Positions 1 through 64,000 of a stretch of DNA of 64,000 nucleotides are shown in pieces. The stretch lies in assembly GCF_014204795.1 (NCBI RefSeq), contig NZ_JACHMB010000001.1, positions 8,010,501 to 8,074,500 on the forward strand, given 5' to 3'. The translations under genes and the position numbers were made by a program. The number at the start of each line of letters is the position of its first letter. The stretch's first letter is position 1. Below the pieces are notes generated by a model. That model did no database searches, was not told the DNA's origin, and was given only the letters and a program-made list of their open reading frames with translations. This DNA comes from Nonomuraea jabiensis (lineage in GTDB: Bacteria > Actinomycetota > Actinomycetes > Streptosporangiales > Streptosporangiaceae).

Positions 1-810
1 CCTTCGCGCGTGTCGCCCGACTACGTGGGCCTCAACCACCTCGGCTGGCTGCGCGGCCTCACCTATCAGGGACGCGACGTGCTGCCCGGCCTGCTGGCCG
101 ACGACGCGGCGCTGCGGCAGGTCGAGGAGGCGCGCATCTTCGGCGCCGACTGGGTGCGCACGCTGGGCGCGCTGCCCAACGAGTACCTCTACTACTACTA
201 CTTCACCCGGGAGTCCGTGGCCGCGATCTCCGGGCAGACCCGCGGGGAGTCGCTGGTCCGGCAGCAGGACGACTTCTACGCCGCCGTGCGGGCGCGTCCC
301 GAGGAGGCGCTGGCGGAGTGGGTCAGGGCGCGCAGGCTGCGCGACGAGTCGTACATGGCCGAGGCCCGCGAACCCACCTCCGCGGGCGCGCGAGACACCG
401 CCGACCTGGAGGCCGGCGGTTACGAGGGCATCGCCCTGGCCCTCATGGCCGCCATCGCCCGCGGCGAGCCCACGTCCATGATCCTCAACGTGCGCAACGG
501 CGCCGCCGTGCCCGGCCTGCCCGCGGACGCGGTCGTCGAGATCCCGTGCGCGGTGGACGGGGCCGGCGTCCGGCCGCTGGCCACCCGCCCCTTGCCGGGC
601 CGCTTCCTCGGTCTCGTGCAGCAGGTCAAGGCCGTGGAGCAGACCGCCATCGAGGCCGCCAGGTCCGGCTCGGCCCGGCTGGCGGTCGAGGCGTTCGCGC
701 TGCACCCGCTGGTCGACTCGGTCGCCACGGCCCGCAAGCTGCTCGACGGCTACCGGGCGCGCATCCCGGAGCTGGCCGCCGCCATCCCGGGCTCCTCCGA
801 CGCGGGCTAG
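1..810 (+). CDS. GH4 family 6-phospho-glycosidase, 3' part
   Basis: C-terminal part of a glycoside hydrolase family 4 enzyme (6-phospho-beta-glucosidase or related NAD- and Mn-dependent phospho-glycosidase); the N-terminal NAD-binding half lies outside the window. Frame 1 is open from base 1, so the ATG-like start at base 10 is not the true start. Visible family marks are the VGLNHLGW segment, whose His is a metal ligand in GH4, the polar YYYYF stretch, and the tail with 'AVEIPC'-like text around residue 180 (VVEIPCAVDG) and a closing helical segment typical of GH4. These enzymes act in the cytoplasm on phosphorylated disaccharides. The next gene is on the opposite strand, so this is the end of its transcription unit. 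Confidence 0.88.
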   Translation, partial: PSRVSPDYVGLNHLGWLRGLTYQGRDVLPGLLADDAALRQVEEARIFGADWVRTLGALPNEYLYYYYFTRESVAAISGQTRGESLVRQQDDFYAAVRARPEEALAEWVRARRLRDESYMAEAREPTSAGARDTADLEAGGYEGIALALMAAIARGEPTSMILNVRNGAAVPGLPADAVVEIPCAVDGAGVRPLATRPLPGRFLGLVQQVKAVEQTAIEAARSGSARLAVEAFALHPLVDSVATARKLLDGYRARIPELAAAIPGSSDAG

Positions 811-835
811 CGCGCTGTCACGCTGGAGCGTCGCC

Positions 836-2164
836 TTACGCCATGCCGGCCGCTTCGAAGAGCCGCAGCTCGCGCCCGGGGCGGCACACCAGCTGCAGCC
901 CCACGGGCAGCCCGTCCACCGTGCCCGCGGGCACGGTCAGCGCGGGCAGGCCCAGCACGTTCCACAGGCTCGTCATGGACAGCAGCGCGGGCCGCACGGC
1001 GACGGTCCGGCCGTCCACCTGTGTCTCGCGCTGCTGGAGCAGCGGCGCGGTGATCGGCACCGTGGGCAGCGCCAGCACGTCGTGCCGCTCGAACAGCGTC
1101 GCCGCGGCCTCGACGAGCCGGGACCGCGCGGCCACGGCCGCGACGTACCGCCAGCCGGGTATCTCCGCGGCCGTGCGCAGGCGTTCGAGCAGCTCGGGAT
1201 CGAACAGCTCCGGCGCCTGCGCCATCCGGGCCACGTGCACGGCCGCCGCCTCGCAGCTCTGGATCACCGTGTACGTCTCGCGGAACTCCTCACCCAGCCC
1301 CGCCCGCAGCCGCACCTCCTCCAGTCCCGAGCGGGCCAGGCGGGACTCCGCGACCGCGCGTACCGCGTCCACCACGCGCGGATCCCCGTCGAACAGCTCC
1401 GACGGATCCAGCCAGGCCACCCGCGCGGGACCGGCGTCCTCGCGCAGCTGGGCGGAGGCCAGGCAGCGGTAGGCGAGCAGGCAGTCCTGCTCGTCACCGG
1501 CCAGGACGCCGACGTGGTCGAAGCTGCGCGCCAGGGGGAACACGCCTTCGGCCGAGATCGCCCCATAGCCCGGCTTGAACCCGGCGATCCCGCACAGAGC
1601 AGCCGGGATGCGAACGGATCCACCGGTGTCGGTGCCGAGCGCGAGCGGCACCAGGCCCGCCGCCACGGCCGCCGCGCTGCCGCCGCTGGAGCCGCCCGAC
1701 ATGCGCTCCGGATCCCACGGGTTGCGCGAGGCACCGTTGGCCGAGCGGTCGCCCGTGGGCCCGTACGCGAACTCGTGGGTGGTCGTCTTGCCCACCACGA
1801 CGGCCCCCGCCCGGCGCAGCCGGGTCACGGACTCGGCGTCGGTGTCCGCGACGTACCCGGCGAAATGCCGCGAACCCATCGTCGCGGGCAACCCTGCGAC
1901 CATGAACAAGTCCTTCACACCCACCGGCACGCCGTGCAGCGGACCCCGGTAGGTGCCCGTGCCCAGCTCGGCGTCCGCCCGCCGCGCCGCCGCCAGCGCC
2001 CCGTCGGCGTCCACGGTGACGAACGCGCCGAGCGCGGGGTCGCGCTCGGCGATGGCCGCGAGCGCCTGCTCGACGAGCTCGACGGCGGTGGTCCGGCCTT
2101 CGCGCAGGTCCTGGGCGAGGCTCGTGATGGTGCGGCCGGTGAAGGGGCCGGGGGAGAGCGGCAT
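836..2164 (-). CDS. Amidase signature family enzyme (GatA/AtzE-like)
   Basis: A 442-residue amidase signature hydrolase that cleaves carboxamides through a Ser-cisSer-Lys triad. With the start used here the triad reads Lys84 (GVKDLF), Ser159 (first Ser of GGSSGGS) and Ser183 (TDTGGSVR), all intact. An upstream ATG at 2230 would add 22 residues. I prefer ATG 2164 because an AAAGGA ribosome site lies just 5' of it and the protein then begins [10 protein letters not shown] directly before the family's first helix. Substrate cannot be told: GatA needs GatB/GatC, which are not seen here, so a free-standing amidase (allophanate-hydrolase or aryl-amidase type) is more likely. It is monocistronic and divergent from the small membrane protein at 2251. 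Confidence 0.88.
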
Positions 2165-2250
2165 GGGGTCCTTTCGAGCGGTCGTCGGCTGACGGATCCC
2201 ACTGAACACCACGCACATCGGACCTTCCACCGCAGGGCTAAGATCAGCGA

Positions 2251-2607
2251 ATGCCCCCGCCGCCGTCAGCCGCCCGCCGGACGTGGGGCCGGGTGCGGCT
2301 GGTCCTCGCCGTCGTGGTGAGCGCGTGCGCGCTGGCCGGTGCCGTACGGCTGACCGTGCCCGCCACCGCGGGCACGTCGGGGGAGCCGCCCGGGGTGCGG
2401 CGGCAGCTGGCGTTCCTGGCCTGGGCGAAGACGGCGCGGCCGTGGGTGTCCCGGCCGCCTCCGGCGCCGCCGGCGACCGTCTCGTGGTGGCGGACGCCGC
2501 TGCTGGTCCTGCTCACCGCTCTTGCCGCGGCGCCCTGGCTCCCGGCACTCCGCCGCTCGTGGTCGGCGTCCTTCGGGAGGGAGCGGGTTGCGCCCGAGGG
2601 GCCGTAG
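2251..2607 (+). CDS. Small membrane protein, unknown
   Basis: A 118-residue protein of unknown function. One hydrophobic segment lies near residues 16-36 after a basic N-terminus, and a second (PLLVLLTALAAAPWLPAL) near 83-100, with a Pro/Trp-rich stretch between them; a two-pass membrane protein with an outside loop is the simplest reading. Start choice: a -10-like TAAGAT at 2239-2244 lies 6 nt before the ATG and there is no Shine-Dalgarno sequence, so a leaderless mRNA is likely. A strong hairpin follows the stop. I do not recognise the family. Codon use matches real genes here, but it could be lineage-specific. Confidence 0.6.
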   Translation: MPPPPSAARRTWGRVRLVLAVVVSACALAGAVRLTVPATAGTSGEPPGVRRQLAFLAWAKTARPWVSRPPPAPPATVSWWRTPLLVLLTALAAAPWLPALRRSWSASFGRERVAPEGP

Positions 2608-2615
2608 CCGCTCGT

Positions 2616-2661
2616 GGGACCGCGGCCCGGACGGTGGTCCACCGTCCGGGCCGCGGGTCCC
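2616..2661. terminator. Bidirectional hairpin terminator
   Basis: Near-perfect inverted repeat of about 22 bp per arm (left 2616-2637, right 2639-2661 with one bulged C) around a tiny loop; the core is GGACGGTGGTCCACCGTCC. It lies between the convergent ends of the small membrane protein (2607) and gluD (2876), so it can stop transcription from both sides. There is no U-tract, which is normal for actinomycetes. The right arm resembles the repeats near 29.95 kb and 37.48 kb. The rest of 2608-2875 shows no gene. Confidence 0.8.
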
Positions 2662-2875
2662 TGGGAAGGCCGGGCCTGGTGATGAGCTCGGCGGATGGTG
2701 CCGGGGCCGGTGAGGCGGGTCGGCGTACCGCGCCCGGCCGTGGGTGTGCCGGGAGTGGCAGGCGCCCCGCGCGTCGCCGGTGGGCGAGGCGCGACGGGCG
2801 CGAGGCCGGGCACGGCGAGAGGTGGGCCGTGCGCGGGCTGAAGGGGGCCGGGGGAAAGCGGCCGGCAGGGGAGGG

Positions 2876-3685
2876 TCAGCGGGAGGTGCCCAGGCGGACG
2901 GACAGGCGGGTGGCCAGGCGGTCCAGGGAGAGGTTGATCAGGATGAAGATGGCCGCGATGAGGATCGCCGCCGGGATGGTGTTCTTGAAGTTGGCGGCGA
3001 TCCCGTTCAACCCCCGGTTCACCAGCTCGTCGAAGCCCACGATGAGCCCCAGCGCCGAGTCCTTCAGCAGCACCACGAACTGGCTGACGATGGCGGGCAT
3101 CATCGTCCGGAACGCCTGCGGCAGCAGGACGAGGCGCATCACCTGCCCCTTGCGCATGCCGATGGCGTGAGCCGCCTCGGACTGGCCGCGGGGCAGGCTC
3201 TGCACCCCGGCCCGGATGATCTCCGCGATCACCGAGCCGTTGTAGAGCGTGAGCCCGAAGACGACGGCGGCGAAGGCCGAGATGTTCACGCCGATCAGCA
3301 TGTACGAGCCGAAGAACGCGAAGAAGATCAGCAGCAGCAGCGGGACGGACCTGAAGAACTCCACCACCGCGGCCGCGGGCACCCGGATCCACCGGTGGTC
3401 CGACAGCCGGGCGGTGGCGAAGACGATGCCGAACAGGCCCGCCAGCACCACCCCCGCCACGGCCGCGCCGATGGTCCCGGCCAGCCCCGGCAGGATGAAC
3501 GTGGCCCAGACGTCCCCGCGCAGCAGCGGCGTCCACTTGTCGGCCGCCCACTGGTCCTTGGCGTCGAAGCGCACGTAGACCACGTACGCCAGCCCCAGCA
3601 GCACGAGCGCGACGACCCCCGCCAGCAGCCGGTTGCGCCGGATCCCGCGCGGTCCGGGCGGCTCGTAAAGGTTCGCGTAGCTCAT
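2876..3685 (-). CDS. gluD: Glutamate ABC transporter permease GluD
   Basis: Inner-membrane permease of a polar amino acid (PAAT) ABC importer, 269 residues. It opens MSYANLYEPPGPRG, has several transmembrane segments, and carries the coupling motif region EAAHAIGMRKGQ that contacts the ATPase, plus the HisM/ArtQ-like tail. The ATG at 3685 overlaps the TGA of gluC by 4 nt (ATGA), indicating translational coupling; a longer open frame to 3742 would run into gluC and is not needed. It is last in the order gluA-gluB-gluC-gluD, the same order as the glutamate uptake operon of Corynebacterium. The hairpin at 2616-2661 lies downstream. Confidence 0.93.
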   Translation of the reverse strand: MSYANLYEPPGPRGIRRNRLLAGVVALVLLGLAYVVYVRFDAKDQWAADKWTPLLRGDVWATFILPGLAGTIGAAVAGVVLAGLFGIVFATARLSDHRWIRVPAAAVVEFFRSVPLLLLIFFAFFGSYMLIGVNISAFAAVVFGLTLYNGSVIAEIIRAGVQSLPRGQSEAAHAIGMRKGQVMRLVLLPQAFRTMMPAIVSQFVVLLKDSALGLIVGFDELVNRGLNGIAANFKNTIPAAILIAAIFILINLSLDRLATRLSVRLGTSR

Positions 3686-4350
3686 CGGGCCACCGCCATC
3701 CGCCGCGACAGCCAGCCGAACAGCAGCCCCATCGGCAGGCACAGCAGGACGAACCCGGCGGCGAAGCCGAGGAAGATCTCCAGGACCTGGTCCCCGTACG
3801 TCTCGATCATCTCCCGCATCCGCACGGACGCCTCACCCACGCCGACCACGAGGGCGATCGTGGTGTTCTTGGTCAGCGCGATCATGATGCTGCCCAGCGG
3901 CGCCACCACGGCGCGGAACGCCTGCGGCAGCGTGATCAGCCCCAGCGTCTTCGTGAAGCCCAGCCCGAGCGACCGGGCCGCCTCCGCCTGCCCGACCGGC
4001 ACGGTGTTGAGCCCCGACCGCAGGGCCTCGCAGACGAACGCCGAGGTGTAGGCGGTCAGACCGATGACGGCGAGCCAGAAGTTGTTGGTCGCGATGTCGT
4101 CCGACAGCTCCACGCCGAGCTGCGCCCCGATGCCGAGACCGGTGAACATCAGCACCAGCGTGAGCGGCGTGTTGCGCATCATGGTCACGTAAAAGTTGGC
4201 CGCGCCGCGCAGGGAGGCCAGCGGGGCCACCCGCATGGCGGTCAGCAGCGTCCCCAGCACGAGGGAGCCGAGCGCGCTGACCGCCGTCAGCCGTATCGTC
4301 ATCCAGAACGCGGCGAAGATCGTGTCGCGTTCGAACAGCAGTGCTTCCAT
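3682..4350 (-). CDS. gluC: Glutamate ABC transporter permease GluC
   Basis: The second permease subunit, 222 residues, with hydrophobic helices and the PAAT coupling loop EAARSLGLGFTKTLGLI near residues 133-149. It should pair with GluD as the heterodimeric membrane channel for glutamate or a related acidic amino acid. Only 3 nt separate its ATG from the stop of gluB, and its own stop overlaps gluD, so the four genes form one tightly coupled unit. Length is normal for the family. Confidence 0.93.
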   Translation of the reverse strand: MEALLFERDTIFAAFWMTIRLTAVSALGSLVLGTLLTAMRVAPLASLRGAANFYVTMMRNTPLTLVLMFTGLGIGAQLGVELSDDIATNNFWLAVIGLTAYTSAFVCEALRSGLNTVPVGQAEAARSLGLGFTKTLGLITLPQAFRAVVAPLGSIMIALTKNTTIALVVGVGEASVRMREMIETYGDQVLEIFLGFAAGFVLLCLPMGLLFGWLSRRMAVAR

Positions 4351-4353
4351 GGA

Positions 4354-5190
4354 TCAGTAGCGCTCAAGCTGCGGGGCCTGCGGGAGGGTGAAGCCGGAGG
4401 CGCCGACGCTGGCCTGCAGCGCCTTGGTCCAGCTGCCGTCGGCGAACATCTTCTCCAGCGCGTCGTTGATCGCCTTGCGCCCGGCCGTGTCGTCCTTCTT
4501 CAGCCCGATGCCGTACTTCTCGGTGCTGAACGGCTGGCCGACCACCTTGAGCTTGCCGCCGTACTGGGCGGCGTAGCCGGCGAGGATGACGTTGTCGGTG
4601 GTGAGCGCGTCGAGCTGGCCGCCGAGCACGCGGTCCACGCACGCCGAGTACGTCCGCTCCTCCTGCAGCTGCACCTCCTTGGCGTACTCCGCCTTGACCT
4701 TCTGCGCCGGGGTCGAGCCGGCGACCGAGCAGAGCTTCTTGCCGTTCAGCTTGTCGGGCCCGGTCAGCGCCGTGTCGTCGGCCCTGACCAGCAGGGCCTG
4801 CCCGGCCACGAAGTACGGCCCGGCGAAGGACACCTTCTGCTTCCTCGCGTCGGTGATCGAGTACGTGGCCACCACCATGTCGACCTGGCCCTGCTCGATG
4901 AACGCCTCGCGGTTGGCCGACACCGTCTCCTTGAACGTGACGTCCTTGGCCTCCACGCCGAGCTGCTTGGCCACGTACTTGGCGACCTCGATGTCGAAGC
5001 CGGTGAAGCTGCCGTCGGGCGTGCGCAGCCCCAGCCCCGGCTGGTCGGCCTTCACGCCGACGACGAGCTTCTTGTCGTTCTTGGCCTTGTCGACGATCGA
5101 GGCGTTGCTGGCCTCGGCGCTGCCGCAGGCGGTGGCGGTGGCGGTGAGCGCGACCACCGCGAAGGTCGCGTAGAGAGACCTGCCGAACAT
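4354..5190 (-). CDS. gluB: Glutamate-binding lipoprotein GluB
   Basis: Solute-binding protein of the importer, 278 residues, secreted and lipid-anchored. A signal peptide ends in a lipobox (TATACGS; Cys near residue 22). The mature part is a periplasmic-binding-protein family 3 fold: KLVVGVKADQPGLG, FTGFDIEVAKYVAKQLG, and the ligand region with TYSITDARKQ and FAGPYF. An AAGGAG ribosome site sits 8 nt before the ATG. It lies between gluA and gluC. A second, clearly divergent protein of the same family is encoded at 6059-6886, so the two probably differ in ligand or role. Confidence 0.93.
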   Translation of the reverse strand: MFGRSLYATFAVVALTATATACGSAEASNASIVDKAKNDKKLVVGVKADQPGLGLRTPDGSFTGFDIEVAKYVAKQLGVEAKDVTFKETVSANREAFIEQGQVDMVVATYSITDARKQKVSFAGPYFVAGQALLVRADDTALTGPDKLNGKKLCSVAGSTPAQKVKAEYAKEVQLQEERTYSACVDRVLGGQLDALTTDNVILAGYAAQYGGKLKVVGQPFSTEKYGIGLKKDDTAGRKAINDALEKMFADGSWTKALQASVGASGFTLPQAPQLERY

Positions 5191-5201
5191 ATGACGGCTC
5201 C

Positions 5202-5945
5202 TTAGTGAGTGAGGATCTTGGCGAGGAAGGACTGGGCGCGCTCGCTGTTCGGGGCTCCGAAGAACGCGTCGGGGGTGTTCTGCTCGACGATCTCGCCCTC
5301 GGCCATGAAGACGACGCGGTCGGCCGCGCGCCGGGCGAAGCCCATCTCGTGGGTGACGACCACCATGGTCATGCCCTCGCGGGCCAGCGAGGTCATGACG
5401 TCGAGCACCTCGTTGACCATCTCCGGGTCGAGGGCCGAGGTGGGCTCGTCGAAGAGGATCGCCTTGGGGTCCATGGCCAGCGCCCGGGCGATGGCCACCC
5501 GCTGCTGCTGCCCGCCGGAGAGCTGGGCGGGGAACTTGGCGGCCTGGCCGCCGATGCCGACCCGGTCGAGCAGTTCCTGGGCCTTGCGCACGGCCTCGGC
5601 CTTCGGCCGCTTCAGCACGTGGACCTGCCCGAGGACGACGTTGTCCAGGACGGTCTTGTGCGCGAAGAGGTTGAAGGACTGGAACACCATGCCCACCTCG
5701 GCGCGGAGTTTGGCCAGCGCTTTGCCCTCAGCGGGCAGCGGCGTACCGTCCAGGGTGATCGTGCCGGAGTCGATCGTCTCCAGGCGGTTGATCGCCCGGC
5801 ACAGGGTCGACTTCCCGGCGCCGGACGGGCCGATGATCACGACGACCTCGCCCTGCCGGACGTTCAGGTTGACGTCCCTGAGCACGTGGTGCTCGCCGTA
5901 GCGCTTGTTGACCTGGTCCAGGACGATCAGGTCGGCCTCGGTCAT
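5202..5945 (-). CDS. gluA: Glutamate ABC transporter ATPase GluA
   Basis: Cytoplasmic ATPase, 247 residues, powering GluBCD. Walker [10 protein letters not shown] is at residues 39-47, the Q-loop near 89, the signature LSGGQQQR at 142-149, Walker B ILFDEP at 163-168 and the H-loop in VVTHEMGFA; all are intact and spaced as in PAAT ATPases. It is first in the operon, so its upstream region (5946-6058) should hold the operon promoter. That region carries a 15-mer also found upstream of the response regulator gene. Confidence 0.95.
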
Positions 5946-6058
5946 GCGTCACGCTCCTTGTCTCGGTCAGCGATGGCGTAACCGTAGGAGCCGTATGTGT
6001 CACCGAAAGGCTTGTGCGCGTTCTGCTCAGGGATTGGCTGATCTGAATTCGATCAGAG
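5946..6058 (-). promoter_or_regulatory. gluA upstream region with shared 15-mer and inverted repeat
   Basis: This 113-bp gap precedes gluA (minus strand). Two signals are visible. First, a 15-mer at 6015-6029 (plus strand TGCGCGTTCTGCTCA) occurs identically at 7646-7660 in the regulator/kinase intergenic region. Second, an inverted repeat CTGATC-N7-GATCAG lies at 6038-6056 around a GAATTC centre; it could be an operator or a weak terminator for the upstream binding-protein gene. That the 15-mer is the binding site of the neighbouring CitB-type regulator is inference. Confidence 0.5.
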
Positions 6059-6886
6059 TCAGGGGGTGGCAGGCCGGGAGGAGTCGGACGTCACGCCGGA
6101 GACGCCAATGGTGTCCTTGTAGGCGCGGTCCCACTGCCCGTCGCGCAGCCAGCGGGCGATCAGCCCGTTGAGGTAGTCGCGGAAGACGGTGTCCTCCTTG
6201 CGCACCCCCATGCCGTACGGCTCGCGCCCGAACGGCTTGAGCACCAGCCGGAACATGTCCGGATGCTGGTCGAGCAGGCCGAGCAGGATCGTGTCGTCGG
6301 TGCTGATCGCGTCGACGCGCCCGTTCGTGAGCGCGGGCACGCAGATGCTGTAGGCGTCGACGATCTCCAGGGTGGCGCGGGGCACCAGGGTGCGCAGCCG
6401 CTCGACGGACGTGGAGCCCGTGGCGGTGCAGACGGTCTTGCCGTTCAGGTCCGACACGTCGTTGATGGTGGTGTCGGCGATCCTGACCAGCAGGTCCTGC
6501 CCGGCGTAGTAGTACGGGTCGGTGAAGGCGACGAGCCGCGCGCGGGCCGGAGTGATCGAGTACGTGGCGATGACGAGGTCCACCACGCCCTGCGAGATGA
6601 AGTTCTCCCGCTCGCGCGAGACGGTCTCGACGAAGCGGATGTTGCGCTCGCTGCCGGTGAGGTCCTTGGCGATGAGCCTGGCGATCTCGGCGTCGAAGCC
6701 GGTGATCCGCCCGCCGGTCGGATCCTTGAAACCGAACATCGGCTGGTCGAACTTGGTGCCCACGACGAGGACGCCCCGCTCCCTGATCCGCGCCATCGTG
6801 GAGCCCTCGGGGAAGGGGTTGTCGCTCCCGCAGCCGGCGGCGGCCAGGCAGAGCAGGACGGCGAGCAGCGCCCTGAGCCCTCTCAT
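6059..6886 (-). CDS. Second glutamate-type solute-binding lipoprotein
   Basis: A 275-residue binding protein of the same family 3 fold as GluB. It has a lipoprotein signal (CLAAAGCGS; Cys near residue 19) and shares landmarks such as TKFDQPMFGFKDP, ITGFDAEIARLIAKDL, TYSITPARARLVAFTDPYYYAGQ and a Cys pair (TVCTATGSTS ... YSICVPALTNGRVDA). Its ATG overlaps the TGA of the response regulator (ATGA), so the two are co-translated, while gluA-D start after a 113-bp gap. Pairing with a regulator rather than with permeases suggests it may present ligand to the sensor kinase encoded at 7732, or serve as an alternative receptor for GluCD. Both are inferences. Confidence 0.88.
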   Translation of the reverse strand: MRGLRALLAVLLCLAAAGCGSDNPFPEGSTMARIRERGVLVVGTKFDQPMFGFKDPTGGRITGFDAEIARLIAKDLTGSERNIRFVETVSRERENFISQGVVDLVIATYSITPARARLVAFTDPYYYAGQDLLVRIADTTINDVSDLNGKTVCTATGSTSVERLRTLVPRATLEIVDAYSICVPALTNGRVDAISTDDTILLGLLDQHPDMFRLVLKPFGREPYGMGVRKEDTVFRDYLNGLIARWLRDGQWDRAYKDTIGVSGVTSDSSRPATP

Positions 6887-7569
6887 CGCACTCGATAACG
6901 GTGCTGGGGGCGTCCGGTCGGCCCGTATTTCGGCCGGCCTTCGAGCAGCCCGCGATCGGCCAGATGCTCCAGGTAGCGGCGGGCGGTGGCGCGGCTGACG
7001 CCGATCATCCCGGCCAGCTCGTGCGCCGACACGTCCTCCGGCACGGCGGCCAGCGCGTCCAGCACGGCCTGCTCGGTCGCCGCCGAGATGCTCTTCGGCC
7101 GGACGCCCTGGTCGAGGTGGAGGGTGCGGAAGATGCGGTCGATCTCCTGCTGCTCGGCGAACCGGTCGCCCGACTCCAGCTGCTCGGCCGTGGCCGCGTA
7201 GCGCAGCAGCGTCTGCTCGAGCGTGCCCGCCCTGGTCGGCTTGACCAGGTAGTAGAGCGCGCCGCGCTGGATGGCCGCGCGTACCGTGGCCGACTCCTTG
7301 CGTCCGGAGATCACGATGATGTCGATGGGCGGCTGCTCGGGCCGCCGCAGCCGGTGCGCCACCTCCAGCCCCGGCAGGTCGGGCAGGTGCAGGTCCAGCA
7401 GCACCAGCCGGGGCGCGAACCGGCCGGCGGCGGCGAGCGCCGCCTGCCCGGTGTGGGCGATCCCGACCACCCTGAACCCGAGTACTCTGTTCACCTGCGC
7501 GTGCAGGGCCGCCGTGACGACCGGGTCGTCGTCCACGATGAGAACGGTGATGTCCCGCGGCTCAGGCAC
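6883..7569 (-). CDS. CitB/DcuR-type response regulator
   Basis: Two-component response regulator. The receiver domain (ITVLIVDDDPVV ... LVLLDLHLPDLPG, phospho-Asp about residue 59, Lys in YYLVKPTRAG) is followed by a C-terminal helix-turn-helix like that of CitT/DcuR/DpiA (DVSAHELAGMIGVSRATARRYLEHLADRGLL). Start: a GTG at 7575 touches the GAGGAG ribosome site, so the next in-frame GTG at 7569, 5 nt after it, is preferred; this gives 228 residues. It forms a unit with the downstream binding-protein gene and is divergent from the hybrid kinase. In known systems regulators of this class answer carboxylate sensors and activate transport genes, so gluABCD is the obvious candidate target. Confidence 0.9.
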   Translation of the reverse strand: MPEPRDITVLIVDDDPVVTAALHAQVNRVLGFRVVGIAHTGQAALAAAGRFAPRLVLLDLHLPDLPGLEVAHRLRRPEQPPIDIIVISGRKESATVRAAIQRGALYYLVKPTRAGTLEQTLLRYAATAEQLESGDRFAEQQEIDRIFRTLHLDQGVRPKSISAATEQAVLDALAAVPEDVSAHELAGMIGVSRATARRYLEHLADRGLLEGRPKYGPTGRPQHRYRVR

Positions 7570-7731
7570 CGCCACTCCTCGTCCAGGTGCAGTTTTTACA
7601 AATCAGAGTGAGCTTAGGCAGGTTTTATTACAAACGCTCAAGTTTTGCGCGTTCTGCTCACCGTGATCCGCCGTCCATGCCCTCTTCCTCTTAATCTGTA
7701 GCCGAACGGACAGGGGGGAGGACGGACGCCG
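7570..7731. promoter_or_regulatory. Divergent control region, regulator and sensor kinase
   Basis: AT-rich relative to the surroundings. It holds the 15-mer TGCGCGTTCTGCTCA at 7646-7660 (also upstream of gluA) and two TTACAAA direct repeats at 7596-7602 and 7628-7634, exactly 32 bp apart, about three helical turns, as for a dimeric regulator bound on one DNA face. A GGGGGGAGG ribosome-like site near 7712-7720 precedes the kinase start. Autoregulation is inferred from position. Confidence 0.5.
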
Positions 7732-10551
7732 GTGAGATGGGTGCTCGCGGTGACTGCCCTGTGGACGCTGCTCGGCCTGCTGCCCCTGGCGCTGCTGACC
7801 TCCTCCAGTATCTCCCTGTCGGAGAACGCCGTGCGCGACGAGGTCGACGACCGGGTCAGGATCACCGCCTCGGTCAGCCGGGTCGTGGTCGAGCAGCAGA
7901 TGGGCTCCCTGGCCCAGCTCGTCACCGCGTTCGCGCAGCGGCCCGGCGTGCGCGACACGGTGGAGCACACCACCCCCGAGGCCATGCGTACGCACCTCGG
8001 AGAGCTCAAGGAGCTGCGCGACGGCATCAGCGGGCTGATCCTGGTCTCGTCGGAGGGCCGCATGCTCGGCGCGGAGCCGAAGACCGTGCTGCCCCAGGAC
8101 CTCACCGCCACCGACTGGTACCGCGCCGTGCGCGACCGGCGGGCGGCGCACATCTCCCAGGCGTACACGCCCACGATGATCGACGTGTCCAGGGCGGTCG
8201 CGGTGGCCGCGCCGATCCCGAGCGCCGACGGCAAGCGCATGCTCGGCATCCTCGCCGTCGTCTACAGCCTGGACGCCATCCAGGACTTCGCCAAGGACGC
8301 CGCCGAGGCGCAGGACATCAGGCTGCTGATCACCGACCGGGCGGGCGTGCTCGTCGCCGACCCCGGCAGGAAGCTGCTCGCGCTCACCTCCCTGCGCGAG
8401 GATCCCCGGGTGGACGCCGCGCTCGCCGGGCGCACCTGGAACGGCCTGTTCAGCGGCGTCGACGGCACGGTGCTGTCGGCGTCCGAACCGATCCCGGGCA
8501 TCGGCTGGACGGTCACCGCCGAGGTGTCCGCCGCCGAGGCGCTGGCCTCGGCCGAGCGGCTCAGGACCAACGTCATGACCGTCGCGGCCCTGCTGGCCCT
8601 GCTCATCCTCATCGGCCTGGGCCTGCAGATCCACACCACGCGCGGCCGCCGCCGCGCGCAGGCCACCCTGGCCAGGTACGCGGCCGAGCTGGCCGCCGCC
8701 AGGGACGAGGCGGTCAGCGCCTCCAGCGCCAAGTCCGAGTTCCTGGCCAAGATCAGCCACGAGATCCGCACCCCGATCAACGGCGTGCTCGGCATGAACT
8801 CCCTGCTCATGGGCACCCGGCTGGACGACGAGCAGCGCCACTACGCGACCACGGCCCAGGAGTCGGCCCAGAACGTGCTGCGCCTGCTCGACGACTTCCT
8901 CGACCTGTCCAGGATCGAGGCGGGCCACCTCCAGGTGGACGCGGTGCCGTTCGACCTGCCGCGGCTGTGTGACGAGGTGGTCGCGCCGTTCGCGCCGCAC
9001 GCGTACGAGCAGGGGCTCTGGCTCACGCTTCGGCTCGACGACGGCGTGCCCCGGCAGGTGACGGGCGATCCGGCGCGGCTGCGCCAGATCCTCACGAACC
9101 TGGTGGGCAACGCGCTGAAGTTCACCGTCCAGGGCGGGGTGGACCTGCACGTCACCCTCGAGGAGGGCGAGCCCGGCGACGCGCGGGCGGTGCTCAGGTT
9201 CGCGGTCGCCGACACCGGGATCGGGGTGGGGCCCGCCGACCGCGAGCGGGTGTTCGGCGTCTTCCGGCAGGTCGACTCGCCGATCACGCGCAGGACCGGC
9301 GGCAGCGGCCTGGGGCTGGCCATCGGCCGGCAGCTCACCGAGCTCATGGGCGGGGAGATCGGGCTCGACAGCGTGGAGGGCGTGGGCAGCCGGTTCTGGG
9401 TGCGCCTGCCGCTGGACGTGCTGACCTGGACGGAGCCGTCGGTCGAGGCCCTGCAGGGCAGGCGCGCGCTCGTCGCCGACCCGCGGCCCGAGGACCGCGC
9501 GCTGGCCGTGCGGTTCCTGGCGGGCGCCGGGCTCGACGTGGAGGAGACCGCGGACTCCGCCCTGGAGCTGCTGCGGGCCGCCGCGGCGGGCGGGCGGCCG
9601 TACGAGCTCGCGGTCGTCGCCCTCGACCTCGGCACCGGCGCCGAGTCGACCGCGCACGTGATCCTCACGGACCCGCTGCTCCAGGCCACCAGCGTGGTCG
9701 TGGTCGTCACCCCCGGGCGGTCGGGCTTCGCCTGGCCCGGCGCCGTGGGGGAGCGGGCCGTGCAGTCGATCACCCGGCCGCTGAGCCGCCGCCGCCTGCT
9801 GGCCGCCGTGGAGAACGCCCTGGTCACCGCCGAGTGCCCCGGCGAGCCGCGCGAAGGCGTGGAGCTCGCGGGGAGGGACGGCGGCGCGCGGATCCTCGTG
9901 GCGGAGGACGACGAGGTCAGCCGCCAGGTCGCGATGCTCGTGCTGCGCCAGGCCGGGCACGAGGTCGAGGTCGTGGACGACGGCGAGCAGGCCGTGCGCG
10001 CCGTGCTGGCCGGGGGCTACGACCTGGTGTTCATGGACTGCCAGCTGCCCGTGCTCGACGGGCTGGCCGCGACCGAGGAGATCAGGCGGCGCGAGGACGC
10101 GCACACCCCGATCATCGCGATGACCGCGGCGGCGATGCCGGACGACCGGATCCGCTGCCTGGCGGCCGGGATGGACGACCACCTGGCCAAGCCGGTGGAC
10201 TGGCCGCGCCTGCTCGCCAGGATCCCGGAGTGGGCCGCCTACTCGGGGCTCCCGCCCGAGCTGGTGGGCCTGTCGCCGGAGGCGCTCGCCGACGTGGCGG
10301 AGGCGTACCTGGCCACCGCGGCGCGGACGTACGAGGAGCTGCGGCTGGCGGCGCGGACCGGCGACCTGGCGGAGGTGGCCGCGCTCGCCCACCGGCTCAA
10401 GGGCAGCTGCGCGACCGTCGGGGCGGCGCGCGAGGCCGAGCTGTGCCGGCGCGTCGAGGACCTGGCGCGTACGGGCACCGTCGACAGCGAGTCGCTGGAC
10501 GAGCTGGGCGAGCTGCTCAAGGTGACGCCGGCGTGGATGAACAATCCGTAG
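7732..10551 (+). CDS. Hybrid sensor histidine kinase with receiver and HPt domains
   Basis: Multidomain kinase of 939 residues. Order: TM1 (about 5-25); an extracellular dCache-like sensor (about 30-280, with [19 protein letters not shown]); TM2 (about 283-300); a linker; HisKA with His343 in [15 protein letters not shown]; HATPase (N box [13 protein letters not shown] boxes DTGIGV and GSGLGLAI); a degenerate receiver-like domain (about 570-690) without the acidic pair or Lys; an intact receiver (phospho-Asp769 in LVFMDCQLP); and an HPt domain (His887 in [12 protein letters not shown]). GTG start. It lies divergent from a CitB-type regulator and next to glutamate uptake genes. A likely phosphorelay is His343 to Asp769 to His887 to the free-standing regulator. 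The ligand is unknown; an amino acid or dicarboxylate is plausible from context. Confidence 0.92.
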
Positions 10552-10634
10552 CCGCTTGTTAACATCTGGGAAATTTGTGAACGTTAGTGTCGCACCGTTA
10601 CTTGTCGTGTTTGTTTGTAGTGATTGGAGGGTTG

Positions 10635-11372
10635 ATGGCTGATTCGTCTGGTGAGCCGAGTCCGACGACCACCCCCAGCCCGACGTCCTCCTCGACGCCG
10701 ACCGCGTCCCCGACGGGAACCCCGTCCCCGACCGGCACCCCGGCTCCCACCCCGACGGGCACCCCCACTCCCACGCCCACGGGCACGCCGACGCCCACCC
10801 CCACGGGCCCCCCGAGCCCGACCCCGACCCCGACGGGCTCACCGAGGCCGACCCCGACTCCGTCGGGCACGCCCACCCCCAGGCCGACCCCCACCCCCAC
10901 GCCCACCTGGTCGCCCGTTCCCACGCCCACCTGGTCGGTCGTCCCTCCGGTGCAGCAGCCCTCCCCGCGGCCGACCCCGACCCAGGAGCCGGTCCAGCCC
11001 CCGGACGCCCCCGCCGGCGGCCTGGAGATCCACTGGACCTCGATCCGCCGCCTGGCCAAGCTCTTCGACAAGACCGGCGACGACGTCGTGGCGCTGCACC
11101 GCGGCTCCACCTCGCTGGCCACCACCTCCAACCTGGTCGGCGGCGACGAGGACGGCCGCGCGTTCGCCGAGTGGTACAGCGACGGCTACGACTCGCTCAC
11201 CGAGGCGATGCGGCGCATCGCCGAGAAGAACTTCAGCTCGGCGGGGAACTTCCGCGACTTCGAGAAGTTCTGGGACTTCCTGGAGCAGCAGATCATCAGC
11301 ACGCTGCCCAAGATCCCCGACCTGCCCGCGCCGCCGATCCCGCAGGCCCCGCCGCGCAAGGAAGGCGCCTGA
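10635..11372 (+). CDS. Pro/Thr-rich protein with WXG100-like C-terminal region
   Basis: A 245-residue protein. Residues about 5-130 are low complexity (PTPTGTPTPTPTG-type repeats, with WSPVPTPTW near the end). The C-terminal 110 residues are helical, with LEIHWTSIRRLAKLFDKTGDD and FAEWYSDGYDSLTEAM, resembling WXG100/ESAT-6-like proteins. ATG 10635 is chosen because GGAGG lies 4 nt upstream; a GTG at 10587 is less likely. There is no signal peptide, so export, if any, would be by a type VII system, but no secretion genes are in the window. Its TGA overlaps the next ATG (TGATG). It is the first gene of a three-gene unit ending in a YbaB-family gene, a layout common in actinomycetes. Confidence 0.68.
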   Translation: MADSSGEPSPTTTPSPTSSSTPTASPTGTPSPTGTPAPTPTGTPTPTPTGTPTPTPTGPPSPTPTPTGSPRPTPTPSGTPTPRPTPTPTPTWSPVPTPTWSVVPPVQQPSPRPTPTQEPVQPPDAPAGGLEIHWTSIRRLAKLFDKTGDDVVALHRGSTSLATTSNLVGGDEDGRAFAEWYSDGYDSLTEAMRRIAEKNFSSAGNFRDFEKFWDFLEQQIISTLPKIPDLPAPPIPQAPPRKEGA

Positions 11373-12250
11373 TGTTCGACCCCTTCCAGGCGCTGGCCTG
11401 GTTCGCCGACGTCCACGTGCCGGTGGCCGACGTGAGCAACCTGCGGGACCGTGCCAAGGCGCTGCGCGCGCTGGCCGAGTCCATCGGGAAGGTCGCCCAC
11501 AAGACCGACGCCGGCGTCGCCGAGGCGCGCAAGGCGAACGACAGCCGCATCGTGGACCGCTTCGCCGACGTGTGGCCGAAGGAGCTCGCCCCCCGCTACG
11601 CCGCGCTCCAGGAGGAGCTGCTGGACCTGGCGGCGGGCTGCGAGGAGTACGCCGACGCCGTCGAGGAGCACCGCGAACAGCTCCGGATCATCGGCACGTA
11701 CCTCGCCGCCATGGCCTTCACGATGATGTTCGGCTTCGTCTACCCCGCGGCCAGGGTCGCGGCGGAGAAGGCGTTCAAATGGCTGGTGTCCAGGGCCAAG
11801 CTGGAGCGCACGCTCTTCCAGAAGATCACCAAGATGATCCTGGAGGCGCGGATGGGCAAGCGCCGCGTCGGCAACTACTTCGTCCGCGAGGGCCTCGACG
11901 CGCTGGCCGACTCCGTGCTGTGGACCGCGCTCAAGACCGGCGTGCACGCGGGCAGCTCGGCCGCCACGGGACAGCCGATGGGCAACCTCTGGGAGTACGC
12001 GGGCAAGCACTTCGCCGCCGAGATGGCCTACAACGGCGGCATCAAGGCGCTGAGCGACGTGCGCAGGTTCTTCCCCGCCACGAAGGTCACCGAGACGCTG
12101 CTCGGCTCGGACCCCGCGGGCAAGTTCTTCCGCCGCACGCTCTCGGCCGCCACCATCTACCCCCTGGTCGCCGGTGGATCGATGTCGGAGCAGGGCGCGC
12201 TCCGCTCGGCGCTGGCGCACGCGCCCAGGGCCTTCATCTTCAAGCGTTGA
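11372..12250 (+). CDS. WXG100/CpnT-N-like helical protein with membrane segment
   Basis: A 292-residue protein. The N-terminal part (about 20-105) is helical, with 'RFADVWPKELAPRYAALQEE' followed by LAAGCEEYADAVEEHREQLR, a pattern seen in the N-terminal domains of actinobacterial type VII-linked toxins such as CpnT. A hydrophobic segment (GTYLAAMAFTMMFGFVYPAA) follows near residues 108-127. The C-terminal 150 residues are basic and helical and match no toxin domain I know. It may be an ESX-type substrate or structural partner of the preceding protein, with which it overlaps by 1 nt. Function is otherwise unknown. Confidence 0.7.
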   Translation: MFDPFQALAWFADVHVPVADVSNLRDRAKALRALAESIGKVAHKTDAGVAEARKANDSRIVDRFADVWPKELAPRYAALQEELLDLAAGCEEYADAVEEHREQLRIIGTYLAAMAFTMMFGFVYPAARVAAEKAFKWLVSRAKLERTLFQKITKMILEARMGKRRVGNYFVREGLDALADSVLWTALKTGVHAGSSAATGQPMGNLWEYAGKHFAAEMAYNGGIKALSDVRRFFPATKVTETLLGSDPAGKFFRRTLSAATIYPLVAGGSMSEQGALRSALAHAPRAFIFKR

Positions 12251-12270
12251 GTGAGTAAGGAACAACACCG

Positions 12271-12579
12271 ATGACGACACCCCGTACCGGAGACCCGGAG
12301 CTGGACCGCGCGCTGGCCGAGATGGCGGCGCGGACGGCCGAGCTGGAGGAGGTGAGCCGCCTGCTGGAGGAGACCCGGGGGCGCGGCGAGAGCGCCGGCG
12401 GGCAGGTCGTCGTCGAGCTCAAGCCCACCGGCTCGCTGGCCGGGCTGCGCATCGACCCGCGGGCGATGCGGCTGGGCTCGCAGGCGCTGGCCGACGCCAT
12501 CGTGGAGGCGTTCCGGCGGGCGGAGGACGACGTGGCCGGACAGTCGTACGACCTGGCGAAGACGGTCTTCGGCACCTGA
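12271..12579 (+). CDS. YbaB/EbfC family protein
   Basis: A 102-residue protein of the YbaB/EbfC family (small dimeric nucleoid-associated or chaperone-like proteins). It has an N-terminal coiled-coil helix (MAARTAELEEVSRLLEETRG), a beta segment with VVVELKPTGSLAGLRIDPRA, and a C-terminal helix (ALADAIVEAFRRAEDDVA). In actinomycetes such variants often sit beside WXG100-like genes rather than dnaX/recR, as here, where it ends the three-gene unit 20 nt after the previous stop. The final stop codon runs into a tandem repeat array. Confidence 0.82.
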   Translation: MTTPRTGDPELDRALAEMAARTAELEEVSRLLEETRGRGESAGGQVVVELKPTGSLAGLRIDPRAMRLGSQALADAIVEAFRRAEDDVAGQSYDLAKTVFGT

Positions 12580-12580
12580 C

Positions 12581-12664
12581 CTCGCGCGCCTGACTCCGCG
12601 CGCCTGACCTCGCGCGCCTGACTCCGCGCGCCTGACCTCGCGCGCCTGACCTCGCGCGCCTGGC
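12581..12664. repeat. 14-bp tandem repeat, six units
   Basis: Six head-to-tail 14-bp units alternate between CTCGCGCGCCTGAC and TCCGCGCGCCTGAC; the last ends TGGC. Each unit holds the self-complementary GCGCGC. The array starts immediately after the YbaB gene stop, between convergent genes, and may act as a GC-rich transcription barrier. It is too short and spacer-free to be a CRISPR. Confidence 0.9.
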
Positions 12665-12722
12665 CGCCGCCGCGCACGTGCGGGACGCCGCGGTCAGCGC
12701 CGTCCGGCCGGCGTGAGCGGCT

Positions 12723-13802
12723 TCAGCTGCCGCAGTCGCAACAGGAGCAGCAGTCGCAGCAGTCGAAAGAGGGGCAGTCCAGGTTGCAGCCGCCCCCGCC
12801 GCGGTGACGGGCGTTCCGCCTGTTCCACCGGGGCTGCCACCGGCCGCAGGTCAGGACCGTCAGGACCCCGGCCCCCGTCCTGCGGATCCACCCGGGCCGC
12901 TCGTACGACGCGCGGAACGCCCGCTCCACCGCCCGCTGCACCTCGGTGCCGAGCAGCGTGTCCACCAGGTGGCGCTCCTCGAACTCCGCCTCCCGCAGGG
13001 CCAGGGTGAGGCCGCGGGCGGCGTCGTCGCACAGCCGCCGGGCCTCCCACTCCCCGGTGCCGGTGGCGATGAGCGGGTTGAACGCGCCCCGCGCGGCGTC
13101 CTCGGCCCGGTCCTCGACCGCGTCCAGCAGGTGCGCGATCCGGCCGAAGAACCTGCCCGCCTCGGCCAGCGCGGCGGCGTTGCCCGGCCGTCCGGCGAGC
13201 ACCGCCGTGTGCGCGAACGCCGCCGCCACCGCCTCCTCCGTCGGCGCGGTCAGCTCCAGCACCCCCAGCCCGCCGTCAGAGGCGGCCCGGCGTTCCAGGT
13301 CGAGCTGGCGGTCCACGGTCGCGACCAGCACCGCCGTGTCGAACCCGACCCCGGCCCCCAGCCGCGCCCCGCCCGCCTCCCACCGCGTCGCCAGCCGCCG
13401 CCGCGCCACCCCGAAGGCGGGCTCGAGAACGGCCCCGAGAGCGGCCCCGTGAGCGGCCCCGAGGACGGCATCGCCGTCGGCCACCTGGTCGCGCAGCTTG
13501 CCCGCGCCCAGCGCCAGCGACACCGCCGCCGCCAGCCGCGCCCCGGACGCCCGCGCGTCCACCACCTCGGCGGCGCGGAACCCCCGTAACGCGCACGGCC
13601 CGGCCGTCCGGCGGGGCGCGGCCGACCCGAGCTGGGCCTCGGTCAGCACCGAGATGATCAGCGTGTCGTAGTTGGTGGCCAGCCGCGCCGCCTGGCCCTG
13701 CCCGTCCCGCAACGTCAGGCACAACCCGCACAGGTGCGCCCGCCAGGCCGCACGCAGCGACGGGCACCCGTGTTCGCCACAGGGACGGATGATGCCGAAC
13801 AT
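12723..13802 (-). CDS. DUF5685-like Cys-tailed protein
   Basis: A 359-residue conserved actinobacterial protein that I take to be DUF5685. It begins MFGIIRPCGEHGCPS with a Cys quartet (C8, C13, C25, C28), followed by the family text LATNYDTLIISVLTEAQLG. The middle is Ala-rich and helical, reminiscent of polyprenyl-synthase-like all-helical folds but without DDxxD motifs. The C-terminal tail has nine cysteines in about 19 residues (CNLDCPSFDCCDCCSCCDC), suggesting metal or Fe-S binding. Function is unknown; members are often annotated as regulators without evidence. It is convergent to the WXG100/YbaB unit and divergent from the ABC operon at 13930. Confidence 0.75.
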   Translation of the reverse strand: MFGIIRPCGEHGCPSLRAAWRAHLCGLCLTLRDGQGQAARLATNYDTLIISVLTEAQLGSAAPRRTAGPCALRGFRAAEVVDARASGARLAAAVSLALGAGKLRDQVADGDAVLGAAHGAALGAVLEPAFGVARRRLATRWEAGGARLGAGVGFDTAVLVATVDRQLDLERRAASDGGLGVLELTAPTEEAVAAAFAHTAVLAGRPGNAAALAEAGRFFGRIAHLLDAVEDRAEDAARGAFNPLIATGTGEWEARRLCDDAARGLTLALREAEFEERHLVDTLLGTEVQRAVERAFRASYERPGWIRRTGAGVLTVLTCGRWQPRWNRRNARHRGGGGCNLDCPSFDCCDCCSCCDCGS

Positions 13803-13929
13803 ACGACCTCGCAGGATTCGCCGGTGATCGAGGGAATCGTAGCGGCCCGGGTTTTACGGTTTTCCGCCATCGAAGTCGGCGGATCGCCCCCATACCCGCC
13901 GGACCCGGGGCCGCCTAGCGTGATGCGGC

Positions 13930-14834
13930 GTGATCAGTCTGAAGGGTTTGAGCAAGAGGTACGGCGACCGCCCGGCGGTCGACGACCTGACACTGGAGCT
14001 GAGACCGGGCACGGTGACCGGGTTCCTCGGCCCGAACGGGGCCGGGAAATCGACCACGATGCGCCTGATCCTCGGCCTCGACCGGCCCACCTCCGGCACC
14101 GCGCTGATCGGCGGCGTGCCGTACCACCGGATCGGCAACCCGCTGCGCACGGTCGGCGCGCTCCTCGACGCCCGCGCGCTGCACCCGGGCCGCAGCGGCC
14201 ACGCGCACCTGGTGGCTCTGGCCCGCGCCAACGGCATCCCGCGGCGGCGCGTGGACGAGGTGCTGGAGACGGTCGGCATGGCCGCGGCGGCACGCAAGCG
14301 GGCCGGGGCGCTGTCGCTCGGCATGAGCCAGCGGCTCGGCATCGCGGCGGCGCTGCTGGGGGATCCGCAGGTGCTGATGTTCGACGAACCCGTCAACGGG
14401 CTCGACCCGGACGGGGTGCGCTGGGTGCGTGGGCTCATGCGCTCGCTGGCCGCCGAGGGGCGGACGGTGTTCGTCTCCAGCCACCTCATGACCGAGATGC
14501 AGCTCACCGCCGACCACCTCGTGGTCATCGGCAAGGGCCGGCTCATCGCGGACGCGCCGCTGTCCGACGTCATCGCGGCCAGCTCCCTGACGGCCGTGCT
14601 CGTCCGCACCCCGCACGCCGGCGATCTCGCGGTACGGCTGCGCGCCGCCGGGATCGCGGTGGACCGGTACGGCGAGAACGAGCTGGAGGCCACCGGCGCC
14701 ACCCTCGAAACGGTCGGCGACCTGGCCTACGAGGCCGGGATCCGGCTGCACGAGCTGCGCACCCGGGAGGCCTCCCTCGAACAGGCCTACCAGGAGCTGA
14801 CCGCGGGAAGCGTCGAGTACGGGCGGGATCATGA
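13930..14834 (+). CDS. ABC-2 type transporter ATPase, stop lost by probable 1-nt contraction
   Basis: An ATPase of about 300 residues of the antibiotic/lantibiotic-exporter type: Walker A GPNGAGKST at 34-42, signature LSLGMSQRLG, Walker B VLMFDEPVNGLDPDG, H-loop VSSHLMTEM. GTG start with TAGCGT 8 nt upstream (leaderless). The reading frame does not stop at the gene end: after SVEY (codon ending 14820) the frame stays open through the permease region in a wrong frame and reaches the kinase stop at 16896. One extra G in the run at 14821-14823 would give SVEYGAGS and a TGA at 14832-14834 overlapping the permease ATG (ATGA), the usual layout. I therefore end the gene at 14834 and treat the 988-codon open frame as an artefact or mutation. 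Confidence 0.85.
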
Positions 14835-15622
14835 GGACGTTGTGGCAGGCGATCGGGTCCGAGTGGACGAAGCTGTGGTCGGTCAGGTCCACGTGGTGGT
14901 GCCTGGCCGGCGCGGCGGCGCTCATGGTGGTGACCGCGCTCACGCTGGGCGGCGCGAGCGCCACCGACGCCCTGCGCGAGGGCCGGACCGGCGCGCGGGT
15001 GACGGCCAGCGAGCCGGTGGTGTCGGCGACGTCGTTCGTCCAGTTCGCGCTGGTGGCGCTGGCGATGCTGGCGATCACCTCGGAGTACTCGTCCGGGAGC
15101 ATCCGGGCCACGTTGCAGGCCACGCCCGCCCGAGGGGTGGTGCTGGCGGCCAAGGCGCTGGTGGTGGCGCCGGTGATGGCCGTGGCGGGCGTGCTGTCGG
15201 GGGCCGTGGCGACGGTGGTCGTCCAGGTCGTGCTGTCCGGCGCCCTGTTCGGCGGGCTCGTCGTGTCGCCGATCGGCGAGGTGGTGCCGGACCTGCTCGG
15301 GGTCGGGGCGTTCTTCGCGCTGGTGTCGGTGATGACGCTCGGCGTCGGCGTCGCGGTGCGCAGCGCGGCGGGCACGCTGACCGTGGTGTTCATGCTGCTC
15401 ATGGGGCTGCCGCTGATGTTGCTGATGACGGGGAGCCAGGCGGCGCTGGACGCCTCTCTGCGGATGCCGACGTTCGCGGGGCTGGCGTTCATGGGGAGCA
15501 CGGACAACCTGGCCGGCGGGCCGATGCCGTACTCGGCGGGGGAGGGACTGGCCTGGCTCCTCGCCTGGACGGCGGCGGCCCTGGCGGCGGGCCACGCGGT
15601 GCTGCGCCGCCGCGACGCCTAG
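14831..15622 (+). CDS. ABC-2 type transporter permease
   Basis: A 263-residue membrane subunit starting MRTLWQAIGSEWTKLWSVRSTWW, the usual opening of ABC-2 permeases ('EWTKLWSVRS'). About six hydrophobic segments follow; the conserved ITSEYSSGSIRATL stretch is near residues 80-93. It partners the preceding ATPase to export an unknown substrate (lipid, peptide or antibiotic). The following kinase and regulator genes suggest a resistance or envelope-stress module. The frame is intact, which supports reading the upstream ATPase gene as a separate gene. Confidence 0.9.
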   Translation: MRTLWQAIGSEWTKLWSVRSTWWCLAGAAALMVVTALTLGGASATDALREGRTGARVTASEPVVSATSFVQFALVALAMLAITSEYSSGSIRATLQATPARGVVLAAKALVVAPVMAVAGVLSGAVATVVVQVVLSGALFGGLVVSPIGEVVPDLLGVGAFFALVSVMTLGVGVAVRSAAGTLTVVFMLLMGLPLMLLMTGSQAALDASLRMPTFAGLAFMGSTDNLAGGPMPYSAGEGLAWLLAWTAAALAAGHAVLRRRDA

Positions 15623-15675
15623 CGATGCGTGGATCGGTACGTGTCCTCAGGGGGTTGCGCCTAGAATTCACGCCC

Positions 15676-16896
15676 GTGTCAGGCAGCAGGGCAGCCCGGG
15701 AGCTGGCCGGGGTCGTCCTCGGGATGGCCCTCGGCCTCGTCGAGCTGGTGTTCCTGTGCGTGGCGTGGCCCGCCTGGCTGGTCCCCGCCGCCCGGCCCGC
15801 CGTCGTCCGGGGGCTGGACAGGCTGATGGCGCTGGAGCGGGCCAGGCTGTCCGGCTGGCTCGGGCACGAGGTGGCGCGGCGGGACGGCGGTTACGGCTTC
15901 CTCGCCGTGCGTGCCGCCCTGGGGGTCCTGGGCGGGTACCTGTGCGCGGCGGGCCTCTTCCTCAGCGGGCTCCTGCTGGTCGGCGGCCTGTGGGATCTCG
16001 CCCGGGGGCGGGCCGAGCCGGTGCCGGTGAACCTGCCCGGCGTCCGGATCGTCACCAGCAGCGCCATGCTCGGCCTGACCGGCGGCGCCGTGCTGCTCGC
16101 CCTGGTCGCCCTCCTGACCCTGGCCGTCGGATCGCTCGAACGGCGGCTGGCCGGCCACTTCCTCGGCCCCGGCAGCCACGAGCTGATGCGCCGGCGCATC
16201 GCCGAGCTGACCGCCACCCGCTCCGGCATCGTCCGGGCCGTGGACGACGAGCGGCGGCGGATCGAACGCGACCTCCACGACGGCGTCCAGCAGCGCGGCG
16301 TCGCGCTCGCCATGCTGCTGGGCCGGGCCCGGCACAGCGCCGACCCCGGGGCGACCACCGAGCTGGTCGCCCAGGCGTACGCCGAGTCGCGCCAGCTCCT
16401 CGACGAGCTGCGCAGCGTGGCCTGGCGCATCTACCCGACCGCCCTCGACGAGCTGGGGCTGCGCGCCGCACTGGCGGGCGTCGCCGAGCGGTCGAGCGTA
16501 CCGGTGACCGTGCACTACGGGCTGGCGGGGCGGCCCGTTTCGGAGGTGGAGACCGCGCTCTACTTCGTGGCCCGTGAGGCGATCACCAACGCGATCAAGC
16601 ATGCCGGGGCGCGTGACATCCTGGTCGTGCTGACGGAGGACGAGCGGGCGGTGAGCGTGGTGATCTCGGACGACGGCACGGGCGGGGCCGATCCGGCGGG
16701 TGGCGGGCTGTCGGGGCTGGCGCGGCGGGTGCTGGCGCTGGACGGGGAGTTCACGGTCCGGAGCCCGGCGGGCGGGCCCACCAAGATCGCCGCCACCCTC
16801 CCGAAGACACCGCCCGGCGGCTCCCCCGAGGCGTCGGAGGGCGTCACCGGGCCGCCCGGCGGGTCCGGGGCGGAGGCGGGCTCGTCGTGCGGGTGA
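15676..16896 (+). CDS. NarL-partner sensor histidine kinase (HisKA_3)
   Basis: A kinase of about 406 residues. The N-terminal membrane sensor has about four TM segments (for example VVLGMALGLVELVFLCVAW and AGLFLSGLLLVGGLW). HisKA_3 follows with His201 in ERRRIERDLHDGVQQR, then a HATPase (AREAITNAIKHAGA N box; DDGTGG; GGGLSGLARR). Start: GTG 15676 lies 8 nt after a TAGAAT -10 element (15662-15667), so leaderless initiation is likely; ATG 15625 is an alternative. The GTG of the response regulator overlaps its 3' end by 10 nt. Together they probably control the ABC transporter genes directly upstream. Confidence 0.88.
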   Translation: MSGSRAARELAGVVLGMALGLVELVFLCVAWPAWLVPAARPAVVRGLDRLMALERARLSGWLGHEVARRDGGYGFLAVRAALGVLGGYLCAAGLFLSGLLLVGGLWDLARGRAEPVPVNLPGVRIVTSSAMLGLTGGAVLLALVALLTLAVGSLERRLAGHFLGPGSHELMRRRIAELTATRSGIVRAVDDERRRIERDLHDGVQQRGVALAMLLGRARHSADPGATTELVAQAYAESRQLLDELRSVAWRIYPTALDELGLRAALAGVAERSSVPVTVHYGLAGRPVSEVETALYFVAREAITNAIKHAGARDILVVLTEDERAVSVVISDDGTGGADPAGGGLSGLARRVLALDGEFTVRSPAGGPTKIAATLPKTPPGGSPEASEGVTGPPGGSGAEAGSSCG

Positions 16897-17531
16897 TCCT
16901 GGCCGACGACTCCGTGCTGCTGCGCGAAGGGCTCACCCGGCTGCTCGACGACGCCGGTCACGAGGTGGTCGCCGCCGTCGGCGACGCCCCCGCCCTGCTC
17001 GCCGCCGTCGAGCACCACCGCCCCGACGTGGCCGTGATCGACGTCCGCATGCCGCCCGGCCACAAGGACGACGGCCTCCGGGCGGCCCTGGAGATCCGCG
17101 ACCGCCATCCCGGCGTCGGCGTGCTGGTCCTGTCGCAGTACGTCGAGCAGCACTACGCCGCCAGGCTCATGGCCGGCTCCACGCGGGGCCTCGGCTACCT
17201 CCTCAAGGATCGGGTCTCGGAGGTGGCCGACTTCCTCGACTCGCTCGAACGCGTACGCGCGGGCGGAGCCGCGTTCGACCCCGAGGTGGTGCGGCAGCTC
17301 CTGGCCCGCACCACCCACGCCGACCCGCTGAGCGGCCTGAGCCCGCGCGAGGGCGAGGTGCTGCGGCACCTCGCCCAGGGCTTCGTGAACGCGGCCATCG
17401 CCGAGCGCCTGCACGTCTCGCTCAGCACGGTCGAGAAGCACGTCAACGCCATCGTGGAGAAGCTCGACCTGCCCCGCGACCCCGACTACAGCCGCCGCGT
17501 CCTGGCCATCCTCCGCTACCTGGACACGTGA
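16887..17531 (+). CDS. NarL/LuxR-family response regulator
   Basis: A 214-residue regulator. The receiver has the acidic pair ADDS near residue 6-8, phospho-Asp52 in VAVIDVRMPP and a Lys in YLLKDRV. The C-terminal LuxR helix-turn-helix reads LSPREGEVLRHLAQGFVNAAIAERLHVS. The GTG start gives the canonical MRVILADDS opening. It overlaps the kinase gene by 10 nt, so it should be the cognate partner. Probable targets are the upstream ABC transporter operon or its own promoter. Confidence 0.93.
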   Translation: MRVILADDSVLLREGLTRLLDDAGHEVVAAVGDAPALLAAVEHHRPDVAVIDVRMPPGHKDDGLRAALEIRDRHPGVGVLVLSQYVEQHYAARLMAGSTRGLGYLLKDRVSEVADFLDSLERVRAGGAAFDPEVVRQLLARTTHADPLSGLSPREGEVLRHLAQGFVNAAIAERLHVSLSTVEKHVNAIVEKLDLPRDPDYSRRVLAILRYLDT

Positions 17532-17618
17532 GACCCGGACGGCGTAGGCGTACGGCGGCTGATCGCGGGAGCCCGGCCGTGGCCCATTTGTGACCCGCTA
17601 CCGCCATGATCACAGCCC

Positions 17619-18362
17619 ATGAAGAAAACGATCACGGCCCTGGCTGCCGGCTGCGCCTTTCTGGCGACCGCCACCCCCGCGCAGGCTGCTCCCAAGGACC
17701 CCGTACGAGCTCTGAAGAGCAAGCTGGTCTCCGGGCACGGCGTACGGTTCACCGAGACCACCACCCTCGTCGGAGACGGCAAGGTCAAGCTGCAGAGCCG
17801 TAAGGGAACGTTCCAGTTCGACGCCAAGGGCATCGCCGCCTCGGACATCACGAACAAGACCGGCCCCGCCGAGCCCGAGCGGGCCATCAGCATCGGCAAG
17901 GTCACCTATACCTCGGGCGGCATCTGGGAGGAGCGCCTTCCCGCCGGCAAGACGTGGCTCAAGAGCGGCGGCATGCCCGGAGGCGCCGGCGGTTTCTACG
18001 GGCAGGTCATCAATCCCGCGGAGCCGAAAACGCTGGCCACGCTCATCAAGAAGGGCAAGTTGCGCGGAAGCACCCTCACAGGACAGATCACCTTCAAGGA
18101 ACTGGAGAAGGTGTCGCGCTGGTTCGACGCGTCCATCCCGCTGCGCATGCACGACGACACGAAGGTCGCCTACACCCTCACCCTCACCTCGGCCGGTCTG
18201 GTGAGCAGGGTGAAGAGCTCGTACGCGGCGACAGGGGTATTCGACAAGAGCGGCTTCGACGGCAAGACGATCACGATCGACAGCCGTTTCACCGGGTGGG
18301 GCGCCAAGGTGTCGATCAAGGCGCCGGACCCCGACACGGTGACCACCGACGCGGGTTCCTGA
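17619..18362 (+). CDS. Secreted protein, LppX/LolA-like fold suspected
   Basis: A 247-residue exported protein. The Sec signal peptide (MKKTITALAAGCAFLATATPAQA, cleavage after AQA near residue 23) lacks a lipobox Cys. The mature part alternates beta-strand-like segments (TETTTLVGDGKVKLQSRKGTF, AYTLTLTSAGLVSRVKSSYA) around a long middle section, as in LppX/LprAFG or LolA-like lipid-binding proteins. Similar proteins are common in actinomycetes. Ligand and role are unknown. It is monocistronic; the downstream DNA holds a pseudogene on the opposite strand. Confidence 0.75.
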   Translation: MKKTITALAAGCAFLATATPAQAAPKDPVRALKSKLVSGHGVRFTETTTLVGDGKVKLQSRKGTFQFDAKGIAASDITNKTGPAEPERAISIGKVTYTSGGIWEERLPAGKTWLKSGGMPGGAGGFYGQVINPAEPKTLATLIKKGKLRGSTLTGQITFKELEKVSRWFDASIPLRMHDDTKVAYTLTLTSAGLVSRVKSSYAATGVFDKSGFDGKTITIDSRFTGWGAKVSIKAPDPDTVTTDAGS

Positions 18363-18451
18363 GCGCCGCCGCCGGCCGGCCGGTCCTCGGCGGAGCCCGC
18401 CACGGGCCGGCTGTCCGCGATGCGCAGTCCGGCGGACAGCCGGGGCCGCGG

Positions 18452-18875
18452 CCAGAACGCCATGTGGGCCAGCCAGTGCCCCAGCAGCGCAGCATCCCCG
18501 GAGACCTTCACCCGGGCGTCGTCGAGAGGAAGGCGGCGGGAGCACACCAGCATGAGGTCCGCGACGGCCCCCGACACCACCGCGCCCGCTTCCACCAGCC
18601 CGTGCTCCCACCACCACCCCCCGGGCTCCTCCTGACGATCACCCAGCCGTCGCCCCCGTCCGGCCGTACCCCGGCCGCTCGCCCCGGCCGCGCAGCTCCA
18701 CCAGGCTCGGCTTCAGCGACTCCGAACCCGGGGAGGCCGGCATCTCCATGCCCTCGGTGATCACCTCGGCCGCGAGGTCGTCGGCGATCCCGAACGCGGC
18801 CCCCGTCGTGGCTGCCGCGTCGTAGTGGTGGACGGCGGTGTCGCACAGCATCCTGCGCGGCCCGGCTGGACCTGC
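18452..18875 (-). pseudogene. Mycothiol-dependent maleylpyruvate isomerase-like remnant
   Basis: Minus-strand remnant of a TIGR03083/MDMPI-type protein. The order of fragments is: LCDTAVHHYDAAATTG ... SLVELRGRGERPGYGRTG in one frame (about 18875-18657); GDGWVIVRRSP in a second; and WWWEHGLVEAGAVVSGAVADL ... GHWLAHMAFW in a third (to about 18452). Each switch is repaired by adding one base to a C-run on the plus strand (18653-18657 and 18617-18622). The N-terminal half is missing: the remnant abuts the stop of the MFS gene at 18878. No stop closes the last frame. A truncated, decayed gene is most likely; homopolymer sequencing error alone cannot explain the missing half. Confidence 0.78.
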
Positions 18876-18877
18876 TC

Positions 18878-20197
18878 TCACCTTGAGCGGCGGGTCATGA
18901 GGACGGCGACGATCGCCAGCGCCAGCCAGGCCGAGGTGAGCCCGATCAGCCAGGCCCAGCCCGCGTGCCCGTACACGACGCCGCCCGCGGTGCCGCCGAG
19001 GCCGCTGCCCAGGTAGTAGCAGAGGGTGTAGACGCCGGCCGCGCGGCCCCGGGCGCTCGGGGGCGCCTCGGCGGCGACCCAGGCGTTGGCGATGGCGTGC
19101 GCGGCGAAGAACCCGGCGGTCAGTACGGCGAACCCGGCCGCGACGAGCGGCAGCGACGTGTGCGCGGTGAGCACGGAGCCCGCCACTGTCACGGCGAGGG
19201 CCGTGACCAGCGCCTTCGTCCAGCCGAGCCGTTGCGCCAGGCGCCCGGCGGCGGCCGAGGAGGCGGTGCCCATGGCGTAGGAGAGGAAGACGAGGGAGGC
19301 CGCGGCGGGGGCGAGCGACAGGGGAGGGGCGGCCAGGCGGAACCCGGCGGCGTTGTAGAGCGCGACGAACGCCCCCGTGGCCAGCGCTCCCACGGTGAAC
19401 GGCCCGACCAGCCCGGCCCCGAGCCGAGCCCTCCGGACGGGCCCGGCCTCCGGCGATCCGCTCTCCGGGGACCGTGGCCCGCGCCCTGCCGGCTGCGGTC
19501 CGCTCTCCGGGGACCGTGACCCGCGCCCCGGGGGCTGCGGTCCACTCTCCCGGGCCCCTGGCCCGCGCCCTGGGGTCTCCGATCCGAGCTCGGTGACCTC
19601 CGATCCGGGCTGCGGGGCTTGGTCGCGCGGGAGGGTGAGGGCCGCGAAGAGCGCGCACAGCAGGGACAGCACCGCCACCGCCAGCAGCGCTCCGTGCCAC
19701 CCCATCGGCCCGGCGGCGAACCCGGCGCCGAGCCGGCCCAGCATCCCGCCGACCGAGTTCCCCGCGATCATGGCCCCCACCGCGGCGGGCAGCCGTGCCG
19801 TACCGACCGCATCGGCCAGGTACGCCGCCGCGACCCCGGCGAACCCCGCGACCGCCACCCCCTGCACCGCCCGCATCACCAGCAGGACGGAGAAGGAAGG
19901 GGCCAGCGGCAGCAGCAGCCCGATGATCGCGGAGGCCAGCACGGACCAGACGATCACCCTACGCCGCCCCACCAGCCCGGCGAGCCACGCCACCGGCAGC
20001 ACGGCCACGGCCAGCGCCCCGGTGGCCACCCCGATGGTCAAAGAAGCGCTGCCCGGATCCAGCCGGAACCCGGCGGCGAGCTGCGGCAGCACGGGCTGCG
20101 GCGCGTACAGCAGAGCGAAGGACGACACCCCGGCCGCGGCCACAGCCGCACTGACCCGCCGCGTGTCACGAACCGGAGGAGCCTCGAGAACCACCAC
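18878..20197 (-). CDS. MFS transporter
   Basis: A major facilitator protein of about 439 residues with 12 predicted TM segments, close to the YnfM/CynX-like drug or metabolite exporter group (ALLYAPQPVLPQLAAGF at the first helix). GTG 20197 is chosen because TAGCGT lies 7 nt upstream with no Shine-Dalgarno (leaderless); a TTG at 20215 is unlikely. The central cytoplasmic loop is expanded by a Gly/Pro/Arg repeat encoded by a 42-bp minisatellite (19459-19584). Divergently arranged with a LysR regulator gene 64 bp away, which probably controls it. Substrate unknown. Confidence 0.9.
   Translation of the reverse strand: MVVLEAPPVRDTRRVSAAVAAAGVSSFALLYAPQPVLPQLAAGFRLDPGSASLTIGVATGALAVAVLPVAWLAGLVGRRRVIVWSVLASAIIGLLLPLAPSFSVLLVMRAVQGVAVAGFAGVAAAYLADAVGTARLPAAVGAMIAGNSVGGMLGRLGAGFAAGPMGWHGALLAVAVLSLLCALFAALTLPRDQAPQPGSEVTELGSETPGRGPGARESGPQPPGRGSRSPESGPQPAGRGPRSPESGSPEAGPVRRARLGAGLVGPFTVGALATGAFVALYNAAGFRLAAPPLSLAPAAASLVFLSYAMGTASSAAAGRLAQRLGWTKALVTALAVTVAGSVLTAHTSLPLVAAGFAVLTAGFFAAHAIANAWVAAEAPPSARGRAAGVYTLCYYLGSGLGGTAGGVVYGHAGWAWLIGLTSAWLALAIVAVLMTRRSR
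19459..19584. repeat. 42-bp minisatellite in MFS gene, three units
   Basis: Three consecutive 42-bp units (19459-19500, 19501-19542, 19543-19584). The first two differ by about three bases and the third is more diverged. The period is a multiple of 3, so the reading frame is kept; each unit encodes 14 residues of the type ESGPQPAGRGPRSP in the loop between the two six-helix halves of the transporter. Confidence 0.88.
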
Positions 20198-20260
20198 GCC
20201 TGCAACGCTAAGCAAGGCTAATAAATACGTCTAATGCGGGAATAGGCGATAATTCATACC
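20198..20260. promoter_or_regulatory. Divergent MFS/LysR promoter region
   Basis: A 63-bp AT-rich island. Plus strand: GATAAT at 20248-20253, 7 nt before the GTG of the LysR gene. Minus strand: TAGCGT at 20210-20205, 7 nt before the GTG of the MFS gene. Both fit leaderless transcripts. A LysR site probably lies in the AT-rich stretch 20221-20247, but I see no clear T-N11-A palindrome. Confidence 0.55.
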
Positions 20261-21217
20261 GTGATGGATGAATCGGCTGACGAACGGCTGGCAGCCCGGC
20301 TGGCGCCCGCGCTCGCCCTGCTGGCCGCCGTGGGCGAGACGGGTCACGTGACGCGCGCCGCCGAACTGCTCGGCATCCCGCAGCCCACGGCCAGCCGCCG
20401 CCTCGCCGCCCTCGCGGACCTGGTCGGCGCGCCGCTCGTCGTACCCTCCGGCCGTGGCATCCGCCTGACCCGGGCGGGCCGCACCCTTGCCGCCGCCTCC
20501 GCCCGCACCCTCACCGCGATGGCCGCCGCCGCCCGCGAGGTACGCGAGGAGATCGACCCGGCCTCGGGCCGCATCGTCCTGGGCTTCCTCCACCTGCTGG
20601 GGCGTACCCTCGTGCCGTCCCTCATCGGCGGCTTCCGCGAGCGCCACCCCGGCATCCGCTTCAGCCTGGTGCAGGGCTCGCGCCACGACATGATCGAGGA
20701 GCTCCGCGAGGGCCGCATCGACCTGGTGTTCGTCGCACCCATGCCCGTGGACGCCCCCGACCTCGCCGGCGCTCCCCTCGCCGACCAGGAGCTGGTCCTG
20801 TCCGTGCCTCCGACCCACCGGCTCGCGGCGCGGGCGCGGGTGCGTGCGGCGGAGCTGGCGGGGGAGGAGCTGGTGACGCTGGAGCCGGGGTACGGCCTGC
20901 GCCAGATCACCGACGACCTGTGCGCGGCGGCGGGGTTCGAGCCGAGGATCGCGTTCGAGGGCCAGGAGACGGAGACCGTACGCGGGCTGGTGGCGGCCGG
21001 GCTCGGCGTCGCCGTCCTGCCCCGCTCCACCCACCCCGCGGCGGACGCGACCGTGACCGGCGTGGTGGAGATCCCGCTGTCCCCGCCCCTGTACCGGACC
21101 ATCGGGGTGAGCTGGCTCCGGGACGCGCGCCTTCCGCTGGCCGTACGCGCCTTCCGGGACCACGCCCGCGCCGGCACCACCGACCTGGGCCCGGGCTTCC
21201 GCCCCGCCACCCCCTGA
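20261..21217 (+). CDS. LysR-family transcription regulator
   Basis: A 318-residue LTTR. N-terminal winged helix (LAAVGETGHVTRAAELLGIPQPTASRRLAALADLVGAPL, residues about 20-60), linker helix, then the periplasmic-binding-like effector domain (GRIVLGFLHLLGRTLVPSLIGGF, and further VFVAPMPVDAPDL). It begins at GTG 20261 right behind a -10 element; ATG 20264 is an in-frame alternative. Divergent to the MFS exporter, the standard layout for an LTTR and its target, so effector-induced activation of export is a reasonable inference. Confidence 0.92.
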   Translation: MMDESADERLAARLAPALALLAAVGETGHVTRAAELLGIPQPTASRRLAALADLVGAPLVVPSGRGIRLTRAGRTLAAASARTLTAMAAAAREVREEIDPASGRIVLGFLHLLGRTLVPSLIGGFRERHPGIRFSLVQGSRHDMIEELREGRIDLVFVAPMPVDAPDLAGAPLADQELVLSVPPTHRLAARARVRAAELAGEELVTLEPGYGLRQITDDLCAAAGFEPRIAFEGQETETVRGLVAAGLGVAVLPRSTHPAADATVTGVVEIPLSPPLYRTIGVSWLRDARLPLAVRAFRDHARAGTTDLGPGFRPATP

Positions 21218-21237
21218 ACCCCGTCAGACTGGTGGCC

Positions 21238-22023
21238 ATGAAACACGATGGCGATGCCGGCGTGCCGGGTTCGTTGGCGAGGGTGCTCGCGGACGTGACC
21301 GCCGAGCGGGTGGCCCAGGACGTGCGGTGGGGCATGCAGCTCCTGCCCGACGGCACCGGGCACGAGGGGGCGGTGGCCGAGTCCGGCCGGGCCAGGTCCG
21401 AGACGGAAGCGGCGGCCGAGGCCGGGACGCTGACGTGGCGGCACGTTCTTGCGGAGGAGGTGCTGGAGGCGTTCGCGGAGTCGGACCCGGAGCGGTTGCG
21501 CGCCGAGCTGATCCAGGTGGCCGCCGTCGCCGTCAAATGGGCCCAGGCGCTCGACCGCCGCGCACCCCTCACCTCCGTTCAAGGGCTGCCGAGGGAACGT
21601 TTCCGGGCGATCGTGGACGTGCACGTGCTCCTCCTCCGCGACTCCAAGGTGCTGCTCGGCAGGCGGGCCGGCACCGGGTACGGCGACGGGCTGTGGCACC
21701 TGCCCTCGGGGCACCTCGAAGCGGGCGAATCGGCGACCGAGGCGGCCGTCAGGGAGGCGGGCGAGGAGGTCGGCGTGACCATCGACCCGGCGGACCTCAG
21801 GTTCGTCCATGTCATGCACCGGGCCCCGGAACGCGTCGGCCTCTTCTTCGCCGCCGACACGTGGAGCGGCGAGCCGTACAACGCCGAACCAGACAAATGC
21901 TCCGAGATCGCCTGGTGGCCCCTGGACGGCCTGCCCCGCGACATGGTCGGCTATCCGGCGGCGGCCATCGCCAACGTCGTGAACAGCGTGCCCTACGCCC
22001 TGCACGAATGGTCTGCACGTTGA
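21238..22023 (+). CDS. MazG-like domain fused to Nudix hydrolase
   Basis: A 261-residue protein with two parts. Residues about 10-110 (SLARVLADVTAERVAQDVRWGMQ ... TWRHVLAEEVLEAFAESDPERLRAEL) resemble the small helical MazG-like proteins of actinomycetes. Residues about 122-255 are a Nudix domain whose box fits GX5EX7REUXEEXGU (from GHLEAGE to REAGEEVGV). Both domain types clear unwanted nucleotides, so a fused housekeeping pyrophosphatase is plausible, with substrate unknown. It starts at ATG 21238, 20 nt after the LysR stop, with a CAGACT element 7 nt upstream. The C-terminus (WWPLDGLPRDMVGYPAAAI) matches Nudix family tails. Confidence 0.87.
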   Translation: MKHDGDAGVPGSLARVLADVTAERVAQDVRWGMQLLPDGTGHEGAVAESGRARSETEAAAEAGTLTWRHVLAEEVLEAFAESDPERLRAELIQVAAVAVKWAQALDRRAPLTSVQGLPRERFRAIVDVHVLLLRDSKVLLGRRAGTGYGDGLWHLPSGHLEAGESATEAAVREAGEEVGVTIDPADLRFVHVMHRAPERVGLFFAADTWSGEPYNAEPDKCSEIAWWPLDGLPRDMVGYPAAAIANVVNSVPYALHEWSAR

Positions 22024-22032
22024 CGATGCGCC

Positions 22033-22317
22033 CCGATCGCCGACCACACCGAGCGCATCCCCCACAACGTCGACCTCGCGGAGGACCGCCGGCTGCGGCG
22101 GGCGCCGGAGTCGTGGCAGCCGCGCTTCCTGCGGTGGTGGTCGGAGCTGGGCCCCGCGCTGCCCACCCAGGACGGCCTCCCGCGACCGTTGGCTGCCGAC
22201 GGCGCGCATCAGCGCCTGGACGCGTGCCCCACGAGCCGGGGAAGATCGCGGCCTGGGTGGCGCCGCCCCGCAACGGCATCAACGGCCGTCCGTTCGACTA
22301 CGAGTACGTCCACCCGA
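22033..22317 (+). pseudogene. boxB (benzoyl-CoA epoxidase) remnant
   Basis: Two fragments of a BoxB-like protein on the plus strand. N-terminal piece (22033 to about 22188): text of the type ERIPHNVDLAEDRRLRRAPE followed by SWQPRFLRWWSELGP, matching the BoxB start. C-terminal piece (about 22227-22317), in another frame: EPGKIAAWVAPPRNGINGRP and FDYEYV, like the BoxB end. About 400 internal residues are gone, so this is a deletion remnant. It fills most of the 22024-22389 gap between genes. A benzoate-CoA-ligase-like gene survives intact at 28283-29848, consistent with partial loss of an aerobic benzoyl-CoA (box) pathway. Identification is from memory of the family. Confidence 0.65.
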
Positions 22318-22389
22318 GACGTCCTGATCGGAGCGGATCCCGCGGGGAGCGGGGGCGTGACCTGGCCCACAGGGTGTTATCTTGCCTGC

Positions 22390-23352
22390 GTGGCGGGCGT
22401 GGACGGTGACGGGCTGACGGAGGCCTTTCTGCGCGAGCCGCGGCGCTATACCAGCCACCAGGTGGCCTACATGGCAGGGGTGCCGGTCTACCGCGCGCGG
22501 CGCTACTGGCGTGCCCTGGGGTTCGCGAACGTGGCCGATGACGCGGTCGAGTTCACCGACTCCGACGTGGAGGCGCTCAGGACGATGCTCGGGCTGGTCA
22601 GCTCGGGCGTCTACGACGAGGAGCACATGCTGCTCGTCGCGCGCTCGATCGGCAGCGCGACGGCCCGGCTGGCCGAGTCGCAGGCCGAGCTGGGCGTCGA
22701 GGCGCTCGACCAGTCCGGGGTGCCGCTGGCCGAACGCCCGCGCGCCTGGCGCCGGCGGGCCGAGCGGGTGGTGCCCGACCTGGCGCGCCTGCTGGTCTAC
22801 GCCTGGCAGCGCCAGCTCGCCGCCGCCGCGGGGCGCATCGCCGAGCAGGACATGAGCGCCGTACGCCTGGCCGTCGGCTTCGCCGACCTGGTCGCGTTCA
22901 CCCGGCTGAGCAGGCAGATCACGGGGAGCGAGCTGTCCAGGCTGATCGACAGGTTCGAGGGGCGCTCGGCCGACATCGTGACCTCCACCGGCGGGCGGGT
23001 GGTCAAGACGCTGGGCGACTCGGTGCTGTTCGTGGCCGACGAGTCGCACGTCGTGGCCGAGATCGCGCTGCGGCTGGTGGAGACGCACGCGAAGATCAAG
23101 GACATGCCGGAGCTGCGGGTGGGGCTGGCGGCGGGGCCGGTGATCTGGCGCATGGGGGACGTCTTCGGCACCACGGTCAACCTCGCCAGCCGGCTCACGG
23201 CGCTGTCGCTGCCGGGGACGATCCTGGCGGATCCGCAGTTCGCCGAGGACCTGGAGGGGGACCGGGCGTTCCGGCTGCGGCCCGTCAACCGGCTGTCGGT
23301 CCGCGGCCTCGGCGAACTGGCCCCGTTCACGGTCACCCGCGCCGGCTCCTGA
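22390..23352 (+). CDS. Class III adenylate cyclase, Rv1264-like regulatory domain
   Basis: A cyclase of about 320 residues. The N-terminal 160 residues (YTSHQVAYMAGVPVYRARRYWRALGF ... FTDSDVEAL) match the helical autoinhibitory domain of mycobacterial Rv1264, which senses pH. The C-terminal catalytic domain has VGFADLVAFTRLS (first metal Asp), KTLGDSVLFVAD (substrate Lys and second Asp) and FGTTVNLASRL (transition-state Asn/Arg, with Thr in the purine-selecting position). Makes cAMP in the cytoplasm. Start: GTG 22390 sits 6 nt after TATCTT (22378-22383), so it is leaderless; the open frame upstream runs into boxB debris and is not coding. Confidence 0.9.
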   Translation: MAGVDGDGLTEAFLREPRRYTSHQVAYMAGVPVYRARRYWRALGFANVADDAVEFTDSDVEALRTMLGLVSSGVYDEEHMLLVARSIGSATARLAESQAELGVEALDQSGVPLAERPRAWRRRAERVVPDLARLLVYAWQRQLAAAAGRIAEQDMSAVRLAVGFADLVAFTRLSRQITGSELSRLIDRFEGRSADIVTSTGGRVVKTLGDSVLFVADESHVVAEIALRLVETHAKIKDMPELRVGLAAGPVIWRMGDVFGTTVNLASRLTALSLPGTILADPQFAEDLEGDRAFRLRPVNRLSVRGLGELAPFTVTRAGS

Positions 23353-23690
23353 CCCCACCCCCCCCCGCCCTTTTCGCCGACTCCCGGGCATCTGCGCGCC
23401 GCCCGGGGTGACGCGACAGAGCCGAACGCCGCCGACCTGCGCCCCGGCGTCGGACGGCGTCACGATGTCGGGGCGATGTGGGGCGTTGGGCGGGGTCAGG
23501 GCGTCGGGCGCGGATGGGCGTCCTGGCCGGGGCGGCGCGCGCTGTCGCGTGGGGCTGCGCCGGTGGCGGGGTGCTGGGGCGCGCTGGGGGATTGGGGGTG
23601 TGGGCGGCGGTCGTTGGCGGGGGTGGGCAACCTGGGGTTGCGGTCGATGCGTCACTACCGGCAGCAGGCTCTCATGAGAGGCGTATCAAG
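23353..23690. other. Gene-free spacer with weak hairpin and G-quadruplex motif
   Basis: This 338-bp spacer has no convincing gene. Next to the cyclase stop is a C-run and a hairpin with 7-bp arms (CCCGGGC ... GCCCGGG, 23383-23407), a possible terminator. Further on the plus strand is strongly G-biased; 23576-23604 has four G-runs with loops CGCGCT, ATT and TGT, a canonical G-quadruplex motif 87 bp before the ECF sigma start. GAGAGG at 23676-23681 is the probable sigma-gene ribosome site. Confidence 0.6.
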
Positions 23691-24170
23691 TTGGCGGATA
23701 GGGCGATATTTCAGGACTTTGTGGTGGCGAGGTCGGATCGGCTGTTACGCACGGCGTACCTGCTGACCCACGACTGGGCCACCGCGGAGGACCTGCTGCA
23801 GGAGGCGCTGGCCAAGGCGTGGTTCGCCTGGGCGGGCATCGACGAGCCCGAGGCGTACGTGCGCCGGGTCCTGGTGACCACGTACACCTCCTGGTGGCGC
23901 CGCAGGTGGCGCAGGGAGCTGCCCAGCGGGGACCTGCCGGAGGAGCCCGCGCACGACGACGCGGGCAGGCGCGAGGAACTGTGGCAGGCGGTCGGGCGGC
24001 TGCCCGCCAGGCAGCGCGCGGTGATCGTGCTGCGCTTCTACGAGGACCTGCCGGTGGCCGAGGTGGCCGCGATCCTGGGCTGCCAGGAGGGCACGGTCAA
24101 GAGCCAGACCGCCAAGGCGCTGGCCAAGCTGCGAGTGGACGAGTCGATCGTGAAGGAGCTGCACCGATGA
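23691..24170 (+). CDS. SigE-family ECF sigma factor
   Basis: A sigma-70 group 4 factor of about 159 residues. Region 2: FQDFVVARSDRLLRTAYLLTHDWATAEDLLQEAL. Region 4: LPARQRAVIVLRFYEDLPVAEVAAILGCQEGTVKSQTAKALAKLR. No other domains. Start is uncertain: TTG 23691 with GAGAGG 9 nt upstream gives a normal length for the SigE (TIGR02983) family. The stop overlaps the next ATG (ATGA), so it is coupled to a membrane protein that may be its regulator. Targets unknown; it probably activates its own promoter. Confidence 0.88.
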   Translation: MADRAIFQDFVVARSDRLLRTAYLLTHDWATAEDLLQEALAKAWFAWAGIDEPEAYVRRVLVTTYTSWWRRRWRRELPSGDLPEEPAHDDAGRREELWQAVGRLPARQRAVIVLRFYEDLPVAEVAAILGCQEGTVKSQTAKALAKLRVDESIVKELHR

Positions 24171-25192
24171 CCGTGCAAGACCTGCGTGACGTCCTGCGTG
24201 AGCAGGCCGAGACCCCGTCACCGGCGAACCCGTACCGGCACGACCAGGTCCGCTCCCGCATCGGCCGGATCCGCCTGCGCAGGAGGGTGACGGTGGGCAC
24301 GGCGGCGGTGGCGGCGAGCGCCGTGGTGGGCGTCTCCTTGCTCCCCGGTACGGTGACCGCACCGGAGCCGGGCACGACCGCCACGGCAAGGGCCGAACAG
24401 GACAGGCCCGCCGGGCTGCCCGAGGAGTTCACCGCCGGCGACGGCACCGCGTACCGCCGCCTGGCCGTCGGCACGATCAGGACGGAGGGCGCGAAGAAGG
24501 TCGCGCTCACGGTGCCGCTCTCCGGCAAGCCGCTGGACGTGGCCATGACGTGCGACGGGGAGGCCGACGCCGGCTCGCCCGTCGTCTTCGTGAACGGCAG
24601 GGCCGACACCGGCAGCCGGATCCTGCCGTGCGGGAAGGCGATGCAGTTGCGCCCGCTGTCCGTGGTCCGGCGCGGCGAGACGGAGGCCACGGTCACGTTC
24701 GACACGACCGTCGTCGGCCGGGGCTGCGTCCAGCGGAAGAAGGACGGGCCGTGCGTCACTCCCACGCCGAAGGAGGCCACCTGGCACGTGGCCGTCTACG
24801 AGTGGACGCCGCCCGCGCGGCCGGTCGAGCCCGAGCCGGTCAGGGACTTCCCTGACCGGCTGGCGGGGTGGAAGCTGGCCCGTTCGGCGACGGGTACGTG
24901 GGATCGGAATCGGTCCTTCACCCTCGTGGTCACGAGCCCGGGCGGCAAGATCGGCGTCGAACAGCTCTGCACGGGTGAGCTGGCCACGCGGATGTGGTTC
25001 AAATACCGGATCGACGCCCAGGAATCCATGGCCACGGACTGTGCCGTCTGGAAATCAGGTCCGTACCCCATGGGCATGCAGGAGTTCTTCGTCCCCAAAG
25101 GCAAGAGGGTGACGATCACTGGGACGATGGGCCTCTGGGGCGAGTACACCAACCGCCCGGTGCGCTGGTCGGTGGGCGTGTACGTAAAGTAG
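24167..25192 (+). CDS. Membrane-anchored protein paired with the sigma factor
   Basis: A 341-residue protein with a short cytoplasmic N-terminus (MTVQDLRDVLREQAETPSP), one TM helix near residues 43-62 (TVGTAAVAASAVVGVSLL) and a large extracytoplasmic part rich in beta-type segments. Three cysteines there (DVAMTCDGEAD, ILPCGKAM, VGRGCVQRKKDGPCV) may form disulfides. This layout is typical of genes directly behind SigE-family factors and could act as an anti-sigma or sensor, but no zinc anti-sigma motif (HxxxCxxC) is present. AAGGAG precedes the ATG, which overlaps the sigma stop. Confidence 0.78.
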   Translation: MTVQDLRDVLREQAETPSPANPYRHDQVRSRIGRIRLRRRVTVGTAAVAASAVVGVSLLPGTVTAPEPGTTATARAEQDRPAGLPEEFTAGDGTAYRRLAVGTIRTEGAKKVALTVPLSGKPLDVAMTCDGEADAGSPVVFVNGRADTGSRILPCGKAMQLRPLSVVRRGETEATVTFDTTVVGRGCVQRKKDGPCVTPTPKEATWHVAVYEWTPPARPVEPEPVRDFPDRLAGWKLARSATGTWDRNRSFTLVVTSPGGKIGVEQLCTGELATRMWFKYRIDAQESMATDCAVWKSGPYPMGMQEFFVPKGKRVTITGTMGLWGEYTNRPVRWSVGVYVK

Positions 25193-25197
25193 ATCGC

Positions 25198-25956
25198 GTG
25201 ACGGAACGCGCAGCCTTCGAGGGCAGGCTGGTGGACGCCGACGCGCGCCTCATGTGGCAGGCGCGCTACGGCCACTTCACCTCCATGCAGGTCAGGGATC
25301 GCCGGGTGCGGGGGCTCGACCTGCACGTCGCCCGGCTGGAAGCGGCCAACGCCGAGCTGTTCGGGGTCCCGGTCGACCGCGCCGCCGTGCTCGGCTCGAT
25401 CGCGGCCGTGCTCGGCGACGACGTGCGGGACGCGAGCGTACGCGTGTCCGTGGTGGAGTTCGCCGACGGCCCGCGCGTCATCGCGGTCGCCGCGCCGCCC
25501 CACGAGCCGCCCACCGGCCCGGTGAGCGTCAAGTCGGTCGTCGGCCAGCGCTACCTGCCGCACATCAAGCAGGCCTCCGGCATGATGCAGACCCACATCG
25601 GGCGGCAGGTCGAGCGCGAGGGCTTCGACGAGGCGCTGCTCACCACCGCCGACGGCCTGATCAGCGAGGGTTCGATCACCAACGTGGGCGGCTTCGCCGG
25701 GGGGCGCCTGGTGTGGCCGGACGCGCCGATGCTGCGCGGGATCACGATGCAGCTGCTGGAGCGGATGGACGTCCCGCAGGAGCGGCGGCCGTTGAAGGTC
25801 GCCGACCTGCAGGGGTTCGACCAGGTCTTCCTCTGCAACTCCTGGGGTGTCTGGCCGGTGGGCGGGGTGGACGGCATCCCGCTGCCCCAGGACGACGCGC
25901 TGATGGCGAGCGTTCTCGAGCATTACGACCGTATTGCGTGGGATCCGCTGGACTGA
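25198..25956 (+). CDS. Aminotransferase class IV (ADC lyase / BCAT fold)
   Basis: A 252-residue PLP enzyme of fold type IV. Typical features: the PLP Lys in the VGQRYLPHIKQASG segment (near residue 125), the Glu in GLISEGSITNVGGF that binds the PLP nitrogen, and the C-terminal FLCNSWGVWPV segment. Length and sequence suit 4-amino-4-deoxychorismate lyase or a D-amino acid/branched-chain type; the exact substrate cannot be told. Start: GTG 25198 lies 7 nt after TAAAGT (25185-25190), leaderless. It follows the sigma-partner gene by 5 nt but has its own promoter signal. Confidence 0.85.
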   Translation: MTERAAFEGRLVDADARLMWQARYGHFTSMQVRDRRVRGLDLHVARLEAANAELFGVPVDRAAVLGSIAAVLGDDVRDASVRVSVVEFADGPRVIAVAAPPHEPPTGPVSVKSVVGQRYLPHIKQASGMMQTHIGRQVEREGFDEALLTTADGLISEGSITNVGGFAGGRLVWPDAPMLRGITMQLLERMDVPQERRPLKVADLQGFDQVFLCNSWGVWPVGGVDGIPLPQDDALMASVLEHYDRIAWDPLD

Positions 25957-26012
25957 CCCCTTTGTCAGGTACGATCGCCGATCATCGTTCTGCGATCGCA
26001 AGGGAAGTCCGC

Positions 26013-27530
26013 ATGACGACTCGCCGGCACGCCATTGGTGATCTCCTCCGTCGCTCCGCCGCCCGCTACCCGGCCAAGACCGCCGTCGTCTACGGCGACC
26101 TGCGGCAGAGCTACGCCGACCTCGACCTGGCGGTGAACCGCACGGCCAACGCCCTGGCCGCCCGCGGCGTCGGCAAGGGTGACCGGTTCGCCGTCTTCAG
26201 CCACAACAACCACGCGTTCGTGGTGGCGTACTTCGCGCTGGCGCGGCTGGGCGCGATCTCCGTGCCGATCAACTTCATGCTGGGCACGTCGGAGGTCGCG
26301 TACATCCTGGAGCATTCCGGCGCGAGCGGGATCCTTGTGGAGGAGGCGCTGCTGCCGGTCGCCGCGGCGGCGGCCGGGCCGCAGGTACGGGTGCGCGGCG
26401 TGATCGGGTCGGCCGACGGCTGGGAGTCGTTCAAGGATTGGGCGGCCTTCGACGACGCGTCGGAGCCGCAGGTGGAGATCGCCGACGACGACCCGATCCA
26501 GCTCATGTACACCAGCGGCACCGAGTCGCGGCCCAAGGGCGCCACGCTGTCCAGCCGCAGCCTGATCTCCCAGTACGTCACCTGCGTCGTGGACGGCGAG
26601 ATGAGCCACCACGACGTCGAGATCCACGCCCTCCCGCTCTACCACTGCGCCCAGCTGCACTGCTTCCTGACGCCGGGTGTCTACCTCGGCGCCACCAACA
26701 TCATCCTGCCCGGCGCCACCCCCGCGTCGATCCTGGCCACCATCGAGGGCGAGCGCGCCACCAAGCTCTTCTGCCCGCCCACCGTCTGGATCGGCCTGCT
26801 GCGCCACCCCGACTTCGACCGCCGCGACCTGTCGTCCCTGCGCAAGGGCTACTACGGCGCCTCGATCATGCCCGTCGAGGTGCTGAAGGAGATCGCCGCC
26901 CGCCTGCCGGACGTCCGCCTGTTCAACTTCTACGGCCAGACGGAGATGGCCCCGGTTGCCACCATCCTGGGCCCGGACGAGCAGCTCACCCGCCTCGGCT
27001 CGGCCGGTCGGCCCGCCCTGAACGTCGAGACCAGGGTCGTCGACGACCAGGACAGGCCCGTGCCGCCCGGCGTGGTCGGCGAGATCGTCCACCGCAGCCC
27101 GCACGCCATGCTCGGCTACTGGAACGACCCGGACAAGACCGCCGAGGCGTTCAGGGGCGGCTGGTTCCACAGCGGCGACCTGGGCGTCATGGACGCCGAC
27201 GGCTACCTGTCCGTGGTGGACAGGAAGAAGGACATGATCAAGTCGGGCGGCGAGAACGTCGCCAGCCGCGAGGTGGAGGAGGCCATCTACCAGCACCCGG
27301 ACGTGGCGGAGGCGGCCGTGTTCGGGGTGCCGGACGACACCTGGATCGAGGCGGTCACGGCCGCGGTGGTGCTGCGCGAAGGGGCCGAGGTGACGGAGCA
27401 GGAGCTGGTCGCGTTCCTGCGGGAACGGCTGGCGGCGTTCAAGACGCCCAAGCGGGTGGTGTTCGTGGACGCCCTGCCCAAGAACGCCTCCGGCAAGGTG
27501 CTCAAGCGGGAGCTGCGCGAGGCGTTCTGA
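26013..27530 (+). CDS. Acyl-CoA synthetase (FadD-like)
   Basis: A 505-residue AMP-forming ligase that activates a carboxylic acid to its acyl-CoA. P-loop-like motif LMYTSGTESRPKGA (the usual 'TSGTTG' has an Glu-Ser here), FYGQTEMAP, the GWFHSGDLG hinge region, the VDRKKDMIKSGGENV motif and the catalytic Lys in LPKNASGKVLKREL. AAGGGAAG precedes ATG 26013. Upstream, CGATCGC/GCGATCG arms at 25972-25978 and 25992-25998 form a possible operator. Substrate: a medium or long chain fatty acid or an aromatic acid; a second, different ligase lies at 28283. Confidence 0.92.
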   Translation: MTTRRHAIGDLLRRSAARYPAKTAVVYGDLRQSYADLDLAVNRTANALAARGVGKGDRFAVFSHNNHAFVVAYFALARLGAISVPINFMLGTSEVAYILEHSGASGILVEEALLPVAAAAAGPQVRVRGVIGSADGWESFKDWAAFDDASEPQVEIADDDPIQLMYTSGTESRPKGATLSSRSLISQYVTCVVDGEMSHHDVEIHALPLYHCAQLHCFLTPGVYLGATNIILPGATPASILATIEGERATKLFCPPTVWIGLLRHPDFDRRDLSSLRKGYYGASIMPVEVLKEIAARLPDVRLFNFYGQTEMAPVATILGPDEQLTRLGSAGRPALNVETRVVDDQDRPVPPGVVGEIVHRSPHAMLGYWNDPDKTAEAFRGGWFHSGDLGVMDADGYLSVVDRKKDMIKSGGENVASREVEEAIYQHPDVAEAAVFGVPDDTWIEAVTAAVVLREGAEVTEQELVAFLRERLAAFKTPKRVVFVDALPKNASGKVLKRELREAF

Positions 27531-27632
27531 TCGCGCGTCAGCGGGGCGGCGTCAGGCCGGCGATTAGCGGGCATTCACTCTCGGTGACGACTTCCCCTTC
27601 AGACCTTGGGCGTCTCGACCGAGAGAGGCCGC

Positions 27633-28286
27633 ATGCCGAGCCTGCCGGAGATCCTGCACCGTACGTTCTTCCGTGCCCTGTCCCTGCTGTCTCCGGCGGG
27701 GCAGGCGGCGCTCCTGCGCCACGTCTTCGACTGGCTGCACCGGACCCCTGACCCGTGGCAGCTCGCCACGGACAGTTACGAGCAGGACAAGTACCGCACC
27801 ACGCTCAAGCACCTGCCCGTCCGGCGGTACCGGCGGATCATCGACGTCGGGTGCAGCGAGGGCGTGTTCACGCACGTCCTCGCGGTGACGTACCCGGACG
27901 CGGAGATCATCGGGGTGGACGTGTCGGAGCGGGCCCTGGCGCGGGCGCGCGAGCGCGTGCCGCAGGACGGGCGGGTGCGCTTCATCCGGGCGGACATCCT
28001 CACGCACCGCTCCGACCAGCGCTTCGACCTGGTGTTCTGCTCCGAGACCCTCTACTACCTGGGCCGCCGCGAGCGGCTGCGGCAGGCGTCGGCGCAGCTC
28101 AGCGAGCTGCTGGTGCCCGACGGGGTGCTCGTGGCGGTCCACCCGTGGCCGGAGGCCGACCGGCTGCACCACTACCTGGACTCGCACGCGGCGCTGTCGC
28201 GCCTGACCGGGCAGGTCTACACGGCCACGCCGCGCCCGTTCGCCGTCACCGTCTACGGGACGAGAACGGCGCCGCCGCCCTCCTAG
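27633..28286 (+). CDS. SAM-dependent methyltransferase, NodS-like
   Basis: A 217-residue class I methyltransferase. Motif I is IIDVGCSEGVFTHVLA (residues about 76-91), motif II IIGVDVSERALARAR, with VRFIRADILTH and FDLVFCSETLYYLG following, the layout of NodS/TehB-like N- or O-methyltransferases. ATG 27633 with GAGAGG 5-6 nt upstream; a TTG at 27606 is not needed. Its TAG lies in a CTAG shared with the convergent CoA ligase gene, so both stops overlap. Acceptor unknown. Confidence 0.85.
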   Translation: MPSLPEILHRTFFRALSLLSPAGQAALLRHVFDWLHRTPDPWQLATDSYEQDKYRTTLKHLPVRRYRRIIDVGCSEGVFTHVLAVTYPDAEIIGVDVSERALARARERVPQDGRVRFIRADILTHRSDQRFDLVFCSETLYYLGRRERLRQASAQLSELLVPDGVLVAVHPWPEADRLHHYLDSHAALSRLTGQVYTATPRPFAVTVYGTRTAPPPS

Positions 28287-29848
28287 CCGCCGGCCTTGCC
28301 CAGGAGGTCGGCGGCGATCTGGCGGATCACCACGCGCTGGATCTTGCCGGTCGCCGTCTTCGGCAGCTCGTCCAGCACCAGGACCTCGCGTGGCCGTTTG
28401 AAGGAGGCCAGGCCCTCCCGGCAGAAGCCGATCAGCTCGCCGGCGTCCACCGTGCGGCCCGGCGCGGACACCACGCAGGCCACCGGCTTCTCCAGCCCGT
28501 CCTCGTCGATGTACGCCACGACGGCGCACTCGCCCACCGACTCGTGCTGGAGCAGCCGGGCCTCGACCTCCATCGGCGACACCCAGATGCCGCCCGCCTT
28601 GATCATGTCGTTGGAGCGGCCGAGGCACTGGTAGAAGCCGTCCTCGCCTCTGATGTAGGTGTCGCCGGTACGCAGCCACTCGCCCTGGAACACCTGCCGG
28701 GTGGTCGCCGTGCGGCACCAGTAGCCGTTGGCCACCGACTCGCCCCGGACGTACAGGTGGCCCGGCTCCCCGTCCTTGACGGGCGCGCCGGAGTCGTCGA
28801 GCAGCTTGGCCTCGTAGCCCGGCACGACGGTGCCCGAGCTGCCCGGGCGTACCCGGCCCGGGTGGTTGGAGATGAAGATGTGCAGCGCCTCCGTCGAGCC
28901 GAGGCCGTCGATGATGTCCACCCCGAAGTGCTCGGTGAAGCGGCGGTGGATCTCGGCGGGCAGCGCCTCGCCCGCCGAGACGGCCAGCCGTACGGACTGG
29001 AAGGCGCCGGCGGGGGTGTCGGAGGCGAGCAGCGCCGCGAAGAACGTCGGGCCCGCGAAGAACAGCGTCGGCCGCTCCTCGATCACCCTGGCGGCCACGC
29101 CCGCGGGGGTGGGCCGCGCCGGGTCGAGGACCGCGGTGGCACCCGCGGCCAGGGGGAAGAACAGGGAGTTGCCGATGCCGTACGCGAAGAACAGCCGCGC
29201 GACCGAGAAGCACCGGTCGTCGGGGCGGATGCCGAGGACCTGCCGCCCGTACCCCTCGTAGACCTCCCGGACGGCGCCGTGCCGGTGCATGGCCGCCTTG
29301 GGGGCGCCGGTGGTGCCGGAGGTGTAGAGCCACAGGGCGGGGGAGTCGCGCCAGGTGTCGTAGGGGAGGGCCGCCGCCCTGCCCGACTCCAGGACGTCGG
29401 ACCACAGGCACACCGGCGTCGTCTCCTCCGCCGGCGGCGGGTCGATGAGGACGAGCACCGCCACGTCGGGCGCGCTCCGCACGGCCTCGCGTACGGCCGG
29501 CGCGAACTCGGGGGTGGCCACGACGACCCTCGCCCGCGAGTCCCGGATCAGGGTGGCGAGCTCGGTGGGGTTGTACATGGTGGAGACCGGTACGGCGACC
29601 GCGCCCATGCGCATGACGGCCAGGATGGTGATCGCGGTCTCGGGGCGGTCGGACATGACGAGCAGGACCCGCTCCTCGGGGCGGACGCCCATCGTGCGTA
29701 AGCCGGCCGCGAACCTGGCGACGTGGTCGGCCAGTTGCGCGTAGGTCAGGGTGCCCGCGGGGCCGGTGATGGCGATGCGGTCGCCGTGGCCGGCTTCGAG
29801 GTGGCGGTCCACGAGAAAGACGCTGGCGTTGAACGACTCGGACGACAT
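28283..29848 (-). CDS. Benzoate-CoA ligase family enzyme
   Basis: A 521-residue AMP-forming ligase of the benzoate/4-hydroxybenzoate-CoA ligase group. Family marks: LWLYTSGTTGAPKAAMHRH (P-loop), ARLFFAYGIGNSLFFPL (a signature of benzoate-CoA ligases), GLGSTEALHIFISN, GEWLRTGDTY, LGRSNDMIKAGGIWVSP and the catalytic Lys in LPKTATGKIQR. ATG 29848 is chosen over 29914 since GGGGA lies 6 nt upstream and the protein then opens MSSESFNASVFLVDRHLEAG. It activates an aromatic acid for CoA-dependent degradation. The boxB remnant at 22 kb hints at a once fuller pathway; no other box genes are seen. Confidence 0.88.
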   Translation of the reverse strand: MSSESFNASVFLVDRHLEAGHGDRIAITGPAGTLTYAQLADHVARFAAGLRTMGVRPEERVLLVMSDRPETAITILAVMRMGAVAVPVSTMYNPTELATLIRDSRARVVVATPEFAPAVREAVRSAPDVAVLVLIDPPPAEETTPVCLWSDVLESGRAAALPYDTWRDSPALWLYTSGTTGAPKAAMHRHGAVREVYEGYGRQVLGIRPDDRCFSVARLFFAYGIGNSLFFPLAAGATAVLDPARPTPAGVAARVIEERPTLFFAGPTFFAALLASDTPAGAFQSVRLAVSAGEALPAEIHRRFTEHFGVDIIDGLGSTEALHIFISNHPGRVRPGSSGTVVPGYEAKLLDDSGAPVKDGEPGHLYVRGESVANGYWCRTATTRQVFQGEWLRTGDTYIRGEDGFYQCLGRSNDMIKAGGIWVSPMEVEARLLQHESVGECAVVAYIDEDGLEKPVACVVSAPGRTVDAGELIGFCREGLASFKRPREVLVLDELPKTATGKIQRVVIRQIAADLLGKAGG

Positions 29849-30068
29849 GGGCGTCCCCATCCGCAGGCGCGTGTACGTAGGGAAATCTTCTACATAGGAG
29901 GGATGTGGCGTCAATGACGTGTAGTACGGGCCTGCCCCGCCGTCCGGGGTTGCGGTCCCTTGGGGGAGGGGACGGGGTGTTCCGGGCTCCGGGAGGAGGG
30001 GGCCGGGGTACGGCGCCGTCCGGGGTCGCGGTCCTCCGAGGGACGGGACAGGGGGCGGAGGGTGGGGA
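29849..30068. repeat. Spacer with two copies of a short GC-rich repeat
   Basis: This 220-bp gap between two minus-strand genes carries two direct copies of GCCGTCCGGGGTYGCGGTCC at 29939-29958 and 30015-30034 (19 of 20 identical), each followed by a G-rich stretch. The first continues GGTCCCTTGGGGGAG (29954-29968), a 15-mer found again at 37486-37500. Related text forms the hairpin arm at 2641-2661. No gene is visible; a promoter for the ligase gene should lie at its left edge. Confidence 0.75.
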
Positions 30069-30821
30069 TTAGTCGAGGAGGGCGGTGAGGGCGGGGCGTT
30101 CGGTGGCGGGGAGGTAGCCGGCGTAATAGTCGTACATCGCCTTCCTCGACAGGCGGGCGGCCAGCGGGCCGTCGCCGGCGCGCATGGCGGCCAGCACCTC
30201 CTCGTGGTGCCGGATGCTCTGCCGCATCAGCGCCTCCCGATCCGGCGCGTCGGCGATCTTCTCCGAGATCAGCTTGAGCACGATCGAGCGGACCACGTCC
30301 GTGCAGATCTGGATGAGCTTGTTGCCGCTCGCCCGCGCCACCACGTCGTGGAAGGCCACGTCGGCCTCGCCGAACGTGTCCTGCCCCGCCTCCACGGCGG
30401 CCCGCATGTGCGCGACGGCCGACTCCATCTCCGCGAACTGCGCGTCGGTGCGCAGCCGGGCGGCCAGCAGGATCGCCGACGAGTCGAGCACCATCCTGAA
30501 CTGCACCAGCTCGGCCAGCGACAGCTCCTCCACCCTGGCCAGCGTGGTCATCGACTTGTGCAGCGTGGCGGGCGAGAACGGCAGCACCTCCGCGCCGTTG
30601 GGGTCGCCGGGCCGGGACCGTACCAGGCCGCGCGCCTGCAGCACCCGCAGCGCCTCGCGTACGGTGGACCGGCTGACCGAGAACTGCACCATGAGCTCCC
30701 GCTCGCTCGGCAGCCGCTCGCCCGGCGAGAGGGAGCCGCTCTCGATGGCCTCCTCGACCTGCTCCACCACCCGCTCGTAGGCGCGTACGGCACGCACCGG
30801 CTCGAACCGCGGACCACCCAT
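30069..30821 (-). CDS. GntR regulator, FadR/FCD type
   Basis: A 250-residue repressor-type regulator. N-terminal winged helix (VEEAIESGSLSPGERLPSERELMVQFSVSRSTVREALRVLQARGLV, residues about 17-65), then an all-helical FCD effector domain with likely metal-binding residues (Asp/His in EADVAFHDVVARASGN and His in IRHHEEVLAAM). ATG 30821 has AAGGGGG upstream; longer frames are not coding. Divergent from the ABC/peptidase operon at 30910, with a perfect palindrome (30871-30885) between them. An identical copy precedes the SDR gene at 41584. The likely effector is a metabolite of the transported compound. Confidence 0.92.
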   Translation of the reverse strand: MGGPRFEPVRAVRAYERVVEQVEEAIESGSLSPGERLPSERELMVQFSVSRSTVREALRVLQARGLVRSRPGDPNGAEVLPFSPATLHKSMTTLARVEELSLAELVQFRMVLDSSAILLAARLRTDAQFAEMESAVAHMRAAVEAGQDTFGEADVAFHDVVARASGNKLIQICTDVVRSIVLKLISEKIADAPDREALMRQSIRHHEEVLAAMRAGDGPLAARLSRKAMYDYYAGYLPATERPALTALLD

Positions 30822-30870
30822 GAAAGCCCCCTTGACCCGAGCTGCCGTCGACTGGCAATGTGCGTAGCCT

Positions 30871-30889
30871 ACTGGTCCGACCAGTGCAC
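30871..30889. promoter_or_regulatory. GntR operator, perfect palindrome
   Basis: ACTGGTC-C-GACCAGT at 30871-30885, a perfect 7-bp-arm palindrome of the TGGTCnGACCA type bound by FadR-family GntR proteins. It lies just 3' of TAGCCT (30865-30870), where it could block the operon promoter, and 50 bp from the GntR start, so it can serve both divergent genes. The same 19 bases (palindrome plus GCAC) recur at 42362-42380. Confidence 0.85.
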
Positions 30890-30909
30890 TAGCCAGGAGG
30901 CAGTAAGAC

Positions 30910-32406
30910 ATGAGGCGAATCGGAATCTGGATCGCCGCCGGCGGTCTCCTGCTGGGCACGGCCGCCTGCGGCGGCACCTCCAGCGGCGGCGGCGGTGCGG
31001 GCGCCCCCAAGACCCAGACCCTCTCCGTCGGATTCGTGGCCGAGCCCGCGAACCTCGACTTCACCTCGACGGAGGGCGCCGCCATCCCGCAGGCGCTGCT
31101 GGTCAACGTCTACGAGGGCCTGGTCAAGCTCGACCAGGACGGCAAGATCGTGCCGCTGCTCGCCGAGAAGTGGGACGTCTCGCCCGACCGCAAGACCTAC
31201 ACCTTCAGCCTGCGCAAGGACGTCAAGTTCAGCAGCGGCGCGCCGTTCACGGCCGACGACGTGGTGTTCTCGCTCGACCGGGTGAAGTCGGACTGGAAGC
31301 TCAAGATCAAGTCGCAGCTCGACGTCGTCGACAAGGTGGAGAAGAAGGACGACTCCACCGCCGTCGTCACGCTCAAGAAGCCGAGCAACGGCTTCCTCTA
31401 CTCGATGGCCACCAGGCTCGGCGCCATGTTCAGCCGCACCGGGGTCGCCGACCTGGCCAACAAGCCCGTCGGCACCGGCCCGTACACGCTCGGCTCCTGG
31501 CGGCGTGGCGACTCCATCCAGCTCAACTCCAACGCCTCCTACTGGGGTACGAAGCCGGCGCTGTCGTCGATCACGCTGAAGTACTTCAAGGACGCCACGG
31601 CGATGAACAACGCGCTGCTGACCGGCGGCATCGACGTCATCTCCGCCGTGCAGGCGCCCGAGTCGCTGCAGCAGTTCGCCGACCCCAACCGCTTCCAGAC
31701 GGTCGAGGGCACCACGAACGGCGAGGTCGTGCTGTCCATGAACAACAGCCGCCCGCCGTTCAACGACAAGAAGGCCAGGCAGGCCGTCCGCTACGCGATC
31801 GACCACAAGGCGCTGCTGGAGACCGCCTGGGCCGGGCGCGGCCAGCTGATCGGCTCGATGGTGCCGCCCACCGACCCCTGGTACGAGGACCGCACCGGCG
31901 ACTACCCGTACGACCCGGCCAAGGCCAAGGAGCTGCTCGGCGGCAAGACGCTCAACGTCAAGATGCGCATCCCCAACCTGCCCTACGCGGTGGCCAGCGC
32001 CCAGGTCGTCAAGTCGCAGCTCGCGCAGGTGGGGATCACCGCCGACATCGAGCCCCTGGAGTTCCCGGCCCGCTGGCTGGACGTGGTGTTCAAGCAGGGC
32101 GACTACGACCTGTCCATCATCAACCACGTCGAACCCCGCGACATGGGCATATTTGCCGACAAGTCGTACTACTTCCGTTACGACAACCCCGAGTTCGGCA
32201 AGCTCCTCGCCTCCGCCGACGAGGGCACCGAACAGCAGCAGACCGACGACCTGAAGAAGGCCGCCAAGCTGCTGTCCGACGACGCGGCCGCCGACTGGCT
32301 CTTCCTCTTCCCCAACCTGATCGTGGCGAAGAAGGGCGTCACCGGGCTGCCGAAGAACGCCATCGCGGAGTCCTTCGACTTCACCGCGCTCTCCAAGCAG
32401 CAGTGA
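30910..32406 (+). CDS. Dipeptide-type ABC substrate-binding lipoprotein
   Basis: A 498-residue family 5 extracellular binding protein. Lipoprotein signal with lipobox LLLGTAACGG (Cys near residue 20). Mature sequence shows the DppA/OppA layout: YEGLVKLDQDGKIVPLLAEKW, FTADDVVFSLDRVKSDW, VGTGPYTLGSW and FNDKKARQAVRYAIDHKALL. AGGAGG at about 30896-30900 precedes the ATG. It is the first gene of an eight-gene operon (30910-39597) whose later genes encode two hydrolases, so the substrate is probably a peptide or amide-linked compound. Confidence 0.93.
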   Translation: MRRIGIWIAAGGLLLGTAACGGTSSGGGGAGAPKTQTLSVGFVAEPANLDFTSTEGAAIPQALLVNVYEGLVKLDQDGKIVPLLAEKWDVSPDRKTYTFSLRKDVKFSSGAPFTADDVVFSLDRVKSDWKLKIKSQLDVVDKVEKKDDSTAVVTLKKPSNGFLYSMATRLGAMFSRTGVADLANKPVGTGPYTLGSWRRGDSIQLNSNASYWGTKPALSSITLKYFKDATAMNNALLTGGIDVISAVQAPESLQQFADPNRFQTVEGTTNGEVVLSMNNSRPPFNDKKARQAVRYAIDHKALLETAWAGRGQLIGSMVPPTDPWYEDRTGDYPYDPAKAKELLGGKTLNVKMRIPNLPYAVASAQVVKSQLAQVGITADIEPLEFPARWLDVVFKQGDYDLSIINHVEPRDMGIFADKSYYFRYDNPEFGKLLASADEGTEQQQTDDLKKAAKLLSDDAAADWLFLFPNLIVAKKGVTGLPKNAIAESFDFTALSKQQ

Positions 32407-33341
32407 CGCTTTACCTGATCAAACGCCTGGCGGTGCTCGTCGCGAGCACCGCCGTGGCGGGCGTGGTGGTGTTCGCGTTCATGGCGCTGCTGCCCGGCGA
32501 CCCGGCGGAGGTCGCGCTCGGCGTGAACGCCACGCCCGACGCGGTGGCGGCGCTGCGCAAGCAGTTCGGCACCGACCGGCCGCCCGTGGTGCAGTTCTTC
32601 GACTGGTTCGGCGGGCTCCTGCACGGCGACTTCGGCACCTCGTACGTGACCAGCTCGCCCATCGGCCCGCAGATCAGCGACCGGCTCGGCGTCACGGCCG
32701 TGCTGGTGCTCGGCGGGATGGTCGTGGCGCTGGTCATCGCGGTTCCGCTCGGCACGTTCGCGGCCGTGCACCACCGCAACCCGCTCGGGGCGGCCATCAG
32801 CGCGCTCAGCCAGGTCGGCATCGCGATCCCGGCGTTCCTGGCGGGCATCCTGCTGGTGTTCGTGTTCGCGGTGCAGGCCCAGGTGCTGCCGTCCGGCGGC
32901 TACGTGCCGATCGCCGAGGACCCGGCGCAGTGGCTGCTCAGCCTGCTGCTGCCGTGGCTGTCGCTCGGCCTCGTGCAGGGCGCGGTCCTGACCCGGTACG
33001 TGCGCAGCGCCGTGCTCGACGTGATGCGCGAGGACTACCTGCGCACGGCCCGCGCCAAGGGCCGGGGCAGCACCGGCGCCCTGTGGCGGCACGGCCTGCG
33101 CAACGCCTCGATCCCCGTCGTCACCGTACTCGGCCTGCAACTGGCCACGCTGCTGATCGGCGCGGTCGTGGTCGAGCGGGTCTTCGTCATCCCCGGGCTC
33201 GGCGACCTGCTGCTCAACGGCGTCGCCGGGCGTGACCTGCTGCTCGTCCAAGGTGTGGTGATGGTGCTGGTGGCGGCCGTCCTGCTGATCAACTTCGTGG
33301 TGGACGTGGCCTACCGCGTGCTCGATCCGAGGCTGCGATGA
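32403..33341 (+). CDS. Dipeptide-type ABC permease (DppB-like)
   Basis: A 312-residue permease with six TM helices. N-terminus LYLIKRLAVLVASTAVAGVVVFAF; the coupling helix region is EDYLRTARAKGRG, with the C-terminal FVIPGLGDLLLNGVAGRDLLLVQ typical of DppB/OppB. GTG start overlapping the binding-protein stop (GTGA). Forms the channel with the following DppC-like subunit. Confidence 0.93.
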   Translation: MTLYLIKRLAVLVASTAVAGVVVFAFMALLPGDPAEVALGVNATPDAVAALRKQFGTDRPPVVQFFDWFGGLLHGDFGTSYVTSSPIGPQISDRLGVTAVLVLGGMVVALVIAVPLGTFAAVHHRNPLGAAISALSQVGIAIPAFLAGILLVFVFAVQAQVLPSGGYVPIAEDPAQWLLSLLLPWLSLGLVQGAVLTRYVRSAVLDVMREDYLRTARAKGRGSTGALWRHGLRNASIPVVTVLGLQLATLLIGAVVVERVFVIPGLGDLLLNGVAGRDLLLVQGVVMVLVAAVLLINFVVDVAYRVLDPRLR

Positions 33342-34171
33342 AGGGCCGGATGAACGCCGGGCTGCTGGTCGGCGGCGTGCTCGTCGGGCTCGTGGCCCTG
33401 GCGGCGGTGGTGTCGTTCTTCTGGACGCCGCACGACCCGACGCTCGTGGACGCGGCGCGCAAGTTGCGGCAGCCGGGCGGCGGCTACCTGCTGGGGGCCG
33501 ACAAGTTCGGCCGCGACACCTTCAGCCAGCTCATGGTCGGCGCCCGGACCACGCTCTACGTGGGCATCGTGGCCGTCGGCATCGCCGCCGTCATCGGCAC
33601 GCCGCTCGGCATGATCGCCGGGATGACGCCGCGCGGCTGGCTCTCCGAGCTGATCATGCGGGTCAACGACCTGGTGTTCGCGTTCCCGGCGCTGCTGCTG
33701 GCCGTCATGCTCGGCGCCGTCTACGGGCCGGGCACGCTCACCGCGATGATCGCGATCGGCGTGGCCACCGTGCCCGCGTTCGCCCGGGTGGCCCGCGCCG
33801 CCACCCTCCAGGTCATGGTGACCGACTACATCCTGGCCGCCAGGGCCGCCGGGCGGCGCCGCCCGGCCATCGCGATGCGCCACGTGCTGCCGAACATCGG
33901 CTCCGTGCTCATCGTCCAGGCGTCGGTGTCGTTCGCGATCGCGATCCTGGCCGAGGCGGCGCTGTCGTTCCTCGGCTTCGGCACCCGCCCGCCCGTCCCG
34001 TCGTGGGGGCGGATGCTGCAGGAGTCGCAGGAGCTGCTGTTCTCGACCCCGCGCCTGGCGCTCTGGCCCGGCCTGGCGATCGCGCTCGCGGTGCTCGGCT
34101 TCAACCTCCTCGGGGACGGCCTGCGCGACTACCTCGATCCGAAGCTCAGGAGGGTCCGTGCTGAAGGTTGA
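33338..34171 (+). CDS. Dipeptide-type ABC permease (DppC-like)
   Basis: A 277-residue permease. LLGADKFGRDTFSQLMVGARTTLYVG near the N-terminus and DYILAARAAGRRRPAIAMRHVLPN (coupling region) mark a DppC/OppC subunit; the tail FNLLGDGLRDYLDPKLRR is the family standard. ATG overlaps the DppB stop by 4 nt, and its 3' end overlaps the first ATPase gene by 14 nt. Confidence 0.94.
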   Translation: MKGRMNAGLLVGGVLVGLVALAAVVSFFWTPHDPTLVDAARKLRQPGGGYLLGADKFGRDTFSQLMVGARTTLYVGIVAVGIAAVIGTPLGMIAGMTPRGWLSELIMRVNDLVFAFPALLLAVMLGAVYGPGTLTAMIAIGVATVPAFARVARAATLQVMVTDYILAARAAGRRRPAIAMRHVLPNIGSVLIVQASVSFAIAILAEAALSFLGFGTRPPVPSWGRMLQESQELLFSTPRLALWPGLAIALAVLGFNLLGDGLRDYLDPKLRRVRAEG

Positions 34172-35040
34172 GGGGCTGACGGTACGGGCCGGCTCGCTGG
34201 AGCTCGTACACGAGGTGTCGTTCGCGATCGGGCCCGGCGAGCGGGTCGGGCTGATCGGCGAGTCCGGGTCCGGCAAGTCGCTGACCGCGCTGTCGCTCAT
34301 GGGCCTGCTCCCCGAGGGCGTCACCGCCTCGGGCACGGCCACGATGGGCGCGAACGACCTGGTCGGCGTGCCCGAGAGCCGGCTGAAGCGGCTGCGCGGC
34401 CAGGAGGTCTCCATGGTCTTCCAGGAGCCCATGACCGCGCTCAACCCGCTCATGCGCATCGGCGCCCAGGTCGCCGAGGTCATGACCCTGCACGGCACGC
34501 CGCGCGCGCAGGCCCGGGAGAAGGCGCTCGACCTGCTGGAACGCGTCCGCCTGCCCGAACCTGCGCAGATCGCCCGCGCGTACCCGCACCAGCTCTCCGG
34601 CGGCCAGCGCCAGCGCGTCATGCTCGCCATCGCCCTGGCCAACGGGCCGAGCCTGCTCATCTGCGACGAGCCCACCACGGCGCTCGACGTCACCGTGCAG
34701 AAGCAGATGCTGGAGCTGATCGCCGAGGTCGCGCCCGCGCTGCTGTTCATCACCCACGACCTCGCCGTCGTGGCGTCGGTGTGCGAGCGGGTCCTGGTCA
34801 TGTACGGGGGACGCGTCGTCGAGAGCGGCCCCATCCGCGAGGTCTTCACCCGGCCCCGCCACCGCTACACCGAGGGCCTGCTGGCCGCCTCCAGGCTCAC
34901 CCCGCGCGGCACCCGGCTGCCCACCATCAAGGGCAGCGTCCCGCCGGCCGGGCAGTTCCCCGGCGGCTGCGTCTTCCGCAACCGCTGCCCGCACGCCACC
35001 CCCGAGTGCGAGACCGTACCCGCGCTGACAGGAGACGGCC

Positions 35041-35837
<797 letters not shown>

Positions 35838-35841
<4 letters not shown>

Positions 35842-37010
35842 TCGACGTCGATGCCGACGGAGTGGTGGGGTTCACCCAGGCGCTGGTGCGGATCCCCAGC
35901 ACCAACGACCCCGGCCGGCGGGAGCGGGCCGCCGCCGAGCTGGTGGCCGCCAAGATGCGGGAGTGGGGCTGGGAGCACACCGTGTACGAGGTGGAGCCGG
36001 ACCGGCCGAACGTGGTGGCCGTGGTCGAGGGCGGCGGCGGTCCCGGGCCGACCCTGATGTTCGAGGGCCACACGGACGTGGTGACCGAGGGCGACCTGTC
36101 CACCTGGACCGTGGACCCGTTCGGCGGGGAGATCCGTGACGGGAGGCTGTGGGGGCGGGGCAGCGCGGACATGAAGTCCGGCCTGGCCGCCACCCTCTAC
36201 GCCACCCGCGCCCTGCAGCTGGCTGGACCGTTCCCCGGGCGGATCAAGGTGTGCGCGCTGGCCGACGAGGAAGGTCTCATGATCGGCGCGCACCACTTCG
36301 TCTCCGAGGGGCTGACCGCCGACGTGGACGGCGCGATCGTCGCCGAGCCCGAGGCGGGCGAGATCTGCGCGGTGGCCAAGGGCGCGCTGCGGCTGCGCGT
36401 CGACTTCGCCGGCAAGATGGCGCACGGCGCCATGCCGCAGCACGGCCGCAACCCCCTCCCCGCCGTGGGCTCGCTGCTGGTGGGGCTGGGGTCGCTGCAG
36501 GAGGAGCTGCAGGGCCGGCACCCGGCGCACGAGCACCTCGGCGAGGTGTACGTGACGCCGACCGTGCTGCGGGCCGGCTCCGAGGAACAGGTGAACGTGA
36601 TCCCGGCGGCCGCCTCGGTGTTCGTGGACGTGCGGACGATCCCCGGGGTCGAGCACAAGCTGATCGCCGACCGGGTGGCCGCGCTCGCCTCCTACGACGG
36701 GATCGCCGCCGAGGTGTCGGTGCTGGTGGACCGGCCGCCGGTGGACGTGCCCGTGTCGGACCCGGTGGTGGCCGCGCTGGCCGCCGCCCACCGTACCGTC
36801 ACCGGCTCGGAGCCCGTCTACGGCGGGGTGCCGGGGTCGACGGACGGGACCGTGCTGACGCACTGGGGCGGGATCCCGTCCGTGGTGTACGGGCCGGGCG
36901 GGAAGTGGATCGCGCACCAGGCGGACGAGTTCGTGGAGGTGGCCGAGATCGTCCAGTGCACCCGAGTGTTCGCCGAGGCGGCCCGGCGCTTCCTCAGCGG
37001 GGACTTCTGA
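35838..37010 (+). CDS. M20 family metallohydrolase (ArgE/DapE-like)
   Basis: A 390-residue di-zinc peptidase/deacylase. Metal ligands and catalytic residues are in place: His in MFEGHTDVV, bridging Asp in WGRGSADMKSG, catalytic Glu pair in ADEEGLMIG, Glu in IVAEPEAG, and the last His in WIAHQADEFVE; the dimerisation lid starts at FAGKMAHGAMPQHGRNP. TTG 35838 overlaps the ATPase stop (TTGA) and has GGAGGG upstream. It would hydrolyse an N-acyl or peptide bond in the imported compound, in the cytoplasm. Specific substrate unknown. Confidence 0.92.
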
Positions 37011-38170
37011 TGCTTCCTGGACCCTCCAACTCGCTGATGGACGTGGCCGGGCTCCGGGTCGGCCACGCGCAGCGGGTCGGCGGCGGTTACCGCACGGGCA
37101 CCACCGTCGTCCTGGCCCCGCCTTCGGGGGCCGTGGCGGGGGTGGACGTGCGGGGGGCCGCTCCCGGGACCCGCGAGACCGAGCTGCTGGATCCGCGCAA
37201 CCTGGTGTCGCGCGTGCATGCCGTGGTGCTGACGGGCGGGAGCGCGTACGGGCTGTCGGCGGCGTGTGGGGTGGTGGAGCGGCTGGCGGACGCGGGCATC
37301 GGGTACCCGGTGGCCGGCGGGGTGGTGCCCATCGTGCCGGCGGCGGTCATCTTCGACCTGGGGCGCGGTGGCACGTTCCGCGCCGTCCCGGACGCCACCT
37401 TCGGCACCGCCGCCTACGACGCCGCCTGCCAAGGGACCGTAGCCACGGACGGCGGGGCGGTTGCTCTTCCGCCGTCCGTGGCGGGGGTCCCTTGGGGGAG
37501 AAGCGGGACGGGATCGCCGAACGGCGGGACGGGCGCGCCCGGCGGGTCGCCGGATGGCGGGACGGACGCGCCCGGCTGGTCGCTCGACGGTGGGGTGGGG
37601 AGTGGGTCGGTCGGGGCCGGGGTCGGGGCGCGGGCCGGGGGGCTGGCCGGAGGGGTGGGGACGGCGAGCGTCGTCCTGCCCGGCGGCGCCACCGTGGCGG
37701 CCCTGGTCGTCGCCAACCCCGTAGGCTCGGTCCTCGACCCCCGGGACGGCACCCTCGCCGGCGCCAGGTACGGCCTGCCGGGCGAGTTCGACCACCTCCA
37801 GCCCCCGCTGCAGGCCGAGATCGACGCCTGGCGCCCGCAGAACGCCCCCTCCTTCAACACCACCATCGGCGTGGTGGCCACCGACCTCACCCTCACCAAG
37901 GCCCAGTGCGGCAAGCTCGCCGCGGTCGCCCACGACGGCCTGGCCCGGGCGATCAGGCCGGCCCACACCATGACCGACGGCGACACGATCTTCGGCCTGG
38001 CCACCTGCGCCGGCCCCGAGCCCGACCACGACACCCTGCAGGAGGTCCTGGCGGCGGCGGCCGACGTGTTCAGCCGTGCCATCGCGCACGCCGTCCTCGC
38101 CGCCACCGGCCACGAGGACGCGCCCGCCTACCTCGACGTGTTCCCCAGCGCCCAACGGAAGCAGACATGA
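37010..38170 (+). CDS. P1 family (DmpA-like) aminopeptidase with an in-frame insertion
   Basis: A 386-residue member of the P1/DmpA Ntn-hydrolase-like family, which self-cleaves and removes D- or beta-amino acids or amide groups. Conserved parts: LRVGHAQ, VLTGGSAYGL and NTTIGVVATDLTLTK, where a Thr would be the autocleavage nucleophile, followed by the TMTDGDTIFGLATC tail. Between AAYDAACQ and GSGSVGAGVGARAG there is an extra, Gly/Pro-rich block of about 55 residues, not usual in the family and encoded in part by a large inverted repeat (37429-37495). The insertion keeps the frame and falls before the nucleophile, so activity may be retained. ATG overlaps the M20 stop by 1 nt. Confidence 0.87.
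   Translation: MLPGPSNSLMDVAGLRVGHAQRVGGGYRTGTTVVLAPPSGAVAGVDVRGAAPGTRETELLDPRNLVSRVHAVVLTGGSAYGLSAACGVVERLADAGIGYPVAGGVVPIVPAAVIFDLGRGGTFRAVPDATFGTAAYDAACQGTVATDGGAVALPPSVAGVPWGRSGTGSPNGGTGAPGGSPDGGTDAPGWSLDGGVGSGSVGAGVGARAGGLAGGVGTASVVLPGGATVAALVVANPVGSVLDPRDGTLAGARYGLPGEFDHLQPPLQAEIDAWRPQNAPSFNTTIGVVATDLTLTKAQCGKLAAVAHDGLARAIRPAHTMTDGDTIFGLATCAGPEPDHDTLQEVLAAAADVFSRAIAHAVLAATGHEDAPAYLDVFPSAQRKQT
37429..37495. repeat. Inverted repeat inserted inside the P1 peptidase gene
   Basis: Two 27-bp arms (37429-37455 and 37469-37495) match except for three central bases (GTA against CCC) around a 13-nt loop. Ends are CCAAGGGACC and GGTCCCTTGG. The right arm is related to the repeats at 29939 and 30015 and shares GGTCCCTTGGGGGAG with 29954-29968. 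It encodes residues that are absent from typical P1 peptidases, which suggests insertion of a mobile palindromic repeat. Confidence 0.85.
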
Positions 38171-39597
38171 GCATCGACATCGCATGGCCGTCCGGCCTGC
38201 CCATCGGCGACGGATGGGTGGAGACGGCGCAGACCGACGACGTCACCTTCCCGTACGACGGCTCTCTCGTGGCCACCGCCCCGAGGGGCGACGCCGGCCT
38301 CGCCCGGCGGGCCGTGGACGCGGCCCTGGCCGTGGCGCCCGCCATGGCGGCGCTCCCGTCGCACGCCCGCCGCGCCGCCCTCATGAAGGCCCACGACGCG
38401 CTCGCCGCCAACCGGGAGGAGTTCGAGCGGCTGCTCGTCCTCGAGACCGGCAAACCCCTGGTCGACTGCAAGGTCGAGGTCGCCAGGACGCTCGTCACGC
38501 TGGCCACGGCCGCCGAGGAGGTCGCCAGGCTGCACGGCGAGACCGTGCCGCTCGACCTGCTGCCCTCGGGCGAGGGGCTGGTGGGGTTCTGGACGCGCCG
38601 CCCGATCGGCGTGGTCGTCGGGATCACCGGCTTCAACTATCCGCTGCTCCTCGCCGCCCACAAGATCGCCCCGGCCGTGGCGGCGGGCTGCCCCGTGATC
38701 GTCAAGCCCGCGCCCGCGACCCCGCTGGCCACGCTCTGGCTCGTGCACCTCATCCGGTCGGCGGACGCGCTCCCCCCGGCCGCCGTGCAGCTCGTCACCG
38801 GGGACGTCGAGGTCGGCAGGACGCTGGTGGAGGACCGGCGGATCGGCGCCGTCTCGTTCACCGGCTCGGCCGCCGCCGGGCACGCCATCGCCCGCAACGC
38901 CGCCCCCACCAAGGTCCTGCTGGAGCTGGGGTCGAACGCGGCACTCGTCGTGGCGGCCGACGCCGACCTGGAGGCCGCCGCCGACGCGGTCGTGCGCGGC
39001 GGTTACTACGCCTCCGGCCAGGCGTGCATCTCCGTCCAGCGGGTACTGGTCGAGGAGCCCGTACGCGAGCAGTTCGTGTCCCTGCTGGCCGACCGCGTCA
39101 AGAACGTCACGGTCGGCGACCCCCGCCTGCCGGAGACCCGCGTCGCCCCGCTCATCGACGAGGCCGCCACGGACCGCGTGCTGGAGTGGATCGCCGAATC
39201 GGGGGGCGAGACGGTCACGGGCGGGCACCGCGACGGCCGGGCCATCGCGCCGACCGTGCTCGCGGGCGTCGGTGACGGGGCCGCCGCCTGGGACGAGGAG
39301 ATCTTCGGGCCGGTGGTGTGCGTGCGCCCGGTGCCCGACCTCGACGCCGCCTTCGCCGCCGTCAACGAGTCGAGGTACGGCCTGCACGCCTCGGTGTTCA
39401 CCCGGTCGCTGGCCACGGCGTTCGCGGCCATCGAGCGGATCGAGGCCGGGGGAGTGGTGGTCAACGAGGTGCCGGGGTTCCGGGCGGACAACATGCCGTA
39501 CGGCGGCGTGAAGGACTCCGGGATCGGGCGCGAGGGGCCCCGCTTCGCCATCGAGGAGCTGACGGTGACCAGGATGGCGATCATCCGGCCCGCCTAG
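38167..39597 (+). CDS. NAD(P)-dependent aldehyde dehydrogenase
   Basis: A 476-residue ALDH, closest in style to succinate-semialdehyde or benzaldehyde/vanillin dehydrogenases. FNYPLLLAAHKIAPAVAAGC and VIVKPAPATPL form the cofactor site, Glu253 in VLLELGSNAA is the general base and Cys287 in SGQACISVQRV the nucleophile; the C-terminal MPYGGVKDSGIGREG is intact. ATG overlaps the P1 peptidase stop (ATGA). As the last gene of the operon it probably oxidises an aldehyde released from the imported, hydrolysed compound, for example a semialdehyde from an omega-amino acid (inference). Confidence 0.92.
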   Translation: MSIDIAWPSGLPIGDGWVETAQTDDVTFPYDGSLVATAPRGDAGLARRAVDAALAVAPAMAALPSHARRAALMKAHDALAANREEFERLLVLETGKPLVDCKVEVARTLVTLATAAEEVARLHGETVPLDLLPSGEGLVGFWTRRPIGVVVGITGFNYPLLLAAHKIAPAVAAGCPVIVKPAPATPLATLWLVHLIRSADALPPAAVQLVTGDVEVGRTLVEDRRIGAVSFTGSAAAGHAIARNAAPTKVLLELGSNAALVVAADADLEAAADAVVRGGYYASGQACISVQRVLVEEPVREQFVSLLADRVKNVTVGDPRLPETRVAPLIDEAATDRVLEWIAESGGETVTGGHRDGRAIAPTVLAGVGDGAAAWDEEIFGPVVCVRPVPDLDAAFAAVNESRYGLHASVFTRSLATAFAAIERIEAGGVVVNEVPGFRADNMPYGGVKDSGIGREGPRFAIEELTVTRMAIIRPA

Positions 39598-39631
39598 CCG
39601 GTGCCGGGGCGACGGTCGCCGATCCCGACGG

Positions 39632-40534
39632 CTACAACCGTCCCGAGGCCTTCGACGGCCTCTTCTCTGCCTGACCGGTACGGGTGGCGGGCCTGGGGCG
39701 CCGGGCGGGGGCGTCGTGGGGGCGGGTGAGGCGGGCTTGGCGGGCGGCCTTGAAGGGCTCGGGCAGGATGCGGTTGGCCAGCCTGGTGAGCTTGGTGGCC
39801 AGGTCACCGCCGACCACGGCGTCCTTGCCGGCCATCAGGGCGCGAAAGCCCTGGGCGGCGACCTGGACGCGGCTGTTCTTCCGCGCGCCGGGGCCCAGCC
39901 GGGTGTCGTTCATGCCGGCGCGGGCGTGGAAGTCGCTGTCGGTCGCGCCGGGCAGCAGCACGGTCACGGTGACGCCTGGGGCGCGATCCTTCAGTTCCTG
40001 ACGCAGCGACTCGGCGAACATGTAGGTGAAGGCCCGCGTGGGCCCGTACACGGTCTCGTACGGGGTCGGGGTCGTCGCGGAGATGGACGAGGTGATGAGG
40101 ATCCTGCCGGTGCCGTGCTCGGCCATGTGCCGCACGACGGGCTTGGCCAGGGTGACGACGGAGGTGGCGTTGAGGGCGATGAGGTCGAGCTCGTCGTCCA
40201 GGTCGGTGTCGAGGAACGCGCCGCCCAGGCTGCGCCCGGCGTTCAGCACGGCCGCCTCCAGTCGCCGGCCGGTGTCCTGGACCGCCTGCCAGACGGCTCG
40301 CACGCCGTCGCGGTCGGCCAGGTCGGCCTGCACCGGCACCACCTGGGCGCCGTATCGCGCGAAGTCGTCGGCGATGCGGTGGATCCTGTCGCTGTGGCCG
40401 GTGGCGACCAGGTCGTAGCCGTCACGGGCGAACAGCAGGGCGAGCTGGTAGCCGATACCGGACGACGCCCCGGTGACCAGCGCCAGCGGGCGCGTGGAAC
40501 GGTCGTGGCCGGGCCGGCCGCGGGTGGTGCTCAT
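39632..40534 (-). CDS. Short-chain dehydrogenase/reductase
   Basis: A 300-residue SDR. The cofactor motif TGASSGIG is near residues 21-28, the NAG motif in AAVLNAGRS, and a catalytic Ser in ITSSISA. The expected YxxxK reads YGPTRAF: the Tyr is present but the Lys position is Arg, which may lower or alter activity. The C-terminal 40 residues are Pro/Arg-rich and run past the normal end. Its ATG overlaps the stop of the XRE regulator gene (ATGA), forming a two-gene unit; MmyB-type regulators commonly sit with the SDR they control. Confidence 0.87.
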   Translation of the reverse strand: MSTTRGRPGHDRSTRPLALVTGASSGIGYQLALLFARDGYDLVATGHSDRIHRIADDFARYGAQVVPVQADLADRDGVRAVWQAVQDTGRRLEAAVLNAGRSLGGAFLDTDLDDELDLIALNATSVVTLAKPVVRHMAEHGTGRILITSSISATTPTPYETVYGPTRAFTYMFAESLRQELKDRAPGVTVTVLLPGATDSDFHARAGMNDTRLGPGARKNSRVQVAAQGFRALMAGKDAVVGGDLATKLTRLANRILPEPFKAARQARLTRPHDAPARRPRPATRTGQAEKRPSKASGRL

Positions 40535-41427
40535 GAGGTGCTCCTGTCGGTAGGTACCGCGTTGTCGGCGCCCGCTCCGCCGGTGGCGGGATCAGCGCTC
40601 CAACTGGCCAGAAGCCTCCAGGCGTCCTGGGATGCCTGATCCTGGGCGGGCAGATAGAGAAACAGCGTCTGGTCGTCCTCACCGGGCATGGTGAAGGCCT
40701 GGTAGTCGATGGACACCGGCCCGACGACCGGGTGACGGAAGCGTTTGTGGCCGAAGGTGCGGTCCAGCACCTTGTGGTCGGCCCACCAGCGGCGGAAGTG
40801 ATCGCTCTTCATCGACAACTCGCCGACCAGTTCGGCGGTGCGGGTGTCGTCGGGGTGGCGGCCGGCGTCCAGCCGCAAGATCGCCGTCATCTCCGAGGCG
40901 ATCTGCTCCCAGTCCATGTAAAGCTCGCGGGCGGCCGGGTCCAGGATGATCCAGCGGGTCAGGTTGCGCTCCCGGAAGGGCATGGCGTCGAAGTCGGCCA
41001 TCAGCACCCGGCACAGGTGATTGGTGGCCAGGACGTCTCCCCGTCGGCCGAGGATGAACCCCGCCTGGTCGGTGAAGGAGTCCAGGAAGCGGCGCAGGCC
41101 CGGCCGGACCCGCTGGACCACGGGCGGGGCGCGGCGGACCCGGCCCGTCTGCGGCCGTACCAGGTCGGACAGGTGGGCGCGCTCGGCGTCGTCCAGCCGC
41201 AGCGCCGCGGCGACCGCCTCCAGCACGCTCGGCGATGGGCTGATCTGGCGGCCCTGCTCCAGACGCGTGTAGTAATCGGTGCTCACCCCGGCGAGCTGGG
41301 CGACCTCTTCCCGCCGCAGGCCGGGCACGCGCCGGTAGGCGCCGCGCTGGGGCAGTCCTGCCGACTCCGGGCTGATCCGGGCACGGCAGCGGCGCAGAAA
41401 CTCGCTCAGTTCCTGATTGCGTGCCAT
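40531..41427 (-). CDS. XRE regulator with MmyB-like ligand domain
   Basis: A regulator of about 298 residues. Helix-turn-helix of XRE type (RRVPGLRREEVAQLAGVSTDYYTRLEQGR, residues about 33-62) is followed by an MmyB-like domain that binds fatty-acid-like ligands (LDSFTDQAGFILGRRGDVLATN, then NLTRWIILDPAARELY and later LSMKSDHFRRWWADHKV). ATG 41427 or 41436 are both possible starts. It is co-transcribed with the SDR gene. The 41437-41583 spacer has a CCTAGG palindrome in the text TTGTCCTAGGAAG (near 41483-41495), a possible operator. Confidence 0.92.
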   Translation of the reverse strand: MARNQELSEFLRRCRARISPESAGLPQRGAYRRVPGLRREEVAQLAGVSTDYYTRLEQGRQISPSPSVLEAVAAALRLDDAERAHLSDLVRPQTGRVRRAPPVVQRVRPGLRRFLDSFTDQAGFILGRRGDVLATNHLCRVLMADFDAMPFRERNLTRWIILDPAARELYMDWEQIASEMTAILRLDAGRHPDDTRTAELVGELSMKSDHFRRWWADHKVLDRTFGHKRFRHPVVGPVSIDYQAFTMPGEDDQTLFLYLPAQDQASQDAWRLLASWSADPATGGAGADNAVPTDRSTS

Positions 41428-41583
41428 GTCTTTCATCCTGCCTGCGCCGCCGCCCTGCCACCGGCCCGGTAGGGGGGTCGCCTTGTCCTAGGAAGCTGCT
41501 GCCCCCGCAGGTCAACGCCATGCCCAGGTCCCGGATCGCCCCCTCGCCGGCACCGGTGAAGGGGGACGGACGCCCCGACGGGC

Positions 41584-42345
41584 CTAGTTGGGCGGGTCGA
41601 AGCGGCCGTCCACGGCCGTCCAGCCGCCGTCGACGTACAGGACCGAGCCGGTCACGAAGCTGGCCGCGTCGCCGGCCAGGTAGACCACCGCGCCGGCCAT
41701 CTCCTGCGCCGTCGCCCACCGGCCGAGCGCGCTCTTGTTCGCGTACGCGGCGTACCAGTCGGGATTGTCCTTGATCTGCCTGGTCAGCGGCGTCTCCACG
41801 ACGCCGGGCGCGATGGCGTTCACCCGCACCCCGTGCGGCCCGAACTCGGCCGCCGCCGTCCGCAGCAGCTGCACCAGGCCCGCCTTCGTGGCCGAGTAGA
41901 CGCCCTGCCCCGGCTCGGTCACGGACGCGCGGATCGAGGCGAACCCGATGATCGACCCGCGCCCCCGCTCGACCATGCCCGCACCGAAGGCCCGCACCAC
42001 GTCGAACGAGGCCCGCAGGTTCAGCCCCACCACCCGGTCGAACTCCTCGCCGGAGTAGTCGAGCAGCCGCTTGCGGACGTTCGTGGCGGCCGTGAACACC
42101 AGCACGTCGGCGGGCTCCTCCCCGGCGGCCCTCCGCACCTCGGCGGCGTCCAGCACGTCGAGCAGCCGGGCGTCGCCGCCGCACGCGGCGGCGGTCTCCT
42201 CGGCCGAGGCCAGGTCGCGGTCGGCGCACACCACGGAAGCCCCGTGGGCGGCCAGCGCCAGCGCCGCCTCCCGGCCGATCCCGCTCCCCGCCCCGATCAC
42301 CACGGCCCGCCGCCCATCCAGGCGGAACAGCGCGTCATATCCCAT
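41584..42345 (-). CDS. SDR oxidoreductase under the GntR operator
   Basis: A classical SDR of about 253 residues: VVIGAGSGIGREAA (cofactor), a NAG-like site reading FTAATNVRK, the catalytic Ser in FASIRAS and YSATKAG, with the C-terminal TGSVLYVDGGWTAV found in 3-oxoacyl-ACP-reductase or gluconate-dehydrogenase-like members. ATG 42345 lies 7 nt after TAGGGT (42358-42353), so it is leaderless; GTG 42354 is an alternative. A copy of the GntR operator (42362-42380) lies between -10 and the expected -35. It is therefore probably induced with the 30.9-39.6 kb operon and may reduce or oxidise an intermediate of the same pathway. Confidence 0.92.
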   Translation of the reverse strand: MGYDALFRLDGRRAVVIGAGSGIGREAALALAAHGASVVCADRDLASAEETAAACGGDARLLDVLDAAEVRRAAGEEPADVLVFTAATNVRKRLLDYSGEEFDRVVGLNLRASFDVVRAFGAGMVERGRGSIIGFASIRASVTEPGQGVYSATKAGLVQLLRTAAAEFGPHGVRVNAIAPGVVETPLTRQIKDNPDWYAAYANKSALGRWATAQEMAGAVVYLAGDAASFVTGSVLYVDGGWTAVDGRFDPPN

Positions 42346-42361
42346 ACGAGGCACCCTAGCG

Positions 42362-42380
42362 ACTGGTCCGACCAGTGCAC
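42362..42380. promoter_or_regulatory. Second GntR operator copy
   Basis: ACTGGTCCGACCAGTGCAC, identical over 19 bases to 30871-30889. It falls within the promoter spacer of the minus-strand SDR gene, where binding should block RNA polymerase. It links this gene to the regulator at 30069-30821. Confidence 0.85.
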
Positions 42381-42399
42381 CAGGTTGGGGGTCAGCGCG

Positions 42400-42936
42400 T
42401 CAGCGCGCCTCCCATTCGGCGCGCGTCAGCTCGTACTCCACCTCGCCGTGCTCGGTCCCCGGCAGCGGGTCCTCCCACTCCAGGTGGAACGTGCGGACGA
42501 AGCGCAGCCCGCACTTCTCCATGACCCGCCGCGAGCGCACGTTGACGGCCATGGTCTGGGCGAAGACCCGGCGCGCGCCCAGCTCCCGGAACGCCTTGTC
42601 GATCAGCGCGAGCGAGCCCTCGGTCGCGTACCCCTTGCCCCAGGCCGACTTGTGCAGCCGGTAGCCCAGCTCCGGCTCGTCGTCCGGCCCGCCCTCGGGC
42701 GCGCGCAGGTGGAACCAGCCGAGGAACGCCCCGGACGGCTTCTCGACGGCCGCGAAGAAACCCGAATCGATGAACCTGGGCAGCGTCTCCCCGACGATCA
42801 CCTCGCGCGGCGTGGGCTTGCCGCCGTTGAGGAACTCCATGACCTCGGGGTCGTTGTGGAGGGCGAAGAGGTCGTCGGCGTCGGACTCGGTGAAGCGGCG
42901 CAGGATCAGCCGTCCGGTCTCCAGATAGATGTGCAC
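42400..42936 (-). CDS. GNAT acetyltransferase, RimJ/RimL-like
   Basis: A 178-residue acetyl-CoA-dependent N-acetyltransferase. It starts ETGRLILRRFTESDADDLFALHNDPEVM, has the acetyl-CoA site LGYRLHKSAWGKGYATEG (the Q/RxxGxG/A motif reads WGKGYA) and ends VMEKCGLRFVRTF. GTG 42936 lies 6 nt after TAGCGT (42948-42943), so it is leaderless; TTG 42942 is less likely. Target amine (protein N-terminus or small molecule) unknown. The gene sits 9 nt after an SDR gene on the same strand but has its own promoter signal. Confidence 0.9.
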   Translation of the reverse strand: MHIYLETGRLILRRFTESDADDLFALHNDPEVMEFLNGGKPTPREVIVGETLPRFIDSGFFAAVEKPSGAFLGWFHLRAPEGGPDDEPELGYRLHKSAWGKGYATEGSLALIDKAFRELGARRVFAQTMAVNVRSRRVMEKCGLRFVRTFHLEWEDPLPGTEHGEVEYELTRAEWEAR

Positions 42937-42945
42937 CGGCAAACG

Positions 42946-43776
42946 CTAGTGAGCCGGTGGCCGTGCCTTCGACAGGTTTTCCGACAGCTCGCGCAGCCGG
43001 GCCCGGGCTTCGGCGTCGTACGCCTGCTCCAGCGCCTGCGAGGGCCGCAGGCCGTCGAAGAAGCGCCCGGACACCTCGTCGAGCTCGGGGTCGGTGACCA
43101 GCCGCGACGTGGCCTCCACGCCCTCCCGCAGCTCGCTGGTCGGCGTGGCGACCATCTTGGTCGGCATGTAGGTGGCCGGGTGCAGGGCGTTGACGGTGAC
43201 CCCGGTGCCCGCCAGTTCCTCGGCCAGGTCCACGGTGAACATCACCTGCGCGAGCTTGCTCTGGCAGTACGCGCGCACCCCGCTGTAGCCGGCGGCCAGC
43301 ATGACGTCGCCGAAGTCGATCGGGGCCTGGCCGAGGCTGCTGACGTTGACGATCCTGGACGGGGCCGACTCGCGCAGCACCGGCAGCAGGAGCCGGGTGA
43401 GCAGGTAGCCGGCCAGGTAGTTGACCGCGAAACGCAGCTCGTGGCCGTCCGCGCTCTCCTGCCGCACCCCGCCGCCCGGCACGGTCGTGCCGATCCCCGC
43501 GTTGTTCACCAGCGTGTCGAGGTCCTTGTGGTCGGCCGAGACCGCCTGCGCGAGCTCGCGTACCTCGTCGAGCGAGGCCAGGTCGGCGCGGTACCAGTGC
43601 AGCCGGGCGGCGGGGACGGCGGCCCGGATCTCCTCCAGCGTGTCGTGGCCGCGCCGGTCGTCGCGGCCGTGCACGAGGACGGTCGCGCCGCGCGCGGCCA
43701 GGTCGGCGGCCAGCGCCCGGCCGAGCCCGTCGGTCGCGCCGGTGACGAGGATCGTCCGCTGCTCCATGGGACGCAT
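42946..43776 (-). CDS. SDR oxidoreductase, retinol-dehydrogenase-like
   Basis: A 276-residue SDR: TILVTGATDGLGRALA, VNNAGIGT, catalytic Ser in IVNVSSLGQ and YCQSKLAQ (YxxxK form is AYCQSK). Close to the WWOX/retinol-dehydrogenase-like group common in actinomycetes. ATG 43776 lies 7 nt after TACCGT (43789-43784), so it is leaderless; the open frame begins at GTG 43785. Divergent from the RpiR-family gene, whose operator-like repeats lie in the shared 49-bp spacer, so it may be co-regulated. Confidence 0.87.
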   Translation of the reverse strand: MRPMEQRTILVTGATDGLGRALAADLAARGATVLVHGRDDRRGHDTLEEIRAAVPAARLHWYRADLASLDEVRELAQAVSADHKDLDTLVNNAGIGTTVPGGGVRQESADGHELRFAVNYLAGYLLTRLLLPVLRESAPSRIVNVSSLGQAPIDFGDVMLAAGYSGVRAYCQSKLAQVMFTVDLAEELAGTGVTVNALHPATYMPTKMVATPTSELREGVEATSRLVTDPELDEVSGRFFDGLRPSQALEQAYDAEARARLRELSENLSKARPPAH

Positions 43777-43796
43777 GGCCACCACGGTATCAAGGC

Positions 43797-43840
43797 GGAA
43801 TTTCGTTCTCTGTTACGCTTCCGCCATGGAACGCAATTCC
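43797..43840. promoter_or_regulatory. RpiR operator-like inverted repeats
   Basis: GGAATTTCGTTC at 43797-43808 and GGAACGCAATTCC at 43828-43840. The two form an inverted pair (11 of 12 bases match), and the second is itself a palindrome GGAA-N5-TTCC, like sites of MurR/RpiR regulators. They flank TACGCT (43814-43819), the -10 element of the regulator gene, so autoregulation is likely, with possible control of the divergent SDR gene. Confidence 0.6.
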
Positions 43841-44650
43841 CTCAGGGCGACCGTGCGGGCCAGGCTCTCCGGCCTGCACGACGCCGAGGCGCGGGTCGCG
43901 CAGGTGGTGCTCGACCAGGGCGCCGGGCTCGTCCACCTGAGCGTGAGCGACGTGGCGCGGCTGGCCGGCACGTCGGCGTCCACCGTCGTACGGGCGTGCC
44001 GGCGGCTCGGGTTCGGCGGCTACCAGGAGCTGAAGATCGCCTCCGCCCGCGAGGCGCCGCGGGCGCCCGAGCCCGAGGACGACCGCGACCCGCTGGCCGC
44101 GACCGTGCGGGCGGCGCAGGAGGCGCTCGGCGGGCTGGCCGCCACGCTGTCGCGCGACGACCTGAGCGCCGCCGCCGAGGCGCTCAGCGGGGCCGCCCGG
44201 GTGCTGTTCGCCGCCACCGGCCTGTCGGGAGCGGTCGCCGCCGACGCCGCCTACCGGCTGCGGGCCCTCGGCCTGCCGGTGGACCTGCCGCCCGACCCGC
44301 TCACCGCGCACCTGGCCGCCGAGCTGCTGCCGGAGCCGTCGGTCTGCCTGGCGATCAGCCACAGCGGGGCCACCCGCTCCACCGTCGACACCGCCCGCCG
44401 CGCCCGCGCCGCCGGGGCGCGGGTCGTGGCGATCACCAGCTACGCCAGCTCGCCGCTGGCCGAGGAGAGCACCTGGGTGCTCGTCGGCGGCGGGCAGGAC
44501 CTCGTCCTCGGGATGGAGGCGGTCGCCAGCCGCCTGGCCCACCTCACCATCGTCGACACGCTGTCCATGATCGTGCTCGCGCTGCGCGGCGGCGCGGCCG
44601 AGCGGGCGGTGTCGGCCTCCGCCGCCGTCACGGCGAGCCACAGCTACTGA
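43826..44650 (+). CDS. RpiR/MurR-family regulator
   Basis: A 274-residue regulator: N-terminal helix-turn-helix (LVHLSVSDVARLAGTSASTVVRACRRLGFGGYQELK, residues about 35-72) and a C-terminal SIS sugar-isomerase-like domain (VLFAATGLSGAVAADAAYRL, CLAISHSGATRSTVDTARRA, VVAITSYASSPLAEES). Such proteins sense phosphosugars. ATG 43826, 6 nt after TACGCT, is leaderless. Nine nt after its stop begins an aldo-keto reductase gene, likely its target. The N-terminal 130 residues of the longer open frame are noncoding. Confidence 0.92.
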   Translation: MERNSLRATVRARLSGLHDAEARVAQVVLDQGAGLVHLSVSDVARLAGTSASTVVRACRRLGFGGYQELKIASAREAPRAPEPEDDRDPLAATVRAAQEALGGLAATLSRDDLSAAAEALSGAARVLFAATGLSGAVAADAAYRLRALGLPVDLPPDPLTAHLAAELLPEPSVCLAISHSGATRSTVDTARRARAAGARVVAITSYASSPLAEESTWVLVGGGQDLVLGMEAVASRLAHLTIVDTLSMIVLALRGGAAERAVSASAAVTASHSY

Positions 44651-44659
44651 GAGGGCACA

Positions 44660-45499
44660 GTGATCAGCCAGACTTTCGACATCGCCGGCGAGCTGCGGGT
44701 CAACCGGCTCGGGTACGGCACCGGCATGCTCACCGGGCCCGGTTACTGGGGGCCGCGCCTCGACCCGGAGGAGGCGGTCGCGATCCTGCGCCGCGCCGTG
44801 GAGCGCGGGGTGACGCTCGTCGACACGGCCGACAACTACGGGCCCGACCTCGCCGAAGAGCTGGTGGCGCGGGCGCTGCACCCGTACCCGGACGATCTGG
44901 TGGTGGCGACCAAGGGCGGCGTCGTCCGTACGGGCCCCAACGTCTGGCACGTCTCCGGGCGGCCCGAGCGGCTGCGCGCCATGTGCGAGGCGAGCCTGCG
45001 CCGGCTCAGGACCGACACCGTCGATCTCTACCAGCTCCACCGGATCGACCCGGAGGTGCCGCTGGCCGACCAGCTCGGCACGCTCGCCGAGCTGCGGCAG
45101 GAGGGCAAGATCCGGCACATCGGCCTCGACACGGTCACCGTGGAGGAGCTGGAGCGGGCGCTGGAGATCACGGCGATCGCCTCGGTGCAGAACCGCTTCA
45201 ACCTGCTGGAGCGGGAGTCCGCGCCGGTGCTGCGGGCGTGCGAGGCGCGCGGGCTGGCGTTCCTGCCGTGGTTCCCCCTGGGCAACGGCTCGCTGGCCGG
45301 TGCCGGCCTGCCGGAGGCGGCGCGGCGGCACGGGGCGAGCGCCGGTCAGGTGGCGCTGGCGTGGCTGCTGCACCACTCGCCCGTCATCCTGCCCACGCCG
45401 GGCACCGGGTCGCTCGCCCACCTGGAGGAGAACCTGGACGCGGCAGCCGTCGAGCTCACCCCCGGAGACCTGGCCGCCCTGGACGGGCTCCTGCCTTAA
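44660..45499 (+). CDS. Aldo/keto reductase
   Basis: A 279-residue AKR barrel enzyme, NADPH-dependent. The catalytic tetrad is visible: Asp and Tyr in LVDTADNYGPD, Lys in VVATKGGVV, His in DLYQLHRIDP. C-terminal cofactor region PVILPTPGTGSLAHLEENL. GTG start with GAGAGGG upstream, coupled to the RpiR gene 9 nt before, so probably controlled by it and acting on a sugar-type aldehyde or ketone. The last 44 bp overlap the convergent HAD hydrolase gene. Confidence 0.92.
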   Translation: MISQTFDIAGELRVNRLGYGTGMLTGPGYWGPRLDPEEAVAILRRAVERGVTLVDTADNYGPDLAEELVARALHPYPDDLVVATKGGVVRTGPNVWHVSGRPERLRAMCEASLRRLRTDTVDLYQLHRIDPEVPLADQLGTLAELRQEGKIRHIGLDTVTVEELERALEITAIASVQNRFNLLERESAPVLRACEARGLAFLPWFPLGNGSLAGAGLPEAARRHGASAGQVALAWLLHHSPVILPTPGTGSLAHLEENLDAAAVELTPGDLAALDGLLP

Positions 45500-46085
45500 C
45501 GGCCGCGACCAGCTCCGGCATGCTCCCGACACCGGGCTCGGGCGAGGTCCCGGTGTCGTCGCTGCGGAACAGCACGGTGGGCATCCCCAGCGAGCGCGCC
45601 GGGGCCAGGTTCACCGGCCGGTCGTCCACGAACAGCACCTCCTCGGCGGGCACGCCCAGCTCGCCGAGCACCGCCTCGTACGGCGCCGGGTCGGGCTTGC
45701 GGGCCCCGAGGTCCGAGCTGATGAACCAGCGCCGGATGCGCCGGTCCAGGCCGAAGCGGCGGCGCAGGATCGCCGACCACGCCGCCGCGTCGTTGCTCAG
45801 GCACGCCAGCTCGAACCCGTCGCCCGCCAGCTCGTCCAGGGCCTCGCGGGTGCCGTCCGTGAGCTCGTGTTCCCGGCAGTAGTGCTCGTCCCGCGCCGCC
45901 AGGCCGAGCGCCGTCCAGAACTCGTCCGTGGTCGTGCGCCCGAGCGTCACCGACCGGTACGCCGCGCGGATCTCCTTCTCCGGCGCCGCGCAGCCCTGGG
46001 CCCGCAGGTACGGGATGAGCACCCGGCCCTGGACGTTGCCGTACCGGTACAGGACGCCCATCGCGTCAAAGACGATCACCTTCAC
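45456..46085 (-). CDS. HAD superfamily hydrolase
   Basis: A 209-residue HAD phosphatase-like enzyme. Motif I is VIVFDAMGVLY: the nucleophile Asp is present but the second acidic residue (+2) is Met, unusual for a phosphatase. Motif II LACLSND, motif III Lys in LGARKPDPAPYEAVL, motif IV VLFVDDRPVNLAPAR. GTG 46085 is preferred for its GGGAGG site 8 nt upstream. The 3' end overlaps the aldo-keto reductase gene tail to tail by 44 bp, which fixes both C-termini as coding on opposite strands. Confidence 0.88.
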   Translation of the reverse strand: MKVIVFDAMGVLYRYGNVQGRVLIPYLRAQGCAAPEKEIRAAYRSVTLGRTTTDEFWTALGLAARDEHYCREHELTDGTREALDELAGDGFELACLSNDAAAWSAILRRRFGLDRRIRRWFISSDLGARKPDPAPYEAVLGELGVPAEEVLFVDDRPVNLAPARSLGMPTVLFRSDDTGTSPEPGVGSMPELVAAVKAGARPGRPGLRG

Positions 46086-46216
46086 GAAGATTTCCTCCCA
46101 CCTCGACGCTACTGCGGCGCGGCATGAGAAAGGCATGCCCTTTGCTGGACGGCCCCGCGGGCGCAATGTGGGAAGGAACCTCAAAGTTGCCCAAGACCAG
46201 CTGAGAGGAATCCATC

Positions 46217-46408
46217 ATGCGTGCGAACGTCGGTGACCACCTGATCGTCCACGGCAAAGTCGTCGGCCAGAGAGACCGGGTAGGCGAGATCATCGAGATC
46301 CGGGGCGAGAACGGCGCGCCGCCGTTCGTCGTGCGGTTCGCGGACGGGCACGAGCAACTCGTCTTCCCGGGGCCCGACGCGGTGGTCCAGCCCGCCGGCT
46401 CCGGCTGA
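46217..46408 (+). CDS. DUF1918 small protein
   Basis: A 63-residue protein of the DUF1918 family: VGDHLIVHGKVVGQRDRVGEIIEI, then FVVRFADGHEQLVFPGPDAVV. It has an SH3-like barrel fold by analogy; function is unknown, though it is widespread in actinobacteria. AGAGGA precedes the ATG by about 8 nt. Single gene, convergent with the TetR gene; the stops are only 3 nt apart. Confidence 0.9.
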   Translation: MRANVGDHLIVHGKVVGQRDRVGEIIEIRGENGAPPFVVRFADGHEQLVFPGPDAVVQPAGSG

Positions 46409-46410
46409 CC

Positions 46411-47076
46411 TTACGAGGCGGCCGTCCTGATGGCCTCGATGAGCATGTCCAGCTCGGCCTCGAAGACCTCCTCGGAGGAGACGGCGCGCAGGTGGGGCTC
46501 GGCGGCACGCAGCCGGGGGTGATCTTCGGCCTGCTCGGCCAGGGCGAGCAGGCTCGCGGTGCGGTGTGCGGACACGGGGTCTCCGTGCAGCTCGCGGTGG
46601 AGCCTGCCCAGGACGAGGTCGATGAAGACCAGGTAATGCCGGGCCGCCTGCCGCTCGTCGAGCCCGGCGTCGGCGAGGATCGCCAGGATGGCCTCGACCA
46701 GGTGGAGCGCGCCGGGGCCGTGGTTGGCCCGGGTCATCAGCACGTCCACCATGCCCGGGTACGCGGCCAGCTGCCGGCGCATCGAGGCGGCCAGCAGGCG
46801 CAGCCGGTGCGGCCACGGGCCCTCGTCGATGCCGGGCGGGACCAGGTCCTGCTCGGCGATGGCGTTCATGACCAGGTCGACGAGGGCGTCCTTGTCGGCG
46901 ATGTGGCGGTAGAGGGCCATCCGGGAGGCGCCGAGATCGGCCGCCAGGCGGCGGACGGTCAGCGCCTCCATGCCCTCCGTCCGCGCGATCTCCAGGGCGA
47001 CGGAGACGATCTGCGCCTGGCTGAGGCTGCCCCAGGCGCGGCGGCGGGGCGGCTGCTGGTCGGCGGATGAACCCAC
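46411..47076 (-). CDS. TetR-family regulator
   Basis: A 221-residue regulator: N-terminal helix-turn-helix (IVSVALEIARTEGMEALTVRRLAADLGASRMALYRHIADKDALVD, residues about 23-67) and a helical C-terminal domain of the TetR_C type (WPHRLRLLAASMRRQLAAYPGMVDVL). GTG 47076 lies 6 nt after TACGGT (47088-47083), leaderless. The target is not obvious; the neighbouring MerR gene ends 31 nt upstream on the same strand. Confidence 0.92.
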   Translation of the reverse strand: MGSSADQQPPRRRAWGSLSQAQIVSVALEIARTEGMEALTVRRLAADLGASRMALYRHIADKDALVDLVMNAIAEQDLVPPGIDEGPWPHRLRLLAASMRRQLAAYPGMVDVLMTRANHGPGALHLVEAILAILADAGLDERQAARHYLVFIDLVLGRLHRELHGDPVSAHRTASLLALAEQAEDHPRLRAAEPHLRAVSSEEVFEAELDMLIEAIRTAAS

Positions 47077-47106
47077 GGTGAAACCGTACTGGACTCGCCG
47101 GGAGCG

Positions 47107-48039
47107 TCAGGGGAGGCGGGCGCGCAGGGCCTCGGTGAACCAGTCGAGGGCGGGACCCAGCGGATCTGGCGCGGGCCAGCCGTTGATCACCGCCAGCAGT
47201 TCGAGGTAGCGCTCCCTGCGCGGGTCGTTCACGTCCTCCAGCCGGTCCAGCAGGCGCCGCCGGAGGGCGGGGCCGTCCGGGAGGCCGCGGTCGCGGGCGT
47301 ACGCGGCCACGACCGCCGCCACCACGGAGTCCGCCTCGGGGGCGGCCGGGGCGAGGCCCGCCGCGAGGGCCGCGCGGGCGTGGTGGCGGGCCAGCGCGCC
47401 GGGGTCGGGGCGCGGGGGCGCGCCGGCGTGCCCGGCCTCGTCCCGTTCGGCCGCGAGCCGGGCGGCCATGCGCCGGACGGAGGCGCGGAAGTCCGGGTCC
47501 TGCGCGAGCTCGGCCAGCTCCACCCACGCCTCCACCTGCTCGGGCGAGGGGTCGTCGGGCAGTTCGGGCGTCATCGAGCTGATGATCCCCGCGAACCCCG
47601 GAACGGTGTCCAGGCCGTCGAAGGCCGCCTGCAGGAAGTCGTCGACGAGGCGGCGGCGTTCGTCCTCGGAGAGTCTTGCCAGTTTGTGCATGAGATCCAT
47701 TTCCTCGGGGCTGGAGCCGCGCCTGGCCACCGCCGTGAGCACCGCGCGCCGCAGCCGGAGCGTGCGGATCTGCACGGCCAGCGCGTCGGCGTGCGCCGCG
47801 GCGACCTCGGGGAGCGAGACTTCGCGCTCCACGACCCGGCGGATCGTGGGCAGGTCCACTCCCAGGTCGCGCAGCGTCCGTACGAGCTCCAGGCGTGCGA
47901 CGGCGTCGAGGTCGTAAAGGCGGTGGCCGGTGGGGCCGCGGTCGGAAGGCGGCACGATCCCCCGATCGGCGTAGAACCGGATGGTCTTGACCGTCAGCCC
48001 GGTGCGCCGGGCCAGGTCACCGATGGAGTAGAGCGCCAT
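47107..48039 (-). CDS. MerR-family regulator
   Basis: A 310-residue regulator: MerR winged helix at the N-terminus (YSIGDLARRTGLTVKTIRFYADRGIVPPSDRGPTGHRLYD), a dimerisation helix, and a long 200-residue helical C-terminal part (MTPELPDDPSPEQVEAWVELAELAQDPDF) with no Cys metal site. Such members answer organic effectors. AGGTGGGG precedes the ATG. A 157-bp gap to the next plus-strand gene carries its promoter. Confidence 0.88.
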   Translation of the reverse strand: MALYSIGDLARRTGLTVKTIRFYADRGIVPPSDRGPTGHRLYDLDAVARLELVRTLRDLGVDLPTIRRVVEREVSLPEVAAAHADALAVQIRTLRLRRAVLTAVARRGSSPEEMDLMHKLARLSEDERRRLVDDFLQAAFDGLDTVPGFAGIISSMTPELPDDPSPEQVEAWVELAELAQDPDFRASVRRMAARLAAERDEAGHAGAPPRPDPGALARHHARAALAAGLAPAAPEADSVVAAVVAAYARDRGLPDGPALRRRLLDRLEDVNDPRRERYLELLAVINGWPAPDPLGPALDWFTEALRARLP

Positions 48040-48196
48040 GTCCCCACCTTCCCGCCTCCCCTAGATGGAGACGCAACCCCGCTGAAAATTGGGGTCCCAT
48101 GTCCAGGCGGGTTTGACTACCTGTGAGGAGATGTGGTCGCATCGTGACCTATGTTTCTGATGGGATGAATTAGACCGGTCCGGGGGAGAACGTTTC

Positions 48197-51100
48197 ATGC
48201 CGCACGCCCTTCTGCGCGTGCTCGCTTCGACGTCCATCGCAAGCGCCACAGTCCTGGTGGCCCTGCCACCGAGTGCCGAAGCCCAGACGCAGGCCCACAC
48301 CCAGGTGAGGGTCCAGCCCGTGCCCGCCGTGCAGGAGCCGCCGGCCGCCGCGGTCAGCGTTCCCACCCGGCCCTCGCTCGCCGTCAGGCCCGCGGGCACC
48401 GGGCGGGTGGGGCCCGACGAGCCCGAGGTCACCACGCCCGCCGGGCCGCGACTCGTCGACGAGGTCACCTCCGAGGCCGCCTCCGTCCAGGAGGAGCAGG
48501 GCTTCGGCAGGCAGGCGCCCGACGTCCGGAGCGTGCTGCCCGATACCGCGGACGCCGAGCCGCTGACGCTGATCAAGCCGCTGGCGCCGATCCTCAAGGC
48601 GTTCGACGGGCTGGGCAAGGCCGTGCCGGGGCTGACGTACCGGCTCTGCGTCCAGAGCGAGGCCGTGCCGGTCTCCTGCTCGATCTCGCAGCCGGTCGCC
48701 ACGCCGGCGGTCGCCGACGTCACCGGTGACGGCAGGCCCGACCTGGCCGCCGACCTCGTGCCCACGGCCAACCCCTTGGAGGGATCGGCCGGGCTGGGGT
48801 TCGCGGTCAAGCGGCTGTCGCAGGAGAGCGTCAAGGCGCTGGTCTGGGCCGAGTATGACGGCAAGGTGTCGGTCGGGTTCGACGGCCTGCGGCACGGCGC
48901 GTCGCTGTCGGCCTTCGACTGGGGGACGTTCAACGTCGACCTGACGGGCAAGCAGGTCAAGGCCAGCGTGAAGCGTACCGATCCCGGGAAGTCCGCGGCC
49001 CTGGTCGCGGGGCTGACCGGCCGCAGCGTGGTGAGCCTGCGCCAGACGCCCGCCACCGAGAAGCTCAGCGTGACCGCCGCGCTCGACTCGCCCTCTCTCG
49101 ACGTCCACGCCTCCGCGCCCGCCAAGCTGGAGGCGCTGGCGGTGACCGGCCGTCAGTTCACCCATGCCGTGCTGGACCGCATGTCCGCCCGCGCCGCGGT
49201 GCGGCTGTCGGACGGCGAGGTCCGCTTCACCAGCCCGTCCTCGATCGCCCGCGCCCGGCTGCACAGCTTCACCTACCGTGACGGCAAGCTGGCCAGGGTG
49301 CTGAGCGCCCAGGTCAGGAAGGTGCCGCCGACCCTGACCGCCAAGTACGCGGCCGCGGACGGCAAGCAGACCCTGACCGTCGAGTCCGCCAAGGGCCGGG
49401 CCGGGGCCGCCTCCCTGCTCTTCTTCGACCGGGCCGCGGCCAAGACCGTGCTGAAGACCGAGCTGAGCGACCTGCCGGCCAAGGTGCGCCTGGTCAACGA
49501 CCTGGCCGAACACCGCGTCACGCACACGACCAGCTCGCCCATCGGCCGGTTCGCCGTGGTGCTCCAGCGCAACGAGGGCGCCGTCTCCAGCCCGCGCGGC
49601 GGCCACGTCACCATGATCAAGAAAGGTGACGCGCTGGGGGTGTCGGGGCTGCTGTCGGGGCTGTCCGGGTTCGACGTCACGTACGGGGCCGTGCCGCACG
49701 CCCACCTGGAGGTGGGCTCCAGCGGGCGCTCGTTCGTGGGCGCGGCCAGCATCGACGGGACCCACGTGGCCCGCCTGGAGATCTCGAACACGCCCTCCAC
49801 CGTGGACGTCACCCTCGACCCCGCGGGCCGCAAGGCCGAGTACCAGGCCAGCGGCGTGATCCGGACCATCCGCGCCGCCTACACGAACCTCGAGACGGGC
49901 CCCACCATCGACGGCACCGTCCTGGGCGTGCGCGACGACGTCAAGGCGTCGTGGGAGCTGGGCGAGCGCTCGACCGTCAAGGTCGCCACGTCCGCCAAGA
50001 TTGACCAGATCAAGATTTATGCCAATAAAGCGCACGTGACCTCGCCGTCCGGGGAAGACCTGGAGGCCACCGTCGAGGGCGTGCGCAAGAGCGTCGAGCT
50101 GGTCGCCGACACGGGCGCCCGCAGCCTCACCTGGACCGCGGACGCGCCGGTGGCCAAGGTCTCGGCGCTGGCCAGGGCCAAGCTCGGCGACCGGTACGCC
50201 AGGGCCGCCGCCGAGGTGAGCGGCGTCCCGGCCCGCTTCGACGCCTCGTGGGACCCCGCCTCGTACCGGTTCCGCGGCCTGTCCGGGCCGGTCGGGTCGG
50301 CGGAGCTGGCCTTCACCAACCACGACGGCGCCAAGGCCCCCACCGGGCCGCATCTGTCGGCGCACTACAGCCAGGCCACCGGCGACCTGGACGCCAGCGT
50401 GCTGGTCAAGGGGCTCGAGCAGGTCGGCTTCACCCCCTCGAAAGGCACGGGCGCGCAGGGGTTCAGCGCGGACTTCCGCTCGGCCCGGCAGAGGCTGGCC
50501 GTGGACGCCGACGTCACGCAGGGTGACGCCCGCTTCGGCCTGATCGGCACGCTCGGGCCCGTGCCCGGCCGCCTGTCGGTCACCTCCGACGGGGGCAAGC
50601 TCACCTACGCCGGCTCGCGCCTGGACGTGCGCGCCCGCGCCTGGCTCGGCAAGGCCGGGGCGCTCGACCGCATGCGGGCCGCGCCCGCCGTGCCCGGCGG
50701 CGTGTCCCTGGTGGACGGCGGCTGCGCGGCCGGATCCGCGGGCTGCTCCCAGGGGCCGTTCTGCACGCCGGATCGCGGCTGCTTCGGCCTGCAGGGATAC
50801 CTGGACGTGACCGGGCTGCCGGACCAGGTGAGCGTGGACCTGGCGGGCAGGACGTTCGCGTTCTCGGGCTTCAGCCCGCGGCGCAAGAGCCTCGGCGTCT
50901 ATCTCGCCAGCAGCGTCCTGTCACCCGTGCCCGTCAAGGTCAGGGCCGCCCTGACCGGGCTGCCCTCCCGGATCACCAGCATGTCGCTGGGGCCGTTCGG
51001 CGTGCAGGGCAACGCCGTGCAGGCCGCGTACCGCATCGAGCCCGCCGCCACGCTCGGCGCACTCGACGTGCGGGCCGAGGCCGGTGACCTGCGCGGGCAC

Positions 51101-52201
51101 GTGTCGATCGACCCCGTGCCGGCCTCGGTGTCGGTCCAGGGCACGTACGGCGCCCAGACCCGCATCCGGGTGAACAACTCCGCGGCCGTCAAGCGCCTGG
51201 ACGCCAAGGTCACCCTGGCCGGCAAGGGCACCGGCGAGCTGCGCTTCGCGGACGTGCCGGCCGTGTTCGGGGTGGACGCCGACGCCTCGGCCGCCGGGCT
51301 GAGCGTGCCGGCGCTCACCTACAAGTCGAACGTCAGCACCCTCGACGGCTACCTCGGCGTCGAGGGCGGCCTCGTGGACCCGCAGGGCAGGCTGGGGGAC
51401 GTGTCGTTCGCGGTCAAGGACCTGGCCGCCGACACCACGATCCGCATGAACCCCGACCAGTCGCTCGACCTCGTCTCCCGCCCCGTCCCCACGGGCCGCC
51501 TGTCGCTGCACGGGGGGCTGCGGGTGGAGGCCGTCGCGCCGCAGCAGATCTCCGTCAGCAAGGAGGTCCCGTACACGACGGGCTTCCTCACCTACAACGT
51601 CGGCGGGAAGTTCGGGCTGGGGGCGAGCGCGGTCAAGGACCTGTCGCTGGACGCGCAGCGCGTGTCGTGGCTGCGCATCCGGCCCGGCAAGGTCCCGTTC
51701 GGCCTGAAGGCGCCCCCGGCCCTCGGGTACGTCGCGCCCGGCTTCGAGGGCGACTACGGGCAGCTCAAGCTGGCCGCCAAGGGGGTGGACCTGCGGCCCG
51801 AGGTCTCCCTGGACGTGCGGCTGAGCAGGGAGGTCGGCAACGACGTCTTCCACGACTCGGTGCGGCTGACCCCCACCGACTCGCTCGCGCTGCGCCGCTA
51901 CGACCAGCGGATGCGGCGGATCGGGTCCAAGCAGGAGATCAAGGCGGCGGGGATCAGCCTGGCGTGCGTGACGGTGGACGCCAAGCCCGGCTTCGCGGCC
52001 GGGGACGGGTCCAGCTCCATCACGCTGCGTGGCGCCGAGGGGCCCCAGATGGTGTCGCTGCTGGACCCGGGGGACCAGGTGCCGGACTACGCGGTGGACC
52101 TGCTGACCCATTTCATGAGCCCGTTCCCCGGGGCGGAGTGGAAGGTCGCGGGCACCAAGGCCGGCGGCTGCGGCTCCGAGCGCCGCCCGTCCTCCCGCTG
52201 A
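48197..52201 (+). CDS. Giant secreted beta-repeat protein, unknown
   Basis: A 1334-residue exported protein with a Sec signal peptide (cleavage near AEA, residue 29-30) and no lipobox, TM helix, LPXTG or other anchor. After a Pro/Val-rich stretch there is a calcium-loop-like DVTGDGRPDL near residue 175. The rest is a long run of beta-strand-like segments with recurring text such as VPARFDASWDPAS, LPSRITSMSLGPFG, VPASVSVQGTYGA, VPAVFGVDADASA and LDVRAEAGDLRGHV; the spacing suggests repeats of about 70-80 residues. A Cys cluster (GGCAAGSAGCSQGPFCTPDRGC) lies near residue 840-860. I recognise no family. GGGGGAGAA precedes the ATG. A hairpin follows the stop. Confidence 0.8.
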   Translation: MPHALLRVLASTSIASATVLVALPPSAEAQTQAHTQVRVQPVPAVQEPPAAAVSVPTRPSLAVRPAGTGRVGPDEPEVTTPAGPRLVDEVTSEAASVQEEQGFGRQAPDVRSVLPDTADAEPLTLIKPLAPILKAFDGLGKAVPGLTYRLCVQSEAVPVSCSISQPVATPAVADVTGDGRPDLAADLVPTANPLEGSAGLGFAVKRLSQESVKALVWAEYDGKVSVGFDGLRHGASLSAFDWGTFNVDLTGKQVKASVKRTDPGKSAALVAGLTGRSVVSLRQTPATEKLSVTAALDSPSLDVHASAPAKLEALAVTGRQFTHAVLDRMSARAAVRLSDGEVRFTSPSSIARARLHSFTYRDGKLARVLSAQVRKVPPTLTAKYAAADGKQTLTVESAKGRAGAASLLFFDRAAAKTVLKTELSDLPAKVRLVNDLAEHRVTHTTSSPIGRFAVVLQRNEGAVSSPRGGHVTMIKKGDALGVSGLLSGLSGFDVTYGAVPHAHLEVGSSGRSFVGAASIDGTHVARLEISNTPSTVDVTLDPAGRKAEYQASGVIRTIRAAYTNLETGPTIDGTVLGVRDDVKASWELGERSTVKVATSAKIDQIKIYANKAHVTSPSGEDLEATVEGVRKSVELVADTGARSLTWTADAPVAKVSALARAKLGDRYARAAAEVSGVPARFDASWDPASYRFRGLSGPVGSAELAFTNHDGAKAPTGPHLSAHYSQATGDLDASVLVKGLEQVGFTPSKGTGAQGFSADFRSARQRLAVDADVTQGDARFGLIGTLGPVPGRLSVTSDGGKLTYAGSRLDVRARAWLGKAGALDRMRAAPAVPGGVSLVDGGCAAGSAGCSQGPFCTPDRGCFGLQGYLDVTGLPDQVSVDLAGRTFAFSGFSPRRKSLGVYLASSVLSPVPVKVRAALTGLPSRITSMSLGPFGVQGNAVQAAYRIEPAATLGALDVRAEAGDLRGHVSIDPVPASVSVQGTYGAQTRIRVNNSAAVKRLDAKVTLAGKGTGELRFADVPAVFGVDADASAAGLSVPALTYKSNVSTLDGYLGVEGGLVDPQGRLGDVSFAVKDLAADTTIRMNPDQSLDLVSRPVPTGRLSLHGGLRVEAVAPQQISVSKEVPYTTGFLTYNVGGKFGLGASAVKDLSLDAQRVSWLRIRPGKVPFGLKAPPALGYVAPGFEGDYGQLKLAAKGVDLRPEVSLDVRLSREVGNDVFHDSVRLTPTDSLALRRYDQRMRRIGSKQEIKAAGISLACVTVDAKPGFAAGDGSSSITLRGAEGPQMVSLLDPGDQVPDYAVDLLTHFMSPFPGAEWKVAGTKAGGCGSERRPSSR

Positions 52202-52234
52202 CCCTGGCCGCTGACATGCCTGGCCGCTGACCCG

Positions 52235-52265
52235 GCTGACCGCCGCGCCCGTCGCGGCGGTCAGC
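52235..52265. terminator. Bidirectional hairpin terminator
   Basis: A perfect 13-bp stem, GCTGACCGCCGCG and CGCGGCGGTCAGC, around a CCCGT loop. It separates the giant secreted protein gene (ends 52201) from the convergent hydrolase gene, whose stop codon (52261-52263) lies inside the right arm. Confidence 0.85.
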
Positions 52266-53508
52266 TCGGACCGCGGTAGCCCGGCGGCGGGCGCTCGCCC
52301 TCGTACGCCCGCACCGGGCGCCCGGACAGGAACGCCCGCAGGACCCCGAGGTACGCCTCGCTCGCATAGGCGCCCGTGGAGGCGCCCGTGGAGGCGTCGT
52401 CGTCGAGGTAGGCGAGCGTGGCCGACGGCAGCGCCCGCCGGTAGTCCATGGCCGACGTCCAGCCCTGCTCGTCGCAGCGGCTCTTGACGATCAGCACGGG
52501 GGCCTTCACCTCGGACAGGCTCAACGGGAGCGAGGACGGCGCCGTCCGCCCGGTCAGGCCGACGTACCCGCCGGATCCGGTCGCGGCGGCGGCCGGGCAC
52601 GGGTGCGGCGCCCCCTGCCGGACGAGGCCGAGGTAGGCGTCCAGCTCCCGGTCGCCCGCGAAGTCGTGCGCGGCCCGCGGGTCCACCCGCAGCAGCGTGG
52701 AGACGGCGAGCAGGCGCGGGTCCGGCGAGCCGTCCCGCCCGAACATCGCGGCCAGCTCGACCTCGCCGGCCGGCTTCCGCTCCGGGGGCAGGCCGGTGGG
52801 TGAGGCCAGGACGGCCTTGGCGACCCGGTCGGGGTGCGCGGCCAGGTAGGCGGTGGCGAGCTGGGCGCCGTAGTCGTGGCCGACGAGGTTCAGCCGGTCC
52901 GCGCCCACGGTCTGCCTGATAGCCTCCAGGTCCTCCACGTCGCGCGTCAGGCCGTACTCGCCCGGGTCCCGCAGCCGGGCCGAGCGCCCGGCCCCGAGCT
53001 GGTCGTAGACGTACACCTGGTAGCCGTCCGCCGTCAGCTTCCTGAAGAAGGCCGAGGAGGCCGCCAGGTCGGCCACGCCGGGCCCGCCGTGCAGGAACAC
53101 CACGGGGTCGGGGCGCGTGACCCGCTTGGGCGCGAACCGTACGTACGCCAGCTGCGAGCCCGTCGGCAGCCGCCACTCGCGCTGCCCCGCCACCGGCGCC
53201 GGCGGAGCGGGGGGCTGCGGCGGGCGCAGCGTGGCGACGCCGACCGGCCACACGACGGCCGCCTCCACCCCGAGGATCACCAGCGCCCGCAACCAGCGCC
53301 CCCAGGCGGCCCTCGGCCTGGGCACGCACAGCAGCAGCCCCAGGAAGAACATCGACGCGAAGACCGCCAGCCCCGTCACCGTGAACGTGGTCGCCTCCGC
53401 GCCCACCATCGCCATCCCGGCCAGAGTGGCCAGGCCGAGGACCGGCGACAGGGCCAGCACCCCGGCGCCCGCCACTGCCCGTCCGGCCAGTCTGGCGAAA
53501 GAAGCCAC
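52261..53508 (-). CDS. Alpha/beta hydrolase, membrane-anchored, Asp nucleophile
   Basis: A 415-residue protein. The N-terminus holds three hydrophobic segments (about 12-34, 40-61, 73-95), then an alpha/beta hydrolase domain like proline iminopeptidase, with the HGGPG oxyanion motif at 140-144 and DQLGAGRS. The nucleophile elbow reads LVGHDYGAQLA with Asp212 where peptidases have Ser; Asp is the nucleophile in epoxide hydrolases and dehalogenases. The acid/His region is VLIVKSRCDEQGW. It is a membrane-bound hydrolase of unknown substrate. GTG 53508 lies 6 nt after TAACGT (53520-53515), leaderless. Confidence 0.87.
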   Translation of the reverse strand: MASFARLAGRAVAGAGVLALSPVLGLATLAGMAMVGAEATTFTVTGLAVFASMFFLGLLLCVPRPRAAWGRWLRALVILGVEAAVVWPVGVATLRPPQPPAPPAPVAGQREWRLPTGSQLAYVRFAPKRVTRPDPVVFLHGGPGVADLAASSAFFRKLTADGYQVYVYDQLGAGRSARLRDPGEYGLTRDVEDLEAIRQTVGADRLNLVGHDYGAQLATAYLAAHPDRVAKAVLASPTGLPPERKPAGEVELAAMFGRDGSPDPRLLAVSTLLRVDPRAAHDFAGDRELDAYLGLVRQGAPHPCPAAAATGSGGYVGLTGRTAPSSLPLSLSEVKAPVLIVKSRCDEQGWTSAMDYRRALPSATLAYLDDDASTGASTGAYASEAYLGVLRAFLSGRPVRAYEGERPPPGYRGPS

Positions 53509-53633
53509 AAGGGGACGTTAGTGCACGCCAGGGGTTTCGGTCAGGGGGATGGGATTCCGGGCGCGGAGCAGGATAGCGCTTTCCGGCGCAATGAGGTGAA
53601 ATATCAGCGTCCCTCTAGAAGGCTGGAGATTCC

Positions 53634-54614
53634 GTGCCACTGTTCGACCTGCCGCTTGAGCAACTCCGCAGCTACCTCCCCGAACGCGACGAGCCCGCCG
53701 ACTTCGACGCGTTCTGGTCACGCACCCTGACCGAGGCCAGGAAGTTCGACCTGAGCGCCGAGTACGTCCCGTACGACCTGCCCCTCGCCACCGTCGACGT
53801 GTTCGACGTGTCCTTCGCGGGCTGGGGCGGGCACCGGATCAACGGGTGGTTCCTGGTGCCGCGCGGCGTGGAGGGCCCGGTGCCGTGCGTGATGCACTAC
53901 ATCGGCTACAGCGGCGGTCGCGGGTTCCCCAAGGACCACCTGTTCTGGCCGTCGGCCGGGTACGCGGTGTTCGTGATGGAGACGCGTGGCCACGGCGGCG
54001 TGAACGCCGGCAGCCCCGGCACGACCGGAGACCCGCACGGCAGCGCCTCGCCGCAGGCGCCGGGCATGATGACCCGGGGCATCCTCGACCCGGACGACTA
54101 CTACTACCGCCGCGTCTTCACCGACGCCGTCAGGGCCGTGGACGCGGCTCTCGAGCACCCGGCGGTGGACTCCAGCCGGATCGTCGTCTCGGGTGGCAGC
54201 CAGGGCGGCGGCATCGCGCAGGCCACGGCCGCGCTGCACCCGTCGGTCAAGGCGGCGCTGATCGACGTGCCGTTCCTGACCCACTTCCGGCGGGCGGTCG
54301 AGATCACCGGGCGGGACCCGTACCAGGAGCTGGTGCGTTTCCTGTCCACCCGCAGGGACACGGCCGACCAGGTCTTCCGCACGCTGTCATACTTCGACGG
54401 GCTCAACTTCGCCGCCCGCGGCCAGGTGCCCGCGCTCTACTCGGTGGCGCTGATGGACGACATCTGCCCGCCGTCGACGGTGTTCGCCGGTTACAACCAC
54501 TGGCAGGGCCCGAAGGAGATCTCCGTGTGGCCCTGGAACGGCCACGAGGGCGGCGGCGGCTTCCAGACGGAGGAGCAGCTGCGCTACCTCCACAAGCTTC
54601 TCAGCGACGGCTGA
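53634..54614 (+). CDS. Acetyl xylan esterase / cephalosporin-C deacetylase family (AXE1)
   Basis: A 326-residue CE7-family esterase. N-terminal [18 protein letters not shown], the GYSGG segment near 91-95, the RGHG motif near 118-121 that is the CE7 signature, nucleophile Ser189 in VSGGSQGGG, Asp in [10 protein letters not shown] and His in WNGHEGGG. All catalytic positions are present. It removes acetyl groups from sugars or cephalosporin-type compounds; no signal peptide, so cytoplasmic. GTG start with GGAGA 6-7 nt upstream. A terminator hairpin follows. Confidence 0.94.
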
Positions 54615-54615
54615 C

Positions 54616-54654
54616 GGGCGCGCCCGCCGTGCCGGTGCGGCACGGCGGGCGCCC
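54616..54654. terminator. Hairpin terminator after the esterase gene
   Basis: A 16-bp stem with a 2-nt bulge: left GGGCGcgCCCGCCGTGCC, loop GGTGC, right GCACGGCGGGCGCCC. It sits between the esterase stop (54614) and the convergent HesB-like gene (ends 54658), so it can act in both directions. Confidence 0.85.
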
Positions 54655-54657
54655 ATG

Positions 54658-54945
54658 TCACGCCATCTGGTCCTTGACCAGGAACGAGACGCTTCCCTGG
54701 TCGTCGGCTCCGGCGTCCAGTGACTTGTCCTCCAATACGGTGGCGGCCACGGGGTCCAGGTAGACCCGCGCCCCCTCGGTCTCGACGACCTCGTCCGCCG
54801 GCTCCGGAGCGGTGGCCAGCGTAAGGGTGAGCGAACTCGCGCCCTCTCCCTGAGACGAGATGCGAATCCCGCTCTGAGAAGGTTCGGGCGCAGACGAGGT
54901 CAGATCGCGGATCGCCTGGGCTGCGTTGGCTGTCAGGGTGAGCAC
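54658..54945 (-). CDS. HesB/IscA-like protein without cysteines
   Basis: A 95-residue protein with the fold pattern of HesB/IscA A-type carriers: N-terminal TLTANAAQAIRDLTSS, a GIRISSQGEGASSLTLTLA strand pair, VYLDPVAATVLEDKSLDA and VSFLVKDQ. The three Cys ligands of A-type Fe-S carriers are all absent, so it cannot bind a cluster in the usual way. Such Cys-free actinobacterial homologues exist and their role is unknown. GTG start with GAGGAGGAG about 7 nt upstream. Confidence 0.8.
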   Translation of the reverse strand: MLTLTANAAQAIRDLTSSAPEPSQSGIRISSQGEGASSLTLTLATAPEPADEVVETEGARVYLDPVAATVLEDKSLDAGADDQGSVSFLVKDQMA

Positions 54946-55034
54946 TACGGCTCCTCCTCACGGTCGACGTTCAGGAGTTGCCTGCCCTTCCCCCAACTTT
55001 CCAGCTCAACCCTTCTTGACTGTTTCTTTGCCCA

Positions 55035-55543
55035 GATTGCCTGGAGCTCCTTCTGGAGAGCGACGAGCCGATCGTCACCAAACGTGACGACGCGGGCCGG
55101 CCGATCAGCTCGTCCTCGCAGCCCGCGATCATGGCCACGATGCTCGACCAGCTCGGCGTCGAGCCGGGGCACCGGGTGCTGGAGATCGGCGCGGGCGGGC
55201 GGCTGGTGGCGCCGCTCGACCTGCGGGGCGTGCAGGTGTCCGTGGCCCTCGAACGCGCCGGCGACCACTGGGCCGGCCGGTCGGTGGCGCCGTGCGGGTT
55301 CATGCGGATGCGGGGGGCGTTCGCCGGGCCGGAGGCGATCGTGCTGCGCCGGGATCCCGAGCTCATGCTGGGCCTGCCCGAGTGGCGCGAGATCGGCGAC
55401 GTGCCGGCCGCCCTCGACGCCGAGCCGGACGAGGGAGGCGGGCGACCTGCGCATCCACGCCTACGCCGGGCGCGCCCGCGACGACGCCAAGGGAACGATC
55501 ATCCCGAAGCGCCACACAACCCTGGTGGTCACCTTCGGCTGAC
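55035..55543 (+). pseudogene. Protein-L-isoaspartate methyltransferase-like remnant
   Basis: A plus-strand remnant of a PCMT-like methyltransferase. It keeps ESDEPIVTKRDDAGRPISSSS, then QPAIMATMLDQLGVEPGHRVLEIGAG (motif I), but jumps directly to GRLVAPLDLRGVQVSVALER, so about 100 residues of the SAM domain are missing. The following GDHWAGRSVAPCGFMRMRG is kept. Near 55431-55441 one extra G shifts the frame; DLRIHAYAGRARDDAKG then continues in the next frame to a TGA at 55541-55543. No start codon or N-terminal part is seen. A deleted, frameshifted gene; homologues occur beside RiPP genes in actinomycetes. Confidence 0.75.
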
Positions 55544-55566
55544 CCGCCAAGCGTCGTCGCCGGTCT

Positions 55567-56025
55567 TCAGGCCACCGTCCACTCGCCGTCGCGGATGAGG
55601 TCGCGGCCGCGCAGCTCGTTCGCCTCGCGCCAGGCCTGCAGCCGCACCGGCGTGATGCGGAAGTAGTGGTACGCCTCGGGCTCCTTGCGGGGGTCGAAGC
55701 CCGCCTTCGCCGCGAACGCGTCGCCGACCTCCGCCGGGATCTCGGTCGCGGGGACGGCCTCGGCCGTGCCCTCGACGAGGACGACGTCACGCACCAGCCC
55801 CACACCCACCCGCAGCCGCCCGGAGGCCAGCAGGTTGCGGGCGGTCCGGCTGGTGCTGGTGGTGGAGATCAGCAGGGTCGCGCCGTCCCAGAGGAACGAC
55901 AGCGGCACCAGGTACGGCACTCCGTCCTCGTCCGCCGTGGCCACCCAGGCGTCCACGTCGTTCTCCAGGCGGTCGAGGGTGTCCCGCTTGCGCTGGTGCG
56001 GGGTGCGGGGGTCTGGCTGGGTCAT
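55567..56025 (-). CDS. Pyridoxamine 5'-phosphate oxidase-like protein
   Basis: A 152-residue split-barrel flavoprotein-like protein (PNPOx-like superfamily): RLENDVDAWVATADEDGVPYLVPLSFLWDG, TRTARNLLASGRLRVGVG, with a WREANE segment near the C-terminus. Members bind FMN or F420; the F420-binding group is common in actinomycetes. ATG 56025 gives the usual length and has GGAG upstream; the longer frame to 56196 is not supported. Function beyond flavin or F420 binding is unknown. Confidence 0.85.
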   Translation of the reverse strand: MTQPDPRTPHQRKRDTLDRLENDVDAWVATADEDGVPYLVPLSFLWDGATLLISTTSTSRTARNLLASGRLRVGVGLVRDVVLVEGTAEAVPATEIPAEVGDAFAAKAGFDPRKEPEAYHYFRITPVRLQAWREANELRGRDLIRDGEWTVA

Positions 56026-56201
56026 CCGGGCTCCGGTCACGTCGGCCTCATGGTCGTCGTCATTATCGACGACGCCCGGCGACCGACACGTGCGACCCCA
56101 AGCCGGACGAGACCACCCCGGCTGTCGGAGGTGGGATGGCGGGTTTTGGGGGAAGGGGTGATTACGCACTGTATTGGATACGTTTCGTGCTGTCATAGGA
56201 A

Positions 56202-56879
56202 ATGCTCATGCGCACACTGTTGCTGGCCGCCGTGACCCTCGCCGCTCTCGGGGGCTGTGCCGACGTGCCGACGGACACCGCCGGCCTGGCGTCGCGTACC
56301 GACACTCAGCCGTCCGAGCAGGACAAGGCCTGGATGCGGGGCATCCACGAGGGCAACCTGGCCGAGGTCCAGGCGGGGCAGCTCGCGGCGGGAAAGGGCA
56401 GCTCGGCGCGGATCAAGTCGATCGGCAAGATGCTCGTCGTGGACCACACCAAGCTCGACACGAAGGTGACCAACGCGGCCACGCAGCTCCGCATCCCGCT
56501 GCCCATGTCCCCGAGCGCCGACCAGCGCGCCATGCTGGCCGAGCTGCAGGACGCGCCGCCCGAGGAGTTCGACCAGGACTTCACGGCCGCCATGATCAAC
56601 GCGCACCAGGCGGCGCTGGCGGCCACGAAGGTCGAGATCTCCCACGGCACCTCGCCGACGGTGGTGGCGCTGGCCAGGATGGCCGAGCCGGCGCTGGTGG
56701 CGCACCTGACCGCGTTGCGGCAGCCCGGCGGCGGCCCGGGCACGCAGACGCCCACCGGGTCACCCACCGGGTCACCCACCGGGTCACCCACCGGGTCACC
56801 CACTGGGTCGCCCACCGAGTCGTCCATCGGCACGCCCACGGAGACGACCCTGGAGCCGGAGACGCCTCACGGCGAATAG
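56202..56879 (+). CDS. DUF4142 lipoprotein with PTGS repeat tail
   Basis: A 225-residue lipoprotein (lipobox LAALGGCAD, Cys near residue 19). The mature part (about 38-165) is a DUF4142 ferritin-like helical bundle: QDKAWMRGIHEGNLAEVQAGQLA, and then MLVVDHTKLDTKVTNAA. Conserved Glu/His residues of the family are kept (HEGNLAEV, VDHTKL, NAHQAALAA). The tail has repeated PTGS units encoded by a 12-bp minisatellite and may span the cell wall. The last 13 bp overlap the convergent sialidase-like gene. Confidence 0.87.
   Translation: MLMRTLLLAAVTLAALGGCADVPTDTAGLASRTDTQPSEQDKAWMRGIHEGNLAEVQAGQLAAGKGSSARIKSIGKMLVVDHTKLDTKVTNAATQLRIPLPMSPSADQRAMLAELQDAPPEEFDQDFTAAMINAHQAALAATKVEISHGTSPTVVALARMAEPALVAHLTALRQPGGGPGTQTPTGSPTGSPTGSPTGSPTGSPTESSIGTPTETTLEPETPHGE
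56751..56822. repeat. 12-bp minisatellite, six units
   Basis: Four units CCCACCGGGTCA, then CCCACTGGGTCG and CCCACCGAGTCG. Each encodes Pro-Thr-Gly/Glu-Ser in the DUF4142 lipoprotein tail. The length is likely to vary between strains. Confidence 0.9.
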
Positions 56880-58573
56880 AGCTCGATCTCGTTGAGCATG
56901 CTGCACGTCCGGCCGAGCTCCGGCTCGCAGCCGGAGGTCGGCTCTGTGACGATCTTGACGTGCCGGGCGGTGCGGTCGATCTCCTCGTACCGCATCGCGT
57001 AGTCCGTCCGGTCCGTGATCGTGACGACGGGCTCGCCCCAGGAGCGGCCGTCCTCGGAGACGTACACGCGCGCCCCGGCCGGATGGCCCGGGCGCAGGCT
57101 GAGGCCGATCCGGGTCAGCGCGTACGAGCGGTCCAGGTGCAGCACGTACCGGCCGCGGCCCTGGGCGACGGCGCTCGACCAGTAGCCGGTGCTGCCGTCG
57201 AAGGCCCCGCCGGGGCGGCTCCTGGGGCGGCCGGTCCAGCGCATGGTGGTCTCGACGCTCAACCGGCCGCTCCGCCGCATCGCGGCCAGGTCCAGCAGGC
57301 CGGGGCCGGGGGCGTCGATCGTGAACAGCTGCCGCTTGATCGCGTACCAGCCGCGGTTCTCGAAGCGCCCGTGCGCCGGGCAGGCGGTCTCGTCCAGCAG
57401 GCCGTCGGGGCGCACGCCGGGCAGCTTGCAGTTGTCGAACACCTGGATCAGCCGGTGCGGGCCGAGGGCCGCGATCCCGGTGTAGCCGGACGAGCCGTGG
57501 ACGGGCCAGATGCCGTCGCGGTTGTGGTACGTCACCCGCGGCTCCAGCCACTCCTCGCCCAGCCCGTCGGGGGAGACGGCCAGCCAGTTGTCCGGGCGCC
57601 CGGCGCTGAGCACGAGGACGCCGTCCGGCATCAGCAGCAGCCGCGGCGCCACGCCGCGGACCACGCAGTCCTGGCCCGCGAAGCGCAGCTCGCCGACTGG
57701 CGACCAGGTGCGCCCGCCGTCGGTGGAGCGGCTCTGGTGCAGCGTGGAGAACCGGCCGCCGTCGCGGCGCAGCACCGCCAGCAGGCTGCCGTCCATCGTC
57801 TGCGCGACGCTCGCCTCGTTGTAGACGAACCCGCCGGACGGCGGCGCGATCACGCCGCGCCGCTCGAACGTCCGGCCGCCGTCCCGGCTGGCGTACAGCT
57901 CGGCCTGGTACGTCCCCGTGTCGCTGTACTGGGCGTACATGGTGATCAGGATCGTGCCGTCGGCGAGCTGCACCGGCAGCCCGTGCGTGGCCCCGCCGGG
58001 CAGCAGCTCGCCGGGCGTGGTCAGCGTCGCCTCCGAGCGCACCCAGCTCTCCCCGTCATCCAGCGACGAGGTGGTGAGCACGCCCAGCGTGCCGGTGTGC
58101 GGGCTGGTGACCTGCAGGTAGTACTCGGTGGCGAAGTACCGGCCGTCGAGCAGCTGGATGGGGGCCTCGCGCAGCGGCGTCAGGTTCGCCGGGCCGAACG
58201 TGAGCCCGCCGTCGTCGGAGACCGCGACCGAGTTGGTGAGGGTGACGATCTGGTCCACGTTCGTGGTGAAGGTGCTGACCACCTTCTGCCGGGGCGCCCC
58301 GCCGGGGCCCACGACGTCGAGGACCGAGACGTTCGGGAAGCCCGCGAAGTCGAGCCGCTCGGACTCCGTCGGCTCCCGGTCGACGGGCGGCGGATTGGGA
58401 TGAATCCAGTCTGGTGAGGAAGCAGTATCGATCAGGTAAGCCTCGCCCGGGATGGACGGCTGGGAGTGATCCGGTAGCTGGCAGTAACCGGCCACGGCCT
58501 GCGCCGGATCGGGCGGCGCGGGCAGTCCCGCGGCCACCGACAAGGCCACGACCACGGATCTTGGCACCCACAC
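56867..58573 (-). CDS. Secreted sialidase-like beta-propeller with discoidin-type C-terminus
   Basis: A protein of 568 residues. Sec signal peptide (VWVPRSVVVALSVAAGLPAP ... AQA). The propeller domain has at least four Asp-box motifs (SDDGGLTF, SLDDGESW, SRDGGRTF, STDGGRTW), as in sialidases and related exo-hydrolases; the typical RIP/Arg triad is not obvious, so activity is uncertain. The C-terminal about 140 residues (YVLHLDRSYALTRIGLSLRPG ... VSEDGRSWGEPV ... ARHVKIVTEPTSG) are F5/8-type (discoidin) carbohydrate-binding like. GTG 58573 is chosen over 58654 because GGGGAG lies 8 nt upstream and the signal peptide then starts the protein. Confidence 0.83.
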   Translation of the reverse strand: MWVPRSVVVALSVAAGLPAPPDPAQAVAGYCQLPDHSQPSIPGEAYLIDTASSPDWIHPNPPPVDREPTESERLDFAGFPNVSVLDVVGPGGAPRQKVVSTFTTNVDQIVTLTNSVAVSDDGGLTFGPANLTPLREAPIQLLDGRYFATEYYLQVTSPHTGTLGVLTTSSLDDGESWVRSEATLTTPGELLPGGATHGLPVQLADGTILITMYAQYSDTGTYQAELYASRDGGRTFERRGVIAPPSGGFVYNEASVAQTMDGSLLAVLRRDGGRFSTLHQSRSTDGGRTWSPVGELRFAGQDCVVRGVAPRLLLMPDGVLVLSAGRPDNWLAVSPDGLGEEWLEPRVTYHNRDGIWPVHGSSGYTGIAALGPHRLIQVFDNCKLPGVRPDGLLDETACPAHGRFENRGWYAIKRQLFTIDAPGPGLLDLAAMRRSGRLSVETTMRWTGRPRSRPGGAFDGSTGYWSSAVAQGRGRYVLHLDRSYALTRIGLSLRPGHPAGARVYVSEDGRSWGEPVVTITDRTDYAMRYEEIDRTARHVKIVTEPTSGCEPELGRTCSMLNEIELYSP

Positions 58574-58817
58574 CGGCTCGCTCCCCGCATGTCCCCCGAA
58601 CTGACCGAACCGTTCGGACTCTAGATGATCCACGCTCCGTAACACCGGATTCACCTGCGGGAAGTCGCGGGTTCACGGCTGCCGCCGATCGGGCGGCGGG
58701 CGACCCATGCCCGTTTTGTTAAGTACCAGTTGACAGGAAACCCCTCTCTGACGACGATCGGGACGGCACTATTAAGTGTCAATTTACGTAGGTCAGGGTC
58801 GGGAGGTGGCCCCCCAG
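58574..58817. promoter_or_regulatory. Divergent region before the flavoenzyme cluster
   Basis: AT-rich relative to the neighbours. It contains TTGACA (58730-58735) and its inverse TGTCAA (58777-58782), two TTAAGT hexamers (58719-58724 and 58772-58777) 53 bp apart, and GGGAGGT (58801-58807) as probable ribosome site for the gene at 58818. The cluster promoter should be here; the regulator is unknown. Confidence 0.45.
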
Positions 58818-59714
58818 ATGAGCATCGAGCCGAGGGCGAGAGTGGCCCCAGAGCGAGTGCTGCCGGGTCCGGTGCCTCTGGCGCCGGAGACAGCCGCCCA
58901 GCAACGGGTGGTTCAGCGAATCTGCGCCAGAGTGGCGCCCGCCGGCATGGACGTCGGCGTAGACGAAGTACCCCCGGGCGGCCTGCAGGTGTGGATCGAC
59001 ACCCCGGTGCCGATGCCCGCGCAGGAGTCCTGGGTCCTCTACCACCGCATGGCGCGCGAGGTCGCGCTCGTCGGCTGGCACTGCGAGGCCGACGCCGACC
59101 GCCTGCTGGTGCTCGGCTGGAGCGCCGCCTGCCTGCACAACCGCGTACGCCTGCTCCAGAGCGGGCTGCGCCGGCTGACCGACTTCGAATCGACCGCGCA
59201 GCGGGCCGTGCAGCTCGAAGGGCGGCGCCCGGACGAGCCCGCCACGGAGATCGTCGCCGCCGTGAACGCCTCGATCGAACGGCGGCTGCGCTGGCCCGAG
59301 CGGCTGGCCGAGCTCGACGGGTTCGAGCGCAGCTCGGGGCTGGCCCAGCTGCAACTCCTCCTCGCCCAGGTCATCGGGCTGGAGGCGAAGGTCTCGGCCG
59401 CCTGCGCGGAGCACCTCGTCATGGCGCGGGTGCTGGCTCGGGCCGTCTGCGAGCAGTACGCCCGTCATTCAGACCTGTCGCGCGCCCAGCGCGACGTGCT
59501 GGCGGAGTCGCGCCGATGGGTGCACGCCAGCTCCATGATCCGAGGCTCGGCCGGCGCCCGGCCGAGCACCGGTGGCACCGCCGGCCGTCCCCACATGGGG
59601 CTGGCGGAGCGCCGCATCGCCGCGAGCGTCATCAACCACGGCGCGCCGCGGGCGACCCCCGCGGCCGTCACTCCGGTGGTCGACCACCTCGACCACAGGG
59701 AGGGCGCACGCTGA
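58818..59714 (+). CDS. Unknown helical protein opening the flavoenzyme cluster
   Basis: A 298-residue protein, mostly helical, without signal peptide or TM. Region 35-75 may be a small beta/alpha unit (VVQRICARVAPAGMDVGVDEV); 80-235 is helical with many Arg/Glu/Leu; the last 60 residues are Ala/Pro-rich and probably disordered. I recognise no family. ATG 58818 has GGGAGGT about 10 nt upstream; GTG 58776 is an alternative. It precedes, on the same strand, an 82-residue protein and flavoenzymes, so a cluster role (regulator or partner) is possible but unproven. Confidence 0.65.
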   Translation: MSIEPRARVAPERVLPGPVPLAPETAAQQRVVQRICARVAPAGMDVGVDEVPPGGLQVWIDTPVPMPAQESWVLYHRMAREVALVGWHCEADADRLLVLGWSAACLHNRVRLLQSGLRRLTDFESTAQRAVQLEGRRPDEPATEIVAAVNASIERRLRWPERLAELDGFERSSGLAQLQLLLAQVIGLEAKVSAACAEHLVMARVLARAVCEQYARHSDLSRAQRDVLAESRRWVHASSMIRGSAGARPSTGGTAGRPHMGLAERRIAASVINHGAPRATPAAVTPVVDHLDHREGAR

Positions 59715-59783
59715 CCCAGATCCGCTCAACGGCGAGCGGTCGCCCGGAAAAACCCCATCGAGTCCGGTAGGAGAGCTCCCGTC

Positions 59784-60032
59784 ATGCGAACCCCCCCGCA
59801 CCTGCCCGCCAGAACCATCCGCGACACCCGGGACACCGACACCATCCGTCCCCGCCGGCACCCCTACGGCCTGCACGAGGTCCCCGTGCAGTCGGCGCCG
59901 CTCGGAACCCTCGACCTTCCCGACACCACCAGCGAGCCCGACGAGTACGTCGAGCAGCGGCTGCTCGGCATCAGGGAGATGTCCAACCAGGCCATCGGCT
60001 CCATCGACGACCTGCTCCAGCACACCGCGTGA
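59784..60032 (+). CDS. 82-residue protein, possible cluster peptide
   Basis: A small protein with a strong ribosome site (TAGGAGAG, 59769-59776). The N-terminal half is Arg/Thr/Pro-rich (TIRDTRDTDTIRPRR), the middle reads VPVQSAPLGTLDLPD, and the C-terminal 30 residues (YVEQRLLGIREMSNQAIGSI, DDLLQHTA) form an amphipathic helix. No Cys, and no Ser/Thr-rich core typical of lanthipeptides. It is 18 nt before the VAO-type flavoprotein gene, so co-translated. It could be a precursor, adaptor or small subunit; I do not recognise it. Confidence 0.65.
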   Translation: MRTPPHLPARTIRDTRDTDTIRPRRHPYGLHEVPVQSAPLGTLDLPDTTSEPDEYVEQRLLGIREMSNQAIGSIDDLLQHTA

Positions 60033-60049
60033 GCCGAAAGAGGAGAGTC

Positions 60050-61450
60050 ATGCAGGACCTTGAGCGACTGGAGCTGAAGTCGCACGACGTCGGGGGTCAC
60101 CAACCGCGTTCCGTGGCGGGCATCGACGCGCCGCGCAGCCTCGACGAGGTACGCGCGCTCGTACGGCAGTCCATGAGGACCGGTCGCCGCCTCTACCCGA
60201 TCAGCACCGGCAAGAACTGGGGCATGGGCTCGGCCGTGCCGGTCACCGACGACAACCTGGTCGTCGACCTGAGCGGCATGAACCGCATCCGCGGCCTCGA
60301 CCTGGAGGCCGGCTACGCGGTCATCGAACCCGGGGTGACCCAGGCACAGCTCGCCGAGGCGCTGCGCGACACCCCCTGGATGCTCAACGTCACCAACTCC
60401 TGCGCCGACACCTCCGTCGTGGGCAACGCCCTGGACCGCGGCGACGGCACCTTCCGCTCGCGGGTGCATGACGTGGCCGGGCTGGAGGCCGTGCTGGCCG
60501 ACGGCAGCGTGGTCACCACCGGCGGGCTGGACCCGGCAGGGCGCTACCACGGCCGGGTCGCCGGGCCCGACCTGACGCCCGCCTTCGTCCAGCACAACCT
60601 GGGCATCGTCACCGCCATGGCCGTCGCCCTCGTGCCGCGTCCGCAGACCGTCGGCCTCGTCCACGGCCGCATCCCGCGCGCCCAGGTCGGCGTCGCGCTC
60701 GACGCGATCGCCGGGTTCCTGCGCCGCGGCAACCCCGCCGACGGGATGCTGCGGGTGCGGGAGCTGGCGCTCGTCCCGAGCCACGGCGACTGGTTCCTGC
60801 CCAGGGGCGTCGACCCCGACCTGTTCACCATCATGGGGCCGCTGCTCGGCAGCGACGCCGCCGTCGAACTGGCCGAGGAACTGCTGCGCAAGGCGCTCAT
60901 CGAGGTCGAGGGCGCCGAGGCGCTGCGCGTGGTCGACGCGGCGGAGGTGGGCCCCGACGACCCGCTCTACCCGAGGGCGCTCATGTCCCAGGGCATCCCC
61001 ACCTGCCTGGGCGTGCGCAACGCCCTGCGCGTCGCCTCCTGCGACCAGATCGACGAGGGCCAGACCGGCTTCCTGGCCCTGATGCCGCTGATGCCGACGC
61101 ACGCCCGCAGGACCGAACACATCCTGGCCGCCCTCCAGACGGCCGTGGACGCGCACACCACCGCGCTCATGGTCGAGTGGAACCTCGTCAGCCGGCACAT
61201 GGCCAACGGCGTCATCCAGATCTTCTTCGACCGGGGCGTGCCGGACGCCCCCTACCGCGCCCACCAGCTCCGCAACGACGGCAACTGCCTGCTGCGCGGC
61301 CACGGGTGCGCCATCTACCGCTCCGACATCGACCACGCCGCGGCCGACGTGTGGTCGGAGACCAGCACCGCGAGCCTGGGCATGCTGCACCGGCTCAAGA
61401 CCGCACTCGACCCGGACGGCCTGCTCTCGCCCGGCCGCTACGGCGCCTAA
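60050..61450 (+). CDS. VAO/PCMH-type FAD-linked oxidase (4-cresol dehydrogenase-like)
   Basis: A 466-residue flavoprotein. FAD-binding domain of the VAO superfamily at the N-terminus (RRLYPISTGKNWGMGSAVPV; VVDLSGMNRI; YAVIEPGVTQAQLAEAL; NSCADTSVVGNAL), then a substrate domain (LRVRELALVPSHGDWFLP ... GMLHRLKTALDPDGLLSPGRY at the end), as in 4-cresol dehydrogenase or vanillyl-alcohol oxidase. It should oxidise a phenol or alcohol using FAD. AGAGGAGAG precedes ATG 60050; GTG 60029 is not preferred. Probably acts in the pathway with the exporter and monooxygenase downstream. Confidence 0.9.
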   Translation: MQDLERLELKSHDVGGHQPRSVAGIDAPRSLDEVRALVRQSMRTGRRLYPISTGKNWGMGSAVPVTDDNLVVDLSGMNRIRGLDLEAGYAVIEPGVTQAQLAEALRDTPWMLNVTNSCADTSVVGNALDRGDGTFRSRVHDVAGLEAVLADGSVVTTGGLDPAGRYHGRVAGPDLTPAFVQHNLGIVTAMAVALVPRPQTVGLVHGRIPRAQVGVALDAIAGFLRRGNPADGMLRVRELALVPSHGDWFLPRGVDPDLFTIMGPLLGSDAAVELAEELLRKALIEVEGAEALRVVDAAEVGPDDPLYPRALMSQGIPTCLGVRNALRVASCDQIDEGQTGFLALMPLMPTHARRTEHILAALQTAVDAHTTALMVEWNLVSRHMANGVIQIFFDRGVPDAPYRAHQLRNDGNCLLRGHGCAIYRSDIDHAAADVWSETSTASLGMLHRLKTALDPDGLLSPGRYGA

Positions 61451-61463
61451 CCGAAGGACCCAC

Positions 61464-61503
61464 CTCCGCCGGTCGCACAGCCGGAGTGTGCCGGTCGGCG
61501 GAG
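61464..61503. terminator. Hairpin between flavoenzyme and exporter genes
   Basis: Outer arms CTCCGCCG (61464-61471) and CGGCGGAG (61496-61503), inner arms GCACA (61475-61479) and TGTGC (61487-61491). It lies within the cluster, so it may be an internal terminator or attenuator that lowers expression of the downstream exporter; the MFS ribosome site follows at about 61516. Confidence 0.6.
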
Positions 61504-61529
61504 ACCACTCATAGCTTGGAGGTGACCAC

Positions 61530-63098
61530 GTGCGTTCGTCACCAGCGCGGGGGACGAGCACCATCGACCGTCGTCACGCCGTGATGCTGCGGCTGGTCGG
61601 TGCGGGTGTCATGTTGACGGTGATGGCCGACACCACGGCCACCACCCTGGCAGTCGGAGTCCTGCGGTACACACCCGCCGGGGCCGGCATGCCGCTGGGC
61701 GACCTGGTCTGGCTGACCAGCGCGGCGTTCATCCCGATCGCGGCGCTGCTGGCCACCGCGGGCCGCTGGGCGGACCTGTTCGGCCGCCGGCGGGTCCTGG
61801 CCGTGGGGCTCGTGGTGTTCGTCCTGGGCGGTGTCGCCACCGTCCTGGTGGACTCCTGGTCGTACGTCCTGGCGGCACGGGCCGTCCAGGGCGCCGGTGC
61901 CGCGGCGATGATCCCGGCCAGCCTCGGGCTGCTGCTCGGAGAGCTGCCGGAGTCGCAGCGGCGCGGTGCGATCGCCCTGTGGAGCTCCGCCTCCGGGCTG
62001 GGCTGCCTGCTCATGCAGGCGGGCGGCGGCTGGCTGGTCGTCTCCGTCGGCTGGCGGGCCCTGTTCGTTCCCGACGTCGTCATCGGCGTCGCGCTCCTGA
62101 TCGCCTGCGCCGCGCTTCCGCCGGGTAAGCGCGCCGGCGCCAGGGGCCTGCCGGACGTCCTCGGCGCGTGGCTGCTCGCCGCGGGCATCGCGGTCATCGT
62201 GCTGGCCATCTCCAAGGCGATGGCCTGGGGCATGGACGTGGTGTGGCTGGCGCTGGCCGCGCTGGCCCTGCTGGGCGGCGCGCTCGCGCAGGCCAGGCAC
62301 CACCGCCTGCCCGCGATCGACCTGGCCCTGTGGCGGCGTCCCAGATTCGTCTGGGGCTGGCTCGCGACCTGGGGCTTCGGCGCCCTGTCGTACGGGCTGC
62401 TGACCGTGCAGCCGCTGTACCTGCTCCACCTGGGCTACCCCATGCTCGAGGTGGCCATGTGGCTGACACCCACGTCGGTGGCGGTCGTCGTGACGAGCTT
62501 CCTGGCCGGGAAGCTCGTCAAGCGGGTCGGCGCGTACGGGCTGATCTACGCGGGCTCGCTGCTGTGCGGCGGCGCCTGCGTGCTCGTGCTGACGCAGGCC
62601 GGGCCCACCGTGTGGGGCCTGATCGCCAGCGTCGTGGTCGGTATGGGCGTCGGCGCGCTCGCGCCGGGCACCTCCGTCGCCACCACCCTGGCCGCCCGCC
62701 CCCACCAGTACGCCTCCGCCGTCGGCGCGGCCACCATGGCGCGCATGGTCGGCGGGGCCGTCGGCGTCGCGGTCGTGTCGGTCGTCATCGACCACCCGTT
62801 CATGACCGGTCCCTTCGCGGGGCTGGCCGGCGCGCTCGCGATGTGCGTGGCCATCTCCGTGCTGATCGGCGCACTGGCCCTCACCAAGATCACCCGGCTG
62901 CGGACCGACCCGGGCGACGTCATGATCAAAGTTCCGCGGCGGATGCTGCTGGAGCTGCGCATGACCCTCGCCACCGTGGCGGCGGAGGCCGACGCGTTGC
63001 TGCCTGCCGAGACCCGCACACCCCCCACGGACCACATCCCGCGGCCACGGGCGGCCGAGCCAGGCCCGCTCGCCGGTTCCCGCGGGAACCCGAACTAG
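61530..63098 (+). CDS. MFS exporter, DHA2-type
   Basis: A 522-residue drug/metabolite exporter of the DHA2 (14 TM) class. The N-terminal ADTTATTLAVGVLR stands where DHA2 proteins have DxTIVNVALP, so it is divergent. FGRRRVLAVGLVVFVLGG follows and GAGAAAMIPASLGLLLGELPE marks the motif C region; the tail is about 60 residues, Pro-rich and cytoplasmic. GTG start with GGAGGTGA about 5 nt upstream. Probably exports the cluster's product or protects the cell from it. Confidence 0.9.
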   Translation: MRSSPARGTSTIDRRHAVMLRLVGAGVMLTVMADTTATTLAVGVLRYTPAGAGMPLGDLVWLTSAAFIPIAALLATAGRWADLFGRRRVLAVGLVVFVLGGVATVLVDSWSYVLAARAVQGAGAAAMIPASLGLLLGELPESQRRGAIALWSSASGLGCLLMQAGGGWLVVSVGWRALFVPDVVIGVALLIACAALPPGKRAGARGLPDVLGAWLLAAGIAVIVLAISKAMAWGMDVVWLALAALALLGGALAQARHHRLPAIDLALWRRPRFVWGWLATWGFGALSYGLLTVQPLYLLHLGYPMLEVAMWLTPTSVAVVVTSFLAGKLVKRVGAYGLIYAGSLLCGGACVLVLTQAGPTVWGLIASVVVGMGVGALAPGTSVATTLAARPHQYASAVGAATMARMVGGAVGVAVVSVVIDHPFMTGPFAGLAGALAMCVAISVLIGALALTKITRLRTDPGDVMIKVPRRMLLELRMTLATVAAEADALLPAETRTPPTDHIPRPRAAEPGPLAGSRGNPN

Positions 63099-63123
63099 TT
63101 CAACCATCGAAAGGGCTCTCGTC

Positions 63124-64000
63124 ATGGCAACCACATCGTGCGACGTAGCGATCGTCGGCGCCGGGCTCGGCGGCTGCTTCCTCGCCTTGCTGCTGGGTCG
63201 CCGCGGACAGCGCGTCGTCGTCATCGAGCAGGGACCATCGGTCCCCAGCGCGGGCGCGGACTTCCTCAAGCCCCCCGGGCTCCGGGTGCTGGCCCGGCAC
63301 GGGCTGGCCGACTTGGTCGGGCGCCATGGCCTCAGGCGCGACACCATCCGCTACTACCACGACGGCGACCCCATCCAGGAGTGCCGCTTCCCGGAGGGAG
63401 GCTTCCTCGTCCGCCCCTACCGGGAGCTGGTCGAGCTCATCTACACGAGCTGCGTCATGGAGGGCGTCGAGTTCTGGTTCGACGCCAGCATCGACGACAT
63501 CGCGATCGGCGACGGCCGCGTGGAGGAGCTGACGCTCTCGAACGGGCGCAAGCTGCGGGCCGGCGTCGTGATCGGCGCCGACGGCACCAGGTCGGCCGTA
63601 CGGCAGGCGCTCGACATCGAGCAGCGCACGCTGCCGTACGAGCGGCTGCTGATGCGGGTGGCCACCGTCCCGCTGACCGCCAGCGTCGCCCAGCTCAACC
63701 GGCTGTACTTCAGCTCGGAAGGCTGGTTCGCCTACCTCTACCCGATCAACCGGGACCAGGCCAGGGTGTTCGTCGGCCTGCCCCCCGAGGAGGACAAGGA
63801 GATCTTCCAGGACGGCATCCCCGCACTGATCGACGAGCTGAAGAAGTTCGTCACCGACAGCTCGGACGCCTTCAACGTCCTGCAGCCCGCGACCTGGCAG
63901 CGGATCAAGGTCTCCTCGATGCGGGTGGCGGAGTACCACAAGGGCAACGCGGCGCTGCTGGGCTCGGCCGCGTTCGCCTGCCACCCCATGACCGGGATGG
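63124..64000 (+). CDS. FAD-dependent monooxygenase, 5' part
   Basis: Partial (runs off the window after about 292 residues). GXGXXG motif IVGAGLGGCFLALLLGRRG at residues 10-28, the DG motif VVIGADGTRSAVRQAL near 156-171, and the start of the GD-region (GNAALLGSAAFACHPMTGM); the motif normally reads GD, and here the Asp position is Ser in LLGSAAF, notable if not misread. PHBH-type aromatic hydroxylase or squalene-epoxidase-like. AAAGGG precedes ATG. It follows the exporter by 25 nt, so it is in the same unit. Confidence 0.88.
   Translation, partial: MATTSCDVAIVGAGLGGCFLALLLGRRGQRVVVIEQGPSVPSAGADFLKPPGLRVLARHGLADLVGRHGLRRDTIRYYHDGDPIQECRFPEGGFLVRPYRELVELIYTSCVMEGVEFWFDASIDDIAIGDGRVEELTLSNGRKLRAGVVIGADGTRSAVRQALDIEQRTLPYERLLMRVATVPLTASVAQLNRLYFSSEGWFAYLYPINRDQARVFVGLPPEEDKEIFQDGIPALIDELKKFVTDSSDAFNVLQPATWQRIKVSSMRVAEYHKGNAALLGSAAFACHPMTGM

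What the first reader, a model, noticed from the sequence alone, without database searches (positions are those of the whole stretch)
30069..42380. A GntR regulon linking a peptide-catabolic operon to a distant SDR by identical operators
The palindrome ACTGGTCCGACCAGT plus four more bases (19 nt identical) occurs at 30871-30889, between a FadR-type GntR gene and an eight-gene ABC/M20/P1/ALDH operon, and again at 42362-42380 inside the promoter of a lone SDR gene. A 19-nt match at two promoters is not expected by chance. FadR-type regulators are known to bind TGGTnnnACCA-like palindromes. The inferred pathway imports a peptide-like or amide compound, cleaves it twice and oxidises an aldehyde, with the SDR as a further step.
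Basis: partly seen in the sequence, partly recalled or inferred. Interest (0 to 1): 0.72.

Follow-up and report, generated by a model that had tools for sequence, protein, structure and literature searches.

The report
Vitamin-breakdown regulon with two operators
A soil bacterium carries two copies of one DNA switch site, kept across its genus together with one repressor gene, and the genes beside them are good candidates for a vitamin B5 (pantothenate) breakdown route whose first enzyme still had no known gene in 2023.

Summary
ACTGGTCCGACCAGTGCAC lies at 30871-30889 and 42362-42380. ACTGGTCNGACCAGT occurs nowhere else in the 13.17-Mb genome. In the genus, Nonomuraea by inference, 50 of 54 genomes carry it, 45 exactly twice; the four without it are the four without this GntR gene. 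In 30 of 30 GntR loci and 28 of 30 SDR loci examined the arms are exact while the centre base varies. In other actinobacterial families the same site precedes clusters holding transporter, ALDH and SDR together. The SDR is distant only because two genes separate it from ALDH; in the closest relative they adjoin. So the regulon is well supported, with a standard FadR-type operator.

Relatives add a beta-decarboxylating dehydrogenase, panC, or semialdehyde-dehydrogenase and aminotransferase genes. Amidase, SDR, ALDH and decarboxylating dehydrogenase match the classical pantothenate breakdown route (recalled), whose pantothenase was 'currently unknown' in 2023. This is inference: binding and enzyme activity are untested, and the last enzyme is missing from this operon and from 30 Nonomuraea GntR loci.

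The parts
30069..30821 (-). FadR-subfamily GntR regulator (GntR wHTH + FCD), the proposed repressor
   Evidence: PF00392 77.4 bits and PF07729 79.4 bits, both over cut-off; matched in 50 of 54 genomes of the genus, in one of them as two pieces
30871..30885 (.). Operator 1, ACTGGTCCGACCAGT, between gntR and the operon
   Evidence: exact in 30 of 30 GntR loci
30886..30893 (.). Conserved extension of operator 1 (GCACTAGC; other strand GCTAGTGC)
   Evidence: conserved in 30 aligned loci
30865..30871 (.). Possible overlapping -10 elements: TAGCCT (+) and TAGGCT (-)
   Evidence: by eye from the sequence; the stretch is conserved; the consensus scan found no sigma-70-type promoter
30910..32406 (+). 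Family-5 solute-binding protein of an ABC importer
   Evidence: PF00496 280.2 bits
32403..33341 (+). ABC permease 1
   Evidence: open frame, place and conservation in relatives; no family scan run; start by eye
33338..34171 (+). ABC permease 2
   Evidence: no family scan run
34158..35072 (+). ABC ATPase 1
   Evidence: no family scan run
35041..35841 (+). ABC ATPase 2
   Evidence: PF00005 130.3 bits; best NCBIfam match a dipeptide importer ATPase, below its cut-off
35838..37010 (+). M20 ArgE/DapE-type amidohydrolase; candidate pantothenase
   Evidence: TIGR01910 259.6 bits, cut-off 217.6; beside the SDR in three Thermus plasmids
37010..38170 (+). P1/S58 hydrolase; second amide hydrolase
   Evidence: PF03576 186.2 bits
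38167..39597 (+). Aldehyde dehydrogenase; candidate aldopantoate dehydrogenase
   Evidence: PF00171 443.8 bits; none of the 25 of 45 NCBIfam models shown reaches its cut-off
41584..42345 (-). SDR; candidate pantoate 4-dehydrogenase (ATG at 42345; GTG at 42354 also possible)
   Evidence: PF13561 191.8 bits; 51 of 54 genomes of the genus
42353..42358 (-). -10-like TAGGGT, 7 nt before the ATG, suggesting a leaderless transcript
   Evidence: by eye; mostly conserved in 28 aligned SDR promoters; inference
42362..42376 (.). Operator 2, ACTGGTCCGACCAGT, in front of the SDR
   Evidence: exact in 28 of 30 SDR loci, one with one mismatch, one without
42377..42384 (.). Conserved extension of operator 2 (GCACCAGG; other strand CCTGGTGC)

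Best explanation
The FadR-type GntR protein is a local repressor of a two-operator regulon: its own gene, the divergent eight-gene ABC-M20-P1-ALDH operon, and the SDR gene. It binds ACTGGTCNGACCAGT over or beside the start sites and lets go when a pathway acid accumulates. The regulon breaks down a pantoyl amide, most likely pantothenate (vitamin B5) or a pantetheine-like precursor. The ABC importer takes it up; M20 (with P1 for larger forms) splits it into pantoate and beta-alanine; the SDR oxidises the hydroxymethyl group of pantoate to the aldehyde; ALDH makes 3,3-dimethylmalate; a beta-decarboxylating dehydrogenase, part of the cluster in many relatives but absent from this operon, gives 2-oxoisovalerate. 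Supported by comparative sequence evidence: the regulon and its operators. Inferred: repression, effector, substrate and each enzyme step. My confidence is about 0.93 for the regulon and about 0.6 for the pantothenate reading; the figure given is for both together.
For: Regulon: 15-mer twice in 13.17 Mb; the 50 of 54 genomes with it are the 50 with GntR; arms exact and centre base free in 30 of 30 and 28 of 30 loci, while the first 50 columns of the SDR upstream flank are only 43% conserved; in 20 of the 34 two-site genomes listed the two centres differ in class; G007, with no GntR match, has an imperfect operator 1 and no SDR operator; exact sites before whole-operon or ALDH-SDR clusters in other lineages. 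Operator type: published FadR consensus AACTGGTCNGACCAGTT and LldR box AAnTGGTCnGACCAnTT. Pathway: L186 and L192 have the site before betaDH-ABC-M20-ALDH-SDR in one run; betaDH in 12 of 22 non-Nonomuraea GntR loci and from two clades; panC beside GntR-SDR-ALDH with betaDH divergent, and methylcitrate-cycle genes nearby, on plasmid pDCT5; M20-SDR-ECF-panC in two genomes of one genus, their only panC; a Thermus plasmid run of methylmalonate-semialdehyde dehydrogenase, class III aminotransferase, SDR, M20 and importer genes, the first two being enzyme types used for beta-alanine in Cupriavidus.
Against: No binding, expression or enzyme data. The betaDH of relatives is missing from the window and from 30 of 30 Nonomuraea GntR loci, several cut by contig ends; the own genome has a LeuB, a tartrate dehydrogenase and a third homologue, without the operator within one mismatch in the stretches read. 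G007 and L071 (N. wenchangensis) keep importer, M20 and SDR but show no ALDH or P1 nearby. panC gave no match in 54 GntR loci and none in 24 of 26 SDR loci, so the panC links rest on two events; four of ten genomes searched have no panC match at all. pDCT5 has no operator within two mismatches, and its panC also neighbours a menB-type and transhydrogenase genes. The ECF S component has no assigned substrate. The Streptomyces symporter is nearer to a monocarboxylate permease than to PanF. Hydrolases vary among relatives, which also fits a range of amides. The 2-oxoacid dehydrogenase E1 genes near an f19 cluster score nearest to pyruvate dehydrogenase, below cut-off. The backwards control pattern is itself not rare in the genus (45 places in 54 genomes), so counts per genome alone prove little; the positions do.
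Confidence: 0.58

Rival explanations
1. Same regulon and repressor, but the substrate is another amide: a beta-peptide, lactam, nylon-type oligomer or other N-acyl omega-amino acid, with SDR and ALDH oxidising a different alcohol.
For: P1/S58 and amidase families and genes that look like HyuA/HyuB by eye in four Pseudonocardiaceae clusters; an importer of the dipeptide type; varying hydrolases among relatives. That P1, amidase and HyuAB families include nylon and lactam hydrolases is recalled.
Against: Does not explain why two clades of beta-decarboxylating dehydrogenase joined these clusters or the panC adjacency.
Confidence: 0.27
2. A pantothenate or pantoate salvage module rather than catabolism: the hydrolases free beta-alanine, the SDR is a stand-in ketopantoate reductase, and PanC rebuilds pantothenate.
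For: M20-SDR-ECF-panC runs in one genus; cleavage and rebuilding of pantothenate was seen by labelling in E. coli (PMC10393543, abstract and passages).
Against: Leaves no place for ALDH, the betaDH or methylcitrate genes.
Confidence: 0.1
3. The two sites are operators of another FadR-type protein of this genome, and the adjacent GntR is a bystander.
For: The first look for GntR gave 141 loose candidates in this genome; the operator is of a common FadR/LldR type.
Against: Same presence and absence of this GntR and the site in 54 genomes; the site lies about 50 nt from this gene in 30 of 30 loci; operators decayed where this gene gave no match.
Confidence: 0.04
4. The repeat is chance or a recent duplication.
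For: Other 19-mers repeat in the window.
Against: Expected number 0.03; genus-wide conservation at both places with differing centre bases.
Confidence: 0.01

Closest known systems
FadR-subfamily GntR repressors (E. coli FadR, LldR, PdhR; Corynebacterium LldR 2di3, the last name recalled)
   Same: GntR wHTH plus FCD domains; best-scoring solved chain 2di3; operator equals the quoted FadR consensus without its outer bases and fits the LldR box; one site between divergent genes, an arrangement analysed in PMC4494728 (passages)
   Different: Below the cut-off of all 25 of 27 NCBIfam models shown, e.g. FadR 38.5 of 189, LldR 74.7 of 311, NanR 119.8 of 260; target genes unlike theirs
Pantothenate breakdown of Pseudomonas (pantothenase EC 3.5.1.22, pantoate 4-dehydrogenase 1.1.1.106, dehydropantoate dehydrogenase 1.2.1.33, dimethylmalate dehydrogenase 1.1.1.84; steps and numbers recalled)
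   Same: The clusters of relatives hold one enzyme of each needed type
   Different: No sequence of the Pseudomonas enzymes was available for comparison; the identity of pantothenase was called unknown in PMC10393543 (passages); last enzyme not in this operon
Beta-alanine utilisation (aptA-mmsA1 of Cupriavidus necator, PMC6572756, passages)
   Same: A Thermus plasmid couples SDR-M20 with a class III aminotransferase and CoA-acylating methylmalonate-semialdehyde dehydrogenase
   Different: These genes are not in the window operon; the aminotransferase falls in an uncharacterised family (PRK06062)

Membership tests
FadR-subfamily GntR regulator | GntR winged helix at the N-terminus | tested here: met
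   PF00392 77.4 bits, cut-off 27
FadR-subfamily GntR regulator | FCD effector domain | tested here: met
   PF07729 79.4 bits, cut-off 24.3
FadR-subfamily GntR regulator | Palindromic operator with GT-N3-AC spacing near its own gene | tested here: met
   TGGTCNGACCA; 49 nt between the 15-mer and gntR; consensus
FadR-subfamily GntR regulator | Binds the operator; released by a carboxylate-type ligand | not testable with these tools
   needs purified protein
E. coli-type FadR, LldR, NanR or PdhR (named models) | Score over the curated family cut-off | tested here: not met
   all 25 of 27 models shown are below cut-off
Pantothenate catabolic pathway | Amidohydrolase that splits pantothenate | tested here: inconclusive
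   M20 and P1 present; activity unknown
Pantothenate catabolic pathway | Alcohol dehydrogenase for pantoate, in the same regulon | tested here: inconclusive
   SDR with operator 2; substrate unknown
Pantothenate catabolic pathway | Aldehyde dehydrogenase for aldopantoate, in the same regulon | tested here: inconclusive
   ALDH is the last gene of the operon; substrate unknown; absent nearby in G007 and L071
Pantothenate catabolic pathway | Beta-decarboxylating dehydrogenase in the same regulon | tested here: not met
   absent from the window and from 30 Nonomuraea GntR loci; own-genome homologues are LeuB, tartrate dehydrogenase and a third gene; present in 12 of 22 non-Nonomuraea GntR loci
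Pantothenate catabolic pathway | Growth on or induction by pantothenate | not testable with these tools
   needs a culture

The most novel reading that the evidence does not exclude
This regulon and its relatives encode the vitamin B5 (pantothenate) degradation pathway, giving candidate genes for pantothenase, pantoate 4-dehydrogenase, dehydropantoate dehydrogenase and (in relatives) dimethylmalate dehydrogenase, and a dedicated repressor; related SDR-amidohydrolase modules reach across Actinomycetota and into Thermus.
Probability: 0.55. Interest if true: 0.78.

Novelty: new member of a known kind. Interest (0 to 1): 0.6.

Why it matters
As a regulatory unit it is an ordinary kind: a local FadR-type repressor with an unusually clean, genus-wide two-operator regulon. 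What lifts it is the pathway. Breakdown of vitamin B5 by bacteria was described biochemically decades ago (recalled; the 1966 and 1979 papers are cited in PMC10393543), yet that 2023 paper still called the identity of pantothenase unknown (passages). Conserved operators tie together enzymes of the types the pathway needs, so several old activities become directly testable with a handful of purified proteins. If right, it shows how soil and thermophilic bacteria consume a vitamin that others depend on, and would correct names such as '3-isopropylmalate dehydrogenase' given to cluster members in relatives.

Tried and rejected
Chance or repeat expansion: rejected. The backwards control of the genus search is not empty: 45 places in 54 genomes, 34 genomes with at least one; it is another palindrome, and its one copy here lies 4.8 Mb away. 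It shows that site counts alone are weak and that position is what counts.

The neighbouring benzoate-CoA-ligase-family gene (28283-29914) as a regulon member: set aside, not excluded. It also follows gntR in G002, but in the 15 loci that show it at 69% identity or more it lies 1.8-9.5 kb from gntR, 14 of 15 in the opposite orientation, and it has no operator of its own in the site scan. The SDR2-XRE pair (39632-41436): set aside, since G002 has ALDH and SDR adjoining without it. More own-genome targets through near matches: none convincing; three of the four one-mismatch places were read as loci (L135-L137) and matched no query protein; the fourth was not read. A dedicated betaDH in this genome: not found; the nearest homologues are LeuB, tartrate dehydrogenase and a third gene. 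panC near the GntR loci: no match in 54. A PanF-like transporter in the Streptomyces cluster: the symporter is nearer to MctP. Sigma-70 promoter scan: nothing found; my -10 calls are by eye. Aminotransferase in the Arthrobacter-type clusters: the candidate gene reads as a transporter by eye.

Literature: searches gave no listing that named genes of pantothenate breakdown, within the held open-access library only; I saw listings for these, and passages of PMC10393543, PMC4617892, PMC4494728, PMC6572756, PMC10272880, PMC2018728 and PMC3626644, no whole paper. Structure prediction was not run, since a fold would not settle the substrate.
Full report
Observation. The 19-mer ACTGGTCCGACCAGTGCAC is at 30871-30889 and 42362-42380. 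The window lies at 8,010,501-8,074,500 of a single-contig genome of 13,173,116 bases. ACTGGTCNGACCAGT occurs there at two places only, both in this window; the pattern read backwards occurs once. Window base composition predicts 0.03. Allowing one mismatch gives 6 places against 18 for the backwards control. The 11-base core alone is not informative: 22 against 25. Of 51 distinct 19-mers repeated in the window, 42 lie wholly in tandem arrays and 9 do not; besides the operator these 8 come from three other pairs of places, coding by my reading.

Genus-wide test. The named relatives whose GntR is at least 74% identical are Nonomuraea, one filed as [Actinomadura] parvosata, so the window belongs to that genus by inference. 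Of 54 genomes of the genus, 50 hold the GntR protein at E 1e-30 or better and 50 hold the 15-mer. The four without either are the same four: G007, G032 (63% complete), G037 and G040. If genomes were independent this match would have probability 3e-6; they are related, so it is only a guide. Of the 50, 45 have exactly two sites, three have three (G004, G026, G048) and two have one (G003, G052), by the table. The backwards control of that search has 45 places in the 54 genomes, in 34 of them at least one; it is a different palindrome and its copy here lies far away. So the count per genome is weak evidence and the positions carry the argument. The SDR is present in 51 of 54.

Footprint. Of the 50 genomes with GntR I examined the 30 best loci, and of the 51 with the SDR the 30 best. 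The exact site lies at an offset of 47-53 from gntR in 30 of 30, and 7-11 from the start of the SDR match in 28 of 30; the two misses are L127 (G052, one mismatch) and L126 (G007, no site within two mismatches). In the 28 SDR promoters the first 50 aligned columns average 43% identity, while CCTGGTGCACTGGTCNGACCAGT is nearly invariant. On the GntR side the contrast is weaker: the same far flank averages 77%, part of it inside the binding-protein gene. The arms are exact by the way sites were picked; the adjoining extension is not. The centre base varies: G 20, T 8, C 2 on the GntR side; G 11, A 9, T 8 on the SDR side. In 20 of the 34 two-site genomes listed one centre is A/T and the other C/G, so this is not a freshly copied repeat. 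A weaker half site (TRGT) about 11 nt from the centre is of the kind reported for GntR-family sites (PMC4494728, passages).

A natural experiment. G007 has no GntR match (in the 19-kb stretch read only one weak hit, E 0.43, elsewhere). It keeps importer, M20 and SDR but shows no P1 or ALDH there. Its operator 1 has one mismatch, and its SDR promoter has lost the palindrome while a TTAGGGT like the -10 element persists. This is what one expects when a repressor is gone, though the cluster is also reduced. L071 (N. wenchangensis), which keeps GntR, also lacks ALDH and P1 nearby, and L072 (N. antri) lacks P1.

Synteny. In G002, the closest relative by GntR and SDR identity (97% and 98%), ALDH and the SDR are neighbours facing each other; the window has an extra SDR2-XRE pair between them. 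So the 'distant' SDR is the far end of a compact cluster. Outside the genus one search gave 24 GntR loci. Sites with at most one mismatch were found in 13 of 24, with two mismatches in 5, and none so close in 6; for scale, shuffles of one 25-kb locus give 0.08 places within two mismatches. In 22 of these 24 (L100 and L101 not given) ALDH is present in 19, the SDR in 18, an amide hydrolase (M20, P1, amidase or HyuAB-like) in 18 and a betaDH in 12, at tblastn E 1e-15, several loci being cut by contig ends.

Wider sample. SDR homologues were found in 21 of 396 phylum genomes and 19 of 394 class genomes, 34 distinct ones outside Nonomuraea. I fetched 26 of these 34. Of the 26, 8 have an exact site and one more (L194) one mismatch; 23 have an amide hydrolase (one of them, L181, at only 30% identity), and 4 a betaDH. 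In L186 and L192 the site stands before betaDH-SBP-permeases-ATPases-M20-ALDH-SDR, all in one direction; in L190 between an amidase and betaDH-ABC-P1-ALDH-SDR; in L187 before ABC-M20-P1-ALDH-SDR; in L199 one site precedes the importer and a second (one mismatch) precedes ALDH-SDR, close to the two-operator layout here. The clusters of family f19 and of Thermus have no such site.

Regulator and operator. The protein has the GntR and FCD domains. It is below the cut-off of all 25 of 27 NCBIfam models shown, so I file it as a FadR-subfamily regulator and not as FadR, LldR or NanR. The operator is the FadR consensus AACTGGTCNGACCAGTT quoted in PMC3626644 (passage) without its outermost bases, and fits the LldR box AAnTGGTCnGACCAnTT of PMC10272880 (passages).

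How it most likely works. Operator 1 adjoins or overlaps -10-like stretches in both directions (TAGCCT at 30865-30870; TAGGCT on the other strand, 30871-30866) and lies before an AGGAGG at 30895-30900 and the ATG at 30910 of the binding-protein gene. Operator 2 lies just upstream of TAGGGT (42358-42353) and of an ATG seven bases further on, which suggests a leaderless SDR transcript. Both placements suit steric repression. These promoter calls are by eye; the scan found no sigma-70 consensus.

What is broken down. The enzyme set is importer, amide hydrolases, SDR, ALDH and, in relatives, an isopropylmalate/tartrate-type beta-decarboxylating dehydrogenase. A substrate whose alcohol and aldehyde oxidation ends in a 3-substituted malate, and whose acid is bound as an amide, is pantothenate: pantoate, aldopantoate, 3,3-dimethylmalate, 2-oxoisovalerate (pathway recalled; my searches showed no paper with the steps). 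The betaDH genes form two clades, one next to LeuB and one apart from it (some branches are long and some supports modest), so the function seems to have been recruited twice. Independent hints follow. Plasmid pDCT5 of Arthrobacter dokdonellae carries panC next to GntR-SDR-ALDH with the betaDH divergent, and further on genes named as an E2 subunit, acyl-CoA dehydrogenase and methylcitrate cycle; menB-type and transhydrogenase genes on the other side do not speak for the pathway. Two genomes of one unnamed genus have M20-SDR-ECF transporter-panC as a run and no other panC (S component by PF12822, the T component by eye). A Thermus thermophilus plasmid has methylmalonate-semialdehyde dehydrogenase, class III aminotransferase, SDR, M20 and importer genes in a row, and two further Thermus plasmids keep the dehydrogenase, SDR and M20 together. 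Among 16 plasmid records matching the M20, 14 are Thermus.

Weak points. The betaDH is missing from the window and from 30 of 30 Nonomuraea GntR loci; the own genome has LeuB, a tartrate dehydrogenase and a third homologue. panC was found in none of 54 GntR loci and in 2 of 26 SDR loci, and 4 of 10 genomes searched had no panC match. pDCT5 lacks the operator within two mismatches. The E1 genes of L179 look most like pyruvate dehydrogenase, below cut-off. The aminotransferase is of an uncharacterised family. Thus the regulon is well supported and the substrate remains an inference.

Third site. In G004 and G026 an extra exact site lies before a P1 paralogue (52-53% identical where matched). In G026 the gene reads as 542 aa with a signal-like start and a hydrophobic, basic end (by eye), as if a secreted hydrolase prepared food for the importer. 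The third site of G048 was not looked at. A similar site precedes a P1 gene in the Dactylosporangium MAG locus L074.

Verdict. Observation confirmed; regulon interpretation supported; regulator and operator ordinary in kind; the pathway reading is new as far as my searches reach (open-access library only) and directly testable.

Noticed in passing
Genome G000:C1:101565-101591 (locus L003, 1501-1527): Two FadR-type palindromes (TGGTCCGACCA and TGGTCAGACCA) 16 bp apart, upstream of a stretch that reads like another regulator gene by eye; the only such close pair among the 22 core sites.
   Followed up: partly
window 39632-41436: An SDR and an XRE-type regulator gene, overlapping by four bases, sit between ALDH and the regulated SDR here but not in G002, as if inserted.
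   Followed up: partly
L139 7039-8667 and site at 6938; L138 site at 6989: Extra exact operator before a P1/S58 paralogue; the L139 gene has signal-like and membrane-anchor-like ends: a possible secreted third member of the regulon.
   Followed up: partly
L140 (genome G007): No regulator match, operator 1 imperfect, SDR operator gone while the -10-like stretch stays; P1 and ALDH also missing nearby.
   Followed up: yes
L071 (N. wenchangensis) and L072 (N. antri): Reduced clusters that keep regulator, importer and M20: L071 lacks ALDH and P1, L072 lacks P1.
   Followed up: partly
L083, L086, L093, L095: Pseudonocardiaceae clusters couple the SDR-ALDH-betaDH set with genes that look like HyuA/HyuB hydrolases by eye instead of M20 or amidase.
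   Followed up: partly
G000:C1:12863312-12863326 and 34 of 54 genomes of the genus: The control palindrome TGACCAGNCTGGTCA occurs up to twice per genome, more than base composition suggests; perhaps another regulator's site.
   Followed up: no
window 12575-12675: Tandem array of a 14-bp unit CCTGACCTCGCGCG, about six copies.
   Followed up: no
L177 and L178: Sole panC of two genomes lies at the end of an M20-SDR-ECF transporter run; two related f19 genomes with M20-SDR (G248, G301) show no panC match at all.
   Followed up: partly
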